DNA of 64,000 nt from Rhizophagus irregularis (Eukaryota > Glomeromycota > Glomeromycetes > Glomerales > Glomeraceae): positions 684,501 to 748,500 of the forward strand of contig NC_089456.1 in assembly GCF_026210795.1 (NCBI RefSeq), read 5' to 3'. Under the pieces are notes generated by a model. That model had not been told where the DNA came from. It worked only from the letters and a program-made list of their open reading frames with translations, and did no database searches. Every line of letters begins with the position of its first letter. Position 1 is the first letter of the stretch. Position numbers and translations under genes: made by a program. Below, piece by piece: positions 1 through 64,000 of this stretch.

Positions 1-1116
1 CTTTTTTGAAAAATATGTCCTAATCATACAATATCTAATGATCCAGTTGCTGGTACAAAATAATCAAAAAATCATGTAACTGTTTTGCCAACTTGCAATG
101 CAACCGGTAGTAAAAAAGTGTGCCTACTATTTATCCATAAGTATGATGAAAATCCTCGTGCTCTTAGAGGTATTAGCAAAAATACACTTCCAGTAAATTA
201 TTACTGGAATTTAAAAAGTTGGATATAGGTGTCAATCTGGAATGATTATCTCAAAAAACTTAATTCATGAATGAAAGCACAAGGTCAAAATATCATCCTC
301 CTAGTTGATAATGCTCCAATCCATTCTTTGTATAAAAATACATATCTTACTAATATTATAATTGAATATTTCCCTCTAAACACTACAGCGTATTTACAAT
401 TATACAATCAAGGGATTATTAATAGTTTTAAGATATTTTAATCTATTAATATTTTAAAATTTTAATATACAATAATAATAATATTTTAATAAAAATAATT
501 TCTTTAATAATTAGGTATAATATCGAAAACTATTATTAAGAAATAAAGTTAAAACCTATGATAACTATAATGAATATGACATCTAACTCACTAAAATTAA
601 TGTCAAAAAATGCATCAAATATGTTGTGCACGCATGGAATACAGTTATACAAACTACGATTAAAAATTGTTGGTTAAAAGCAGACATTTTACTAAAAAAT
701 GAAGATAATAAAATTGATATAGATTTGAAAGAAAGGTTTATAATGCACATACAAAAGAATTGGATGAAATTCAAGAATTAATTGATAAACTCAATATTGA
801 AAATCCTTTTATAACAGAAGAATACATTCAATATGATGATTCTGAAGTTATAACAGATATGATATCTAACGAAGAAATTTTAAAGGTAGTTTTTTCCAAT
901 AATAATAATCATCAGAAGAAGGGAACAGAAGATTCAGATCCCTTGCCATCTATTACTCATAATGAAGCTATCAATTATTATGATAAGGTAATCCTCTACT
1001 TAAAGCAACAAGAAAATATTTTCAGTTCAAAAAATAAGGAACTGAAATATGTTAAAAAGCTAAAAAAAGAAGCTTTAAAACAACATTTTTTTTTCTGTAA
1101 GATAAACCAATCTTAA
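1..1116 (+). pseudogene. Tigger/pogo-type DDE transposase, 5'-truncated by window and broken
   Basis: Conceptual translation shows the DDE_1 core of pogo/Tigger/CENP-B-like transposases: a TVLPTCNATGSKK strand near the left edge, then PRALRGI, LPVNYYWN, the second catalytic segment ILLVDNAPIH near 300-325 and YFPLNTTAYLQ...QGIINSFK near 370-430. The C-terminal part (about 600-1116) has the AWNTV...NCWLKADILL segment and the acidic tail usual for the family. Several in-frame stops and an AT-rich interruption near 430-545 show it is dead. The N-terminal DNA-binding half lies outside the window. Family assignment rests on motif order and is fairly sure. Confidence 0.75.
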
Positions 1117-1532
1117 TAGTTTTATTAATGTAATTTGATTCATTTAAGAAAGTTTTTACATTGTTGCAACATGTAATATTTCTATAATATGATAAATTGT
1201 AATACAAATACGATCTACATTTAAAATTACTTTAAAATTTAATTTGACTTCTTAAATAATTTATTATAGATATATAACAGATAATTTGTTATAATATTAA
1301 TGGATTTTTTATAATGAAGGTCTGATTGGCTAAACCACTGACTTCGTTATATCAAGAGCTTACTATATATGTATTTTTTTAGCCAATTAGAATTCAATCA
1401 CATGGGTGTAGGAGTGTAGAAGAATCAGATCTCTAATTGAGCATAATTATGTGATTTTTGGTACACATTAAACTGACCTGTTTAAAGCTTTATTTAAAAT
1501 ATTATGAATAAAATTAGAGTATAAAATTAAAG
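1117..1532. other. AT-rich non-coding stretch downstream of the pogo-like copy
   Basis: I see no gene here. The 3' end of the pogo-like element should lie in it, but I could not place a terminal repeat. Confidence 0.4.
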
Positions 1533-1596
1533 TAAGTAGATAGATTAAGTAGACATCACTATATATATAGTGATGTCTACTTAATCTATCTACTTA
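1533..1596. repeat. 64-bp perfect palindrome
   Basis: The 32-bp left arm (1533-1564) is the exact reverse complement of the right arm (1565-1596), with no spacer. The centre is ATATATAT and the arms carry AAGTAGACATCACTAT. A degenerate extra half-arm (ATAGTGATGCCTACTTA) follows at about 1601-1617. This could be a tiny foldback element or a slippage product. Confidence 0.9.
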
Positions 1597-1619
1597 TATC
1601 ATAGTGATGCCTACTTATA

Positions 1620-2269
1620 GATATTGATGCATACTTACTTATTTTTACGTGTCTATGCCCCTTCTGATGCTTTATTGCTATCCATCTGTTTTCACTGGTC
1701 TATGACTGTTTGGTCGCTAAGCAGGGCAGAGGTTTGTTTTTCCATTCTGAAGCCTTTTAACAATTGTATAGGAGTAAAATTAGTTTTTTCACTCTTTGAC
1801 CCTTTTGGTTACCATATTTGAAGTCAAGGGTGTGTCCCATTTTCTGGCCTTTTAAGTTGCTAAAATGGTGTAAAAAAATCGTCAGGTGGCACAGTAAATT
1901 TGCAGTTCAGATTTTGGCTGGCTTTATACCATAATTTCAGCCGATCTTTGGAAATTAGCGCCATGGTAACATCCTGGTAGCGTCCTGGTAGTATCCTGGA
2001 GCTGTCATGGAACTGGCTGGGAACCTGAGTGTTTCTATTAGTTTGCCAGTTTCAGGCCAGCCTTGGATGCCGAATTTGTACTGCGCCTTACTGCGCCAAT
2101 TACGTGATCCTGTTACGACACCGAACACCTTTTCATAGTTATGGGCTAGTGATGAGAACATTTCCAGAACATTTCCAGAACATTTCTGGCTTGGGTTGCA
2201 GGCTCTTCCCCGTTACCTTCCTGTCACATTCGAGGTGGTGGTTAGTTGAAGGTTTGAAGATACCCATTT
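1620..2269. other. Relatively GC-rich stretch, no gene recognised
   Basis: Base composition is visibly less AT-rich than its flanks. Open frames on both strands are short and overlap each other (for example 1955-2161 minus and 2029-2271 plus), with no motif I know. A CCTGGTAG/CCTGGAG word repeats near 1972-2000. It may be an old transposon interior. Confidence 0.4.
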
Positions 2270-2453
2270 GATTGCCGGATGAGGCACGAAGTGCCAAGTT
2301 GGTGACCCAGATGTGCAATCCCGCCTTTTATGATCCTTTTGATTGCCAGATGAGGCATGAAGTGCCGAGTTGGTGACCCAGATGCGCAATCCTGCCTTCC
2401 ATAACCCTTTTAATTGCCGAGAATGAGGCTCGAAGTGCCGAATTAGTTCAGGC
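2270..2453. repeat. Three imperfect copies of a 71-bp unit
   Basis: The word ATTGCCGGATGAGGCACGAA recurs at 2271 and, with changes, at 2342 and 2412. Each copy is followed by AGTGCC(A/G)AGTTGGTGACCC or a decayed version. The third copy is truncated. Confidence 0.8.
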
Positions 2454-2534
2454 TATACAGCTTTCATATCCTTTTTTCATGTATTCTCCTGAACCTTTCT
2501 GCCTTCCTGACCTCTTTCCTACCTATCGCCGGTA

Positions 2535-2829
2535 CACTGGTAAAAAAATGGTCTATCCTACACATATCCTAGTACACATATCTTACATATATCGGGTACT
2601 TAAAATGTAGAAAATCATACACAAATAATACATGATAAATACGCGTATATAAACAGCCATGTACTTGATATATATATATATACACTATCGAGTGCCATGA
2701 TATATGTATGATATATATATTAGTACCCGATATGTGTATGATATGTGTATTATTTGTGTATGATTTTCTACATTTTAAGTACCCAATATGTGTAAGATAT
2801 GTGTAGGATAAATCATTTTTTTACCAGTG
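2535..2829. mobile_element. CACTGG-ended MITE, copy 1 (CACTA-like)
   Basis: Inverted ends start CACTGGTAAAAAAATG and finish with its near-complement CATTTTTTTACCAGTG. The insertion is flanked by GTA on both sides, a 3-bp duplication as expected of CACTA/EnSpm elements. The body is an imperfect foldback built of ACACATATC and ATATCGGGTACT words. It has no coding capacity. A second copy with the same ends is at 29772-30050. Confidence 0.85.
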
Positions 2830-3239
2830 GTAGTATCCCAAGTTGTAATTTCTTATTTTCTTTCTATATATTATTTTAACTTGGATTACTACCAATTTTA
2901 TATCTTATTTTTTACTTCTGCCTTTCTAGAACTCTTTCTTGTATAGTTGCTATGAAGGGATACTTTTGGGTAATACTGCATCGATTGTTTTTGGGTATTA
3001 CTTTTAGGTACTACCATATCAGTACTACTGCATTATTGTTAGATTCGATCACATATATTTTTTATTTTGAAGATTTACAAGTTTCTATGTAATTTTATAC
3101 CAGTTTCTTACATATACTACCATGCTACTTGCGCAAAAAAAGCCCGGGCCTCGCCCACTTGTTTGTTCTGAATAAATTAGTCCGGAGCTGATGATCACTA
3201 CCGCAAATTTCTGCATATATCATTCTATTGTGCCTATAA
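2830..3239. other. AT-rich spacer, nothing recognised
   Basis: Pyrimidine-rich sequence with scattered GTAATACT and GGTACTACC words. No gene-like frame seen. Confidence 0.4.
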
Positions 3240-3240
3240 A

Positions 3241-3711
3241 ATGGAAGATTATAATGATATTGACACTAAAGCTCTGGCATATGCCAGAGACGTGAAGGAA
3301 GTTGCTTAGGCAAAGTTAGTCCTAATACGTATTTATGGTCATGTAAAAAGGGTCATCAATGGGAGGCACCATATAAAAATATGAAACAGAATTATAGATG
3401 GTGCAACATTTGCCCAAATGTATCAGAAAGAACATGCCGGTATATATTTGAGAATTTATTGCATAAAAAATTTCCTCTTTGAAAACCTAAATTCTTGGAG
3501 GGATTACATCTAGATGGATATAATGAAGAGCTAGGCTTGGTTTTTGAATATAGCGGTAATCAGCACTATCAAATCGTCCCTTTTTTTCACCCACAAGGGC
3601 AGATGGATCTAGATGCACAAATCTGGCGTGATTAGAAAAAGAAAGCGTTATGCTATCAGGAAGGAATAATTTTTATTACAATCCCTTACTGTATAGTAGA
3701 CTTAGAAACTT
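3241..3711 (+). pseudogene. Zinc-ribbon plus VSR-like endonuclease, broken
   Basis: An ATG at 3241 opens MEDYNDIDTKAL. Shortly after, translation gives a zinc-ribbon-like block (LWSCKKGHQWEAPYKN ... WCNIC), then the restriction-endonuclease-fold core LDGYNEELGLVFEYSGNQHY and a C-terminal GIIFITIPY strand. This order (ribbon with GHQW, then a VSR-like D...E-x-x-G-x-QHY core) matches a VSR-like nuclease family that I recall from large DNA viruses and mycorrhizal fungi. The copy carries several stops, so it is not functional. It meets the integrase fragment at 3712 tail to tail. The family is fairly sure; the origin (host or virus-derived) is open. Confidence 0.65.
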
Positions 3712-3998
3712 TTATAAGGAGCACCTTGTACGCATTTGGTTATCTTCTAATACCCACCTAGGAGGCAACATAAACGTTTCCTTAATATGCATTAACTGTT
3801 CTCTTATGAAAGGTCGTTGAGGCCCTGATTCATCTAAATAATATAAAATAGGCATCAGAGGATTCTTTCCAACAACAATTCTTCGAATTTTATGTAGGCT
3901 AGGGGACCATATTGGGTCTGTTATTCTGCGCCGTTCAAAAGGATCATTTTCCCATTCTCCTTTAGCAAGCAAAAATCGGACAGTAGTACCCTTTGGTA
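3712..3998 (-). pseudogene. Fragment of a virus-like element integrase (C-terminal domain)
   Basis: On the minus strand the frame reads an SH3-like integrase C-terminus: LPKGTTVRFLL near its start, then RRRITDPIWSPSLHKIRRIV and PILYYLDES. It corresponds to the LSEGTHVRVKL ... RWNPNIRVIKK region of the integrase at 19245-20335. The catalytic core is absent. It is a fossil scrap of the lineage seen at 27.86-34.3 kb, cut on its 5' side by a TACG-rich repeat. Confidence 0.65.
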
Positions 3999-4640
3999 GC
4001 TCATCAGGAAATTTTATAGCGCGAAAAATTGCGTAAGTTTACGATTTTGTAAGTTTACGAAAGTTTATGGCACAATATTTTGAAAAATTTCAAAATATTA
4101 TGTAAGTTTACAATTTCGTAAGATTTATGTGATATTACGGTTAAAATATTACGTAAGTTTTCAATATCGTAAGATTTACGCAATATTACGGTCAAAATAT
4201 TCTGCAAATTTACGAAACTGTAAACCTGCGTAATATTACGGTTGAAATATTTCGAAAATTTACGAAACTGTAAACCTGCGTAATATTACGGTTGAAATAT
4301 TTCGAAAATTTACGAAACTGTAAACCTGCGTAATATTACGGTTAAAATATTTCGAAAATTTACGAAACTGTAAACCTGCGTAATATTACGGTTGAAATAT
4401 TTCGAAAATTTACGAAACTGTAAACCTGCGTAATATTACGGTTAAAATATTTCGAAAATTTACGAAACTGTAAACCTGCGTAATATTACGGTTGAAATAT
4501 TTCGAAAATTTATGAAACTGTAAACCTGCGTAATATTACGGTTAAAATATTTCGAAAATTTACGAAACTGTAAACCTGCGTAATATTACGGTTGAAATAT
4601 TTCAAAAATTTACGAGATTGTAAACTGCATATGCAGTAGA
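3999..4640. repeat. TACG-rich repeat with a 50-bp satellite
   Basis: From about 4221 to 4620 there are eight head-to-tail copies of a 50-bp unit starting TAAACCTGCGTAATATTACG. From 4271 the units alternate between GTTGAAATAT and GTTAAAATAT at the same site, giving a 100-bp higher-order period. 3999-4220 holds degenerate units. The left end (CATCAGGAAATT...) also occurs at 27857, reading the other way. Two units of the same satellite lie at 36885-36960. Confidence 0.9.
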
Positions 4641-5002
4641 ACGTATACAAGGGGCATGTGATACTATTGAATAATCAAAAATAATATAAACACCTTTTCT
4701 TTTATATAAACACCTTTTTTTTTAAGTTTGGGAAAGCAAATTTATTTTTATTTACGAATTTTTTATTATTTACAATTTTTATGTTAAAAATTAAAGTAAA
4801 TTCTAATTTTTATTATAACTTAATAAAAAAAATACACATTTGATACTTGTTCGCTACTATTTTATAAAATAGTACCCAGGCTGTACGGCGTGGACGTCAG
4901 TATCAGTCACAGCCCAAAAAAAACGTGAGTCTCCAGCCGATATTTGGTACGGACTGGGATTCCTAGCTACTCACTTAATAAATAATAAAAAAATAAAAAT
5001 AA
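4641..5002. repeat. Dispersed repeat shared with 36965-37310
   Basis: Near-identical sequence (GTATGCAGTAGAACGTATAC ... CCAGGCTGTACGGC ... GATATTTGGTACGGACTGGG) occurs at both loci next to the 50-bp satellite. It continues into the 3' exons of the SANT gene, so a block of satellite, spacer and gene end was duplicated as one piece. Confidence 0.8.
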
Positions 5003-5630
5003 TTATCTTCTTCTACGATATGTAGGTAAGTTTCTCCTTGCCCTACGATCGTCACGCGTGACTAAAATTGATCAATTTATCAAATTTAAAACATGAACGT
5101 AAATATTAATTATAAATTTTATTATAGTATAATTACCCGGCCTCTCCCAAAATCTCGTTCTAAATTCACGATAATATCTTGCGCCGGTACACGTCCACAG
5201 CTGCCACCCAGATTTACCATTATGATAAAGGACATAGTTCTAAATATCAAAATCAGTTTGAATATTCGGTAAATACATTTAATTTATATGAATGTAATTT
5301 TATTTATTTACTTACATGGTAATCCCTGACGAGGTTCCTCCACTTTTGGCTGCACTGTTGCCCGGAAACCCTCGTTCGAAATATTCTATTTATTCTGATT
5401 CAATTAAATGGATTGGTTAATTTGAATTTAAATTCTTTCTTAAAGAAATTATAGATAATAGTCATATGAACCTATTGGCAACAGAGTCCCAAAAATCTTG
5501 GCAGCTTCTACCATTAATATTGTGGTAGGCGCGGTTTCTGTCTCGGCGTATGTCAACAAGTTCGTCCATCATAGCCCAGTTCCAATGGACGTTATAGTGG
5601 AATGACGACGTGTGTGGCGAGGCATTATTA
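5003..5630 (-). CDS. Myb/SANT-like DNA-binding protein gene, four visible exons
   Basis: Reading the minus strand, exon 1 encodes HWNWAMMDELVDIRRDRN then CQDFWDSVANR, a trihelix/SANT-type helix set. Clean GT-AG introns then join to FRTRVSGQQCSQKWRNLVRDYH (about 5395-5317), WTCTGARYYREFRTRFWERPG (ends about 5140) and a basic tail TRDDRRARRNLPTYRRRR with stop TAA at 5003-5005. It parallels the SANT gene at 39176-40042 exon for exon. The first in-frame Met is at 5572 and falls inside the SANT fold; the open frame runs up to about 5630, so the true 5' end is missing or in an exon I cannot see. Likely a nuclear DNA-binding protein, possibly domesticated from or carried by transposons. Confidence 0.6.
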
Positions 5631-6154
5631 GATTAGATTTGATTTTTATAATTTGATTTTGGGATGAGTAAAAATTTGAAAGAAAGTCGTAAAATGTCAC
5701 TTTAAATAAAATTTGAACAATACCTCTTTGGTTTGATTTTATTTCTCGTTTCAATTAAAATTTAATTTATTAGACTTTTCATCATTAAACATATTAATTA
5801 AATCTCATGCGGATATGGATTATCTAAATATAAATATCATGATTCTAAATATAAATATAAATCACTTAATTTATTTTAATTTTTTTTTAAAAAAAAATCT
5901 TAGTTTGATTTCAATTAAAAATAATTAAAAATCATGTACATGTTTTGGTTATTTAAATATAAATATCAATATATTATATTTAAAAATAAACCAATTTATT
6001 ATTAGCACATTCTATTGAATTTTAAAAAAATCAATTTTTTTTTTAAAAAAAAATCATCAATATATCATATTTAAAAATAAAACAATTATATTCTGATTAA
6101 ATATTTTGCGTACATTTCTTAAAAAAATCATAAAAAAAAATCTTGTACGTCGTA
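5631..6154. other. AT-rich spacer
   Basis: Poly-A/T runs and TATAAATATAAATATC words; no gene seen. The outer border of the Plavaka element's left inverted repeat lies at its end. Confidence 0.4.
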
Positions 6155-6370
6155 CATGCAATTACTAAATATCATCCCCTTGTGATAAATAAAAAATTAC
6201 GCAACACAAATTCAACACAAACTCAACACAAATTTAACAAATTTAACGAAATTTGGCCAAAATTAATAATTTTTTACCAGAATTATCAACACAAATTGAA
6301 CACAAATTGAACACAAATTTCAGTCACGATTTATTTATGTCACACCCGTGTTGTTAATAATTAAATAAAT
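6155..6370. repeat. Left terminal inverted repeat of the Plavaka-like element
   Basis: The reverse complement of this block matches 23106-23320 over about 200 bp, including AACAACACGGGTGTGACATA, repeated GTGTTCAATTT words and GATATTTAGTAATTG at the outer side. The outermost base is uncertain because both sides fade into AT-rich sequence. Confidence 0.85.
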
Positions 6371-6510
6371 AAATTTGCATTTTATTTATAATATGGGAAA
6401 CGTGACCATAAATTCTTTAAGGATATAATTTTATTAAAATAAATCAAAACTCCTATATCAAGTGACTAAAAAATATATTTATTTACGAAATATTCATTTT
6501 GTTTATCAAA

Positions 6511-9493
6511 TCAGGGTACTATGTGAACGACACCATGTATAGACTCTATAGCTACAAAGTTATATAATTCTATCAATTTTAAGTGAGGACATCCATATAA
6601 ATATGGATTCCTTTTAGATTTAAAATCGTACCATTGAATTAATGCGAGATTTAGCGGTGGGTCTGTTAATACTTCTGCTAACAATAAGGCCTATAAATAA
6701 TAAATATTTATTAATACTTTATAATAAATTATTACATAAATTGGAAAAATACCTGTCCATAACAAAGTCCTTTGTCTGATATATAATCATTTGATTCTTC
6801 AGAATCCATTGAAATAGCTATGTCGCTAAACCATACTTTATTATGATACCTGTTTGTGGCACGCATTATGGCACCATTTTCCAGTGTTACCGATCCGTAT
6901 ATGTTTATTCGGGTTTCACCAATAATTGTGAACCCATCAAGTAAATCTAGATATGAATCCAGACAACTTATAAATCTAGCAAAACCGGTCTGCATTTTAT
7001 TGTCTACGGAATCTTTTTTTTCATTAAAAAATGTATTTGCATCTTGTAAAGAGAAATCAAAGAGTCTTGCAGAAAATTTACAAGTGCGAGGTGTTTTTGC
7101 CGGATTCACTGAATGTTGAGACATTCTAATAGATATTGCTTGACGTTTTATCTATTAATTTAATTTCCATCTTAAGTTATATAATAAATATATACAATAA
7201 ATAAATTTCCAAATACTTACAGTTCGTAAAAGCTGAGGTTCGACATCTTTTTTATTGCTAATTCGGTAGGGTATTTTAACGAAATATTTGTGGAGACTTT
7301 CGTAAGTTTCTGTGGTATAGCCATTTATTGCGCCATAAGATCGTATTGAGTCAATAATGTGTTAAACCCATGAATGCAATTTAGGCAACTTCAAATTGGA
7401 AGGAGAAACAAATTTAAAAGCCTTGACAAACATCCGCGCCCATCTATGTATTGCATCCTAAAATTTAAATGTTAATTTAATTTATTTAATTTAAATTTTC
7501 GATTTTACTAAAATTTTAATACATACATTAAATTTCTCCAAGTCACTTTCACTAAATTCTTCATATCTACTTAAAATATACATTTCATTCCAATATTCGT
7601 ACAATTTCACAAGATCATCATTATTTACAAAATTATCTACTTCGTTATTATTTTCATCATATAAATTATCAATAACAAATATCATGACTTTCATCAAACT
7701 TCGATATTCATTAGCAGTTAATCTTGCAATTGACTGCAGTCCATTGGAAAAAATTTTAATGGCGGGAAAACGTGGAATTGCTGCTAGACGGTGATCTACT
7801 TCTTCAACTAATTTATTACCATTAACATGTTGCAATTTTAAGATATCGCACGTGAAGATAATTTGATAACAAAATAAACCCAAATCTAAATGATGCATTC
7901 TGTCAGGGAACAGTAGCCAAGTAGATATTTATATTCCTTGATAATATAAATATTTATAATTAATATATATATATGTTATTATAATTATTTCTACTTTTGC
8001 ATACTTACGGCAAATCCCAAAAAAAATTAGGTACAGATTCTATGCAAACAGATTTTTGTGTATCATTTTCAAAATATTTACGCATTTCATCATGAGTTCT
8101 TAGTATTACATCATTAACCGATAAGTTTATATTTGCAAGATTGTCCCTTTTAATTAAACAGGAGTGACATGGAAGGCTTGAATTGGAGGATTTATAAACT
8201 AAACAAAAACTTGCGGCTTCTGGCCAATCTGCAATAATAGTTGAAACTCTAGGATAAAACCAGGTATTTTCATTATTTATAAAAAGGTCTATACCATCTT
8301 TTAATAAAATAATTGGTTCTAGTAAATGACGTAAAGATTTATGAAAGGTATCACAAACCAGATCTTTATTTGCAGCTTCTAAAATTGGTAAATATCCCAA
8401 AAGTTGCTTTGCATCCTGTTTATTACGACGCCATATTGGGATATTGCCTAATGAAATATATATTGGATGCAATTGACTTTTTCCTAATGTATCTGTAGTT
8501 GTTGCATCAGAATATAAAATAATTGATAATAATTTGGAACCAGTAGGTAAGGATTCTTGCGTAGTTTTCCACCATTTTCCAGTGTTTTGTTCACTATAAA
8601 TACTTTCTCTATTATACTATAAAATAATATAAATAAATTAAAATAAATATTATTTAAATTATTGAATTAACTAATATTTACTATTTACCTCATAGTTTTC
8701 GTAAGATAGCGCAAAATTTTGTGTTATGTCAGGAACAGTTAAGATATTTTTGATGCACTTTGTATTAAGTTTTGATAATAAAGAAAATAATCTTTATCCT
8801 TATGTTTTGTTATAAGAACTTTACTAAATTCTAAATTAGAAAACTGCATATTATTCATAAATGCTCGTCCCTGTTCAATATTTTTTGGTAATGGTGATTC
8901 TGTAAGATTTAAATGTTTATTAAAAAAACGTATTATTTCATTACCACCTTTATTGTTTATTTTATATTTCGTTACTAATAACATTAGATCTTTATAAGCA
9001 TCATTAGGAAATTCTGTGCAAGTTTTGGTATTGAGATTTTTGGGTTCTTCAAAAATTTCAGGCTCTTCAGATGAATCTAATATATTTTCAAAGTTACTAT
9101 CTTCAAGGCTCATCTCTGATATTGCACTTCCAATACTGTCAAATGACATATTTTGTACATTATTATCATCATCCACCTAAAATTATAAACCAAAATGAGT
9201 TAGTATAATTTGAGCTTTTTCTTTAAAAAGAATAATCTGGAATAACATAATTATTGAGCTTTTTCTTTAAAAAGAATAATCTGGAATAACATAATTACCT
9301 CAACTTTATCATTTTCATATTCACTACTTAGATTACTTCTTGTATCCATTTCACTGCTATATTTTTCACTATCATTATTATTATCATCATCTTCTACTTC
9401 TACTTCTACATTTTTTAAGCATTTTTGGGCGTGTTGAGTATATGCAAAGCGTTGACTGAATATTCGCATACAAAGGGGGCATTTGAAACTCAT
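6511..9493 (-). CDS. Plavaka-family transposase, multi-exon, one internal stop
   Basis: The first exon (9493-9299) begins MSFKCPLC and holds a C2H2 finger (C-x2-C ... H-x-x-x-x-C), then an acidic stretch. After an intron the gene continues at 9176. Diagnostic Plavaka blocks follow: DATTTDTLGKSQLHP and GNIPIWRR (about 8500-8400), SSLPCHSCLI, FPDRMHHLDLGLF (about 7910-7875), the block ETYESLHKYFVK...PYRISNKKD (about 7310-7240), and a C-terminal ALLLAEVLTDP ... ESIHGVVHIVP ending with TGA at 6511. Introns are short and GT-AG. A TAA at 7362-7364 sits in an otherwise open exon (SWV-stop-HIIDS). The role is DDE cut-and-paste transposition in the nucleus. The direct repeat of about 50 bp at 9205-9294 lies in intron 1. 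Confidence 0.8.
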
Positions 9494-10587
9494 GTTACTA
9501 AATTAACGCGTCAAATTTGATGAAAAGTATCAATTCACTATTTAATTTATATGAGATTATGTGTGCTAATAAAATTATATTGCAAATTCATTGTAAAAAT
9601 TTAATGAATTAATTGAATGGATTACAATTGATTGAGTTATTTGAATAGACACGACTACGCAAATTTACGCATTAATGAATGGAACTGCTGTAGAATCTGG
9701 TAATATCGCGGAATCATTCGCAATTTTACGCATTATAGCAAAATTTAAAATATGCGAAACACTCAGCAATTTTGCTGTCGGGAACTTGCCGAGTTCGTGG
9801 GTTGGCAAATCTAAAAATAAATGTAACAAGTCTATGATGTACCATATAAATATTGTTTATTATTTTATTTACTATTTCAATTTGCCGGCAACCTGCCAAG
9901 TGAATCTGACAGCAAAAGTGCTGAGTGTTTCGCATATTTTGAATTTGCTGTAACGGGCTGTAAGAATTCGGATGGCTTATTCAATCGGCTAATCATCTGA
10001 TAATCAGCCGCAAATTTATTGGCTTAACACGGCAAATCACTTTTACAATAATGGACGGATGATCAGCCACAAATTTATGTGATAATCAGGTTATAAGCGC
10101 TCAAGATCACTATCAATCTGATCAGCCAAATGAGTTCACTGGCTGCAACTTTTTTTTCCATGCATAAAAGCCCCAACATGTGTAACATGTTATTTTTTTA
10201 TAAATTGGATTTGATTAATATTTCGATTGTACTATGTGCTTTTACGAGAGTTTTTTTTTAAAGTTCTCTTATGAAAGTGTTACAATATTTTTTCGTAATA
10301 TCACGATGCAAAATTTTTGCATTAGTACATTCATTTTTCGTAATATTTCGCATTAGTTCATCCATTTTTCGCAATATTTCGCAAGTTTTTTTTCTTTTTT
10401 AGTATAGAATGGCGGAAATTACCTTATGACAGCTTGCCTCCTTTTTCTGAATTTCTGATTCATGTATTTTCCCCTTTTTCCTCATCCTTTTCGAATTTTC
10501 TAGTTCACCTTTTTCTCATATATTTCCTCTTTTTTTTCATATATTTCCTCCTTTTTCTCATATTTTCGTTTCAAATTTATTATCATA
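9494..10587. promoter_or_regulatory. Divergent intergenic region of the Plavaka element
   Basis: It lies between the transposase start (9493, leftward) and the accessory-gene start (10588, rightward), so it must hold both promoters. It contains a MITE (9735-9953), several TGATCAGCC/TGATAATCAGCC words at 9980-10130 and two copies of TTTTCGCAATATTTCGCA-like sequence near 10330-10390. No TATA box can be singled out in such AT-rich DNA. Confidence 0.5.
9735..9953. mobile_element. MITE inside the Plavaka intergenic region
   Basis: The left end (AATATGCGAAACACTCAGCA, then TTTTGCTGTC) is the inverse of the right end (GACAGCAAAAGTGCTGAGTG, then TTTCGCATATT). Ends read TA(T/C)AGCAAA, so a TA target duplication is possible. 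No coding capacity. Confidence 0.65.
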
Positions 10588-10698
10588 ATGGCTACAAAGC
10601 GTGGTGAGAAACGAAGAATTGATGATAATGAAAGATTTTCAAAACGTAGTACTGAGGGTAGCGAAGCTGAGAAGCGAGTGAGAATATCCGATGATAGC
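10588..10698 (+). CDS. Accessory gene of the Plavaka element, 5' part of exon 1 (interrupted)
   Basis: ATG at 10588 starts MATKRGEKRRIDDNERF, a Lys/Arg-rich N-terminus that could serve nuclear import. The frame ends at 10698, where the virus-like element begins. The same codons resume after it at 21728, where the five duplicated bases ATAGC recur, and run to a GT donor at 21740. The product is unrecognised. Confidence 0.75.
10694..10698. repeat. Target-site duplication ATAGC, left copy
   Basis: ATAGC lies directly before the element's first base and again at 21728-21732 directly after its last. Five bases fits a retrovirus-like integrase (4-6 bp). A sixth base is ambiguous. Confidence 0.75.
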
Positions 10699-11184
10699 GT
10701 TGTCGGGCTGGTAGTGTGTTACGCTGCGCTCCGCCCACCTCGGCCTCGGCGGCCTCGCAAGGCACTGCATCGCCCCATAGTGCGTGAAATCCTATACATA
10801 CGCGAAACAATATGAAACAAGATGCGAAACATAACAATATAAGCAAAAAAGGATAAAATAAGGGAAAAGAGAGGAAAATAAGAGAGAATCAGAGAGGGTG
10901 TTTCGATGTTTCAGATGTTTCGGCAATTTTGGTAAAAGTCAGGTGAAGACAACCCTCCCAGAAAAAGTTTTGATTTTACCCCCCCAGATCTGAAACTTCT
11001 GAAACATCTGAAACCGATTCAGGATTCCGTTCGTTTTCTTATTGGAGGCAGTGAGATAGCAAATCGAGTAAACAGATAGGTTAATAACCCCTAGAAGGAC
11101 TGTAGAACCGCAGGAGGGTAACCGGGTAGGAGCGCGGATCTTTGGAAAAAATATATTCGGCAATTGAAGATTAGGTAACTATAA
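10699..11184. repeat. Left terminal inverted repeat of the virus-like element
   Basis: Starts GTTGTCGGGCTGGTAGTGTG; its reverse complement matches 21233-21727 almost base for base, with a few substitutions and small length differences. It has a GC-rich outer 80 bp with CTCGGCCTCGGCGGCCTCG and, further in, several copies of GAAAC(A)-TCTGAAAC words that may be protein-binding sites. Confidence 0.92.
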
Positions 11185-11212
11185 ATTAGTACTCGATTTG
11201 ATAGAACAAAAA

Positions 11213-13754
11213 ATGACCACTCAAGCTCAAGTTATCCCCAAGTTCGGTGAACAAACGAAAGCCTTCAGTATCGATGAGCTTAAACGGTTTATTGTCGCTG
11301 CAAAGAGTATGAATGATCTCAATCAAGCCAAGAGGTATCTTTGCAGTTATTTCATTCTCTGTGCAGATCCTCATGGGGTTTTCTGGTGGGACCCGGATAG
11401 TAAAAGTTTGAAACACGTTATTGACAAAAATATTGGTAAACTTATCCGTCCAATCACAAAGGCATTCTACACACAACCTGAACAAGGACCCTCTCAAAAG
11501 ACCGAGTTCAACATCTACAAGTGGTTTATGGTCGAGAATACCGATGTATGTAATGCAACCTGTGATCCCCATAAACAGCGAATCTTCAGATCCTTAACCG
11601 GCCAACTCTATCTAAATATCTTCCCGGGATTCCTCCACGTCTTACGTCCGATATCTACCTTTGAGTCTACAATTCACCTCGCGGTTAAATTTATCTTCTC
11701 TCACATTCAGGATATCTGGTGTTCGGGTGATTGGAATCTCACTGAGTATATCATCAAGTGGTTAGCCGGTGTATCTGCTGAAAGGAAGATGTACTCGATC
11801 CTTTACCTGAAATCTGGACAGGGTTGGGGCAAAGGTATTATAACAGATTTCATTCAGCGCAAGCGTCCTAGGCACTCAACTCGTTTATAAGACCAGCGAT
11901 CCTCAAACGATTCTTGGAAGTTTCAATGGGCAATTACAGGGTAAGGTTCTTCTTCTCCTCGAGGAAATGCCCACGGAAAAAAGCCAGTGGAATAATCTGT
12001 ATCGCTCTTTAAAGGATAAGGTAACGAGTGACATAATAGAAATCCATGAAAAATACAAGACGCCAACACATTACAAAAACTTTATGTCAACTATCGTCCT
12101 AACCAACGAAAATGCTCTCAGAGTGGAGAACGATGATAGGCGCACAGTGTTCTTGGATGTGTCACCATCCCGCAAGGGAGACCTCAACTACTTCAAAAAC
12201 TCGGCTGACACTACGAATACCCAGCGCGCCGAGGAGGCGTTCTATGCTTATTTGAGAGCCATCGCGGATGCTTACCCGGACTTCAATGGAAATCCGCCAC
12301 CTATGACAACATCCAAACAGGAACATATCATCTCAACTCTTCCACCGCTATTCCAATTTATAAAGGACACTTACCTCGTAGTGAAAAATTATATGACCGA
12401 CCTACCTGTTCAAGAATTTTATAGGGTATATACTTCATATTGCGAAACTCATTGCATTTCACCCCTATCAAAGATAAACGCTTCTAGAATTCTATCAAAT
12501 GAGTTGGGTATAAATAGCAAAGTAGTACGCAAGGGTGGAAAAACACCACGGGTTTACAGCATATCCAGGGAGGACTTCTACAAGAAGTTCTTCGGCAAAA
12601 ACTGGATCCACGAAACAGACGAGATAGACATAGAAGGAATCGATATAGAGACTTCTAAAAAACCCGCATCAGACCCCAAAGCCTTGGAGAAGTTCTTGGC
12701 AAATATATATAATCCAGCCAACAATCCACAAGACGTACAAGAGAAACCCGCTGAGGAAAAACCTGCTGAGAAAAAACCCGAACCCGCTGAGGAAAAACCC
12801 GCCGAGGAAAAACCCGCACCTGTAATTCGCAAGACTCCTCCACCGCTTCCACCCAAGCCTGACCACTTAAAAGAACGTCCACAAGAGTTAAGGGAAGAAC
12901 AACCGGATCCCGATGAAGATACTAGTGAGTCAAACACCGATGAACCTATAGATAACTTCTCAGACTGTTATCTATCTGACGAGGAATCAGCTGAGGTTCT
13001 AGTTCCTGAAAAACCGTCTACCCCCGAGCCAGATAACTATGACATCTTAGACGACTTATTATCAGACTCGGATTCTACAACCATGGACTTAACTCCTGAA
13101 CAACAATCCGAGTCTCCCGCAGAATCTTCTGCATCTGTCACTAAGCCTGACCCAGAACCGGCTTCTGAAGAGCAATTTATCCCAGAACCCGACACAGAAC
13201 CAGAAGTCGACCGGGATCCTGAACCAAAGGAAGGCACTCGAGCGCACTGGGCTTGGCATGAAAGACACCGATGGGATCGCAAACCGTGGGTTAAAAATTC
13301 AAAGGACCAGGTCTTCAATGATCTCTACAATACAGGTAAGGAATTATGGGCCAAGTACCAAGACGCGTCAGATGACTATGACTGGGAAATACTCGCGTTT
13401 GAAGTAGAGGAATGTCCCACAACACGTATTGAGGACGAGTACCAGTACTACCTTAGGGAAGTAGTAGACCGCTTCAAGGACTGGATCGAATATAATGGAT
13501 ACTTACCTAAAACACCTAGCCGTAAAGAACTCGCAGATTTAATAAGAATATACAAGGATAATCGTAATGCCGAGATTATTCCCACCCCCTCTGGGTATGA
13601 AACTATGAGGGCAGATAAGGGTAAAGCGCGAGAGATCCCCGAGGAACGTCCAAAGACTAATATGGAACGTGAATGGGAAGCCGCCAATGGAATCATCAAC
13701 GAGTTTGATGATGAGTATTTTGATGAGGTCCGTGATATGATTGACTCCATTTAA
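11213..13754 (+). CDS. Superfamily 3 helicase-like region of the virus-like element
   Basis: The first Met in frame is at 11213 (MTTQAQVIPKF). The N-terminal part has no primase motif I can name. Helicase motifs follow: a P-loop SGQGWGKG near 11813-11836, a Walker B-like strand VLLLLEEM near 11945-11970 and a motif-C/arginine-finger block TNENALRVENDDRRTVFLD near 12100-12160. The helicase domain is followed by a winged-helix-like stretch (YRVYTSYCETHCISPLSK), a Pro/Ala/Glu/Lys repeat (PAEEKPAE) and a long acidic linker. A Trp-rich C-terminal domain (HWAWHERHRWDRKPW) closes it. It resembles viral D5/DUF5906-type replicative helicases. The region does not run in a single frame throughout. Confidence 0.8.
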
Positions 13755-13861
13755 TAAGATAAGTGACGTGTAATTATCTTATATTTTTTTGTCCTAAATT
13801 ATCCTACACTTATTATAAAGAAAAGCTATATTACAATTGAATACAATTCATAGTATATCAA
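13755..13861. promoter_or_regulatory. AT-rich intergenic gap, probable terminator and promoter
   Basis: About 100 bp of strongly AT-rich sequence between two plus-strand genes in an otherwise GC-richer element, with TTATATTTTTTT just after the helicase stop. A role in ending one transcript and starting the next is inferred from position only. Confidence 0.35.
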
Positions 13862-14770
13862 ATGACTCATTCAAAAATTGCACGCGCCTTACCAACACGA
13901 CCTGACATCAAGGAACTCCAGTTTTCTGGCGCCCGCTTTTCCAGAGGAGCAATAGCAAGACTCGGTCAGCGACTCCAATCCCAATATCCAAATTGTAAAT
14001 TCCAGATTTTACTTCCCTATGAAAACTGGAAACCCGGTGGTTGGACATCAGGAAACCAACCAGCTAGCCTTTTCTCACTCTTGGATCACTACGACGAAGC
14101 ACAACTACCGGATGACGCAGACCCTGATTATTTTGAACGATTCATAATTTATGTGAGAGATGCCCCACCGGTTGCAGGAGGTTGCAACGGGGAGCTAAAT
14201 GATTGCCTGTATGAATGCCTGAAAAATATCTACGGCACATTCTCTAAAATGCCAAAGTCAATCGAAAAGCCCGAGTATATCAAAAAGGCATTAGGTCTCA
14301 ATCGCGATGCTCCCATCCCAGTTTCATGCATGGACAAGGTTGAACAACTCGCAGGAAGTCTCGCAATTAATATTGTGGGGGATATTACCCGAATCTCTAA
14401 GAGTAAGTCCGATAGACGTGCGACTCTCATCCTGTCAGAAGGCCATTACTCCCTCGCGTTAAATCCCGGAAGACTCCACTCCAGTAAATTAGATAAAAAG
14501 CGTAATTTACCCATTGTATACCATGAAGATGGGACCAATAATGTAGTCACAATATACAACGGCAAAACGGTTAAGTCTTGTACAATTGCGCAGTTTCAAA
14601 AGACTAAGAATTCCAAGAGTTCCTTTATCTCTGTTGAGAAAAACCGTAAAACGGGAATATATGAAACTCTTGAAGAAGCATATCAGAGAATCCACGAGGA
14701 GCGGAACGCAATTATTCACACAAAGACTGGATATGAAAATTATGGACGGAGATTCATACGAGGATACTAG
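13862..14770 (+). CDS. Possible OTU-like cysteine protease of the virus-like element
   Basis: A 302-residue open frame. Residues 107-120 read GCNGELNDCLYECL and residues 192-198 SEGHYSL. A D-C-x-x-x-C helix start with a later G-H-Y strand resembles OTU-like cysteine proteases, with C115 as nucleophile and H195 as general base. The N-terminal 100 residues have no motif I recognise. If correct, it could process viral proteins or remove ubiquitin. The match is by eye, and an alternative is a structural role with the Cys/His binding metal. Its last 38 bp overlap the next gene. Confidence 0.45.
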   Translation: MTHSKIARALPTRPDIKELQFSGARFSRGAIARLGQRLQSQYPNCKFQILLPYENWKPGGWTSGNQPASLFSLLDHYDEAQLPDDADPDYFERFIIYVRDAPPVAGGCNGELNDCLYECLKNIYGTFSKMPKSIEKPEYIKKALGLNRDAPIPVSCMDKVEQLAGSLAINIVGDITRISKSKSDRRATLILSEGHYSLALNPGRLHSSKLDKKRNLPIVYHEDGTNNVVTIYNGKTVKSCTIAQFQKTKNSKSSFISVEKNRKTGIYETLEEAYQRIHEERNAIIHTKTGYENYGRRFIRGY

Positions 14771-15059
14771 GAAGTGGCTTCTTGAACAGCTTATAGCCAT
14801 TGGATGTGACAGTGGGGAAATTGCCTTATATCAGTTCTTACGGAATACATACCCGGATGGTATTGACGAACCCTTTACTACATTCTATGAAAACTATGTA
14901 AGTCATGTAAGAAATCCGATGACTAAGAACTTTGCTTCTCGAGCCTTAGGAGCTATTGGGTTAAAAGCTAGGATGCTACGGATTGACTTCGAAGGACGTA
15001 AAAAAAGTGCCATGATTCTTAGGGCTTCTGCAGAAGAACTTCGCGAGATGGGTTGCTAA
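14733..15059 (+). CDS. Winged-helix-like small protein
   Basis: The chosen start is the Met at 14733 (MKIMDGDSYEDTRKW) because earlier Mets lie in the coding sequence of the upstream gene in another frame. The segment PFTTFYENYVSHVRNPMTKN ... SRALGAIGLKARM resembles VQEFYRVYTSYCETHCISPL ... SRILSNELGINSK in the helicase protein. It is therefore probably a free-standing copy of the helicase's C-terminal DNA-binding domain. It ends 13 bp from the convergent gene at 15073. The function (DNA binding in replication) is inferred. Confidence 0.55.
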   Translation: MKIMDGDSYEDTRKWLLEQLIAIGCDSGEIALYQFLRNTYPDGIDEPFTTFYENYVSHVRNPMTKNFASRALGAIGLKARMLRIDFEGRKKSAMILRASAEELREMGC

Positions 15060-15072
15060 AGCAACCAGATTC

Positions 15073-15438
15073 TTACAAAATACTATTGATCCCTACTCGT
15101 AATGCTCGACGGTCCATATGACCCTTAGAAAAGATCTGTAAAAGGACCCCGATGCCTTCTATTAATTTTTTATTATCCAAAGGGTGACTAGACTTCAGGA
15201 CTTCATATCGGGAGAATAACTCCTTTACGGTCTCAGGTTTTGGAATTTCAGTCTTCGTGGTCCTATCCCGTACTTTTGCTAAGAATTTTTGGAAGTCTGA
15301 TCCCAGGGTTTTACCAGATAGTCCGTAGGCTTCCCGAAAGACGTACTTAATCCAGGTATCTGCGTTCTTAGCTATAATACCAGATACGAGGAGGTGTTTT
15401 TCTCTCTTTAGGCGATGGATATTCCCGAGCAAACTCAA
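15073..15438 (-). CDS. Unrecognised frame behind the packaging ATPase
   Basis: A 121-residue frame with helical, Lys-rich sequence (NIHRLKREKHLLVSGIIAKN ... RVGINSIL). It overlaps the end of the ATPase frame at 15368-15438 and has no ATG at its beginning, so it is probably expressed together with the ATPase and not on its own. No family recognised. Confidence 0.45.
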   Translation of the reverse strand: MSLLGNIHRLKREKHLLVSGIIAKNADTWIKYVFREAYGLSGKTLGSDFQKFLAKVRDRTTKTEIPKPETVKELFSRYEVLKSSHPLDNKKLIEGIGVLLQIFSKGHMDRRALRVGINSIL

Positions 15439-16297
15439 TTAGCTGGGAGGACTTTTTTGCTTCAGCTACAGCTTTCTGGCCATAAGGACTAAACTTTGAT
15501 CGAACTGGGTTCAAACTCGGATCGAACGGGGATTGAACTGAGTTCGAACTAGGATCGAACGGGGATTGAACTGAGTTCGAACTAGGATCGAACTGAGATT
15601 GATCAGTGATCAAACTGAGACTAGTATCCCATCTAACCCGAATGGATAACGGATCGCTCTTGGATCTTCTAAGATCAAATACTATAAATTCGCGTTGCAG
15701 AGTAAGGTCATCGATTACTGGAGCTAGTGACTCCGATTCTTCTGTATACTGGCGGATGATCCTCTTAGTATCGGTCAAACTTCCGTGACCTCCATGTAGG
15801 GAAATATAATTCACATTTTCACGAATAGCCTTGGGAATGGTAAAGAATCTTTGGGCCACATAAATACATGAAATATTTTTGTGTCGTCCGTGTGTAAAAA
15901 ATCCAGTGATGAGATCCTGGGTTTTTTTAGGCGCATCCATCAAATCCTCGAAGATTACCACAGTAGCCTGGGTGGAGTTGAAGTCCTTAACATTTGGAAT
16001 CTCACTATGGGATACTGCGGTAAACGGAATTTCTTCTTCTTTGAAAAAATCACGTACGACTGCCCACTTCGGTTCATCGAGGTATCTGCCAACTAGAATT
16101 ACCGCATCACATAATATGTACCTTTCGCCATCCTCCTTTGCCTTCTTGTCTCCCATTAACAAATTAATAATCATAGTTGTCTTACCCGAGTCAGAACTTC
16201 CTGCTACGGCAAGACGGAAAGGCCATGATGGGGCAAACTCATTACCCCGTCTCGAGTCGGTCGTGTACTCGTCCAAATTGTATACATAAAGATCCAT
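15368..16297 (-). CDS. A32/FtsK-HerA-type DNA-packaging ATPase
   Basis: A 309-residue frame starting MDLYVYNLDEY. Walker A GSSDSGKTT is at residues 33-41 and Walker B VVIFED at 113-118, with the polar YVAQR strand near 146-150 in the sensor position. The preceding FAPSWPFRLAV strand and the spacing match the A32-like genome-packaging ATPases of Polintons and large DNA viruses. The C-terminal tail contains three copies of an 11-residue unit (SPFDPSSNSVQ and variants; 15490-15600) and may be a flexible linker. A packaging ATPase implies that DNA is loaded into a preformed shell. The Gag-like product is the only obvious candidate shell protein here. A clear homologue is in the 27.86-34.3 kb remnant. 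Confidence 0.85.
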   Translation of the reverse strand: MDLYVYNLDEYTTDSRRGNEFAPSWPFRLAVAGSSDSGKTTMIINLLMGDKKAKEDGERYILCDAVILVGRYLDEPKWAVVRDFFKEEEIPFTAVSHSEIPNVKDFNSTQATVVIFEDLMDAPKKTQDLITGFFTHGRHKNISCIYVAQRFFTIPKAIRENVNYISLHGGHGSLTDTKRIIRQYTEESESLAPVIDDLTLQREFIVFDLRRSKSDPLSIRVRWDTSLSLITDQSQFDPSSNSVQSPFDPSSNSVQSPFDPSLNPVRSKFSPYGQKAVAEAKKSSQLIEFAREYPSPKERKTPPRIWYYS

Positions 16298-16396
16298 TTG
16301 AATTTTATTCTGATTTAGTTTAAATATGATGTCGACCCAATTGCAATTTATACTCCTTCAGAGCCTACTGGACCGCCTCCTAGGGATTTGCGTGAT

Positions 16397-17032
16397 ATGA
16401 ATAATATACCATTAGTTGCGGTAATTAAGGATCTAACAGATTTTTTAACTGTCAGTGATCGCATGGTTGTTAATCGAGATGTACAAAATGCAAACCATCG
16501 TCTTAAACATGCTCTTAATTTATTAATTCATCGCTGTAGAGAAACATACGAAGAACGCGATATATTAAAAGCAGAACGTAATCGATCTCGAAAAGAACGT
16601 GATGAATTACAAGATGAACTCGAGGTTCAAACGGGTTTGTTAGGTCTTACACAAGATGAGCTAAATAACGTACAAGATACTATTACTAGTTTAGAAGCTA
16701 ATTTGGCTGAATTGGAACGTGAGTTTGGTGGTATGCGGACGACTAATCGTCGTTTTCAGCAGCAATATAATCTTATGAGAGGAGAACGTAATAGAGCTAT
16801 AGGTGAACGTAATAGAGCTATAGGCGAGCGTGATGCGGCACGAAATCGGCTTGTATATGCCAATAATCGGGTTCTTTTTGGAATTCAGACATTGGGACGT
16901 CTTAGGAATCGACTTTTCCAACAAATAGCCGCTCTGCGTATCCAAGTACAATGGTTTCGGATCAGACAATTGAACCTTCCTCCACCTCCTTTCAACCATC
17001 CACAAAATACGATATGGCTGCCGTTGGTATAG
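16397..17032 (+). CDS. Coiled-coil protein upstream of the Gag-like gene
   Basis: The first ATG in this frame is at 16397 (MNNIPLVAVIKD); the frame is open from a stop just before 16322. Residues about 50-180 are a charged heptad-rich coiled coil (ERDILKAERNRSRKERDEL), with a short direct repeat GERNRAI x2. The end overlaps the Gag-like gene by about 80 bp in another frame. No enzymatic motif is visible. It may be a scaffold or structural protein; function unknown. Confidence 0.6.
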   Translation: MNNIPLVAVIKDLTDFLTVSDRMVVNRDVQNANHRLKHALNLLIHRCRETYEERDILKAERNRSRKERDELQDELEVQTGLLGLTQDELNNVQDTITSLEANLAELEREFGGMRTTNRRFQQQYNLMRGERNRAIGERNRAIGERDAARNRLVYANNRVLFGIQTLGRLRNRLFQQIAALRIQVQWFRIRQLNLPPPPFNHPQNTIWLPLV

Positions 17033-18511
17033 CTGCCCCTATATTTCATGGTCGGGAAGATGAAGATCTTAATCTTTTTATTGATAACTTTTTAGGGTAT
17101 ATTAATACCGTTGGTATTGATCCATTGGACGATGCCGGTGCACCTCCGGGTCGGGTGCGAGCGATGGGGGTTCTTCGTAGCTGTATGAGAGATGAAGCGG
17201 CGAGGTGGTTTGATGCAGAACTTACTGGAAAAAATTGGGAACTCTCGAATATTCGGTTAGTGGCTACTGCAAATGGTGGAGCCGGCTGCTACTCGCCGAG
17301 CGTTCAGAGCTTTAGCTGTTCCTGAGGTTGCTAATGGATTACATGTTGGTACTTACTTACCCGGGTCTGATGTTGATGCATATTCAAGGATTTTAGCTAA
17401 TGCGGCGAGAACCGTTGGAGAAACATTTTTCCCATCACGCGCTGATATCGTTAGAACGAATTTTAAAGTTGAAGAGCAGTGGAGGCATGCGGGCGGACGT
17501 CCTACTAATCAACCCGTTAATGGGTTGGGAAATCATGGAGGTCCATTTAATGCTGCTGTCCAGAATCAACCAATAGTCTTACAGGAGATTCTTCTGGATC
17601 AAGCATTTATGCATATGCGTACAAATTTTCCAACCGTCGTGGAAGAAAGACTTCAAATACAATTTAGTAACCTTTACCAGGAACAAGGTGAACCTGTTCG
17701 ATCTTACTATAAGCGAGTTGAGAGGGCTGGGGATATTGTAGGATATAATCGAATTATGGTTACTGACCAGTTCTATAGAGGACTTTTGCCGGAAAACGTT
17801 ATTGAAGCTTCCAGAATCGGGGCGGCACCTCTTAATACATTAATCGATAGATTGAGTGATCTTGAGCGACGAAAGGGTGAAATGTTCTATGGATTACAAA
17901 GGCGTCAGGGTATTGAAAAGGCTAAAAAAGAGGAATTGGCTGGCTATACTCATCCCGCGACTCCACACGAAGGTGCTGTAATACAAAGGTCGACAGACGT
18001 TATTACTCAAGAACGATTACAAGAATTGCTCAAGGCACAAGCCGAGGAACTTACCAAGAATTTCCAGGCACAATTTAAACAATTACAAGCATCTAAGCCA
18101 GTTCGTAAACCACCGGTCTATAGACAACAGATTAAACCTGTTCGGCCAAAGCCACGGCCACGTGTTGTTCAGGATCATCAGGATCCTGATTGGGATGATG
18201 GTTATGTAGATCATGATTTTGGTGATGACCCTGGTGACCCTGATGCTCCTGAGTGGACTAGTGAGGATGATCAACATGTTATTGATCTTATTATGGGATA
18301 TGAGACGTCTAAAAGATTTCCAAAGAGACTTCAGAAGGCTAAAGATAGACGCGATGATCTGGAATTAGCCCGAGCAATGAGAAACCTCGATCTTAATGAT
18401 GATGCTATGGATATTGATACTAATACCGCGAGTTTTGATGACTTGAAAATTGTTCCCGATGAGGAAGGTGGTTTTCGGATTTGTGCGGTTCGAAGTACAA
18501 AAAAAAAGTAA
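16951..18511 (+). CDS. Gag-like (capsid-type) protein region
   Basis: The N-terminal block, about 75 residues, reads AAPIFHGREDEDLNLFIDN, then GRVRAMGVLRSCMRDEAARW, typical of the retrotransposon Gag/Ty3-type capsid N-domain (FxG..D...W). Later come AGGRPTNQPVN, RTNFPTVVEERLQ and YYKRVERAG ... FYRGLLPENV, the capsid C-domain-like part. A basic, Pro-rich and then acidic tail follows; I see no CCHC knuckle. The same landmarks (AGGRPTN-PVN, FPTVEE) recur in the frame at 33118-34296. The region is not in one single frame (about one break). Role: presumed shell protein. Confidence 0.75.
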
Positions 18512-19230
18512 ACTCGGATAAGGGTGTAAGTATCTCGAAACTTCTTAAATCTGTTCCAAAAAAATCAGTTAAAATGACTCCTATTAAGATTCCTGTGAAG
18601 GTTACTAGTAGTAAGCCCACACTTATAAAAGCCGTCACCAAAAATGATTCATTAAGTTTATTAAGGTCTGCAGATTTTAGAAAATTACTCCGCGAGATTC
18701 TTCGGGAAGAATTAAAGTCTGCTCGTAAAAGTACGGAGATTCCGGAAGACCTAGTTGAGGAAAAACAAGAAGAGGATATCAGGGAAGATGACCCGATGGA
18801 TATTGACGTAGCTCGTTTGGAGAATACTAAAGATCTTTTAGCGCTGGATGGGAAGGTCAATGGGATAGCAATTCAGTGTTTAGCAGACACTTGTGCTAAC
18901 GCGTCTTTTATTCAGAGGGAAGCCGCTGAAGAATTAGGGTTGGATATCGACAAGAGTATTACACATAACATATCCGGCACTCCGGGTTCTGGTAGGACAT
19001 TTGGCATGGTAAAAGGTGTGTCAATCAAACTAACCCCTGATTGTGTAATCACTGAGAATCTCGCGGTTTTAAGCAATTACAAGCATAGGGAGATTGGATT
19101 GAGCCGGACGTGTCTGAAACGTTACAATTATGATGTCCATGAATCACGTGAACATATCGCCCTTACTTGTAATGAGAAGAATGTTTTTATCCCGATAGTT
19201 TCTGATGTGAATCGAGGAGACAAAAAATAG
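18481..19230 (+). CDS. Retropepsin-like aspartic protease
   Basis: After a basic N-terminal region, residues about 129-145 read IAIQCLADTCANASFI, the retropepsin flap-hydrophobic-D-T-(G/A/C)-A-(S/N) signature with DTC instead of DTG. AAEELGLD follows, then a second half containing VKGVSIKLTP and EIGLSRTCLKRY. The first ATG in the frame is at 18574. The frame overlaps the end of the Gag-like frame by 31 bp, an arrangement that in retroelements goes with Gag-protease read-through. It ends 14 bp from the convergent integrase. The likely job is maturation of the Gag-like protein. Confidence 0.7.
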   Translation: MCGSKYKKKVNSDKGVSISKLLKSVPKKSVKMTPIKIPVKVTSSKPTLIKAVTKNDSLSLLRSADFRKLLREILREELKSARKSTEIPEDLVEEKQEEDIREDDPMDIDVARLENTKDLLALDGKVNGIAIQCLADTCANASFIQREAAEELGLDIDKSITHNISGTPGSGRTFGMVKGVSIKLTPDCVITENLAVLSNYKHREIGLSRTCLKRYNYDVHESREHIALTCNEKNVFIPIVSDVNRGDKK

Positions 19231-19244
19231 GGAATATTTATTTT

Positions 19245-20335
19245 TTATTCCCAAAACTTGCGGATTAAGGTAGGGACATCCTCCTCCAACCGGTCAGCGG
19301 GTTCCCAAGTGGCTTCGGTATCTGGGTATCGTTCCCACTCGACTAGATACTGGTCTTGACCCTTCCTGATGCGATGCCGGAGTATCCGCTCAGGTACAAA
19401 TCTTTCGGGTTGCCCTCTTATCACGGAGTCAGGTGGGGGATGTTCATTTTCTGGAACAATCTGCAACTCTTTTCGGGTGTACGCACATCTGGATACACCT
19501 AGACGCCCGTGTGGTCCATCAAGAAGATACGTAGGAGGCTGTTCGGGTGAGAGGATCATTTTTTTGATGACACGGATATTGGGATTCCATCTTATGTCAC
19601 CTGTACGAAATTTTCCATGGAGTTTATTCCCGAGTACTGAAATAGGTTCGTCTAACTTGACTCGGACATGTGTTCCTTCAGAGAGAAGTTCTGTCTTTTT
19701 TGACACTTTGGGTGACCCTGTCGGAATGTCTGGGGGATTTCTCTGCCAGATTTCATCTATTTTATTAACTACATCACGGAAATCTTCTGACCATTCCACG
19801 GATGTCACCCCGGTCTTCAACTCCTGTGCCACCATTCGTTTTAGGAGAGGTTCCTGGATTGCTTGGATGGCTCGTTCAGCGTACGATTGCTGTTTGTGTC
19901 TTCCTGGTTCGCCGAACCTCATCATTACCCCTAGGCTGTTCAGGAAAAAATCACGTACCTGGTCGTTAGTGAATTCTGATCCGGAGTCTGTCTCCAGTCT
20001 GTGTGTTGGTGGCTTAATACGATTTCTTCTGTAGATTTTGACAAACCCGTTTAGAACCCTATTTGCAGTCTTATCCTTTAGGGGTTCTGCATCGACTTGT
20101 TTACCCGCGACTTCCACCACTACGAGGAAATAGTGGAATCCTTTGGGGTCGACTGGCATCTCTGCAAGATCTGCCTGATGTGTTGCATTTGGTTTCCATA
20201 CAACTACTCGTGGACGCTCTGATGACTTCTCCTTTAGGGGCTTTTTATATAGGTTGTAGTGCTCCTTCCTTTTAGAATTCGTGCCGGTACTCTGGAGAGA
20301 TTGTAGTATTTGTAGTAATTCTCTAAATGCGACAT
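19245..20335 (-). CDS. DDE integrase with C-terminal chromodomain
   Basis: The first Met at 20159 (MPVDPKGFHYF) is too late: the frame stays open up to about 20335 and the upstream part carries the first catalytic Asp (THQADLAEM). The second Asp is in RLETDSGSEF and the Glu in KQQSYAERAI, so the DDE triad of the rve/retrovirus-like fold is complete. An SH3-like domain follows (LSEGTHVRVKL ... GKFRTGDIRW). The last 50 residues form a chromodomain: ERILRHRIRKGQDQYLVEWE...ATWEPADRL. The chromodomain probably steers integration to modified histones. It is divergent from, and overlaps, the zinc-ribbon gene. No intact HHCC zinc finger is visible before the core. Confidence 0.85.
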
Positions 20336-20700
20336 ATTATGACAAATTAAAGGAAAGATTTCAGACTTCAAATCTTAAGATGACACGATTTTACTGCCTA
20401 AAGTGTAAGAAGGAAACCGAGACTGCTAGTGAAATACAAGATATGACCACAAATGGCCGCTATCATTTACATGGTGACTGTGTAGTTTGTGGGATGCATA
20501 AGAATACTTTTACTGGGATAGACTGGGTTATCAAAAAGAAAACCAAGGAGAAGAAAAAAGAAACTGCGGCTAAAAGACATCAGACGGCGTACAATCGGCA
20601 ATGCAAAAAACTCGGGCAGAAAATCTTAGATTCTGATGACACGTGTAAGCAGTGTATTGATAAATGCCTTAAAGAGGCAAAAAAGAGGAAGACGGATTAG
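20281..20700 (+). CDS. Viral-type zinc-ribbon protein (DUF5679-like)
   Basis: The ATG at 20380 starts MTRFYCLKCKKETETA ... NGRYHLHGDCVVCGMHKNTF, a two-CxxC ribbon of the kind common in large DNA viruses. The frame stays open back to 20281 with an additional CSIC pair but no earlier ATG. A Lys-rich C-terminal half with CKQCIDKC could bind a second metal or nucleic acid. It ends 9 bp before the convergent gene at 20710. A nucleic-acid-binding or transcription role is inferred. Confidence 0.65.
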   Translation: MPVLWRDCSICSNSLNATYYDKLKERFQTSNLKMTRFYCLKCKKETETASEIQDMTTNGRYHLHGDCVVCGMHKNTFTGIDWVIKKKTKEKKKETAAKRHQTAYNRQCKKLGQKILDSDDTCKQCIDKCLKEAKKRKTD

Positions 20701-20709
20701 TACCGCCTT

Positions 20710-21222
20710 CTAAAAGTATTCCTCATCATCTGAGTCATCGAGAGATACCTCTCCATCATCTGATTCATCATCCGAGTCGTCAGGAGTGCGACCTTCCTTA
20801 AGCAATTGGATGTTGTACGTTATTTGAGTCCATTTCTCCCAGTCGGACTCTTGCGTTATAAAGCCGCATCTGAGGAGTGCTCTTTCTATTACTACCATCC
20901 CTGCAAACCTGGTGTATTTTTTCTGATCGGCTTCATTGAAATTGTCAATGGCTTCCTTGTAGTAGTCTACTGCCTGTTTGTATACCTCTTCGGCTTCTTT
21001 ATGCCGCTTCCACAACTCGGCTTTACAACAGTTATACCAGAGTCTGTTAATCTTGAGATGTTTTCTGAATTCTTTAACCGGAAGGTTTCTGACCATCTCT
21101 GCTACTATGTCCGGGTCATTGAGGGGTGATGCCCGAATTTGGATCCATTTACGGATTCCATAGATGTCTACAAGATCAAGCCTGAGGTCTGCAAGAGAAG
21201 TGGCGGCGTGTAAGTTTATCAT
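20710..21222 (-). CDS. Unrecognised protein with acidic tail
   Basis: 170 residues starting MINLHAATSLADLRLDL just inside the right inverted repeat. Its centre is helical (EEVYKQAVDYYKEAIDNF) and Trp/Tyr-rich; the C-terminus is Asp/Ser/Glu-rich (DDSDDESDDGE). No known domain seen. Its position as the outermost right gene suggests an accessory or structural role. Confidence 0.6.
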   Translation of the reverse strand: MINLHAATSLADLRLDLVDIYGIRKWIQIRASPLNDPDIVAEMVRNLPVKEFRKHLKINRLWYNCCKAELWKRHKEAEEVYKQAVDYYKEAIDNFNEADQKKYTRFAGMVVIERALLRCGFITQESDWEKWTQITYNIQLLKEGRTPDDSDDESDDGEVSLDDSDDEEYF

Positions 21223-21232
21223 TGTATGTTAC

Positions 21233-21727
21233 TTATAGTTACCTAATCTTCAATTGCCGAATATATTTTTTCCAAAGATCCGCGCTCCTACCCGGTTACC
21301 CTCCTGCTGGCTTCTACAGTTTTCTACCCGGGGCTTATTAACCTATCTCCGTTTTTTACTCGATTTGCTATCTCACCGCCTCCAATAAGAAAACGAACGG
21401 AATCCTGAATCGGTTTCAGATGTTTCAGAAGTTTCGGATCTGGGGGGGTAAAATCAAAACTTTTTCTGGGAGGGTTGTCTTCACCTGACTTTTACCAAAA
21501 TTGCCGAAACATCTGAAACATCGAAACACCCTCTCTGATTCTCTCTTATTTTCCTCTCTTTTCCCTTATTTTATCCTTTTTTGCTTATATTGTTATGTTT
21601 CAGATCTTGTTTCATATTGTTTCAGATGTATAGGGATTTCCCGCCCCACGGAGGGGCGATGTAGGTACTGCGAGGCCGCGAGGCCGAGGTGGGTGAGCGC
21701 AGCGAGACACACTACCAGCCCGACGAC
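21233..21727. repeat. Right terminal inverted repeat of the virus-like element
   Basis: Inverse of 10699-11184, ending CCAGCCCGACGAC. It differs from the left copy by a few small insertions and substitutions, mostly in the GC-rich outer part and near 21300-21350. Confidence 0.92.
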
Positions 21728-23039
21728 ATAGCGTTGATGGTATATATGACATGATACGTATCATATTCTTTATAAAAGAAATTATATAATATATAGTTAA
21801 ATTATATTTTATTGTTAAAGTTAATAAAAAAACAATAGAAAAACTATTAAGAACCAATTCGCAGATAATTTCTAAGCTTGAAGTTCTTATCACCGGACAA
21901 AAAAATCTCGAAACCCGTCTCTCGGAGATAGAAAAAAAGCTCAACGATAATAACAAAAATAATAATAATACAATAGATCCGGAGTATGTAAAGGTAATAA
22001 AGATGAATATTATTTAATGTAAACCTGAAATGCTAACCTCGTTTGATTAGGAGCTCGTTAAGAAGGTGTCGAAAATTTTATTTGAAAATTTTGTTTATCC
22101 TTCGCAAGACGAGTACAAACTCGCTACCGAAAAATATTTAAAAGACGAAAATCTGGAATTTATGCGCCAGTTCAAAAAAAATCAATGGATTATTTTTTTC
22201 GAAAAAAAAATTGCCCCGACTGTAAGTTAAAGCAATTATGAATTTTATTAAATTTCATACTAACATTTTTTTTTAATAGTTAGTACAACAACATAGAAGC
22301 ATACGAGGAACGTTCACGTCTAGAGTTAAAGATGTTATGTATTCTGTTTTCGAAGCGACTGGGCATAAATTACCGTCTATTAACACTCAGGCTAGTCCGT
22401 CAAAGATTCAGGAATGGAAGAGTAAGGCGGAAATGAAAAGATGTTACAACAACCTATTTAAAAAGGTTAAAGATGGGCAACCTACGACATATATATCGCT
22501 GATAATTGATAAGTTGCGAAAAGAAAATAAAAATCCTTCAAAAACACAAATAGCGTATGCGATTAGCATATGTGAAACGTACTTAAATCCTAATAATCAA
22601 AACATTCAAATGAGCGAAAGTATAATGAAGTCGAAGATAATCAACAACTTAGTAAGTTTTTAATTTACAATTTGCAAAATGTGAATTATTTGAATTACAG
22701 TTTATTTATTTATTTATTGATTTTTAGCAAAAGTTGGAAAATAGGGATAAATTTACACATTCGGACGATGATTCTCATGATGGTAATGATGTAGACGATG
22801 GTGGTGATAGAGCAGCTGATGATAGAGCAGGTGCGGCTGATGATGGTGTGACTAACGATGGTAGGCCTAACGATGGTGCGGCTAATGATGATGCGGCCAA
22901 CGATGGTGCGGCTAACGATGGTGTGGCCAATGATGGCATAGCTGACGATGATATACTTTCTATTGACTCTTATAACACGGAGGAGGAAGGTCGGTATGTA
23001 AATAGTTTATTAGAGAATTATGGGTTGCATAGGAAATAA
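21728..23039 (+). CDS. Accessory gene of the Plavaka element, rest of exon 1 and exons 2-5
   Basis: Exon 1 resumes at 21728 (duplicated ATAGC) and ends at 21739. Exons 2-5 are 21821-21993, 22051-22221, 22280-22651 and 22728-23039, all with GT-AG borders and consistent phase. The product has a coiled coil (KLEVLITGQKNLETRLSEIE), a middle part with YSVFEATGHKLPS and AEMKRCYNNLFKKV, and an acidic Asp/Ala/Asn repeat tail (DGAANDDAANDGAAND). The domain is unrecognised. Genes in the same divergent position exist at 44493-45669 and 56114-57061, so a helper role in transposition (end binding or regulation) is inferred. Confidence 0.75.
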
Positions 23040-23105
23040 ATATTATTTTTTATATATAACACACGTAATAGCATTTTTTTTACCATAATTAATATAGTTT
23101 TAATA

Positions 23106-23320
23106 AATAAAATGGTTATTAATTCTTAACAACACGGGTGTGACATAAATAAATCGTGGCTGAAATTTGTGTTCAATTTGTGTTCAATTTGTGTTGATAA
23201 TTCTGGTAAAAATTTGTTAATTTTGGCCAAATTTCGTTAAATTTGTTAAATTTGTGTTGAATTTGTGTTGATAATTTTTAATTTATCATGAGGGGATAAT
23301 ATTTAGTAATTGTGCATATA
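23106..23320. repeat. Right terminal inverted repeat of the Plavaka-like element
   Basis: Inverse of 6155-6370; contains AACAACACGGGTGTGACATA and GTGTTCAATTTGTGTTCAAT. Confidence 0.85.
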
Positions 23321-24201
23321 CAATTTCTGTGATTTTTTAAAATGCGGATTTCCGTAATTTTACGATATCGTATTTTCTGGCCAATCAAATTAGGCTGATC
23401 CTTGCATGTGATTTAATCATTTAATCATTTAATCATGCACGCGTTTTTGTCTTATTTATTTTTGTTTCTTATTTCTTTATTCTTTTGTTCAATATTTTTA
23501 ATTTTTTTGTCTCTTCTTTCTATTATTTCTTTAATTATATACAATATATTTACATATATTTCATAATTTATTGCTTTGCAGGTATAGAAATATTTGTTTA
23601 TTAATACTAATTATTTTCATTTTTTTTTACCTCTTTGTTATTTTGTATCGTAATACTAACAATAATATCCATGTTTCCTTTATTTTTTTTTACTTGTACT
23701 TTAATACTAACGATACTAACAATACTAACAACATGTTTATTTTTTCCTTTCTCTTTATTTCTTTATTCTTTTGTTCAATTACTTTGCAGGTATAGAAATA
23801 TTTATTTATTAATACTAATTATTTTAATATTAACGCGTTTTTTTTTTTACCTCTTTGTTACTTTATGTCTTAATACTAACAATACTATCTACGTTTCCTT
23901 TATTTCTTTTTACTTGTACTTTAATACTAACGATAATATCCATGTTTCTTTTACTCCTTTTACTGTTTCTTTAACTCTTTTTACCTTAATACTAACAATA
24001 ATAACAATATTTCTTTTATCTTTATATCTAATACTAACGTTACTATAGCTGTTTCTCTTCTTTTTACGTCTAATAATATTGTTACTCTACTCTTTCTTTT
24101 TTTTACTTTTATGTATTCTGTATATATTAATAAATACTTGTAATTTTTTATGGTTTAATAAAATTATATCTAATAAAACATACATTATATAAACTTATAG
24201 T
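23321..24201. repeat. T-rich spacer with a direct duplication
   Basis: A block beginning TTTGCAGGTATAGAAATATT at about 23576 recurs about 209 bp later and continues as tandem AATACTAACAATA words to about 24050. Short frames here are T-rich artefacts. 24194-24201 (CTTATAGT) is the left target duplication of the hAT element. Confidence 0.7.
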
Positions 24202-27200
24202 TAGGGTTGCAGACATTTCTTAAGGTAACTACCTAATACGTCAATACGTCATGTCGTAAAGGGTGTACTACCTCTAGATATTTTTTGCCGTATATATGTA
24301 TGGGATAGTAAGGTAGTAGCCGTATTTGACGTATTATATGACATATGCCGTATCATGTGTCATATGCCATATTTTATACCGTATCATAAGATACTAAAAT
24401 TATTTAGTTTAAATTTTTGCCGATCTTTAAAAAAAAATTCAGAAAAAAAAAAATTCCGTTATGTATTTATTTAATAGCTATTTGTAAATTAAAATGTTAT
24501 TATATTATAAAATACTAATACTATTAAAACCTACTACAAATTGTTATTATATTATCAAATTATTATAAATGTTTAAAAAAAAACAAAAGATTATTCATGA
24601 TTCTCCGGAATCTCTGTAAAATTCCTTTCGGTATCTCTTTCACGTTCTAAAAATCCATTTAATACATCATTGGGATTGTAATTCAAGTCTTCTGAATCTA
24701 AAGGTCGTTCTTGTACTGGATTAATATCAGCACTAACTTCTCCATTATCATCAATAGCTGCCAAATCAACAATATTGCTAATAGCTAATTCAGTATTTGA
24801 AAAATTTTCTGACGGTAAAGTTGGATTTGAATTATTCCCATTGATATTAACTATATCATTATCATCCTCTAAGCTAATAATGCTATTAACTGAAGCAATA
24901 TTAATACTTTCTCTTAACTCACTTTCAGTCAGATCCTTACTTATATAACTCAATTCTCTTTGAATATTATTCATATAATAAGACCGAATTCTGGCTATAG
25001 CTTCAAGATTCTTTAAAGACAAATTGGTTCGCCTTTCACCCAAAATCCAATTAAGGATCGAAAAATTCCTTTCACAATTTGCTTGAGTTGGATTAATAGA
25101 AAAAATTCGACATGCAAGTTCAGGCAAATGTCGTGGTTGTATTTTGATTAATTTCCACCATACCTTCGGAGATTCAAGTCCAGGAATATAAGGAAGATCA
25201 AAAGGAGCAAGTCTTAATTCAAACCTACGAAGTTGAGCGATTAATTCTTCACTTTCTTTGCGAGTATGACCAAGACTTTGCCATATTTCAATTGCAGCTA
25301 AAGCAGCTTTATGAAAAGCATCATCTTTTAGACCTTTACCTAGCAAACAAAAAAAACTTCATATTAATTATATTATATTGAGTCTTTCATAAATCATATT
25401 TTATAATAGTATATATTTAACCTCGATAATGTGGATGAAGATAGTAAGCCAAAATATAAAGAAGATGTAAAAATTCTTCAAATCGTTGATTGAAAATATT
25501 AATAGCAAAGGGTTTGAAGATATTTGTATTTGGTAATCGGTATATTGCATAGGCCAATTTAATAAGATAGATGAAACAATCTGATAAAGTAGCTTCATTT
25601 GCCTCTAAAAGATTTATACATTCTTTTATTGGCTTCCATATAGAACGAACTGATCGACATGTAGAAAAAAAGGATTCATCTTCTATCAAAGCAGCAACTT
25701 CATTATTGGTAATAGAATTAGCATGCTCACTAAGGATCTAAAAATTTTAAATTTAGTGTTTATTTAATTTATTAATTATATCAAATTTTACTTACCCAAT
25801 CAAATACAGGTCGAGCTCTTAATAAAGCATCTGTTGTCACGAATAATGATCCCCAACGTGTTTTTACCCAAGTTTGTAATCCACCTCCTTTAATTTTCAT
25901 ATTAGTAAAACCTTGCCTTAAAAGAGCATTACTAGCATGTGATATACTAAAATACCGATTAATTTTACCACATTCATTAATAAATTTTTTAATAGGTTCA
26001 AGTTTAACTAAATCAGATGCGATCAAGTTGATTGCATGAGCTGCACAATGTATATTCCATATATGCGGATATGTTTGGTGAATATTTTGTCTTGCAACTC
26101 GGCAATTGGAAGCATTATCAGTAACTATCACAGCGAACTTATCACTGCCAAGTTTTTCAATAATTTTCGATATTTCTTCTGTTAAAAATTCGCTTGTATG
26201 TAATTCTGATGAATAATCATATAAACCAATTAAGTATTCCATTCGAGTATCAGTTGTAACTATGTAATTATAAATTGATTCCATTTTGGGAGTGCTCCAA
26301 CCGTCTAGTGCTATTAGAAATAGAATTTTAAATAAAATGCAATCAGTATATTTTCAACAGGTGAATTTATTTAATTTTTTAAATTACCAAGACGTACATA
26401 TAATATTAACTTATATTTACCCAATGTAAGATGCTCAGATTGTTCCAAATCACGATCAATAGCTAGACCACTCGTATATGTTCTTCAGTAACAAGTCGGT
26501 CAGAAAGAGTAGTCCGTGATGGTGGAGAATAACCAGGATTCAGATCTTTAAATAGATCTATAACAAATGGATTTTCAATCACATTAAAGGGAATACCAGC
26601 CATAATCCAAGCTTTTAAAACCTTTTTATCAAGTCGGTCAACAACAGACTTGGGTAAAGATTGATCAGATTTATAATGATCAGTTATTTGCGATTGAGTT
26701 GAATTAGGTGGTCGTAAAGAAGGGAGTGATTTTTGGTTATTACGAGTATATGTTGTTTGCCGGCTAGCTATAATTTCACGCCAGTATCTTGATATCTCTT
26801 CAGGACATTGTATGCATTCGTTTGCCAGGTGCACTTCCATTTTTTGTGGCTTTCCTCTTGACCATTTTGACTTGCAATAAAAACAAATAGCCTCATAATG
26901 TCCATTATTCTTTTGCGCGCCTCTTTCATAATATTCCCAGATTTCCGAAAAGGGCTTTGTATTTTTTTGAACCTTTGGAAGTTTTATCTTTTTATTATTT
27001 GGAGTTATTTGTTCTTCGTCTGAAGAAGCTATAATTTCTGTATTTTCATCAGAAACTGGTCTTTTGCCCTTCTTTGAACTGCTTTCTCCACTATTCATGA
27101 GTAATGAGAATAAAAAAGTTGCGAAAATACACATTACATATTTACATTTCGCGTGTTTACGTTAATTTAAATTCTATGGTAAAGGGGGAAACATCATGTG

Positions 27201-27361
27201 ATATGCCATACGTTAAGATGTACGACATGCGTCAAGACATATGTCATACGTCAAGATCTACACCATAAGTCAGTGGTTGTAGCAAACGGCACATGTGACG
27301 TATTGCCATGACGTATGCCGTAAGGTAGTTACCCTCAATAAAAGAAATGTCTGCAACCCTA
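24202..27361. mobile_element. hAT transposon with complete ends
   Basis: Ends are TAGGGTTGCAGACATTTCTT and its inverse AAGAAATGTCTGCAACCCTA. It is flanked by the 8-bp duplication CTTATAGT (24194-24201 and 27362-27369), as hAT elements make. Subterminal regions are full of ACGTATGCCGT/TACGTCA words that are likely transposase-binding sites. It contains one transposase gene on the minus strand. The intact duplication suggests a young insertion. Confidence 0.92.
24591..27098 (-). CDS. hAT transposase with BED zinc finger, four exons
   Basis: Chosen start MNSGESSSKKGKR at 27098. A BED finger follows (WEYYERGAQ ... CFYCKSKW ... HLANEC). Exon 2 (26310-25796) starts with the hAT motif LALDGWS and has NCRVARQNI and the block HCAAHAINLIASDL. 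Exon 3 runs 25738-25424. Exon 4 (from about 25341) carries the C-terminal dimerisation region (FSINPTQANCERNFSIL ... RRTNLSLKNLEAIARI) and an acidic tail. All introns are GT-AG with matching phase. One frame slip near 26465 separates the end of the first open frame (EEHIRV) from LAIDRDLEQSEHLTLG, so this copy is probably inactive or has a sequence error there. The protein catalyses cut-and-paste transposition in the nucleus. Confidence 0.85.
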
Positions 27362-27369
27362 CTTATAGT

Positions 27370-27857
27370 ACAGAAAATGAAGTATTATTTATTGAAATAT
27401 TTTGAAATATTACGAAATATTAAGTTGTGTAAAATCACAGAATATTACGAATCATCAAATTATGGAACATTACGCATCATAGAATTTCGAAATATTTTAA
27501 AAAGTTGCGAAGTATTATGCAGTAAAATTACGGAATATTACGAATCGTAAAATTACGAAGCCTTGCATACAGTAATATTTCGAAATATTTTAAAAAGTTA
27601 CAAAATATTACGCTTACGCAAACTTGCAGCGGGTCTGAAAACTTACGAAATATTATGTAAAATTACGAAATATTGCGAACCGCAAAATTACGAAATATTA
27701 CAAATCATAAAATTACGAAGCTTTGCATATCGTAATATTTCGAAATATTTTAAAAAGTTACAAAATATTACGCTTACGCAAACTTGCGGCGGGTCTGGAA
27801 GCTTACGAAATATTATGATGTGTAAACTTGCGCAACTTTTTGCACTATATAATTTCC
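27370..27857. repeat. TACG-rich repeat with internal duplication
   Basis: Dense in ACGAAATATT and TTACG words. A block of about 160 bp (AAAATTACGAAGC(C/T)TTGCAT ... GCGGGTCTG) occurs at about 27545 and again at about 27710. The right end, read leftwards, gives CATCAGGAAATTATATAG, matching the repeat end at 3999. Confidence 0.75.
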
Positions 27858-28790
27858 TGATGCTGTGGTTCATCAATACCTATTGGACGATTATATTTTA
27901 CCGATATTTTGGAATATATCTGCTTAAGTTTTGTGGCATCATTAGGACTCATTCCAATTAGCCGGGTTGGAGTATCATTCATGTTATTAACAATTCTTCT
28001 TGCAAATCGTTCATATTCTCTACAGCGTTCACCAGTAGGCAGAAGAAACTCTACCGAATACTGATTTTTAAAAACTCTATATTCGAATAATCCGGCATAA
28101 TGATCAACCATAGCAAAGCTTGTATGTCTAAAACGTGCTATAATTCTTCGGATTTCAACACTATGTTCGTCCATTAATAAAGTCACATATCCCATAAACT
28201 CTGTACTTTTATCACATTGTAGTTTTTGAGGCCAGTTGAGAGGCTTATCAGAATTATCATATATACTCTTAAATGCTTCCGCAACTTCCTCACTGCTCTT
28301 TGATATTAAAAAAACGAAATCTTTATATCTAGTCATGCAGTCTATAACCAATAGTACATAGTAATATATTGGAACATCATCTAGTAAATTTATATCCACA
28401 TATTCATCATATGGTATTTCGATTAAATCACATTAGTGCACAGTATTTGGCTTTGTGATTTTAGAGTAACTGGCATAAGGTATATGCTTTGATGAAGGAC
28501 GAAAAATTTGATACATTGCTTAGCCCTCAAGCCATTTTTTTACATCAATAAATGGAAAGCTATAGCTGGCTTTTTTACATGCATCCCACAATCCCTTAAC
28601 ATTTTGATACAGACCTTCAGGACGATAATATAGTTTTTGCAAGGCAAGATGCTAGTCTAAATTATGAGCTTTTTGGGAATCGATATTAATCGTAGGTGTT
28701 TGTTTTACTATGATTAGGTCTAGCTCTCGTGCTTTTTGAGGATCGATATAAATAACCGGTCTTTCGGCTTAGCGTTTTTCCATTTCAATT
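27858..28790 (-). pseudogene. Integrase remnant
   Basis: Core strand YYYVLLVIDCMTRY and later RRIIARFRHTSFAMVDHYAG and NNMNDTPTRLIGMSPNDA identify an rve-type integrase of virus-like elements. The N-terminal part has LYYRPEGLYQNVKG and DVKKWLEG. It is broken in several places and cut by the TACG-rich repeat before its C-terminal domain. Confidence 0.7.
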
Positions 28791-29531
28791 TTTATAATTA
28801 CGCAAAAAAGCTGGTATCTATTAAGTCATATTCTACCTATTAGCTTGAACATTTTTTTCCCTGCGCTTATGCCTAGCCTCTATTTCCTTCTGCAGGTTTA
28901 GGGGAGTGTCAAACCTTAGGCGGATTGCAAGAGGATCATCTTCTGACTTAGTGAGATCAAATACGACAAACTCACCTTTTCGAAGGTAATTATTAATAAC
29001 CATAGATGCATTTTTTACATCATCAGTATAGCGTCTAATAATCTTGGAAATATCTTCATGCGAGCTACCTGAGTTAAAAAGTACTAAGTGTGAGCTGTTT
29101 TCACGAATAAATATAGGGATTTTGTGGTATTTTTGCGCTACATATATACATGAAATATTCTGATGTCACCTATTCCCAAAAAATTGGCTGATTTGATTTT
29201 GTATATATTCTGGGCTAGACATACATCCTCAAAAACAATCACTGTGCTTTGTTCTGGTGAAAATGCTCTAACACTAGGAATTTTTTCTGGCGATATATAG
29301 CTAAATCGTATATTCTCATAGTAAGGCGCTTTTGGATCTTTTGAAATTATGCCATATATATATCTTACAAATGTCCACTTCGGCTTATCAGGATGATAAC
29401 CGCAAACCATCGAATCATCACATGCAATATATCTAAAGCCATACAAAGTGCCTTTTGGCCCTTTCTTACTTTTACATATGCATTCAGCTTTAGTACCAAG
29501 AAAAAGATTTCCCAAGATATTAGTCTTACCT

Positions 29532-29751
29532 AAGGTTGCTTGCCGAAACCTTCTTAATAACTGCCAAAACCTATACGGAAAATGCTGAAACTATATTAAA
29601 TCATATTAAAAATCCTGCCGAAACTTTGCCGAAATGCCGAAACTCCCATTTGCCGAAACTGCTGAAACTCTGCCGAAACTATAGTAAACATATAGTAAAA
29701 TCTTGCCGAAATTTATCGCAGGATTTTGGAGAGGTTTTGGCAAGCAACCTT
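29532..29751. mobile_element. MITE with 10-bp target duplication (Mutator-like)
   Basis: Ends AAGGTTGCTTGCC and inverse GGCAAGCAACCTT; flanked by AGTCTTACCT at 29522-29531 and 29752-29761. A 9-11 bp duplication is typical of Mutator-like elements. The interior is filled with TGCCGAAACT words. 220 bp, non-coding. Confidence 0.8.
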
Positions 29752-29771
29752 AGTCTTACCTGATCCACTCA

Positions 29772-30050
29772 CACTGGTAAAAAAATGGTCTATCCTACAC
29801 ATATCCTACACATATCTTACATATATCGGGTACTCAAAATGTAGAAAATCATACACAAATAATACACATATCATACACATATCGGGTACTTATATATATA
29901 GTATACCTATCAGGTATCTGATATATGTATGATATATATATTAGTACCCGATATGTGTATGATATGTGTATTATTTGTGTATGATTTTCTACATTTTAAG
30001 TACCCAATATGTGTAAGATATGTGTAGGATAAATCATTTTTTTACCAGTG
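29772..30050. mobile_element. CACTGG-ended MITE, copy 2 (CACTA-like)
   Basis: Same ends and body as 2535-2829, with a different centre; flanked by TCA on both sides (3-bp duplication). It lies 20 bp from the Mutator-like MITE. Confidence 0.85.
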
Positions 30051-30196
30051 TCATTCCAATGACTGGCATTCTGAAAGGCCATGATGGACTTGCAGAATGA
30101 GATTGAATTTGGGATGATTCGTGCTTTGTGGTCTCATCCATATCCATAAGGCAAAGTTTCATAGGAGGTAGTCCTGTCTTTTGGTTCTTCTACGTA

Positions 30197-30895
30197 TCAG
30201 ATCGGAAATCCATAACTCTGATTTCTATTTAAGGGTATTTTATAGTTCAGAATATTTTTTTCTTCATTGTAAGATGAATATAGACGAGAGAATACGCACC
30301 TTAAAATGTATATGATTAGTAATACTATTATGAAGATGATTGCATGCTGAAAAAATAAGGAATAAGGCAATTCTGAGGTTATTTTGAGGCTAGTGATTTC
30401 GTTACCTTTCTCCAGTCCTTTATCACCTCCAATCGCTTCATTTTGCTTAGATTCGCTGAATGTTTTTGAAATATGCTCTAATAAAAGAGAATTAGTTTCT
30501 TGAAGAAGAGAATCTTTCTCTATCACTGCCTTTTGTGCTAAAAGTAAATCATCTCTCACCTGCATTAATTCATCCTTTTTTTTGGCCAGTGTATCTTCTA
30601 ACTCCGTATTTGCCAATTCTAAACTAATATTTTTATCAGATAGTTTTATGTATTCCAGTTCAGATTTACGCTTAAGAAAATCCATCTCTGATAATTTCTT
30701 TTGTACCAAAGAAACATCCTGCTCTAATTCTTCTATTCTTGATTGGAGAGCTTGTATCTCTTCTAATTTTGTAGCGATCTCGCTCTTAGTACTTACAAGA
30801 GAAATCTCTTTTTGATTAATTTTATTTTTGAATTCTCTCACCTCATCTTCAAGCTGACATACACGCTCCAAAAAACTCTCATTATTTTTTATCAA
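30197..30895 (-). CDS. Coiled-coil protein with C-terminal membrane anchor, in the remnant
   Basis: A 232-residue frame: residues about 5-150 are a long heptad-rich coiled coil (CQLEDEVREFKNKINQKEI, SRIEELEQDV). A single hydrophobic segment follows near residues 187-205 (HAIIFIIVLLIIYILRCVF), then a short Tyr/Asn-rich end. It is open throughout, and a few codons of similar sequence precede it. It is placed between the ATPase and retropepsin remnants. The element at 10699-21727 has a coiled-coil gene near Gag but no membrane segment. Function unknown. Confidence 0.55.
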   Translation of the reverse strand: MIKNNESFLERVCQLEDEVREFKNKINQKEISLVSTKSEIATKLEEIQALQSRIEELEQDVSLVQKKLSEMDFLKRKSELEYIKLSDKNISLELANTELEDTLAKKKDELMQVRDDLLLAQKAVIEKDSLLQETNSLLLEHISKTFSESKQNEAIGGDKGLEKGNEITSLKITSELPYSLFFQHAIIFIIVLLIIYILRCVFSRLYSSYNEEKNILNYKIPLNRNQSYGFPI

Positions 30896-31440
30896 AAGAT
30901 TATTTCTAGTGCCAAGTTGAATACCTGAGCTTAAAGCGATATCTAGATCATATTTTAAACGTTAGTTCTTAAGCTCTGTTCAGCTAGATGGATATCGATT
31001 GAATGGCAAATCTCCAAGTTTATTGCCAGATACCAAGGGTGCCCATTATTTATTTCATTTATCGTATGTATATTTGCCATATGAATTTATTTGATGGCAA
31101 AGTTTTTTATGATTTTTTTTTTTCCTGATGGCTATCAGAGAAATTATCATTCATATGTATATTTTTTTTTGAATATGGAAAAAAGGAGTTCAGAATCAAA
31201 CCAATATCAAACTAATAAAAGACCAATAACAAACTAGTTTAAAACAAATATTATATTTAAAGTATATATATCCTAAACCTATTTTTTATTTGATTATAGT
31301 ACACTACACTGTAAAGAAAGCAAACTACATATATGTAATAAACCAATGCCAGACTAATGTTAGACTAATGTCAGACCAATATCAAATAAATTTTCTACAA
31401 GTTTTTTATTAGTATTATACAGATTTATTACTAGCAAACT

Positions 31441-31720
31441 ATGAGCAAAAAACAAATAACCTATATTCGTAAATTTCTTAGATCAGATGCCTGACGCTTG
31501 TCATCTGAAGCTATTGAAGAAATTAGAAATGCTTAGGATAATATTCCAGATGCTCAGCGTATTATGTGTAAAAAGCATCGTATAGGATCAACAACATATT
31601 AAAAAATAATTGATAATAAGAGGCCTCCTAAACCTATTGAGGAATGGTGCAGAATCATAGAATCTGTCAGCATCTCTGACCAGATTTCAGAAAATAATCA
31701 GGAATCTTTACATGATACTA
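31441..31720 (+). pseudogene. Small broken reading frame
   Basis: ATG at 31441 begins MSKKQITYIRKFLRSDA and coding-like sequence continues (EEIRNA, DAQRIMCKKHRIGS, KPIEEWCRIIESV), with several stops. No family recognised. The plus strand makes it opposite to the rest of the remnant. Confidence 0.35.
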
Positions 31721-32090
31721 AAGATGTAATATGTAATTATTTTTAGAAGGTTATAAAGTTGCAACTATTACAACATACATACAACACTTTTGTTGTAATT
31801 ACAACACAATATTATAATTATTATATAGTATTATAATTACTACTAGTATTGTAATTATTATATAGTGTTGTAATTATTTCCAATTATATAAATATGTATT
31901 ATTATATATTAATTATTTCTTTTATGATGATATTTGTTCTATAAAAACTTATTTTTGTAATTTTTATTTTTCAAAAAGGAAATTTTTGAAAAATCATAAG
32001 TGTTGTAATATTACAACACTTTAACTTTAAAAGTAGCAACCCTTACTATTACAACACAAGGTAGTAATTATCAATTACATACTACATCTT
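31721..32090. mobile_element. MITE with TA target duplication
   Basis: Ends AAGATGTAATATGTAATTA and inverse (AATTACATACTACATCTT); TA at 31719-31720 and 32091-32092 fits a Tc1/mariner-type insertion. The inside is rich in GTGTTGTAATTA words and AT runs. Non-coding. Confidence 0.75.
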
Positions 32091-32219
32091 TAATATTACC
32101 TGCATTTAATACCATGTCAAGCCATCTCTCAGTTTTTAATAGTTGCTCTTCAAGCTTTACGCACTTTTTTTTAAGTCCTCTTCACTATTTGGGCTAGAGG
32201 AGTTGGAAGATGTTTGGTC

Positions 32220-32731
32220 CTAATCTTTTTTTGGCAGATTTTTGACTACCGGAGCCTTGCTAAAGGTTGGGATAATATATGCCTTTCCATGTAACTTTAT
32301 GCGAAACTGGTTTTTATTTGGATCGGAAACGCCTTGAACCTTTCGAATGTTTGATATACCAAAAAATAGCATTGGTTCTATTTCACCATTATCAATACGA
32401 ACAAAATTTCCAATAACTGTGACCGCCTTATCTTCTTTATTCTTCAAAGTAACTGGCACGTCTGTATACCATCCTAATGAATCGGTGATATGCTTGGAAT
32501 TGCCCTTTATAGCAAAATTAGATGGTTTATCAGCCTTCCATCCAAGCGCCTTGATTGCTGGTCATTTATACCACTGAACTCACTGGCGGTATCTAAAAAA
32601 GATTCGGAAATAATTAAGTCATTTATATTAGCATTCAGATATTGCAACCACTCATCTGATTCTTTCGATTCCTCCTCCTGAGCCTTTCGAGATAAGTACA
32701 TTTTTCGTATCAGTGGTGAGAGCTTAGACAA
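32220..32731 (-). pseudogene. Retropepsin-like remnant
   Basis: A strand-D-T-A-S block (ISESFLDTASEF) near 32605 and a second-half strand MLFFGISNIRKVQG near 32365 resemble the retropepsin-like protein at 18481-19230. Not in one frame. Confidence 0.55.
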
Positions 32732-32805
32732 TAGCTAATCATACGTTTCAGGTTGGCTAGATTCTAGGGGTAAGATTGCATTAGTATCACTGGCCAACTT
32801 ATCAT

Positions 32806-33069
32806 TTACCTGTTTTTTTTTTCTGGTGCATAATACCATCCATTTTTTACTTTGTCATAATCATTTTCCTCATTATCTGAATCTGGAGGTGTATATTGGG
32901 GCTGTGTAGATGGAAGTTGAGGATAGTAACATTGAGTAAAATTGGATTTAGCTACAGAATTTAACCTTAGGCAATTGTTTTTCTTATGCCCTTCCTGTCC
33001 ACAATTACTGCAATAAAAAGGCTTTCGAGATTGATCATTAAGTGATATCCTACCAAAATTAGATGTCAT
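32806..33069 (-). pseudogene. CCHC zinc-knuckle part of the Gag region
   Basis: CSNCGQEGHKKNNC is a perfect C-x2-C-x4-H-x4-C retroviral-type knuckle, followed by a Tyr/Pro/Asp-rich tail. It lies directly downstream of the Gag-like frame. The younger element's Gag-like region has no such knuckle. Confidence 0.7.
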
Positions 33070-33117
33070 CTGACTAATTTCATCTATTTTTGATTCTAAT
33101 CTATCGATTCTAGATAA

Positions 33118-34296
33118 TTACAACTTTTCTGGCTTTTGCGGTTTAGGAGGTGGCCCATAAGTTTTTGCGATCACTCTCATTATTTCTTCTTTAGTAAGTA
33201 TATCAGGGATAGGATTAGCACTTTCATATGTATCAAGAAGCTGTTCCATATTTTTAGGAGGAACTGGTGGAAGTATTTTTTTAGTTTGCTGGACCATTTG
33301 TGATTGAAAATCGGCTTTTTGTTTTTTTAATAAAGACTGGTATTCAGTTTTTTGCTGTGCTAGTGCATTCTGGATTGCTTTTTGCATATCTTCAAAAGAT
33401 ATTCCATGCTGTTGTGAGGCTGAAACAGGTGAAGTTTCATATATTTGCCAAGATGTTCGATTAGATACTAGCGGATCAGATGTTCTATTTCTTTTATGTC
33501 TAGCTATTCGGCATAATTCTATCTCATAAAGCTTTTTAGCTAATTCATTTAATGGCAAATGTTTACTAATATCTTCAGCTTTTTCAAGCCATAAAAGTGG
33601 TAAAGTATCTGAGAACTTTCTACGTAATTCTTCAGATCTATAGTTGGCTCGTCTATCTATTTGTAATATTTTTCTATATAATTTATCTATAGTCATGTCT
33701 CCCTTTCTGATTGTTCCATACATCAAATCCTGAAGTTCCTCTTCTACTGTAGGAAAATGAGTTTTTAGCCACCATACGGCTTGACCAAATCGAATACCAG
33801 CTACAACTACTGTATTTCCAGCATTAGCATTTGGTGCATTTACAGGAGCATTAGTAGGACGGCCACCTGCTATACGCCAGTCTTCATTCCAAGCATCTTC
33901 TACAGCTCTTAACTTGACTATTGCATTTTCTGGTTGGCCAACAGCCTCATTTAATGCATTAGCTCCTATCTGTATTGCAGTTCGCCCATTTACTGCAACT
34001 AAGTTAGCCTGTCTTGTATTATCGAGTAAGTTAGTTAGCTTCCAATTCTGCTTTGTAGTAATCTCATCATCGAACCATTCTAAAGTCCTTCCTCTCATAC
34101 AGGCTCTTAAATGTCCTATTGCATTATCTCTTCCTGTTGGAAGACCTGCTACATTATCATTTGGATCTATTTCCCGATTCTGCAAGTCTAGTCTAAGTTG
34201 TGCAAGAAAGTCTGGGATACTATCATCCCAGTCAAAATATAGATGAGGTATTCCTGCCATGTTTACTTGATTAGGTGGATTATTCTGAAGCACCAA
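33118..34296 (-). CDS. Gag-like protein of the remnant
   Basis: A 392-residue open frame. Capsid landmarks: FDWDDSIPDFLAQLRLDL, GRDNAIGHLRACMRGRTLEW, AGGRPTNAPVN, KTHFPTVEEELQDL and LYRKILQIDR, then a Gln-rich coiled tail. The same landmarks in the same order occur at 16951-18511, which ties the two elements together. The knuckle follows at 33069. Confidence 0.7.
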   Translation of the reverse strand: MVLQNNPPNQVNMAGIPHLYFDWDDSIPDFLAQLRLDLQNREIDPNDNVAGLPTGRDNAIGHLRACMRGRTLEWFDDEITTKQNWKLTNLLDNTRQANLVAVNGRTAIQIGANALNEAVGQPENAIVKLRAVEDAWNEDWRIAGGRPTNAPVNAPNANAGNTVVVAGIRFGQAVWWLKTHFPTVEEELQDLMYGTIRKGDMTIDKLYRKILQIDRRANYRSEELRRKFSDTLPLLWLEKAEDISKHLPLNELAKKLYEIELCRIARHKRNRTSDPLVSNRTSWQIYETSPVSASQQHGISFEDMQKAIQNALAQQKTEYQSLLKKQKADFQSQMVQQTKKILPPVPPKNMEQLLDTYESANPIPDILTKEEIMRVIAKTYGPPPKPQKPEKL

Positions 34297-34329
34297 AATT
34301 TATCCCTGTAAATTTAAATTATTCTGGCG

Positions 34330-34580
34330 CTCTGCTTAGGTCTTATTTTTCCATTTTTCGTATCATTCATAGAGCCTGTCTCGATTAAATTCTAACAGAC
34401 CTAGAGCTCTGAACGGGTCGGGTCAGATCGGATTATCTGGTTAACCCGAACTGAAATTTTTTTTCAGGTCAGGTCAAGTCGGGTAAACCGTCCTGACCTG
34501 ACCCGACTCATTTGACCTAAAAGTATTCAGATCACTTTAGGTAACTCGGATTACCTGAAGTTTTATTATTAAATATTGTA
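34330..34580. repeat. GGGTCGGGTCAGG-type inverted repeat
   Basis: GGGTCGGGTCAG at about 34427 and AGGTCAGGTCAAGTCGGGT at about 34476 face CCTGACCTGACCCGACTC at about 34492-34510. This is an imperfect foldback, probably a short non-autonomous element. Confidence 0.6.
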
Positions 34581-35050
34581 AAAAAACGTTTTGTAACGTT
34601 TTTTACTTTTTGTTTTTATATATAAAACGCTAAAACTATTTATTCTGGCGTTTTTCCTTTTTGATTTTACATGTAAAAATGCCGAAATTATTAGTTTCGG
34701 CAGTTTTCTTTTGCACAGGTCAAAATCGAGGCTATCGGTTGCATATCGGGTACCAGATATATGTAGGATATGTATATGATATGTATACGATATGCAACAA
34801 TTACACACATATCGGGTACCTGATATCTGTAATGTTTATGCAGAAGTTCGGTGATATATATTATAGATATCGTGCACATATTACACATATATCGGGTAGT
34901 ATAATATCGGGCACATATCTTATACATGTCGTATAAATATCATATAGATATTGGTCAGTATAATATCGGACACATGTTATATAGATATCGGGTAAATATA
35001 GGATACATATCGTACATTTATCTGACAATACGATAGATAATTTTTTCATA
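34581..35050. repeat. Palindromic unit and ATCGGGTAC-rich repeat
   Basis: 34655-34715 holds one unit of the TTTTACATGTAAAA/TTTCGGCA satellite seen at 47.9-48.8 kb. 34740-35030 is a run of ATATCGGGTA(C), ATATGTATACGATATG and similar words shared with the body of the CACTGG MITEs and with 47.7-47.9 kb. Confidence 0.65.
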
Positions 35051-35514
35051 TAATATTATAATTTAATCTGGGCAAAATTATAATTTCAGATTAATTTTTA
35101 ATTTTAATTCGGGCTAAAGTAAAATTTTATTACACAAATTTTATTCTTATTTTCAATTAAATTAAAAGTTTTATTGTTTTTTAATTAATAATAAAAAAGA
35201 TTACAAAAAAATATATTATTCTATATAGCTATATAAATAATTAGATATCTGTTATCTACAAATGGCGCTTATTTTTATCTGTTTAATATTTAAAAGAAAG
35301 AAATAGTATTTTAGTAATAAAGATATTAGTATGAATAATGTATTCGTAAAAGAAAAAGAATAGTATTAAAAAAATGTTAGTAAAAAATGGTTAGTAATAG
35401 AAAATGTTATTAGTATGTTTAGTAGTAAAATATATTAGTAAAAACAAACGTTAGTAGGTTAGAAAAAAAGAAAATATAAATAAAAATTAGTAAAAAAATA
35501 TACCTTTGTATTTA

Positions 35515-35795
35515 TTTCACCTCTTTTTTTGAAGTTTGCTGTTTAAAGAGAAAATAGATCTTGTTAATTATTTTTCTTTAATAAATAAAAAAAATAAATA
35601 TTTAAATTACCTTGATGTGCGTTACTCTCATATTCTTCTGAAGATATATGATTAGATCTTCTTTTTCTTGAGTTTACTATATATAAACCAAATTAATTTT
35701 TGATTAAATTTTTTTAAAAAGAATGCTTAGATTACCTTGATATGTGTTGCTTCCAAATTCTTTTGATTTAGAGTTTTTTTTCTTGAATTCGCAGA
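35515..35795 (-). pseudogene. 3' end of an unidentified gene with two similar exons
   Basis: On the minus strand, ANSRKKNSKSKEFGSNTYQ (about 35793-35737) and NSRKRRSNHISSEEYESNAHQ-like sequence (about 35668-35613) each end at a GTAAT donor. A last piece QTSKKEVK with a stop is at about 35541-35515. The similar exons look like a local duplication. No start or domain seen. Confidence 0.35.
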
Positions 35796-36884
35796 TATAG
35801 GATTACCACCTTGACGCACAGTATCAAAAAATGTCCGCCCTTGATGTGGAAGGTACTTAGGAACCACCTCATCTCCCGATTAATGAGACCCTAAGTCAGA
35901 GGAGGCTAGCCTATCGGGTACAAGTACCCTACAACTTCATCCCTAGGTAGTCAAAAATCTCAGGTGGTTCCAGACCACAGCGTACTACATGATTAGTCTT
36001 TGGACATGTTGGGATTTGATAAGTGAGAGAAAAAATACTCCAGCGCCAGCGTTTTGTAAAGAATAATAAAATAATATTTTTAAGTTAGTTCTTTCTTTAT
36101 TAAATTTTTGAAAAAGTTTTGTTTCTTAAAATCGTAAAAAAATGCTGGTTGCTACAACTGACGGACAACGACAAATTGTCAGGCTACCCCGGACAAAGTA
36201 ATTGGAAGGCAGAAAATGTCATAAAATATCCAGCCCTATTTCATAACATTTTCCTCCAGGCTAAAGCAAATATTACAAAAGAAATTGCAAATATATTTAA
36301 CAAGCAATAGATACATGGCCGTTAAAAAATATATTCACACTTCATATTGTAATACCACAGTCTAACAAAGAAAGACAAGAAATTGCAAATATATTTAACA
36401 AGCAATAGATACATGGCCGTTGAAAAATATATTCACACTTATACCACAAAGAAAGACTCAAACCACTATTGTAAAGAAAAATATGAAAAATACGCGTATA
36501 TCCTATTTTCATACCTTGCTTAACAGTTCCACTATTTATTTAAAAGAGAATTTTCTCTTTTTTGTATGTGGGTAGGGGTACATTTTTTCCTTTTTTTATT
36601 CTTTTCTTTTGTATATAGTAGATGAGTATGTCTTACTATATTAAATATATAAACTAAAGTGCCAAAGTATTGTTAATATTGTAAAAGATAAGTAAAGTAT
36701 ACTTGGATAAAAGAGAAAAGAAGAGACGAACCGTAAAGCGTTAATAAAAGATAAGTAAGAAGAGAAAAGTGTATTTTTGAAAATAAACAAAAAAAATCGC
36801 GCATTAATTTTAGATATCACATGTAATCAAAGCGATTTTAATTGGTTATTAATATACATGCATAAATGTCATGTGATTTTAGTG
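35796..36884. other. Non-coding stretch with a foldback and a direct repeat
   Basis: GGAACCACCT at about 35871 faces AGGTGGTTCC at about 35962, enclosing a less AT-rich 90 bp. GAAATTGCAAATATATTTAA with the following 60 bp occurs at about 36280 and again at about 36383. No gene recognised; the 63-residue frame at 36119 has no motif. Confidence 0.45.
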
Positions 36885-37545
36885 ACGAAACTGTAAACCT
36901 GCGTAATATTACGGTTAAAATATTTTGAAAATTTACGAGACTGTAAACCTGCGTAATATTATTACTATTTGATCGTTAAAGCTGCGTATGCAGTAGAACG
37001 TATACAAGGGCGATGCGATACTATTGAATAATCAAAAATAATATTAACACCTTTTCTTTTAAGTTTGGGAAAGCAGATTTTTTTATTATTTACAATTTTT
37101 ATGTTAAAAATTAAAGTAAATTCTAATTTTTATTATAACTTAATAAAAAATACACATTTGATACTTGTTCGCTACTATTTTACTATAAAATAGTATCCAG
37201 GCTGTACGGCATGAACGTCAGTATCAGTTACAGCCCAAAAAAACGTAAGTCTCCAGCTGATATTTGGTACGGACTGGGGCCTAGCTATTCACTTAATAAA
37301 TAAAAAAATAAAAATAATTATCTTCTTCTACGATACGTAGGTAAGTTTCTCCTTCTCCTACGATTGTCACGCGTAACTAAAATTGATCAAATTTATCAAA
37401 TTTAAAATGTGAACGTAAAATAGAATGTAATATTAATTATAAAATTTTATTATAATATAATTACCTGGCCTCTTCCAAAATCTTGTTCTAAATTCATAAT
37501 AATATTTTTGGCCAGTACTCATTCACAGCTACTGCCAAATGTGGC
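36885..37545. repeat. Second copy of the satellite/spacer/SANT-3' block
   Basis: Matches 4590-5230: two 50-bp satellite units, the GTATGCAGTAGAACGTATAC spacer and, on the minus strand, the decayed last two SANT exons (EFRTRFWKRPG at about 37500-37465 and a basic tail at about 37375-37320). It ends abruptly near 37545. Confidence 0.8.
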
Positions 37546-38269
37546 AAAAAACTGGCTTTCTGTACAAGTTACAGCAACAGCTTTTGATCTGGTTTTGGTG
37601 AAGTGATGAATTTGAAAAAAAACCAATATTTTTTTGAATTCATTTATAAACATTTTTGGGAGTTTATACAAATCTTTACAAAAAATATTATATATACGTA
37701 TTATTGTATTACGCTAATTTAAACCTTTACATGTAAAACATTGGAAGATATCAACACTACTTAGATTTGTTGGTAAAATTGGAGTAGACAGTAAAATAAT
37801 AGATATTATATGAGAAAAATTTCAAATAATAAAAAAAACCAAATAAGAAATATACACAAAATATTAAAGATAATTTCTTTTTTTTTAAATATAATTAAAA
37901 AAAAACTTACTAAATACTCGGCTTAATATTTAACCAAATGGTTTGTTTCTCTATAGGAGAAATAGGTTTTTTATAAGAAATTTTTATATCTTAATAATAT
38001 ATATATATTTATACAATAATATCATTTTGATATTTTTTTGTAAAAATATTATCAATAATACCGGTTGAAGAATATTGTTAATATTGGTCATGAATCGTCA
38101 CACTATTGACCAACGGTAACGAAGAATCGGCTGATCGGACTAGTCAATTATGGTTTGTGTGCCAAATGATAATCTTTTTTAACTTTTTTCTTTTTTACTT
38201 CTTTTTTTTTGTAGATATCGGCTTTTTGGATTGGTAATTTGAACGACCAGGCTCTTAAACAAACGAACC
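37546..38269. other. AT-rich spacer, nothing recognised
   Basis: Long A/T runs and short frames only. Confidence 0.4.
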
Positions 38270-38480
38270 AAAATAAAGTTCGTTCTTTTTCTTTGTTTTT
38301 ACTTCCAGGGAACGTAATTAACGTTCCCTTTTCTTTTTTAGTGACCTGGATGAACGAACAAGCCGAACACCCAGGGAACTTGAACGAAACAAAGGTATGT
38401 TTCGTTCTTTTTAGTTTTTACTTCAAGGGAACGTAATTAACGTTCCCTTTTCTTTTTTTAGCGATCTGGACGAACGAACA
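38270..38480. repeat. 119-bp direct repeat with a strong hairpin
   Basis: GGGAACGTAATTAACGTTCCC (8-bp stem, 5-base loop) occurs at 38308-38328 and 38427-38447, each followed by TTTTCTTTTTTAG(T/C)GA and a (G/T)CTGGA(T/C)GAACGAAC word. It could be a transcribed hairpin or a transposon relic. Confidence 0.75.
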
Positions 38481-38559
38481 AAAAAATTGGTGTATGGCAG
38501 TCTGCCAGATGATCAGTAATTGAAAGGGACCAATAAATTAATTAGCATAACGAAAACAA

Positions 38560-38790
38560 TTTTTAAGAGCATTGGATATCATTTAAGGATCTTATAGAAA
38601 AGGCTTTAATTTTTAGCGGCGCTGAAAATTTTGATGATAGTCATGTATCAATTATTAAGTATTATTTGATTCTTGCATCAAATCATACTAATTTTATATA
38701 ATTACAGAGATTTGTTGGGAAGATTTTGAAGCTCCGGAATGGTGCGTACCTATTAAAGCTAATGTATTAACATTTGAATGGGACGTAAGT
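38560..38790 (+). pseudogene. Two-exon gene fragment, perhaps MT-A70-like
   Basis: Coding-like sequence EKALIFSGAENFDDSHVSII (from about 38595) runs into an intron-like end. After a TTACAG acceptor at 38709, EICWEDFEAPEWCVPIKANV continues to FEWD and a GTAAGT donor at about 38789. The P-I-x-A-N-V-x-x-F-x-W pattern recalls the strand before the DPPW motif of MT-A70-type methyltransferases, but no DPPW follows. No start is visible. Weak call. Confidence 0.35.
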
Positions 38791-39175
38791 ACCAAAATAC
38801 AAGATATTCAAAATTTTAGAATTACCACAAATATTTTTTGCTTGTAATTCTTATCAAAGTTACAGTTGCTAATAGAGCTCAAATTATTAATAATTATACA
38901 TTTTAAAAATATTCCGCATTAAGTTTAGCATTATTTGAAGACTTTTTTATTTGGTAATACCCTCCCCTTAACTTTTCCTCGCCACTTTCATAAATGATAA
39001 TAAACGATTGTGAACAATAATAAGTGATATGATAGATTGAGGGTTGATCGGGTGGTGTGTGTATTAGTGATATTATAATCAATGGTGTATAACAAAAAGC
39101 TAACAAATGATAATAAAATGATAATGATAATAAATGATAATAAACAATTGTGAAAAAATGATAGAAAATAAAAAC
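38791..39175. other. AT-rich spacer with AATGATAATAA repeats
   Basis: TAAATGATAATAAACGATTG and TAAATGATAATAAACAATTG words at about 38992 and 39133. No gene. Confidence 0.5.
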
Positions 39176-40042
39176 TCATTCATTATTATCATCATCGACT
39201 AAAAAAGGAAAAGAAATTAATAAATTTTGTATTTACGACTAAAAAAGAAAAAAAAATTAATAAATTTTGTACTTACCATTTCGATCTTCTGTATTTTGAG
39301 TATTCGTATTCGTATTTTGAGTATTCCGGCTCCCACGTGCTATAAAATATTAAGAAAATCAATAAAAATTTATAATTTGATTAAACTTTTATACTTTACA
39401 TACCATTCCTTCTATTGTTTCGTCTGTGTTGAGTTTTATTAACACCAATTGAAGCCTGTACAAACTGATCATCTAGAAACATATTAAATCATATTAAATA
39501 AAACAATTTACCTCTTTAATATAATCATTTTGTTGATTATGTAATGTTGTTAGATTTAAAAGTTCTTACCTGGTTTTTCCCAAAACCGTGTATTCATGAC
39601 TTCAAAATAAATGGCACCAGCACGGCTTCTTGCCCCTCTCGGATTGTTTGCAATCACTAATAATTGATCCTAAAGTATTAAGTGTTAAATAAGTATTAAA
39701 ATTACTATTACAACAAATTTTTATTAATATTTAACTCACGTGATAACTGGTCACTAATCCATTGAATTTTGTTTGGCACTGTTTGCCCGAATAATTGCTT
39801 CTACACCTCTCATTTACTTTATTCGCAACGGAATTCCAGAATCTTTTTCTACTTCTTCCTGCAATTTGATAATGGTACTCGAAGTTTCTTGACCTCCGCT
39901 GCTCAATCAAAACTGCGATTTGGTCATCCGACCACTCCACCCGGCCGGAAGAATAAGTTATAGTGTCGAAAATGGAGGTAGTATTGACATTGATGGTATT
40001 GGTATCATTGACGGTGGTTGAATCAGTTGAAGATGAGGACAT
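39176..40042 (-). CDS. Myb/SANT-like DNA-binding protein, five exons, intact
   Basis: Start chosen at 40042 (MSSSSTDSTTVNDTN); an in-frame Met at 40087 is also possible. Exon 1 (to 39740) carries the trihelix/SANT domain: RVEWSDDQIAVLIEQRRSRN, then KRFWNSVANKV and NYSGKQCQTKFNGLVTSYH. Exons 2-5 lie at about 39670-39572 (GARSRAGAIYFEVMNTRFWE), 39472-39403, 39340-39277 and 39199-39176, all GT-AG with consistent phase, ending VDDDNNE and TGA. The tail is Asn/Thr-rich and basic. Likely a nuclear DNA-binding protein. Paralogous copies are at 5003-5630 and, decayed, at 37320-37500. Confidence 0.75.
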
Positions 40043-40087
40043 TGTTTGAAATTTTGTTAAAAAATTGTTTAGAATATTTGGAAACAT

Positions 40088-40200
40088 ATTTGATAAAAAA
40101 AAATATGTATTGATTATAAAAAAAAATATGTATTGATTATAAAAAAAAATATGTATTGATTATAAAAAAAAATATGTATTGATTATTAATTAGTATTGAT
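40088..40200. repeat. Four tandem copies of a 23-bp unit
   Basis: AAAAAATATGTATTGATTAT recurs about every 23 bp just upstream of the SANT gene. A simple slippage product. Confidence 0.85.
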
Positions 40201-40801
40201 TATCAAAAAAATGCGAGAAAGTTCTTGTAACAATTCTAATTATGCCATTCAATTATCATGATATTACATCATTTCATTTTTTAATTATTAGTACAATTTT
40301 TAATGTAACACCATTTCAAAATGATTTTGTTGATTCATGATATTATATCATAAAATTCACAAAACAGAGAATTCGTAAAACTCCGTCTCTTGTCCATTAA
40401 AAGTGATTAAAATGTCGATCTTCCATTGTTTTCCATCGTACAAAAAAAAAAATTAGCCATTAAAAGTGATTAAAAATTTTGTAAATTAGGCCCGGTATTA
40501 TTCTTACGTAAAAATTAACATTTATTTATTACGACTTACTAATGCGAAAAAAAATTAATTAATTTTATTAATTTTACATCTTGGATTGATTTAATGTTAA
40601 TTTTCAAAAGTTGAATTAATGTTGAGCGCGTTAAACGAATTCGTTGAGCAAAAATTATGCTTATGTAATACGCGATTAATAATTTTTCATTTGATGAAAG
40701 TCACGAGACATACTATCTTCTTGCTTATATTATACACGATTATCACTAAGCTTGAAATGGAAATCAAATGTGTCATCATTTTCTTTATTTGGTGTGGCAT
40801 A
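40201..40801. other. AT-rich spacer, probable left end of CACTA element B
   Basis: No gene. CATTAAAAGTGATTAAAA occurs twice (about 40394 and 40457). The outer end of the element at 40.8-45.7 kb could not be fixed. Confidence 0.4.
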
Positions 40802-43800
40802 CTACAAGTTAAATCTTCTATTCAAAGGTATAATCGACAAATATTTTTGTTTTCCTACCGTAATATTTCTAAATTTTGTAGCTCGACATAATATCCTATG
40901 AACCGCTAACAGGGAATCACAACCTTCTTGAAAGTATTCAGCTTTCCATAATTCGGTATTTGATATTTCTGGCTCCATAAAACTATGTTTAAACCGAATA
41001 CTAAAAGAAGGTGCAGGTTTATACCACTTGACATATGCTAGGAGGTGAGTTTTCGTTCCTTCTGGAAATCTAAGGGCATGCTCGAAATAATATTGGACTT
41101 CACCCGGATAAGTGTCAACTGAATCATCATTAGCTGCTTTCCATTTTGCAAATATATTCGCATTTTTTTCACTGGCGACCAGAAATCATAGATCCAAATA
41201 TTTCGGCGCCAATTTGTAGTCTTGCATGCTGATTCATATGCAAATCCATAAATCCTAACACATCTTCTTTTTCCTTTTCATATAATATTGCATACCATTC
41301 ACATAGAAATCCTCGCAACTCCAAAGGCATAATGACATTGATATATGATGGGTTAAGCATTTGGCCAGGTAATGGTTCAGTGCCATATATTTTGGAAACC
41401 ATAGACGTATTATGTCTCATGAATAGAAAATGCTGCAGTTCCTCCCTTTCTGCTGTGATTGCTAAACTTCCTACAGCTTTTTTTGGTACAAGAAGATGGA
41501 GAGATTCATCTAGAAGGCCAGATGTCCATTTACATGATAAGTGATAATCCACCAAAGTGTTTTTTAAGAACAATTTTCATTAATTCGGGTTCTATTTGTC
41601 GGTTACTATTAGGATATGATCCTAAATAACAGGAATTTTTTTAATAAAGGTACTAAAGACAATTGAAAGACACTGAAGTAAATTTACCTATATATCCATT
41701 AAGTCTTTCAAACGGGAAAAGCCAAAAACTATATATAGGACCATAATCACGACAGCAATCAGGGATATGAAGTGCGAGATGTATATTGCTTGTTATAAAT
41801 TCTGGTCCATATGTATATTCTATAAGGTAGGCCATATCTTTTAACCTCGCGCCTCCTTCAAATCATCATCTGTAATAAATCTTGCTACTAAAAGATTACA
41901 AGCTCGAACAAAATGCCCTAAGATCTTTCTATCATTATCATCTAGCATATCCCATAATATAGATGTAGAATAAATCATAATAAAGGTCTTCCATTGATCA
42001 GCAGTTAAGTTAGAAAACCCATCATTTCCGATTGCAATCTTTGGAGGAATTCTACCTAATGTCAGAAGGTAAATCAATATTATCCATTCTGTTTTGTGCT
42101 ACACGAAGTTGTTCCATAGTTAATTTTTTTTGGTTTACAAAAATGGATTTGATTATCCATTGTGCAACCCGAGAAAAAGACAATGCATAGGATCCACTCA
42201 GCAAATCGTATAGGATCCATGTATGGTAGGCGAAGCACTTCAGTCATCTTATACCATGTACTTTAAAATGTGCTTCTCTGGAGGACTTTGAGTTACATTG
42301 CAACCATTCATGAGCATATTGTCTATGTAATAAAAGATCTGCAGGCTTTGTTACCCATTCATTATAGTCTTGCATTCCTCCGTAATGAGTTTTTCTAAAT
42401 TCCTCGCTATAAGCGGTACGTTTATCACACCTATAGCATTTCATTACTGCAGATCCATGACCAAATAACTTTCGTGTAGCTGGAGTATCGGATGATCCAA
42501 CAATTAACGCAACTTTTATTTCTAAACCATTGGAAAATTGGTGAGTTTTTGGTACTTTCCACCCCTTCCAAAATTCTAATAAGCTCATCTACAATAGGAG
42601 CTAGATAATGATTAATGCGTTCCAACCCTGCCTCTTTTGGTCCTGGTAAGAAACCCAAATATATAATATTTTCGGGCTTATTCCTTTCTGACCTTGGAAG
42701 ATTGCAAATAGACGCATAAATAGCGCCAGTCTATGCTGCGTGTAGGAGAATGGTTGGAACCAATCAAGATTAAGGAGAAGACCTAGATGGGTTGTGGCAG
42801 TCTCTGTTGTAAAAAAAGGTACTACCATCAAATGGAAAATTTTTCCATACCTTACCATCGTAAATATCTGAATAGATATTATTTTCGTTTCTTTGAGTCC
42901 CTGATAATTTTAACATGTTCTCAAAATCTGGTCGTTGATATAAAATGCTCAATTGCTGACGAATGTTTGGCTTAGGATAAAATATGCGAGTACCGCAATT
43001 GTTGCATCTTTATTTTTTTGAGAATGGAAAGTGGATTATTGCATTGGTGATTACGACTTGATATTGGATTATTTGGATACTCTTTATACGGGCAATTCAT
43101 TATAGCAACTTTTCCTTCTTCCTTATATGCAATAATATCTTTAACATTATGCAATTTATGGCAATCGGTACATGCAGCTAATTGCATTTTCGGTTGAAAA
43201 ATGTTTAACCATATTTTTGCCATATATAATGAGGTAGGAAAATTTTCAAATTGCAACTTATCAAAGCGCATAAGAATTATATGAAAAAATTTTATTAAGG
43301 ATTCAAGTGCAATATCAGGCAATCGAAATCTTTGTTGAAATTTAAATAGCCATATTATAATCTCAGTATTAATAGAATCACTTAAGCTTTCCACTATAAA
43401 TGCTTCTTCATTGTCATTGTCAATCTTAGGAGATGCGAAAAAATCTTCTACATCATCATTCTCCTCTCCTTCATCCACATCATCATTCTCTTCCTCATCC
43501 ATATTATCTACATCATCATTCTCCTCTCCTTCATTCACATCATCATTCTCTTCCTCATCCATATTATTTACATCATCATTCTCCTCTCCCTCATCCACAT
43601 CATCATTCTCTTCCTCATCCATATTATTTACATCATCATTCTCTTCCCCCTCATTTATATTATCTACATTATAATTCTCACCAAAATAATTGATTTCATC
43701 ATTATTTTCATCAATTGTAGGTGCTGGAATACGAAAACATGAAGGTTTTGATGAAAATAATGTTATATTTTCTTCAATATATTGGAAAGAAGGACCAGGA

Positions 43801-44177
43801 TGGGAAGAGTCCTGATCTGGACTAGATGTACCGGAGTAATTATTTCTTTCTCGCTTTTTTGATATATTCAATTTTATTTCTGTATTTATATATGTATTAT
43901 TAACAGATGATGTTTTTTTCTTTCTTATCATGATGGTATTTTCCTGATTTTTTCTAAAATCTTTTGATCTCGATTCCCACAAACTATCATCATACGTATG
44001 TTTCTCTTGAGTGCGAGAATCAACTTCTGCACCTTTGCAACGAGCACAATTGCAAATATACAAATACTTTTTTTTGGGCTTTATTAAATCAGCCACAAAG
44101 GTTTCAGAGGTTTCAACTTTACGTTTTTTATTACTCTTTATTAATCCAGATACAGAGTTACATTTTTTATTACTCAT
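40802..44177 (-). pseudogene. Tnp2-like CACTA transposase (copy B), decayed
   Basis: Starts MSNKKCNSVSGLIKSNKKRK at 44177 with a Cys cluster CNCARCKGAEVDSRTQ, then a very acidic linker with 20-residue repeats. Core blocks: KVWKNFPFDGSTFF, LLLNLDWFQPFSYTQHRLAL, PGPKEAGLERINHYLAPIVD, KRTAYSEEF, then DYGPIYSFWLFPFERLNGY and LLAYVKWYKPAPSF near 41045, ending FNL and stop at 40802. These are Tnp2/transposase_21 and DUF4218-type landmarks. Several introns are still recognisable (for example just after NGYIG at about 41690). Frames change in places, notably at T6 41560-41565 and A7 42811-42817. As written it is not translatable. Confidence 0.75.
43441..43680. repeat. 60-bp coding minisatellite in transposase B
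   Basis: Four units of exactly 60 bp (20 codons) encode alternating DDVDEGEEN and DDVNNMDEEEN acidic blocks. Units differ by a few bases, so expansion is recent. Confidence 0.9.
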
Positions 44178-44492
44178 TTTTATTAAAATGTATAAAATAT
44201 ATTTTTTATTCTATCACTTTTAATAGTTAGTAATCAAGACGTTCAGAAACGAGCTTTTAATAATTCTTATCATACATAAGAATTGCACAAGAATTTTATG
44301 AGCGCGTTACTTTTACCTCGGTGAGAATTGCGCAAACGCGTTGCTACCTCTGAGCCCTTGATCTGCATCCTGAAATCTCTGAAATCATTATAAATTTGCA
44401 CACAAACAACTTTTCTCGCGTTCTGAAATCTCTACTTTATACGGGATTTTTTTATTTTACAAAATAACAAAAAGATTTTATACTTCGTAACA
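44178..44492. promoter_or_regulatory. Divergent intergenic region of CACTA element B
   Basis: Separates the transposase and accessory starts. Contains GCGCAAACGCGTTGC and two CTGAAATCTCTGAAATC/CTGAAATCTCTAC words. Promoter role from position. Confidence 0.4.
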
Positions 44493-45669
44493 ATGAATAG
44501 TGATAATGTATCATCTAGTGATGAATCATCCTCCTCCTCCTCCTCCTCCTCTTCTTCTTCTTCTTCCTTTTCTAAAAGTTCTTATAACACGATAAAAGCA
44601 AGTATTTGATTATTTTATATATTATTTCTGCTTTTATCCTATTTACATTTATCTATTATTTTACAGAAAGAAGTGTTTATTTGGAGCGACTCCGAGCTAA
44701 AAGACGTATACAGTATTAACTATGAGCTCACATGGGCTGAGCAAAAGATAACATAGTCACCAAGTTGCTTCCACCACTTTACAAACTCGTAAATAAAAAA
44801 TATAAAGTCTCAAATAGTGATTTATTAAAGATGTTATATGGACGTTGGCGATCTCGCCATCGCGTTAGTAATATTAGAAAGCAAGGGGAAGCCCAAATAA
44901 AACGTAACAAAAGAAGAGCAATGAAGAATTCAAGGATGCAGGATGTAAATTATTTAATTAACAGAAGCTATTAAATTTAGTTTTTTTTTTAAATTAATTA
45001 TATTGTGCTTTATAATTAACATTGTTAGAAAAAAAAAAGAAGAACAAACGCGGCCAATTACCTAATACAAAACAAAGATAAGTACATTTGCCGATATCCT
45101 GAAAAGGATCTAGTTCAAATTTTAAAAGATTCAGGCTACCATTCCGAAGAATGGGAGGAAACCGACGAAGATGATGAAGATGATGAAAATGATGAAGAAG
45201 AAGTAGTCACAAAAAAAAATTCGATATATATTTATGAAAGATGGTGGAGATCTCCTGCTGTATGTATATTTTATTATTTTTTATCAAAGTATAAACACTA
45301 ATTTATAGTTTAATTTCTTTATTTAAGCTTCAACGTTTATTACATAATCGTATTGATCCAACGGTAGAGTTATTAAAGAAAAAACCACCAAACTTAAAAT
45401 GTAAAAGAGTTCTAGACAAAACAGAAACAGTTAGTGTGCCACCTGCCGGCGCACCAAGCTGGTGTTTGAATAGAGAAGCACTTGAAAAATTCAACCGTTT
45501 AACCAAAAATATCCCGGTTTATGATTATGATACTGATGAAAGCATCATTCAAGACAACAATGGTGCCGATGATGATGTTGATAATAACGTCGTAAATAAC
45601 AAAAATAACAACAAAAGGAAAAAAAAGAAAAATAAATCTAAATCAAAAAATAAAAAATCAAAAAAATAA
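44493..45669 (+). CDS. Accessory gene of CACTA element B, four exons, one probable frame slip
   Basis: ATG at 44493 gives MNSDNVSSSDE and a long Ser run. Exons follow with GT-AG introns: 44493-44603, 44668-44947, about 45030-45258 and 45329-45669. Blocks: KEVFIWSDSELKDVYSI, LYGRWRSRHRVSNIRKQGEA, KDKYICRYPEKDLVQIL, WEETDEDDEDDENDEEE, PPAGAPSWCLNREALEKFNR and a Lys/Asn-rich C-terminus (KKKKNKSKSKNKKSKK). The frame slips by one base near 44742 (AAAA). The two-gene divergent layout equals that of the Plavaka element and element C. The product is unrecognised; a DNA-binding helper is inferred from the basic end. Confidence 0.6.
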
Positions 45670-46400
45670 ATTTTACAATTATTACACTTTTGCCTAAATA
45701 GGTTTATCGTCAAAAATACTAATCAGACTTTAATAAAAATCAGAATTCAAACATTTTCATTTAATTTTTTTAAAAATTGATTGATTAAATTAAAAATATC
45801 ATGGTTTGATAAAGCTATAGATTACAGTTTATTTTTATTAATAAACAAGTTACAGTATTGATTACTTTATTACAGTAACAATTTAATTACGGATAAGGTA
45901 TTTAATAAGATATCAAAAACTGATTAATAAAATTTTCTATATTAACATACGATAAATTAGATTAATAAGCTAAATACGATAATATTATTTTTTCAAAAAA
46001 ATTAAAATGAAAATATACACAAATTTTTGTTTTTGGTATGTAAGTCAAATTAAATTACTATATGCTTAAATCATAACTCATAACCCAAAGTTGAGGATTA
46101 ACCGGGTACCTTGCTTTAGATTCAGCGACACTTCCCAAGTCAGATGAGGTGCCACAGGTACGCTTTAAGAAAACTCGCTATGATAATAAGGATAAGTATA
46201 TTCGAAAATACCAGATATGAATAAACATAGGATACGATGAATAATCTCAAATAGAAAAATAAAAAATAAAAAAATAAAATAAAATAAAATAAAAATATAA
46301 AAAATAAAATAAAATAAAAAAAATATTTTCAATTAGACAAAGCATCCTCGTTCCTTCCTGGAATTCTCATTTGACTAAATTATTATTGTTTGTAATTTGA
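45670..46400. other. AT-rich stretch, probable right end of element B
   Basis: Contains an (AAAAT)n run at about 46255-46325 and a less AT-rich patch at 46080-46180 (CCGGGTACC ... CAGATGAGGTGCCACAG). No gene recognised. Confidence 0.4.
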
Positions 46401-46645
46401 TCCATTTGAATCCACCATAAATTGCCAGACAGGGCGAACCCTTATTAGACAATTATAGCTTCATCACCAAATGGCTGCGATGTGTTTAATGATATGGCAA
46501 CCTGTTTAATTCATTTTTAAATGAGCAAACGTGGCCATAAAACTCATTAAAAAGGTAGGCTACAGAGTGCAATGCAACCTACCTAACCTAACAAGTAGGT
46601 CTAAGGGTTAGGGAATAAAATACACCCTAAACCCATGCAGTTGGT

Positions 46646-46909
46646 ATGGAAATAAAAGTTTACAAACGGAAGTTTCAGACTGTGCCTGACGACAAAATGG
46701 GTGAGGTGCAATCAGGACTTTTTCCTCTAATCCAGCCCGGAATTATAGAGGCAACATTGTTATCGTACAAAGCACATCGACGAAAACGTCTCTCAAAGAA
46801 ATTAATCAATAAAGAGTATACTTGGGCAATAGCCGATCTTCATCGTCACCCTATAAACTCCAAAAGGACAGGGATCAGCGCAGGCATTTTGGCTTACGTA
46901 TCTCTTTAA
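46646..46909 (+). CDS. Possible small protein, 87 residues
   Basis: ATG at 46646 (MEIKVYKRKFQTVPDDK), ending ISAGILAYVSL. The surrounding 46.4-47.05 kb is less AT-rich than its neighbours. The composition is protein-like (basic centre AHRRKRLSKKLINKEY), but I know no relative and see no introns or partner. It may be a transposon scrap. Confidence 0.25.
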   Translation: MEIKVYKRKFQTVPDDKMGEVQSGLFPLIQPGIIEATLLSYKAHRRKRLSKKLINKEYTWAIADLHRHPINSKRTGISAGILAYVSL

Positions 46910-47924
46910 AGATTAATTAAATTGAAAGATAGGATCCAAATTCAATATGACTGAATCGATTGCCTCCGGTTATCAAACTTCTATCAGAAGTGATCGCTAG
47001 AATCAAAGATACCAATAATCACCCTTATCAGTAACGATCGAACTAAAGATGTTAGAGAAATAAAATCCGTCATTTATATGGAATTAGTTTGTATTACAAT
47101 TTTATTACGATTTGGGTAAAAAAAATATCTCCTTAAAATTTATTTTTTTTCAGGTATCCTGGCTATATGGAAAGATTCCTAATATGGTAATAGTACAATA
47201 CACCTTATACGCCATTTTGCAAATTCAGTGTAATAGTTTACAAAGAAAAAAAGGGGAACGTATTTATTTTTTTGCCATGAGAAATTTAATTACAATAAGT
47301 GGATTTCAGAAAATCGCGGTAATTTGAATAATTTGTATATGCTTTTGATAACGGGTTTGAAGTTTAGGTATTCTCTGGCCGCACTATTGTATTACTATGA
47401 TCACTGAGAGTTGGCTTATATAATAATCTTATCATTCAATATTTCCTAAAAAAGTAAATAAACATCATCTATTTATAAGTATTCATGATTTGGAAAAACT
47501 CCGTATGAAGTTGTGAAGATAAATGATACTTGGATCAAGCACTCCATAGCAATTATCTTTTTTCGTACACTGTATTACATTTTTACAAAGTACAAAGCAT
47601 ACAAAGCCAATACCAAATAGACAGAAATCAGTAGCTGTTTTCTATACTTACGATAATATTAAATAAACACACAAATTTTTTTAAAGATCGTACAAATATC
47701 GGTGACCGATATATATTAGATAACGGATCGGTGACTAATAGTTTGGATATCGGACACTTGGTAATTTACATTTTTTTAACCATATTTGAAATTTGCGCAT
47801 TATGTGACAAATCGGGTACCCGATATGTTGTTAATATGTAAAAATGCCCGATATGTACCTAATTAGTCACCGATATATAGGTACCCGATATGTGTGAGAT
47901 AGATCGTTTTTTGACCTGTGTTGA
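46910..47924. other. Non-coding; ends in ATCGGGTAC-type repeat
   Basis: Short frames only. 47690-47915 repeats ATCGGTGACCGATATATA, AAATCGGGTACCCGATATG and similar foldback words related to the CACTGG MITE interior. Confidence 0.45.
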
Positions 47925-48770
47925 TTTTACATGTAAAAATGCTGAAACTGATAGTTTTGGCGTTTATTTTTTGATTTTACATGTAAAAATGCCGAAACTA
48001 ATAGTTTCAGCATTTATTTTTCGATTTTACATGTAAAAGCGCCAGAATAATTAGTTCTAGCATTTTTCCTTTTTGATTTTACATGTAAAAATGCCGAAAG
48101 TCCGAAACTGATAGTTTTGGCATTTATTTTTCGATTTTACATGTAAAAGTGCCGGAATCATTAGTTCCAGCATTTTTCCTTTTTGATTTTATTGATTTTA
48201 CATGTAAAAATGCCAAAACTGATAGTTTCAGCATTTTTTTTTAATTGTACATGTAAAAACGCCAGAATCATTAGTTCCGGCAGTTTTCCTTTTTGATTTT
48301 ACATATAAAAATGCTAAAACTGATAGTTTTGGTATTTATTTTTTGATTTTACATGTAAAAGCGCCGGAATAATTAGTTCCGGCATTTTTCCTTTTTGATT
48401 TTACATGTAAAAATGCCAAAACTGATAGTTTCGGCATTTAAAAATGCCGGAATCATTAGTTCCGGCATTTTTCCTTTTGATTTTACATGTAAAACCGCCG
48501 AAACTGATAGTTTCGGCATTTTTTTTCGATTTTACATGTAAAACCGCCGGAATCATTAGTTCCAGCATTTTTCTTTTGATTTTACATGTAAAAACGCCAA
48601 AACTGATAGTTTCGGTGTTTATTTTTCGATTTTACATGTAAAGCACCGGAATAATTAGTTCCAGCATTTTTCCTTTTTGATTTTACATGTAAAAGCGCTG
48701 GAATAATTAGTTCTAGCATTTTTCCTTTTTGATTTTACATGTAAAAACGCCGAAACTTGATAAAAGAATT
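47925..48770. repeat. Hairpin satellite with alternating units
   Basis: About 16 units of roughly 50 bp. Each begins GATTTTACATGTAAAA (itself a TTTTACATGTAAAA palindrome) followed by a hairpin. Type A hairpins read GCCGAAACTGATAGTTTCGGC; type B read GCCGGAATAATTAGTTCCGGC. A and B largely alternate, separated by TTTATTTTTC or TTTTTCCTTTTT. Substitutions often keep the hairpin paired. One isolated unit is at 34655-34715. Confidence 0.9.
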
Positions 48771-50557
48771 AATAAATTGGAATGTTAGTTAATATTCTGG
48801 TAGATTTTTTTTAAAGAAAAAGTGTTTTGATAAAAAAAATTAATAAATCAGAACGTTAACAAACGTTCTGACAAATTTTAATAAAAATTCAAAATAAAAA
48901 AAATGGAATGTCAAAAAACTTTCTGTTTTATTTAAAAAGTAAAATAAAGAAAAAAATAAGTTAAAGATTGGTTTAACTTTTAAAGATTGGCTTTAACTTC
49001 ATCTAAAAGAAGGTAATCTGAAGCTAAAACCATTATATTCAATACAGCATGTATTGTCGTGTCATGTTTTGATCAGGCAATATTATTAATCAGCCAATAT
49101 TATAGTTAAAAAAAGTTAAACTTAAATACCAATTGATCAAATATAAAACAATCAGTAAATTTAAATTATACGATAGTTATCAATCGGATAATAACTTTAT
49201 TGATACCTGATTGAAGTATACACCAATTTCTAATTATCAAATAAATCAGGTAACTGATCAAAAAAAAGTTACTAATTGGTAAATACCCGATTGGTCAGCA
49301 TTTTACTTGTGCTATTTACAGTAAAGAAGTTATAAAATAATATAAATTATAATATTTACTATCAAATATTTAATGTTACATAGAAAAAATCTAAATGCTA
49401 GTAGTTTTTATAAAATCTTATTAAGTTCCAACCTGCTCATATAAGTTTTATTCATAAACCATAACAAAAATAAAAAAAAAATGAAAGAAAACAAAAATTT
49501 TATATAATAAAAGTAAACAAAATATAAAAAAATAAAAGAAATTAAAATGTCAAATTTTACAAAGTTTTTGCAAACCTGTTATATTAGAAGTCTTGTTATG
49601 ATTTTTTATTCTTTTTGATATACAGTCCCCTTCGATATAACGAATCTTACGTTTCAGCTGATTAGGCCTTTGTTACAAGCAACTTCGTTAATATTATAAC
49701 GAATTATTCAGTATAGATATGTCAGTCATACAGATCATATAACTTGTCAATCTGATTTACCGATTATTCAATTACTAACATTTTTTTTATTTGTGAACTT
49801 CCCAGACTTTGAAATGGATGCCCAGTAAGAAAATTCGCATACTGAAAATATACTGAAAATATACTGAAAATATACTGAATTTTAAGAATATTTAACTATA
49901 TAATCATGTATATTATAAGTATAAATTAAATATAATTTTAGCATATTTTATGTAAGATATTTATATCCATAAATAATGCTTAAATTATGTTTAAATATAC
50001 TGTATTTAATATGTAAAAAGCTCATAAAACACCCTTAAATTTTGCCTCTTTAAGTATATTTTCAGTGCAAATTTTATGTCATTAATTTCTACTTAATTTC
50101 AGGATAATTTTATTTCGTGTTATTATATATATTTAAGTATATTTAAAGCCCATTTTCAGTGTATTATAAATATGATTCAATTGTATTTTGCATATATTTT
50201 AATAATATTTCAATTAGAAATAACATATATTTTTAGTAGTTTTAAAGGTCAATTTAGTTCAAATAAAATAATATTTTATGTATCTTTTAATTAAAAATAG
50301 CATACATTTTTACTTGCATTAAAGATTATTTTAATTACATTTTTACATTTGATAATAATGATATTTTTAGTATATAAATACAATATCGATATGGTTTGAT
50401 TATATTTCAATAATAATTCGTGTACATTTTAAAGGCTATGCTAATAACCAATGATACAAATAATTTCTATAGTAAAGTAAAATGTTTTAAATAAAGAATA
50501 AAATAAATAAAGAAAAGAAGATACAGTTAGGAAAACTTATTTTTCATACCCATTACA
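48771..50557. other. AT-rich stretch with a pogo-like end
   Basis: At 49621 TACAGTCCCCTTCGATATAA, followed by CGAATC, has the look of a pogo/Tigger terminal repeat after a TA target; the partner end was not found. 49842-49880 has ATATACTGAAA three times. No gene. Confidence 0.4.
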
Positions 50558-51075
50558 CAATAACTCGAGACCCATTTAATTTAATGTACTTATTAAAGAG
50601 GGGAAAAAGTTATATTAGTAATTTAGTTATTTAATTTTAAATCCAATACAATAAAGTTTGATGCATACCTGTTTAATAAACATAATTTTTAAGTAAAAAA
50701 TACTTATACACGTCTACAATTAACACCTCGACACGGACCTATTTAATTTAATGTACTTGTTAAAGAGGGGAAAAAGTTATATTAGTAATTTAGTTATTTA
50801 ATTTTAAATCCAATACAATAAAGTTTGATGCATACCTGTTTAATAAACATAATTTTTAAGTAAAAAATACTTATACACGTCTACAATTAACACCTCGACA
50901 CGGACCTATTTAATTTAATGTACTTGTTAAAGAGGGAAAAAAGGTATATTAGTAATTTAATTATTTAATTTTAAATCCAATACAATAAAGTTTGATGCAT
51001 ACCTGTTAATAAACATAATTTTTAAGTAAAAAAATACTTATACACGTCTACACTCTACAGTTAACACCTGACACG
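50558..51075. repeat. Three tandem copies of a 167-bp unit
   Basis: TAATTTAATGTACTTGTTAA (first copy ATTA) recurs at 50577, 50744 and 50911. Each copy contains AAGTTTGATGCATACCTGTT and ends CTTATACACGTCTACA. Near-identical copies point to recent expansion. Confidence 0.92.
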
Positions 51076-51607
51076 GCTACATTAAAATAGAAAAAATAAA
51101 AGAATCAGTTAATATTAATTTCGACAGTAACTAACTATTGGATAATTGATATTGTGGTGGAAAATTTATGTATTCATACCGTCTTTCCCTGTAATATAGT
51201 CAGCTTCTCTTCTAAGTAGGGTTAATTAAAACTTTCTAATTCCAGAAATTCAAGGTTTTGTATCTTGTATCCTTTATTCCTGGTAAAATATTTTTCGTCA
51301 GTAAGTTTATAAATAATATAGACTTATTACCAGAATAACATAGACTTGTTACCAATATTTTATCAGAAAAGAGAAAAGGTAAAATAAAAAAACAGTGAAA
51401 TGTTTTGCTTATAATAGCTATTTCATCTATTTCATCATCGCTTATCCGTGTTTAACTATTTTTAGATACAAATAAAGTTAATGGGATAATCTTATTCGTG
51501 TTTAGCTATTTTTAGAAATTAATCAATATACAACAAATATTCTTAATTATCGGGTTTTTTACTAGAACATAAAAAGTTTTATTATAAGTGCGAACTGCTG
51601 CAAGAAA
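51076..51607. other. AT-rich stretch, probable left end of element C
   Basis: No gene seen. No inverted match to the right side of element C could be found by eye. Confidence 0.35.
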
Positions 51608-54600
51608 TCAATGCCCAATATTTTCCCAATTAGAGTCATCAAATGCATTTTCTTTATCAATTATATAATATCTATTATCTATTTTAGCAAAACCTATACA
51701 ATGATCTAAACATCTTACATCGATAAATTCTTTTGATCTGAATTGAGTAAAATGTTTACATCCATATTCATCTTCTACAATTTTTGATGTTAATTGTACA
51801 TAGGCTAACATGTAAACCTGATGGTTTAATTCATGGACAAGATAATAATTTACGATTCCATATATATCTACAATAACGAGTTGAGGAGGCGCATTGGGTC
51901 TGTGGGCAAGTTTATCTATTGTGCGTCTTATCTAAAATATTTATAAATAAAATATAAAATCAAAATTAAATCAAAATTATATCAAAAAAATAGCAATGAT
52001 AGTAATCAAAGATTATAAATTTTACCTGAGCACAATAATTATTTCTTGCAATTTTATTATTTCTTTTTATACAACAGCTACTAATATATTGTCCATCTGA
52101 AGTTCTTAATCTTCCATATCTTACACCATAATTATTAACCTCCTAAAAAACGAAATTATTTTGTTATTGTAATGATGAATTTAAAATTAAATAAAATAAA
52201 GCTTTATATTACCATTTCTAAATCATTACGATTTATATTGCTTGATCCTTCGTAAAATTTAATCAGATGTTTGTGTTCTTGGCTTAGCAGAGAATATTGA
52301 GTAGAAGGGGAATAAAATTCTTCGTCATACCCTTCAGTACTAAAGACCCGTTCCTTACTCCATTGTTTTAGCGGTTTTTCTTTGAAAATAGCTTTTGAGA
52401 TAGAAAAAAATGGTAACATATAAAATTGCTGTAACAAAGTAAGCATATTTGCAAGGTTGCTATATGGCTTGATCTTTGATTTAATGAGTGGTTGTAATAT
52501 ACCACACACCCTTTCCATAGGAAACTGCCAATGGGTCCAACTAGGGCCACAATATTTAATAGAATCTGCTACATGTAAGAGGTAATGGAAACTTATCTTA
52601 CATGCTGCTAAACGTTGGCCATTGTTCTGATAATACTCTCTAAAATAATTAATCATTATTTTAATTATTATACAATTATAAATTATAAGACAGAAATCAT
52701 TACCTTTCATAATAATCTGAAAATTTTTTAAGCAAAATTTGTACATCATCAATTTGTTCTTCAGATATTTCAGGTTCTAAACAAAGCTTTACAGCCTTCA
52801 CAAAGTTTGCCCATCCTTGAAGATGCCTATTATGTAACGAAAAGTAAAATTTACTTTTTGATTAGTTAAAAAAATTTAAAAATGTATTAATTTAACTTTT
52901 TACTTTTTATTAAAATACCTTTTATCCAGATACACCTTTAGTAATGGTAATGAAAATAAAATTATCCAATTTCTCCATTCTACCGCTTTGTAACCATTAT
53001 GATATTTAAATATGTCACGTGGAGGGCGACCAATTTCAATAGGCATATCTTTTTTTACTTTTTCCATTTGTATGCCAATACTTTCCCACTGTGATTTTGA
53101 TAACTCATAATCACTAGACAATAATAGATTGTTATAAAAAAATTTTCCACTCCAATGTGCATACATTGACGGTGCCACATTCTCGAAGAATAAATGCATT
53201 ATATCTGTTGGGAAAGACCATGGAAATAATAATGTTTGTAATTTTAACAATTCACTGGACCCTTTAATTCCTGTATAGTAAAGTAATAATAATTAATACA
53301 GAGATGTAAGTATACTTTTACTTTTTTCTCAAGAAAATCATACCTGTTTCTCTGATCATTTCATCTTTTCGATCTTTATTCGTTTCTTCTTCAATTAATT
53401 TTCCCATATTGATCGTGTCATCATGATTTCTTATATTGCAAAGAGCAGATGATGGATAGTATATGTGTTTATTTGATGGGTGACAAGTCCCTTTTATCAT
53501 ACAAAAACGACAACCTTTATACGAATTGTGTCCAGAGAGGTTTAAGCTTTTGCTTAACGCTGGAACATCCCCCGTCCATGTTAATAAATGTGCGCGTAAA
53601 ATAAAAGGTTCATTTGTTCGTCCATCTATACATTGAACTCCTTCTATAATATTTAACAAAATAAAATTTCAATTATAGAAAAAATACATTTTTATTAGAT
53701 ATTAAAATTAGCTATACCTTCGAGTTCTTGTAATTCTTTTATAAGAGGGCATAAAAAAGAATTAAAATTCTTTGGCGAACGGGGACCTGGTATTATCATT
53801 GTTACCAGTAGATTTTCTTTTTTTACACGAATAGAAGGATGAAGATTATTATTTATTAATAAGATGACCCAACAATCATCGGTTCGTTGTTCAAAGATCT
53901 GATATCCATCACATGTCCCAGATAGTGCGATATCCCGTTCATCTTTAAAAAAACCCCTTTGTAATAAATCCTTATATAACCTATTGAAAGAAACATATTT
54001 TAATGGCCTTTTTTTTAAAAAAAAATTTACTTTAGTAATTAAATTATACTCACAATCCATCAAAGATATCAGCATATATTTCCTCCTCTCCTTTGTTTTG
54101 GGAATAATTACTTCTATATTGTAATTCTTCGGCTCTTTCTTTATTCTTGTATTGAATTATTAGGCGTTCTTTTACCGAAAAAAAAATGTTGTATTTACAG
54201 GTTTGCCATTATCATCAAATCTGTTTTCACCACAAATAGGGCAACTGGCTAAATTTTCATATGATGATGTAAATGCAATACAACTGTTTTTGCAAGTATC
54301 GTATCTATGAGGTTCAAAAGGAACTATGCTATTGATTTTTTTTCAACTTATAGATTGTTAAATTAGAATTAACATTATCAAGTATTTTGTTGAATGCGAT
54401 GTCAGATATTGAATGGAGTACTTTTGTATGTAAAAGACGTAAACCTTGAATCAATTCATCTAAAATAAATAAATATTATTATTCTATCAAAATTAAAATC
54501 AATAAACATAGTATTAACTGTACCATCGTTTATGTTTGTCATTTCAGATTCCTCAAATTCTTTATCATCATCTGTTAATTCATCATTCTCTTCAGAAATA

Positions 54601-55207
54601 TATGCACTTGTTTGTGAACAATCACTTTCAGTTTCTATGTCTCCTTTATCATCTTCTTCATCACAATCTTTATTATCAAGACTTTGCCTATCACTATTCT
54701 TATCGTAATCTTCGTTATTAGGAATTGGATTACCATTATTATAATCTTCGTTGTCAAGAAATGGCTCATCGCTATCGTCATCATCATAATCTTCTGATCT
54801 GCAATTAACATGATTTTGATGATTATTAAAGTATTATTATAACAATAATGTTTAATAAAAGTAAAATTTACTTTTTTTATAAAACAATTAATTAATTACC
54901 TTTTTGGTATGTCTTTTAAAATTACAGGAACATGATCGTTATTTGAAACATTGCTTTCTGAACTTGTATCTGATTTATCCGATTCATCGTCTTCGAACTT
55001 TCTTTTTTCAGCTGCGTTACAACTTGAAATTGATTCACTATCGCTTTTTGTTTCTGATCCGCTTTCTGCTTCAGATTCATTAATTTTTTCAATATTTGCT
55101 TTTTCTCTTTTTTGATGTTTTTTAAAAGTTTTTCTAGTAGACAACCACTTTCCGTTACCATCTTTAGAATTTATTTTACAAATACGACAAGAACAAAGAA
55201 ATGGCAT
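51608..55207 (-). CDS. Tnp2-like CACTA transposase (copy C), many exons
   Basis: Starts MPFLCSCRICKINSKDGNGK at 55207 (Cys cluster), then a Ser/Glu/Asp-rich region and an acidic exon near 54800-54526. GLRLLHTKVLHSISD follows, then a zinc-binding-looking YDTCKNSCIAF ... CPICG near 54290-54230. DIFDGL, then GTCDGYQIFEQR and TMIIPGPRSPKNFNSFLCPL lie near 53780. LLTWTGDVPALSKS ... GHNSYKGCRFC is near 53600-53510. The block WSFPTDIMHLFFENVAPSMY is near 53215, SIKYCGPSWTHWQFPMERV near 52580-52510, and a last domain with HCIGFAKIDNRYYII ends at 51608. Introns are GT-AG. Two frame slips sit in homopolymers, A9 54178-54186 and T8 54336-54343. Otherwise the gene looks well preserved. DDE transposase, nuclear. 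Confidence 0.78.
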
Positions 55208-55380
55208 TTTGAAACGTGATAGAATTTATGTAACGATCTATTTTTATAAACAATCACATAGTTTGTATTACATGATTGTATTAAATTTACGCATTAAAGT
55301 TAGAGGTTGTGTTACAAGATTGTGTATCGTTATTAGAGATGATATAATAATGACAATATTCGTAATAATTATACTGATTG

Positions 55381-55530
55381 TATTATGAGCAATGGTTCAC
55401 ACAAAGCCATACTAATTGTTCAAAGCCTATTATGAGCAACGGTTCATATAAAAGCCATAATAATTGTTCAAAGCCTATTATGAGCAACGGTTCATACAAA
55501 GCCATACTAATTGTATTAAGAGATTGTGTT
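55381..55530. repeat. Tandem repeat of about 48 bp, three copies plus a partial
   Basis: TATTATGAGCAA(T/C)GGTTCA(C/T) begins each copy, followed by AAAGCCAT(A/A)(C/A)TAATTGTTCAAAGCC. The last copy degenerates after TTATGAGCAACG. Confidence 0.85.
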
Positions 55531-55711
55531 ATGAGCAACGCTCGTACTGATGACCGATAAATTGAATCATTATATTTTATGTATTATTATCAATGAAGTT
55601 AATTTAACCGTGTTAATACTGACAAGAATGTAGTCCTAATACTTGTAATAATCTTTCATTAATAATTTCATAATATAATTTTCATGATATTTTTTTCTTT
55701 ATGACACCAAC

Positions 55712-55871
55712 ACTACAGTGAAATGCAAAAGTTATATTTAAAGGTAACTCCCTCTCACCAATTGTTCGCAAGGCTCTCAATCAGTCAGAACCTAAAATAA
55801 AGTTATATCGGTTATTAGACATGTTTGATACTGGTCTCCTTAGTGTCCTCGAGCTGGGCTTTGATGCATAA
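55712..55871 (+). pseudogene. Coding-like scrap without a start
   Basis: About 50 codons are open: KVIFKGNSLSPIVRKALNQS and LYRLLDMFDTGLLSVLELGF, ending TAA at about 55869. Less AT-rich than its surroundings. No family recognised; probably a captured exon. Confidence 0.3.
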
Positions 55872-56113
55872 ACGAGTCGTAATATATTATTCACAGGGGT
55901 AATGAGTCAGTTTTTGGAGAGGCACTTTGTCAGACCATCAGGACAGAAAATCAGAAAATGGTGTCGAACAACTATAAATGGTATTTCGCGATCAATAAAA
56001 AATAAAAATAAACAACGCGTCAGTCGCGTCACGTTTAAGTATAAAGTATAAATACATGCTATCTTTAGTGATTCTTCATTTCTTTACGCATTTTTTTAAA
56101 AAAATTTAAGAAA

Positions 56114-57061
56114 ATGGAACAAACACCCGAAACTGAGGTATAAGAGTAAAAATATAAAAATATTTTTAATAATCTATAATCAAAAATTCTTACTTTATTA
56201 CTATATTATAGCTCAGGCCCATATATAAGCCTACGTCTAAATATAATTTACAAGATGCGTTAGGATTAAAAAATGAAAAGCAACGCTGGCTTGCTTATTT
56301 GGTAACTATTTATTAATTTTTAATAAAAGATAAAAATTGTTTTTTAATAGTAAATTTTTGTAATAGGAGATAATGCGAGAATGTCTCTACGAAAAGAATG
56401 TAGATTTTACCGCCGATTATAGGAGTCAAAAGCATACAATAACTGCACAAATAGTTCGTTCTGTAAATATTAAATTTTAATTTTCGTCATTTCTTTTTTT
56501 TTTGAAGTATACTAAAAATTATTATATTATAGTTTAAAAAAAAGGCTCCTGACTTCCCTATAACCGCAGCCGATTGGGCTGTAAAGGAGATGCTTGTTAG
56601 TACTATACAAAATAAACGTAAGTTAATAATAACTTTATTTATACCTAGTTGGTTTATAGTAGAAATTAATTATTTCATTTTATTTATAATAGGCTATTAT
56701 CTGAAAAAAAAAAAATGAATTAGAAAATAATTTAAGAGTTCCACCACAAAATTCTCCAGCATTACAGGACCGTCCTCCACCATCTCCTCAAGCACAACAA
56801 GATCCTCCTTCTCCAGTTGAGCCTTCTGATGAACAAGTTCAGATCCGGCCTCCAGTTGAGCCTTCTGATGAACAAGTTCAGATCCGGCCTCCAGAACCAC
56901 GTACTGATGAACAAGTTCAGGTCCGGCCTCCAGAACCACGTACTAATGAAAAAGTTCAAAGTGATCCTCCAAAAAGGGTCCGGAAACAACGTGTAAATGA
57001 CAAAGAAAATCAAAATAATGTCCCCAAAAAAAGAGGAAGAAAAGCAAAATCAAGTAAATAA
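56114..57061 (+). CDS. Accessory gene of CACTA element C, five exons, AT-hook-like end
   Basis: Exon 1 (56114-56137) encodes MEQTPETE. Exon 2 encodes RPIYKPTSKYNLQDALGLKN, exon 3 IMRECLYEKNVDFTADYRSQ and exon 4 KKKAPDFPITAADWAVKEML. Exon 5 starts near 56693. All borders are GT-AG. Exon 5 has an A12 run (56704-56715) that ends the frame; the strongly coding-like continuation is in another frame: NELENNLRVPPQN, four 13-residue repeats (EPSDEQVQIRPPV type) and a basic AT-hook-like end (VPKKRGRKAKSSK). A minor-groove DNA-binding helper protein is plausible. Confidence 0.65.
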
Positions 57062-57449
57062 ATAAACTTGATCTCGGAGATGACAATTTCTTCGTTCTTG
57101 TATAAAACGAATCATACATAGTTTTGACTTAATTAGTTCAATAAATCTTGTTATGATAAACTATTGGTTAATTCATCTTCTCATACACTATATCAGTATT
57201 CGGCATTTCATTCGAATTAAATTAAAAATTTGAAGACGTTTAGATTACCTCCGCATAAATAATTTGAATTGTGTAACGCGTAATTTGTCCACGCCTCATT
57301 ACGCAATGTTTAATTGTTCTAATCATTAATAAATAATCTACACACTATAAATTACTTTGATAAGAAATTTTACACATTTAATCTTTTTTGTTCTAAAAAA
57401 TCGCTTAAATCTTATAAATACCTTTCCCTTCAATTATGATAACTTACAA
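57062..57449. other. Spacer, no gene recognised
   Basis: AT-rich; the right end of element C should lie here, but no terminal repeat could be matched. Confidence 0.4.
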
Positions 57450-57962
57450 ATGAAGATGGTTCACAAAAGAAGTCAAAATAAATTACAAGAACGAAAAAAT
57501 AAATCCTTTTCGAATAATAAAAGAAAAAGAGATAAGGTGAGTGAACACTTGAGAACCGCCTAGAGTGGTTACTAGGTTCGCCCGTAGTTTTTCAGATCTT
57601 TTAGATAGCTTTTTTTATTTTTTTCTTCTATTTTTTATTTTTTTATTTTTTTATTTTTTTTTGGAGGGTTTAATAAAAGATGGAGTATATAATTGTATTC
57701 GGTTGTTATCTGGTTTCTAATTAAAAAATTGGTTTAGGTCAACTCTTTAAACGAAACAATTGAAAATAAAGATAAAGGTAATTATAAATTATTATTGTAT
57801 AAATAATATATATCAATTACTAACATTTATTTAGAAATTACACAATTAAAACGGCAAAAAACATTTGCCGTTGAATTATATCAACAAAAGTTAAACCAAA
57901 TAATAGAAATAGAAAATAAATTAGAAAATGAAACTATTAAATTGCAAATGTATAGAAAATGA
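57450..57962 (+). CDS. Small basic coiled-coil (bZIP-like) protein, three exons
   Basis: Exons 57450-57536, 57738-57777 and 57835-57962, GT-AG, phases consistent. The product (about 85 residues) begins MKMVHKRSQNKLQERKNKSF with a basic region (NNKRKRDK). A coiled coil follows: SLNETIENKDKEITQLKRQK ... LNQIIEIENKLENE, and it ends MYRK before TGA. The layout (MV-x-x-RSQ, basic stretch, first intron, coiled coil) mirrors the next gene, 0.7 kb downstream on the same strand. It lacks the canonical N-x7-R of bZIP proteins, so DNA binding is uncertain; dimerisation is likely. Confidence 0.6.
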
Positions 57963-58636
57963 ATAATTTTGTTAATAAATTATATGTTATTATAATTCAG
58001 TTCTCCCAACTATTCTGTTCCCCAAAGAACTACGTGAAAAATTTTTTTTTTCATGGGAGAAAAAAATGATATGTTCCCATATGAAATAAAAATGATATAT
58101 CTTCCCATACGAAACAAGTTTTGTGAGAAAAAAAATCATTTTTTCACGAGAAAAGGAGTTTGTCAAACAATCCTGTTACATTGAAGATCTGCTACTTTTA
58201 CGTAATTACTAATAGCTCATATTTAATATTTGTATAATTTATAAAATAAAATACGAATACTGACAAAAAGTAAATTTTACTTTCAGTTAACAACCAGATC
58301 GGCATACTGTACTATTCCGATTAAAGTTTCTAGCACGTTGTTTGTAATTAATTTTGTACTTTTCTTTGTCCCCATTTTTCCCATTTCACAAAAAATCTTA
58401 TCGTTCTCGTGTATTTGCTAAAATCCTTCTTTTTGAAACATGTATTTTCTCACGCATTTTTTCCTATATATACAATCCAATTACGTAAAAATTATTTTAA
58501 GTTTTCGTAACGTCTAAAACTGTGGTACTCTCTTTAGGTAAGTCTGCGCTTAACCGGTTGGCTGCTTGGATGGTTTTAGCCTGCCGAGATAGTTTTAATG
58601 ATAGGAATAACTTTTAATTTATATAATAGATTCACG
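57963..58636. promoter_or_regulatory. Intergenic region and 5' leader of the next gene
   Basis: 58020-58160 repeats AAAAATGATATGTTCCCATA-like words with ATGGGAGAAAAAA and CACGAGAAAA (foldback-like). 58520-58620 is less AT-rich (CTCTTTAGGTAAGTCTGCG) and may be a leader with a splice donor. Confidence 0.4.
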
Positions 58637-59250
58637 ATGGTCAGACACCGCTCTCAACGTTCGAAGGAAAAACGAATTGCTCGCATTAAGAGCAAGAGAG
58701 GAAGTGCTCGTCAGGTAGTTGCAGGTGGGTTCCTCTCTATGATATCCTGGGGGCTTAGATTGTTCTAAAGAGGGCTTGTGGACGTTTGTCCTGAAATGAT
58801 CCTGTGGACGTCTTTGGATTGTTCTAAAGGTGACTTGTGGACGTCTGTTCTAAAACGAATCTGTGGACGTCTAAGCGGTATCGGTGTCAACCTAAGATGG
58901 AGAAACCCGCTTGGTCGAGCTGCGCATAGATCAAGTTAACCAATTTTTTTCCCCCATTAGATTACATAAAGGAATTGGAAAAAAAGGTGCAGGAACTTCA
59001 AGAGCAAGTGAATGGTATGGATCGGGCTTACAGAGATGACCAGAGAGAATTGCTGCGTGTACATAATGAATTAAAGAAGGCAGAGAGGAAGTAAGTAATC
59101 AACTTTTTTGCTAATAAGGTTCCTTAAATTAATATAATTTTTCACTTTTATTTTATTAGGATTACTCGTTTAGAAGGGGAGGAAAGGGATGAAGAAGGCC
59201 AAGAAAGAAGACAAAGAAGGGGACAGGGACGAGGGAAAAGGGGAAAATAA
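58637..59250 (+). CDS. Small basic coiled-coil (bZIP-like) protein with RG-rich tail, three exons
   Basis: Exons 58637-58724, 58961-59090 and 59160-59250, all GT-AG with matching phase. The product (about 102 residues) begins MVRHRSQRSKEKRIARIKSK; the stretch SARQVVADYIKELEKKVQEL resembles the hinge and zipper of a bZIP, although the invariant Asn of the basic region is missing. LLRVHNELKKAERKITRLEG continues the coil and the end is RG-rich (RRQRRGQGRGKRGK), as in RNA-binding tails. Intron 1 contains four GTGGACGT words. The open, well-spliced frame argues for a live gene. Likely a nuclear nucleic-acid-binding dimer. Confidence 0.7.
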
Positions 59251-60297
59251 ATTTTTGTATAATGTTATTTATATTCCTAATATATTTTTTCATCTATATG
59301 TTAATAAATATTAATAATATAATATGTTACAAATTGTTTATTATCGTTGTTGTAAGTTGTAAATATTGACGTGCTTGGTAAACTAGTTTTAAGAATGAAG
59401 GATAAAATCTAGCGCAAGAGTAGTGACAATACAAAGTGCAATAAAATTACAGGTATTGCGAATAAAATGACTAAAGAGCCAAAAGACAGAATGAAAAAAA
59501 AGAAAGATATAAATGAATGTAAACGAAAATGATGCAGACCTAACCTGACGTTATACATTATATGTTATACTGTACGAACACTGTTGTGATATTAAAGTCA
59601 ATCAGCAAATATATATATATATTTCAAATAAATCTTAATAAAAAAATCGACGTGTAACTGAATGATAAATTTTCTTTACCTGAAGATTTTTTTAGGTCTC
59701 TCGGTTCGTAAGACGAAAACGTCTAACGTAATGATTCCAATTTATGATCGCATTGCACATTGCGCAAGTTTAATAACCCACCTATTATTTTTTTTATTTA
59801 TTTATTATATATCTAATAATTATTTTTACAAGAGAAAAAAAAATTTTTTGTCAATCCTAACTGTTACATTCTGCTACCATCAAAATTGTCATTTTTTTTT
59901 AGTGAGAAAATTTTTTATTTGCGAAAAAAAAATACCGAATGGGAGAAATGTGGATGTTGCACAGAGTTTAATGTGTCACGCTAAGGTGGTGGAACATCAT
60001 TATTATAACACAATTAAATCTTACCCATTTTTGGTTCATCAAATCCCACTTTGCCATTAAAGTATAAATACACCGCTTCCATTAAAAGATGTAAAGATGT
60101 AATTCAATATCGAATTACATATTACGATTAATATGTCGCAGCAAAAAAGCCATGAAATAGAATTACATATTACGATTAATAAATTTATCAAAAAAAAAAT
60201 TAAAAATTCATTTTTTGGTTTTTCTTCTTTCTCTAATTCTCTTCTTTTTTAAAAAAATACTGAATTCTTTCTACCACCTTTATCGCAATTTTAAAAC
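59251..60297. other. AT-rich spacer
   Basis: No gene I can support; the 132-residue frame at 59662-60060 is Phe/Ile/Lys-rich and typical of random AT-rich DNA. ATTACATATTACGATTAATA occurs twice (about 60114 and 60162). Confidence 0.45.
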
Positions 60298-62566
60298 ATG
60301 GACTCTTTAAGATCAGTAAAAATACCAATTATCCAGCTGCAAAAAAGTATTTTACCTTATAATTTTGATTCTGAAGAACAACCCGAAACAGAACAGCCTG
60401 CAACAGGTTTGCAAAGTTAATTATTTATTTTGTATCTAATTCTAATAAATCAATTAGGCAATTTCTATTTGTACACGGGGTGTTTAAACACGGGTCATAT
60501 TAGTAGATTAAAAACGGCATTCAAAACCTCCTTTAATGCCTTAAGTAAACTTGCAGAGCAGGTGAAAATACATATATTTATCTGTAATATAATAAGAATA
60601 AAAAGTAAAAGAGTATAATGTCGGTAGCATTCAATTTCAAATTAAAAAACAAAAAATTAGTCTATTAAAAATTATATTTATATGACCCGTGTGCAAACAC
60701 CCCGTGTAAACTTAGAAATTTTCAATCAATTAATATCTACTTCAATTTTGAATCAATATTTCATAATTGGATATATTTAAAGATAAACAAGAACCATTGG
60801 TCCTAATAATTTCTCCAAGTGTTACAAGTGACGATGGCTCTTCTGGTTCTCCCAGTGTCGGGGTTGGGGTTTCTGAAACTTTTAGTAATAATGGCACTAA
60901 AAAACCAAATATAAATAATGAATTTTTTGACAATGATGATAGGAATGAAGAACAGGATCATGGTCAAGGTTAGTTTTAAAATTAATATGATTTTGTAGGT
61001 TGTTTCGTCTTTTTCTTTTGTTATTTACAAAAAGTAAATTCTTTTTTTCTTATTTATATTTTATAGATGATCAAGTAAAAGTATTGGATACCAATACTGA
61101 TGATGCTAACGAAGATTTTTGTAAGTTTCAATTTATATCTTATAATCTTAGTAATTTAGAGCAAACAGTAATATTTAAATTTATGTTTATTATTTTCTAT
61201 TTATTGTAATGTATAAGGTTCAACCCAAAAAAATGATAAAAAAAGAACGAAAATTGGTAAATTTTCGCATTTTTTTTCTTACCTTGTTGATTAACAAAAG
61301 AGATACTTACTTTTTGTTATTTTAAATTATATTAGATACCTCGATGCGTAAAAGGGCTAAACCGGGTATTGTATAATTCACAGAAAGTAAACTCTGAAAC
61401 TTGAATTTGAAATAATATATATATTTTTCTTTAGACGAAAAAATATTATTGGCCATTAATAAGATCGGAGGTCCCACAATAGATTCGTTATTATATTCAT
61501 TGAGCAAATTGAAAAATACCGGAGTTAAAAGTGTAACAATGAACTTGGTTAATAATAATATACGACTTATGGATTCCACAGGAACATTAGTGATAAAGCC
61601 AAATCACGTTAACTCCGATGATATAACAATTAATGCCAGTTTTCCTCATTATGATTATAATCAAGCCTCGGATCTCAGCTTCGAGGCAAATATTATCGAA
61701 TTAAAGAAATTCAAAGAATTGGATATGGCAAGTATAAGATTGGCGGAAGATTTGCATAAGCTGCTAGGTTATATTGGTAAATTGCCAAATAATCCACCTA
61801 TACGTGATAGGTCAATCTTCAGTAAAAAAGAAGAGTATAGAGAAGCCCTCATTAGTCATTTGGAAAAGATTAATTCAACACAAGATTTTCAATTATTTCG
61901 TGGTACTCAACGTATTAATTTGATTTCTGATGACAATCAAAAAAGTTGCAGTTCTTTTAAAATTTTACCAATTCGTGTGCAAGAAAAGACTTCATCACTT
62001 ACTGAATTATCCGATGAATTCAAGAAGATTGCAAAAGATTTATCGGAGGATATATTTTTATCCGTAATGGGAGAAGCAAATGAGCAAGGAAATAAAGAAA
62101 TGGCCAGACGCAAGGAACTAAGGTTCCATGTCGGGTTTTTTAAGTCATACATACAATTACAGGCTTTTTGTGAGATAAACTTAAACAGAAAACAATCAGA
62201 GACGACAAAATCTCAAGCAAAAATATTAATTGCTCAATTTTACCCCTTAATTTCTTTACCGAATTTGGAATTGATGCTTCAGAGAGCACCACGTATATAC
62301 AGGTTACTAGAAGTAGCCAATTTTGATTGGCGACTTTTAGATTCTTTCGAAGAATTAAGCGCATGTTTTTTAAGAGTGGAGTAAAGACGGCAATTAACTT
62401 TGAAATATGGATCAATTTGGTCCGTACAGGCAAGCTGATTAGTTATGACGAAGAATTAAAAACTCAAGAAAGAAATAGGGAAAACAAGAGGATTAAAATT
62501 GAAATTATTAAGGAATATTTTGATATTTCAGGGGTTAATTTTGACGAGATGGTTGGTAATGAGTAG
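60298..62566 (+). CDS. Unrecognised protein gene, four exons, MITE in intron 1
   Basis: ATG at 60298 gives MDSLRSVKIPIIQLQKSI. Exons 60298-60408, 60783-60968, 61067-61120 and 61435 onward join through GT-AG introns in consistent phase. The N-terminal 120 residues are Ser/Asn/Asp/Glu-rich and disordered. The large last exon has a folded-looking domain (LLAINKIGGPTIDSLLYSLS ... SVTMNLVNNNIRLMDSTG, then LAEDLHKLLGYIG) and a helical second half (LTELSDEFKKIAKDLSEDIF, KELRFHVGFFKSYIQLQAF). A T6 run at 62366-62371 shifts the frame; the evident continuation ends FDISGVNFDEMVGNE at 62566, while the frame as written stops at 62384. No known domain. Host gene or transposon cargo; undecided. Confidence 0.6.
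60464..60716. mobile_element. MITE in intron 1
   Basis: Ends TCTATTTGTACACGGGGTGT and inverse (ACACCCCGTGTAAACTTAGA), with ACACGGGTCATAT inside both arms; flanked by AATT on each side (60460-60463, 60717-60720). 253 bp, non-coding. Confidence 0.8.
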
Positions 62567-62839
62567 GTATTTATAAATTAACATTATAAGTAATTTAGTA
62601 ATTTTACATGAATAAAAGGCTAAATAATATGCAATCTTTTATTGTTTGCGCATTCTAACATTTGCTAAATAAACTTGCTATAATTGCTATCGTTTACTAT
62701 CATAAATAAATAAATAAATAAATCAATTTGTGGCTTAGCCTATTTTTACATGAAAAAAACTCCGATATGTTATTTATGTATACGTTTTTATGTATTTATT
62801 TAAAAACGTTTTTTTTTAATACATTTATTATTTACATCA
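62567..62839. other. AT-rich spacer
   Basis: Includes a (AAAT)n run near 62704-62722. No gene. Confidence 0.4.
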
Positions 62840-63320
62840 ATTTGTTGTTAATGGTTTGGAACATTGTTCCAGTTGGTTCGATATTTTGTTAAACGCTTCA
62901 TCAGATATAGAATGGAGTACTTTTACATGTAAAAGACGTAGTCCTTGAATTAATTTATCTAAAAAATTAAATGTTAATTAATGATCTAGTTTAAAATTTT
63001 AAATTTATAATATTAAACATACCGTCCCATATTTTATTCTCTTTTTCTGCTGTTATTTCAAATTCCTCAAAACCATCATACTCTTCAGAAGTACCACTTT
63101 CTGTCTCTGAATTATCATTATCATAATTATCAATGATCTTAAAAGGTCCATAATCATAATCATCAAGAATTTGATCATCGCTAAAATAATTGTAATTATT
63201 AGGAAAATGTAAGTTATATTTTTTATTATAAATAATCGATCAATTACCTTTTAGATGTATCTTCTAACACTGAAGGAAATGGAACATCAAAGCTTTGATT
63301 ATTACTGTCACTAAAGTCAT
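62840..63320 (-). pseudogene. 5' fragment of a Tnp2-like CACTA transposase
   Basis: Minus-strand exons SNNQSFDVPFPSVLEDTSKR (about 63310-63248), an acidic exon (LDDYDYGPFKIIDNYDND ... EEYDGFEEF) and IQGLRLLHVKVLHSISDEAF (about 62950-62890) match the 5' exons of copy C at 54900-54370. It stops there, so it is truncated. Confidence 0.65.
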
Positions 63321-63639
63321 ATTATAACAACAATTAGTAAATTAGTAAAAGTAATTTTTACTTTTAGCAATGACAGTACGATATATTAGCTAATATTTTA
63401 GGAGGTATAATGATAATTTTAATTATTCGTAGATAAAGTAAAAAAATTGACTATGCTGATTTTAAATAAGGGCAATTTTAACAAATAAGGGAAGGTTTTC
63501 ACTTTGACAATCTCAATTTAGTGTAGCGAGAGGTCCCTGACAATAGGAGAAATAATGGTAAGACAACAGTAAAACAAAAATTTTAAAAAACTTTCGTCCA
63601 TTGATGAAACTTACCGAAAGTTCATCATTCCAAAAATAT

Positions 63640-64000
63640 GCTTTTCTTTCATATTTAACGCTATACAACTGTTTTTGCAAGTATCATATTTTTGCGGTTT
63701 AAAAGGAATTATGTTATTGATTTTTTTTTCAACTTATAAATTGTTAAATTAGAATTAATATTATCGAGTATTTTGTTAAATGCAATATCGGATATCGAAT
63801 GAAGTACTTTTGTATGTAAAAGGCGTAAGCCTTTGATCAATTCGTCTAAAATAAATAAAAAAAGTAATTAAAAATTGTAATCACAATTATCGATGTAATA
63901 TTAAATATATACCATCGTTTATGTCTTCTATGTCATTAAATTAATTGTCCATTTCTGTAAATTCATCATTCTCTTCAGAAACATCACTTTCAGTTTCCAT
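63640..64000 (-). pseudogene. Another Tnp2-like 5' fragment, continuing off the window
   Basis: Acidic exon (TESDVSEENDEF) from the right edge, KGLRLLHTKVLHSISDIAFN at about 63840-63780 and FKPQKYDTCKNSCIAL at about 63705-63660 match copy C closely. The rest of the gene does not follow. A T9 run at 63721-63729 sits where copy C has T8. Confidence 0.65.

Follow-up and report, generated by a model that had tools for sequence, protein, structure and literature searches.

A Polinton-like element of Rhizophagus irregularis that carries Gag-like and retropepsin genes beside a packaging ATPase

Introduction

What kind of replicon joins the replication and packaging genes of DNA viruses to genes otherwise at home in retroelements? 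The question is raised by a virus-like element of about 11 kb in the arbuscular mycorrhizal fungus Rhizophagus irregularis, which occupies positions 10699-21727 of the window analysed here (64,000 nucleotides of contig NC_089456.1) and has inverted ends of roughly 490 bp and a flanking 5-bp duplication. Polintons of this fungus were reportedly first described in Repbase. In excerpts of one source they are noted as lacking a detectable major capsid protein (MCP) and are counted with the elements whose capsid was given up in favour of life as a transposon (PMC7805220). A first-pass annotation of the window proposed an undescribed lineage; since R. irregularis Polintons are already known from those same excerpts, this description can hold for the Gag part only.

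Results

End-to-end alignment delimited a left terminal inverted repeat of 486 bp (10699..11184, + strand) and a right one of 495 bp (21233..21727, - strand), which align in blocks of 269 nt at 99%, 75 nt at 100% and 33 nt at 91%. Comparison of the flanks revealed the 5-bp target-site duplication ATAGC on either side (10694..10698 and 21728..21732), and both the ends and the duplication thus agree with the first-pass annotation. In two A2 copies the inverted repeats measure 588 bp (99.66% identity) and 461 bp (99.78%), and long direct terminal repeats were absent. The other copies each have their own 5-bp duplication; it is exact in seven of the eight copies with both ends and matches at four of five bases in the eighth. 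The window copy is damaged and is one of many copies of its repeat family in the 147-Mb genome: at least 41 genomic matches to the element end plus helicase start and at least 102 to Gag were found, and on these counts we rejected a chance assembly of genes. Its helicase, ATPase and Gag genes are split, and the retropepsin ORF, judged by its relatives, has kept its full length.

The replication genes begin with a helicase whose N-terminal part lies at 11198..11890 (+ strand; Walker A region recognised by eye) and whose C-terminal part lies at 11967..13754 (+ strand). The latter matched the DUF5906/D5-type family (PF19263, E 4.1e-6), with a weak Pox_D5 match (E 0.024) in Pfam and a PHROG DNA primase match (E 8.3e-7). 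Uninterrupted relatives of 824 and 865 aa in L033 and L035 gave stronger PF19263 matches (E 4e-19 and 1.4e-17), confirming the SF3 helicase read from motifs as D5/SF3-type. We found that the adjoining ORF (13862..14770, + strand) encodes the N-terminal part of a protein of the PolB family, with the last codons coming from beyond a deletion junction; a by-eye reading of this ORF as a separate OTU-like cysteine protease was therefore rejected. Its 630-aa relative (L033:2960-4849, - strand) matched PF03175 (E 7.5e-8), as did another relative (E 3.3e-7), and the lineage B polymerase matched PF00136 (E 1.2e-23). Six relatives contain extra DNA that the window copy lacks, about 4.1 kb in five of them, and in the relatives scanned it encodes a family-B DNA polymerase; Pfam found no PolB in two pieces of the C2 copy's polymerase region. 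Relative to the C17 copy, 4,172 bp are missing from the window copy at about position 14706, among them the remainder of the PolB protein and the first part of a protein of about 190 aa. The C-terminal part of the latter survives in an ORF at 14586..15059 (+ strand) with no Pfam match of weight. The absence of a recognisable polymerase is thus true of the window copy only. Because PolB profile matches, one of the refuting observations named in the first-pass annotation, were found in relatives, we rejected a polymerase-free lineage and regard this one as Polinton-like.

Integration would be served by a DDE integrase with a C-terminal chromodomain (19245..20159, - strand). The chromodomain was well matched (E 2.9e-16), and the rve match, below the Pfam cut-off in the window copy (E 4e-6), rose above it in L018 and L038. 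The open frame extends upstream to take in the first catalytic D by eye, and from stop to stop it aligns to residues 35-376 of a 376-aa relative; the integrase had been called complete, and its domains stand, but about 34 residues at the start of the relative are missing.

The packaging ATPase of the first-pass annotation was upheld: the ORF at 15368..16297 (- strand) matched Pox_A32 (PF04665, E 6.7e-11, Pfam) and a PHROG terminase large subunit (E 1.6e-8), and an out-of-frame C-terminal part (15073..15438, - strand) aligns to ATPase residues 297-407. A zinc-ribbon-like protein (20281..20700, + strand) matched DUF5679 (PF18930, E 9.7e-19), in keeping with the viral zinc ribbon noted earlier. 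It is followed by an acidic-tailed protein (20710..21222, - strand) with a weak match to a PHROG family that has no assigned function (E 0.0019). Beside the ATPase lies a coiled-coil protein (16388..17032, + strand) that overlaps the Gag start and is fused to Gag in one lineage B copy. In lineage C (L041), a coiled-coil protein beside an ATPase and an integrase has a Gag-like tail by eye, with no Gag match in Pfam.

The Gag-like protein runs from a conserved ATG through an N-terminal part (17014..17325, + strand), where the frame is broken in the window copy, into the main part (17273..18511, + strand). It was recognised by eye and has no Pfam support in the window copy, and the designation holds through its relatives. 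Two of these gave sub-threshold Retrotrans_gag matches (E 0.023 and 0.0038, Pfam), and precomputed PF03732 matches appeared on 5 of the 96 homologues listed. Protein matches were also obtained from Gigaspora, Diversispora, Funneliformis, Dentiscutata and Cetraspora. One relative's predicted fold matches retroviral CA, and the predicted folds together match retroviral, PEG10 and Arc capsid domains, with weak scores but a consistent family. The models thus point, weakly scored but consistently, to a retroviral-type capsid domain. A sequence search against the PDB returned no capsid match. In a viral fold library the best match of the Gag model (E 0.041) is unnamed; the first five include ORF1 of a fungal metavirus and two coat proteins from plant viruses (E 0.31 and 0.85), which we take to be caulimoviral. 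An hhalign comparison of two Gag alignments was not used as evidence, since they share sequences. In lineage B, Gag has a CCHC knuckle below the Pfam cut-off (E 0.0019). Single-protein scans of viral contigs, which detect close relatives only and may exclude records close to the genome studied here, found no relative of A2 Gag, B Gag or the B ATPase. The Gag frame lacks internal stops in 44 of the 102 genomic matches listed.

A DTC retropepsin, as first proposed, follows at 18481..19230 (+ strand; Asp_protease_2, PF13650, E 2e-7). A C-A9-G tract precedes the Gag stop (18498..18511, + strand) and the protease is open in the -1 frame, an arrangement common to three subfamilies with different stop codons; judged from sequence, the junction has the layout of a putative -1 frameshift. 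RNA structure analysis downstream of the tract gave nothing unusual.

To what extent do these genes belong together? At 91 of 98 Gag loci the ATPase lies within 4 kb on the opposite strand. Furthermore, dN is below dS between subfamilies for Gag, protease, ATPase and integrase, with Gag under less constraint than the enzymes, and lineage B, whose Gag is 30% identical, has polymerase, integrase, ATPase, Gag and protease all present. The pairing, the constraint and the diverged lineage with a full set argue against a recent LTR insertion of Gag and protease, which we rejected; the idea that an LTR element had entered a normal Polinton is likewise contradicted by the co-occurrence and by lineage B. 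These results demonstrated that the genes move together between a single pair of inverted repeats flanked by 5-bp duplications, and that Gag and retropepsin belong to a DNA element with a packaging-type ATPase.

We also looked for parts expected of related systems. No jelly-roll capsid protein (double major or single minor) was recognised by Pfam in the ORFs scanned. In two A2 copies, each of the main non-overlapping ORFs matched a family or seemed, by eye, to lack the length or to have too much helix for a double jelly roll; the small proteins of A2 copies that have no family assignment measure about 190, 200, 158, 140 and 125 aa. The capsid profiles PF04451 and PF16903 were silent against the genome, as were the controls, and we drew no inference from this. 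Pfam scans gave no match to an adenain-type cysteine protease, the retropepsin being present instead, and in the scanned ORFs, which leave out an insertion in the C9 copy, neither reverse transcriptase nor RNase H was matched. LINE-like ORFs were seen by eye outside the inverted repeats (L032 1-3403) and in an extra insertion of the C1 copy (L018 1-1977).

Discussion

The architecture is almost certainly that of a Polinton-like element with Gag, retropepsin, PolB, ATPase and integrase. Like Polinton/Maverick elements, including the long-annotated ones of R. irregularis, it has long inverted repeats, PolB, an rve integrase and an A32-type ATPase, but Gag and retropepsin are present where a jelly-roll capsid and an adenain-type protease are expected, and it has a D5-type helicase. 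Polinton-like viruses and virophages share with it a D5/SF3-type helicase, an A32 ATPase and integrated copies with inverted ends, and differ in the Gag and retropepsin, no jelly-roll capsid having been recognised here. With Ty3-type LTR elements (Metaviridae) and retroviruses it shares a Gag of predicted retroviral-type capsid fold, a -1 frame retropepsin, a chromodomain DDE integrase, a 5-bp duplication and, below cut-off in lineage B, a CCHC knuckle; unlike them it has inverted rather than direct ends and carries PolB, helicase and packaging ATPase in place of reverse transcriptase and RNase H, neither of which was matched in the ORFs scanned. The Caulimoviridae, to which we assign two of the weak fold matches of the Gag model, enclose a DNA genome in a Gag-type coat protein, although they replicate by reverse transcription and, to our knowledge, have no PolB, integrase or A32 ATPase. 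The duplication is 5 bp and not the 6 bp given as typical of rve integrases in excerpts of PMC12220804, and the element is therefore Polinton-like rather than a Polinton in the strict sense. Excerpts of the open-access literature mention no Gag in elements of the Polinton type (PMC7805220, PMC4028283, PMC4409740, PMC8647823, PMC11075540, PMC10640383, PMC10328495, PMC12220804, PMC10120064, PMC6431247, PMC8812541).

We propose a Polinton-like lineage in which the jelly-roll capsid and adenain-type protease were functionally replaced by a retroviral-type Gag and retropepsin, the source of these genes being likely an ancient capture from a Ty3-type element. Helicase and PolB would make linear DNA copies that the integrase inserts; slippage on the A9 tract would yield some Gag-protease, and the protease would mature Gag. 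Gag would then assemble into a particle that encloses the DNA genome, with the A32 ATPase perhaps helping to load the DNA, and particles could carry the element between nuclei or hyphae. Such a shell-plus-motor mechanism, with Gag enclosing DNA and the ATPase filling the shell, is plausible, and we lean slightly towards Gag being the shell of a DNA-containing particle. Tentatively, and short of an even chance, these could be integrating dsDNA viruses of arbuscular mycorrhizal fungi in which a retroviral Gag and retropepsin, with expression of the frameshift type, took the place of the jelly-roll shell and the adenain protease, with an A32 motor packaging DNA into the Gag shell: a capsid swap across two viral realms.

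A capsid-less transposon, in which Gag and protease stay within the cell as a coat on the element's DNA or RNA, serving transport or copy-number control, and in which the ATPase moves DNA for another purpose and no virion forms, is possible but rather unlikely. It would fit the lower constraint on Gag, spread seen only within genomes, the lack of close relatives of A2 Gag, B Gag and the B ATPase in viral contigs, and the view of R. irregularis Polintons as having shed the capsid (excerpts of PMC7805220). However, nine MCP-less Polintons of an earlier survey also lack ATPase and protease (excerpts of PMC4028283), whereas in this lineage both the ATPase and a protease of the maturation type remain constrained, as would be expected if particles were still being assembled.

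We consider it improbable that the shell comes from elsewhere, either from a jelly-roll protein too diverged to recognise or from a helper virus, Gag then having an inner or accessory role; MCPs of Polinton-like viruses do diverge strongly, but the main ORFs of the two A2 copies leave little room for one by eye. That a Ty3-type LTR element landed in an ordinary Polinton and was then copied along is very improbable: the Ty3 type is seen in Gag, retropepsin and chromodomain integrase alike, yet no reverse transcriptase was matched in the ORFs scanned, the integrase is oriented opposite to Gag-protease, Gag and protease are under constraint, and the Gag-ATPase pairing (91 of 98 loci) recurs in lineage B.

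That the mixture is carried as a unit in many copies suggests that a retroviral shell can take the place of a DNA virus's own, and R. irregularis Polintons may have exchanged the capsid rather than lost it. Because copies with open Gag frames exist in a culturable model fungus, the idea of DNA in a Gag shell is directly testable. If Gag encloses element DNA, virion fold and genome type would be less tied than realm-level classification assumes, a Gag/protease module of retroviral type could work for a DNA replicon, and searches based on capsids may be blind to a lineage of DNA viruses in fungi.

Gag and ATPase genes move together as a single unit

The window lies at C28:684501-748500 in the 146.7-Mb, 32-contig genome. 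Two protein matches bearing the name Rhizophagus irregularis DAOM 197198, at 96% and 99%, point to R. irregularis as its source. Its element spans 10699-21727, and the inverted ends of about 490 bp and the 5-bp duplication described in the first-pass annotation were borne out: the ends measure 486 and 495 bp, and ATAGC stands on each flank. Pfam profiles matched a DUF5906/D5-type helicase, a Pox_A32 ATPase, an aspartyl protease, a chromodomain and DUF5679 in this copy, and an rve match below the Pfam cut-off accompanies the chromodomain. The helicase is broken in two (11198-11890 and 11967-13754), the reading frame of the ATPase does not continue into its tail (15073-15438), Gag has a frame break at ~17.3 kb, and the initial ~34 integrase residues present in a relative fall outside the frame, the catalytic D, D and E all lying inside it as read by eye. 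It appears that the window copy is inactive and descends from a functional family. An 11-bp repeat run (15487-15618) lies within the ATPase tail; ATPase ORFs elsewhere are of 400, 411 and 429 aa, a length variation that may stem from these repeats.

The first-pass annotation had assigned the Gag and retropepsin to a DNA element with a packaging ATPase, the alternative being an LTR element inserted into a normal Polinton. Scoring 101 of 239 candidates genome-wide gave at least 102 matches to Gag, with 73-100% identity to the window Gag in its own subfamily, A, and 51-57% in the related subfamily A2; 44 of the 102 listed, counted by hand from the rows, have no internal stop. ATPase matches number at least 133 (128 of 418 candidates scored). 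Among the matches listed, an ATPase lies within 4 kb of Gag in 91 of 98 merged Gag loci, always on the opposite strand and across a gap of 966-2,578 bp (median 1,066; 91 pairs). For five of the seven unpaired Gag loci (on C2, C18, C24, C25 and C28), the contig also holds, at a distance of 5.5-15.3 kb, an ATPase that has no other Gag partner; as read from the lists, its order and strand are those expected, as if later insertions interrupt these sets. For the Gag on C10 and C11, no partner ATPase is among the matches listed. Conversely, an A or A2 Gag lies within 4 kb of 91 of the 119 ATPase loci listed. The other 28 comprise nine distant matches (41-45%), which are lineages B and C with a Gag beyond the reach of the window Gag query, and 19 of A/A2 type (58-99%), many of them fragments and the five wide-spaced partners among them. 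Five-base duplications are exact around the window copy, the copies on C26, C2, C16, C9 and C24 and the A2 copy on C17, and agree at four of five bases around the A copy on C17; their register was fixed by the common GTCGTCGG terminus, the left terminus on C16 being off by one base. Because Gag and ATPase co-occur and these duplications are present, the gene set moves as a single unit. The pairing in other copies argues against an inserted LTR element and, with the lineage B gene set, upholds the original assignment.

At C24:2522147-2539589, an A2 Gag-ATPase pair sits between a Gag and an ATPase of A type that are 15 kb from each other, probably one element inside another. The right inverted repeat of the C2 and C16 copies (L013, L015) contains left-end-like sequence replacing the window's right-most stretch, which is a terminal exchange.

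Relatives encode the polymerase missing from the window copy

Six copies (on C17, C26, C2, C16, C1 and C9) carry extra DNA at window ~14706, both flanks aligning. It measures 4.07-4.17 kb in five copies and 8.8 kb in C1, where it includes a LINE-like ORF recognized by eye; measured against C17, the window copy has lost 4,172 bp. The extra DNA of the C17 copy encodes a family-B polymerase (PolB; PF03175, E 3.3e-7), and an A2 copy has an uninterrupted 630-aa ORF (PF03175, E 7.5e-8) to whose first ~281 residues the window ORF 13862-14770 corresponds. Two pieces of extra DNA from the C2 copy gave no PolB match in a Pfam scan, and that of the C26 copy holds just short ORFs. The earlier claim of an element with no polymerase therefore holds for the window copy, which is without a PolB domain, but not for its relatives, where Pfam scans matched PolB (PF03175, PF00136). 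By eye, PolB motif A is DxTSLYPS and motif C is HTDGF; since the latter deviates from the usual DTD, polymerase activity is not certain.

The A2 helicases L033:4927-7398 and L035:4665-7259 have a common C-terminal half and N-terminal halves that look unrelated by eye, which suggests domain exchange between elements. The A2 copy L033 also encodes, on the minus strand, a 2-cysteine adaptor-like protein (1050-1631; PF08793, E 8.1e-4) and an F-box-like protein (1850-2266; E 0.0088), both below cut-off.

A conserved tract links Gag and protease, and both genes are under constraint

Gag ends in C-A9-G-stop, with the protease open in the -1 frame. The stop differs (TAA in A, TAG in A2, TGA in B) and the tract is kept: among copies whose junction was examined, the pattern is present in 9/9 A, 2/2 A2 and 3/4 B copies (L039 being the exception), with nine A's in eight of the A copies and ten in C17. 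C-A9-G occurs once per strand in the 64-kb window, followed by TAA, TAG or TGA at the Gag end alone, and A-runs of nine or more number 46 over both strands. The layout is the one seen at retroviral gag-pro frameshifts, or with slippage during transcription; the RNA after the tract showed no structure that would support it. Upstream, the Gag ATG lies 16 nt ahead of the stop of a coiled-coil ORF (coil) in A and A2, and the two are fused into one ORF in the lineage B locus L037.

Pairwise NG86 comparisons of A with A2 (7 Gag and 8 ATPase ORFs, two A2 copies, dS near 0.9) gave dN/dS values of 0.05-0.10 for ATPase, 0.06-0.08 for integrase, 0.13-0.17 for protease, 0.36-0.43 for Gag and 0.54-0.59 for coil; some within-A pairs give high values from tiny counts (up to 1.12 for protease, 0.92 for coil and 0.76 for Gag). 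Synonymous divergence comes to a dS of 0.86-0.97 in Gag and 0.61-0.96 in ATPase, with smaller values in integrase (0.51-0.70), protease (0.52-0.61) and coil (0.65-0.69). Given their similar dS, Gag and ATPase have similar divergence times and Gag is simply faster-changing; capsids often change fast. Two A2 insertions are young, because their inverted repeats are 99.66% and 99.78% alike. One study places Mavericks among the recently expanded, partly low-methylated elements of R. irregularis (PMC8647823).

A distant lineage shares much of the gene set

Lineage B (L036-L040) has an ATPase 43-45% identical to that of the window, a PolB (PF00136, E 1.2e-23, L037), an integrase (rve, E 9.3e-9, L038) and a 699-aa coiled-coil-Gag ORF (L037), with a CCHC knuckle below cut-off (E 0.0019) that forms a separate ORF in L037 and is in line with Gag in L038. 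The B aspartyl protease profile match is weak (E 0.015); its alignment with the window protease spans 140 columns at 28% identity (E 3e-13), and B Gag is 30% identical to A2 Gag over 281 columns (E 2e-36). Neither a helicase nor inverted ends were found in the lineage B stretches examined. Named homologues of B Gag (all 96 listed) come from Rhizophagus, Funneliformis, Glomus, Gigaspora, Dentiscutata and Cetraspora, and those of B ATPase additionally from Diversispora (best 120 of 134), genera that we take to be all Glomeromycotina; many rows for both proteins are unnamed environmental sequences. The product of L037:4617-5669 is a coiled-coil protein whose C terminus holds a membrane segment as read by eye, the weak transmembrane match (E 2.3e-4) falling below cut-off; it may serve in membrane attachment or in an envelope.

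The window holds a second, decayed element of like kind (27845-34296, minus strand), with an integrase fragment (27845-28399; 36% to lineage C, E 5e-32), an A32 ATPase fragment (29138-29515; 39%, E 2e-24), a weakly matching coiled-coil/membrane-anchor protein (30197-30895; E 0.003) and a Gag-like ORF (33118-34296; 26% to lineage B Gag, E 5e-23). No inverted ends were found for it over this span; a 109-nt inverted repeat (94%, 12-nt spacer) lies within it at 29802-30031.

A Polinton-like element with a proposed Gag shell

It has been previously reported that R. irregularis Polintons (as Glomus intraradices) lack a detectable MCP and turned transposon (PMC7805220), and that a giant-virus marker search of five R. 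irregularis strains gave no MCP, A32 or D5 (PMC10640383). In contrast to the latter, A32-type matches are plentiful here (at least 133) and D5-type helicases are present in the copies scanned. We found no report of Gag in Polinton-type elements in the open-access literature searched.

We propose that the integrase would insert a DNA replicon copied by the helicase and PolB, that Gag, with its predicted fold, would build a particle matured by the retropepsin, and that the A32 ATPase would load DNA into it. Gene content, linkage, constraint, the predicted Gag fold and the Gag-protease junction are shown here; particle assembly, packaging and transmission we infer. The Gag shells known to us need no motor, which speaks against Gag as the shell. 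In its favour, ATPase and protease persist together, both under constraint, whereas nine MCP-less Polintons of an earlier survey lost both (PMC4028283). We rate the element as Polinton-like with its shell module replaced.
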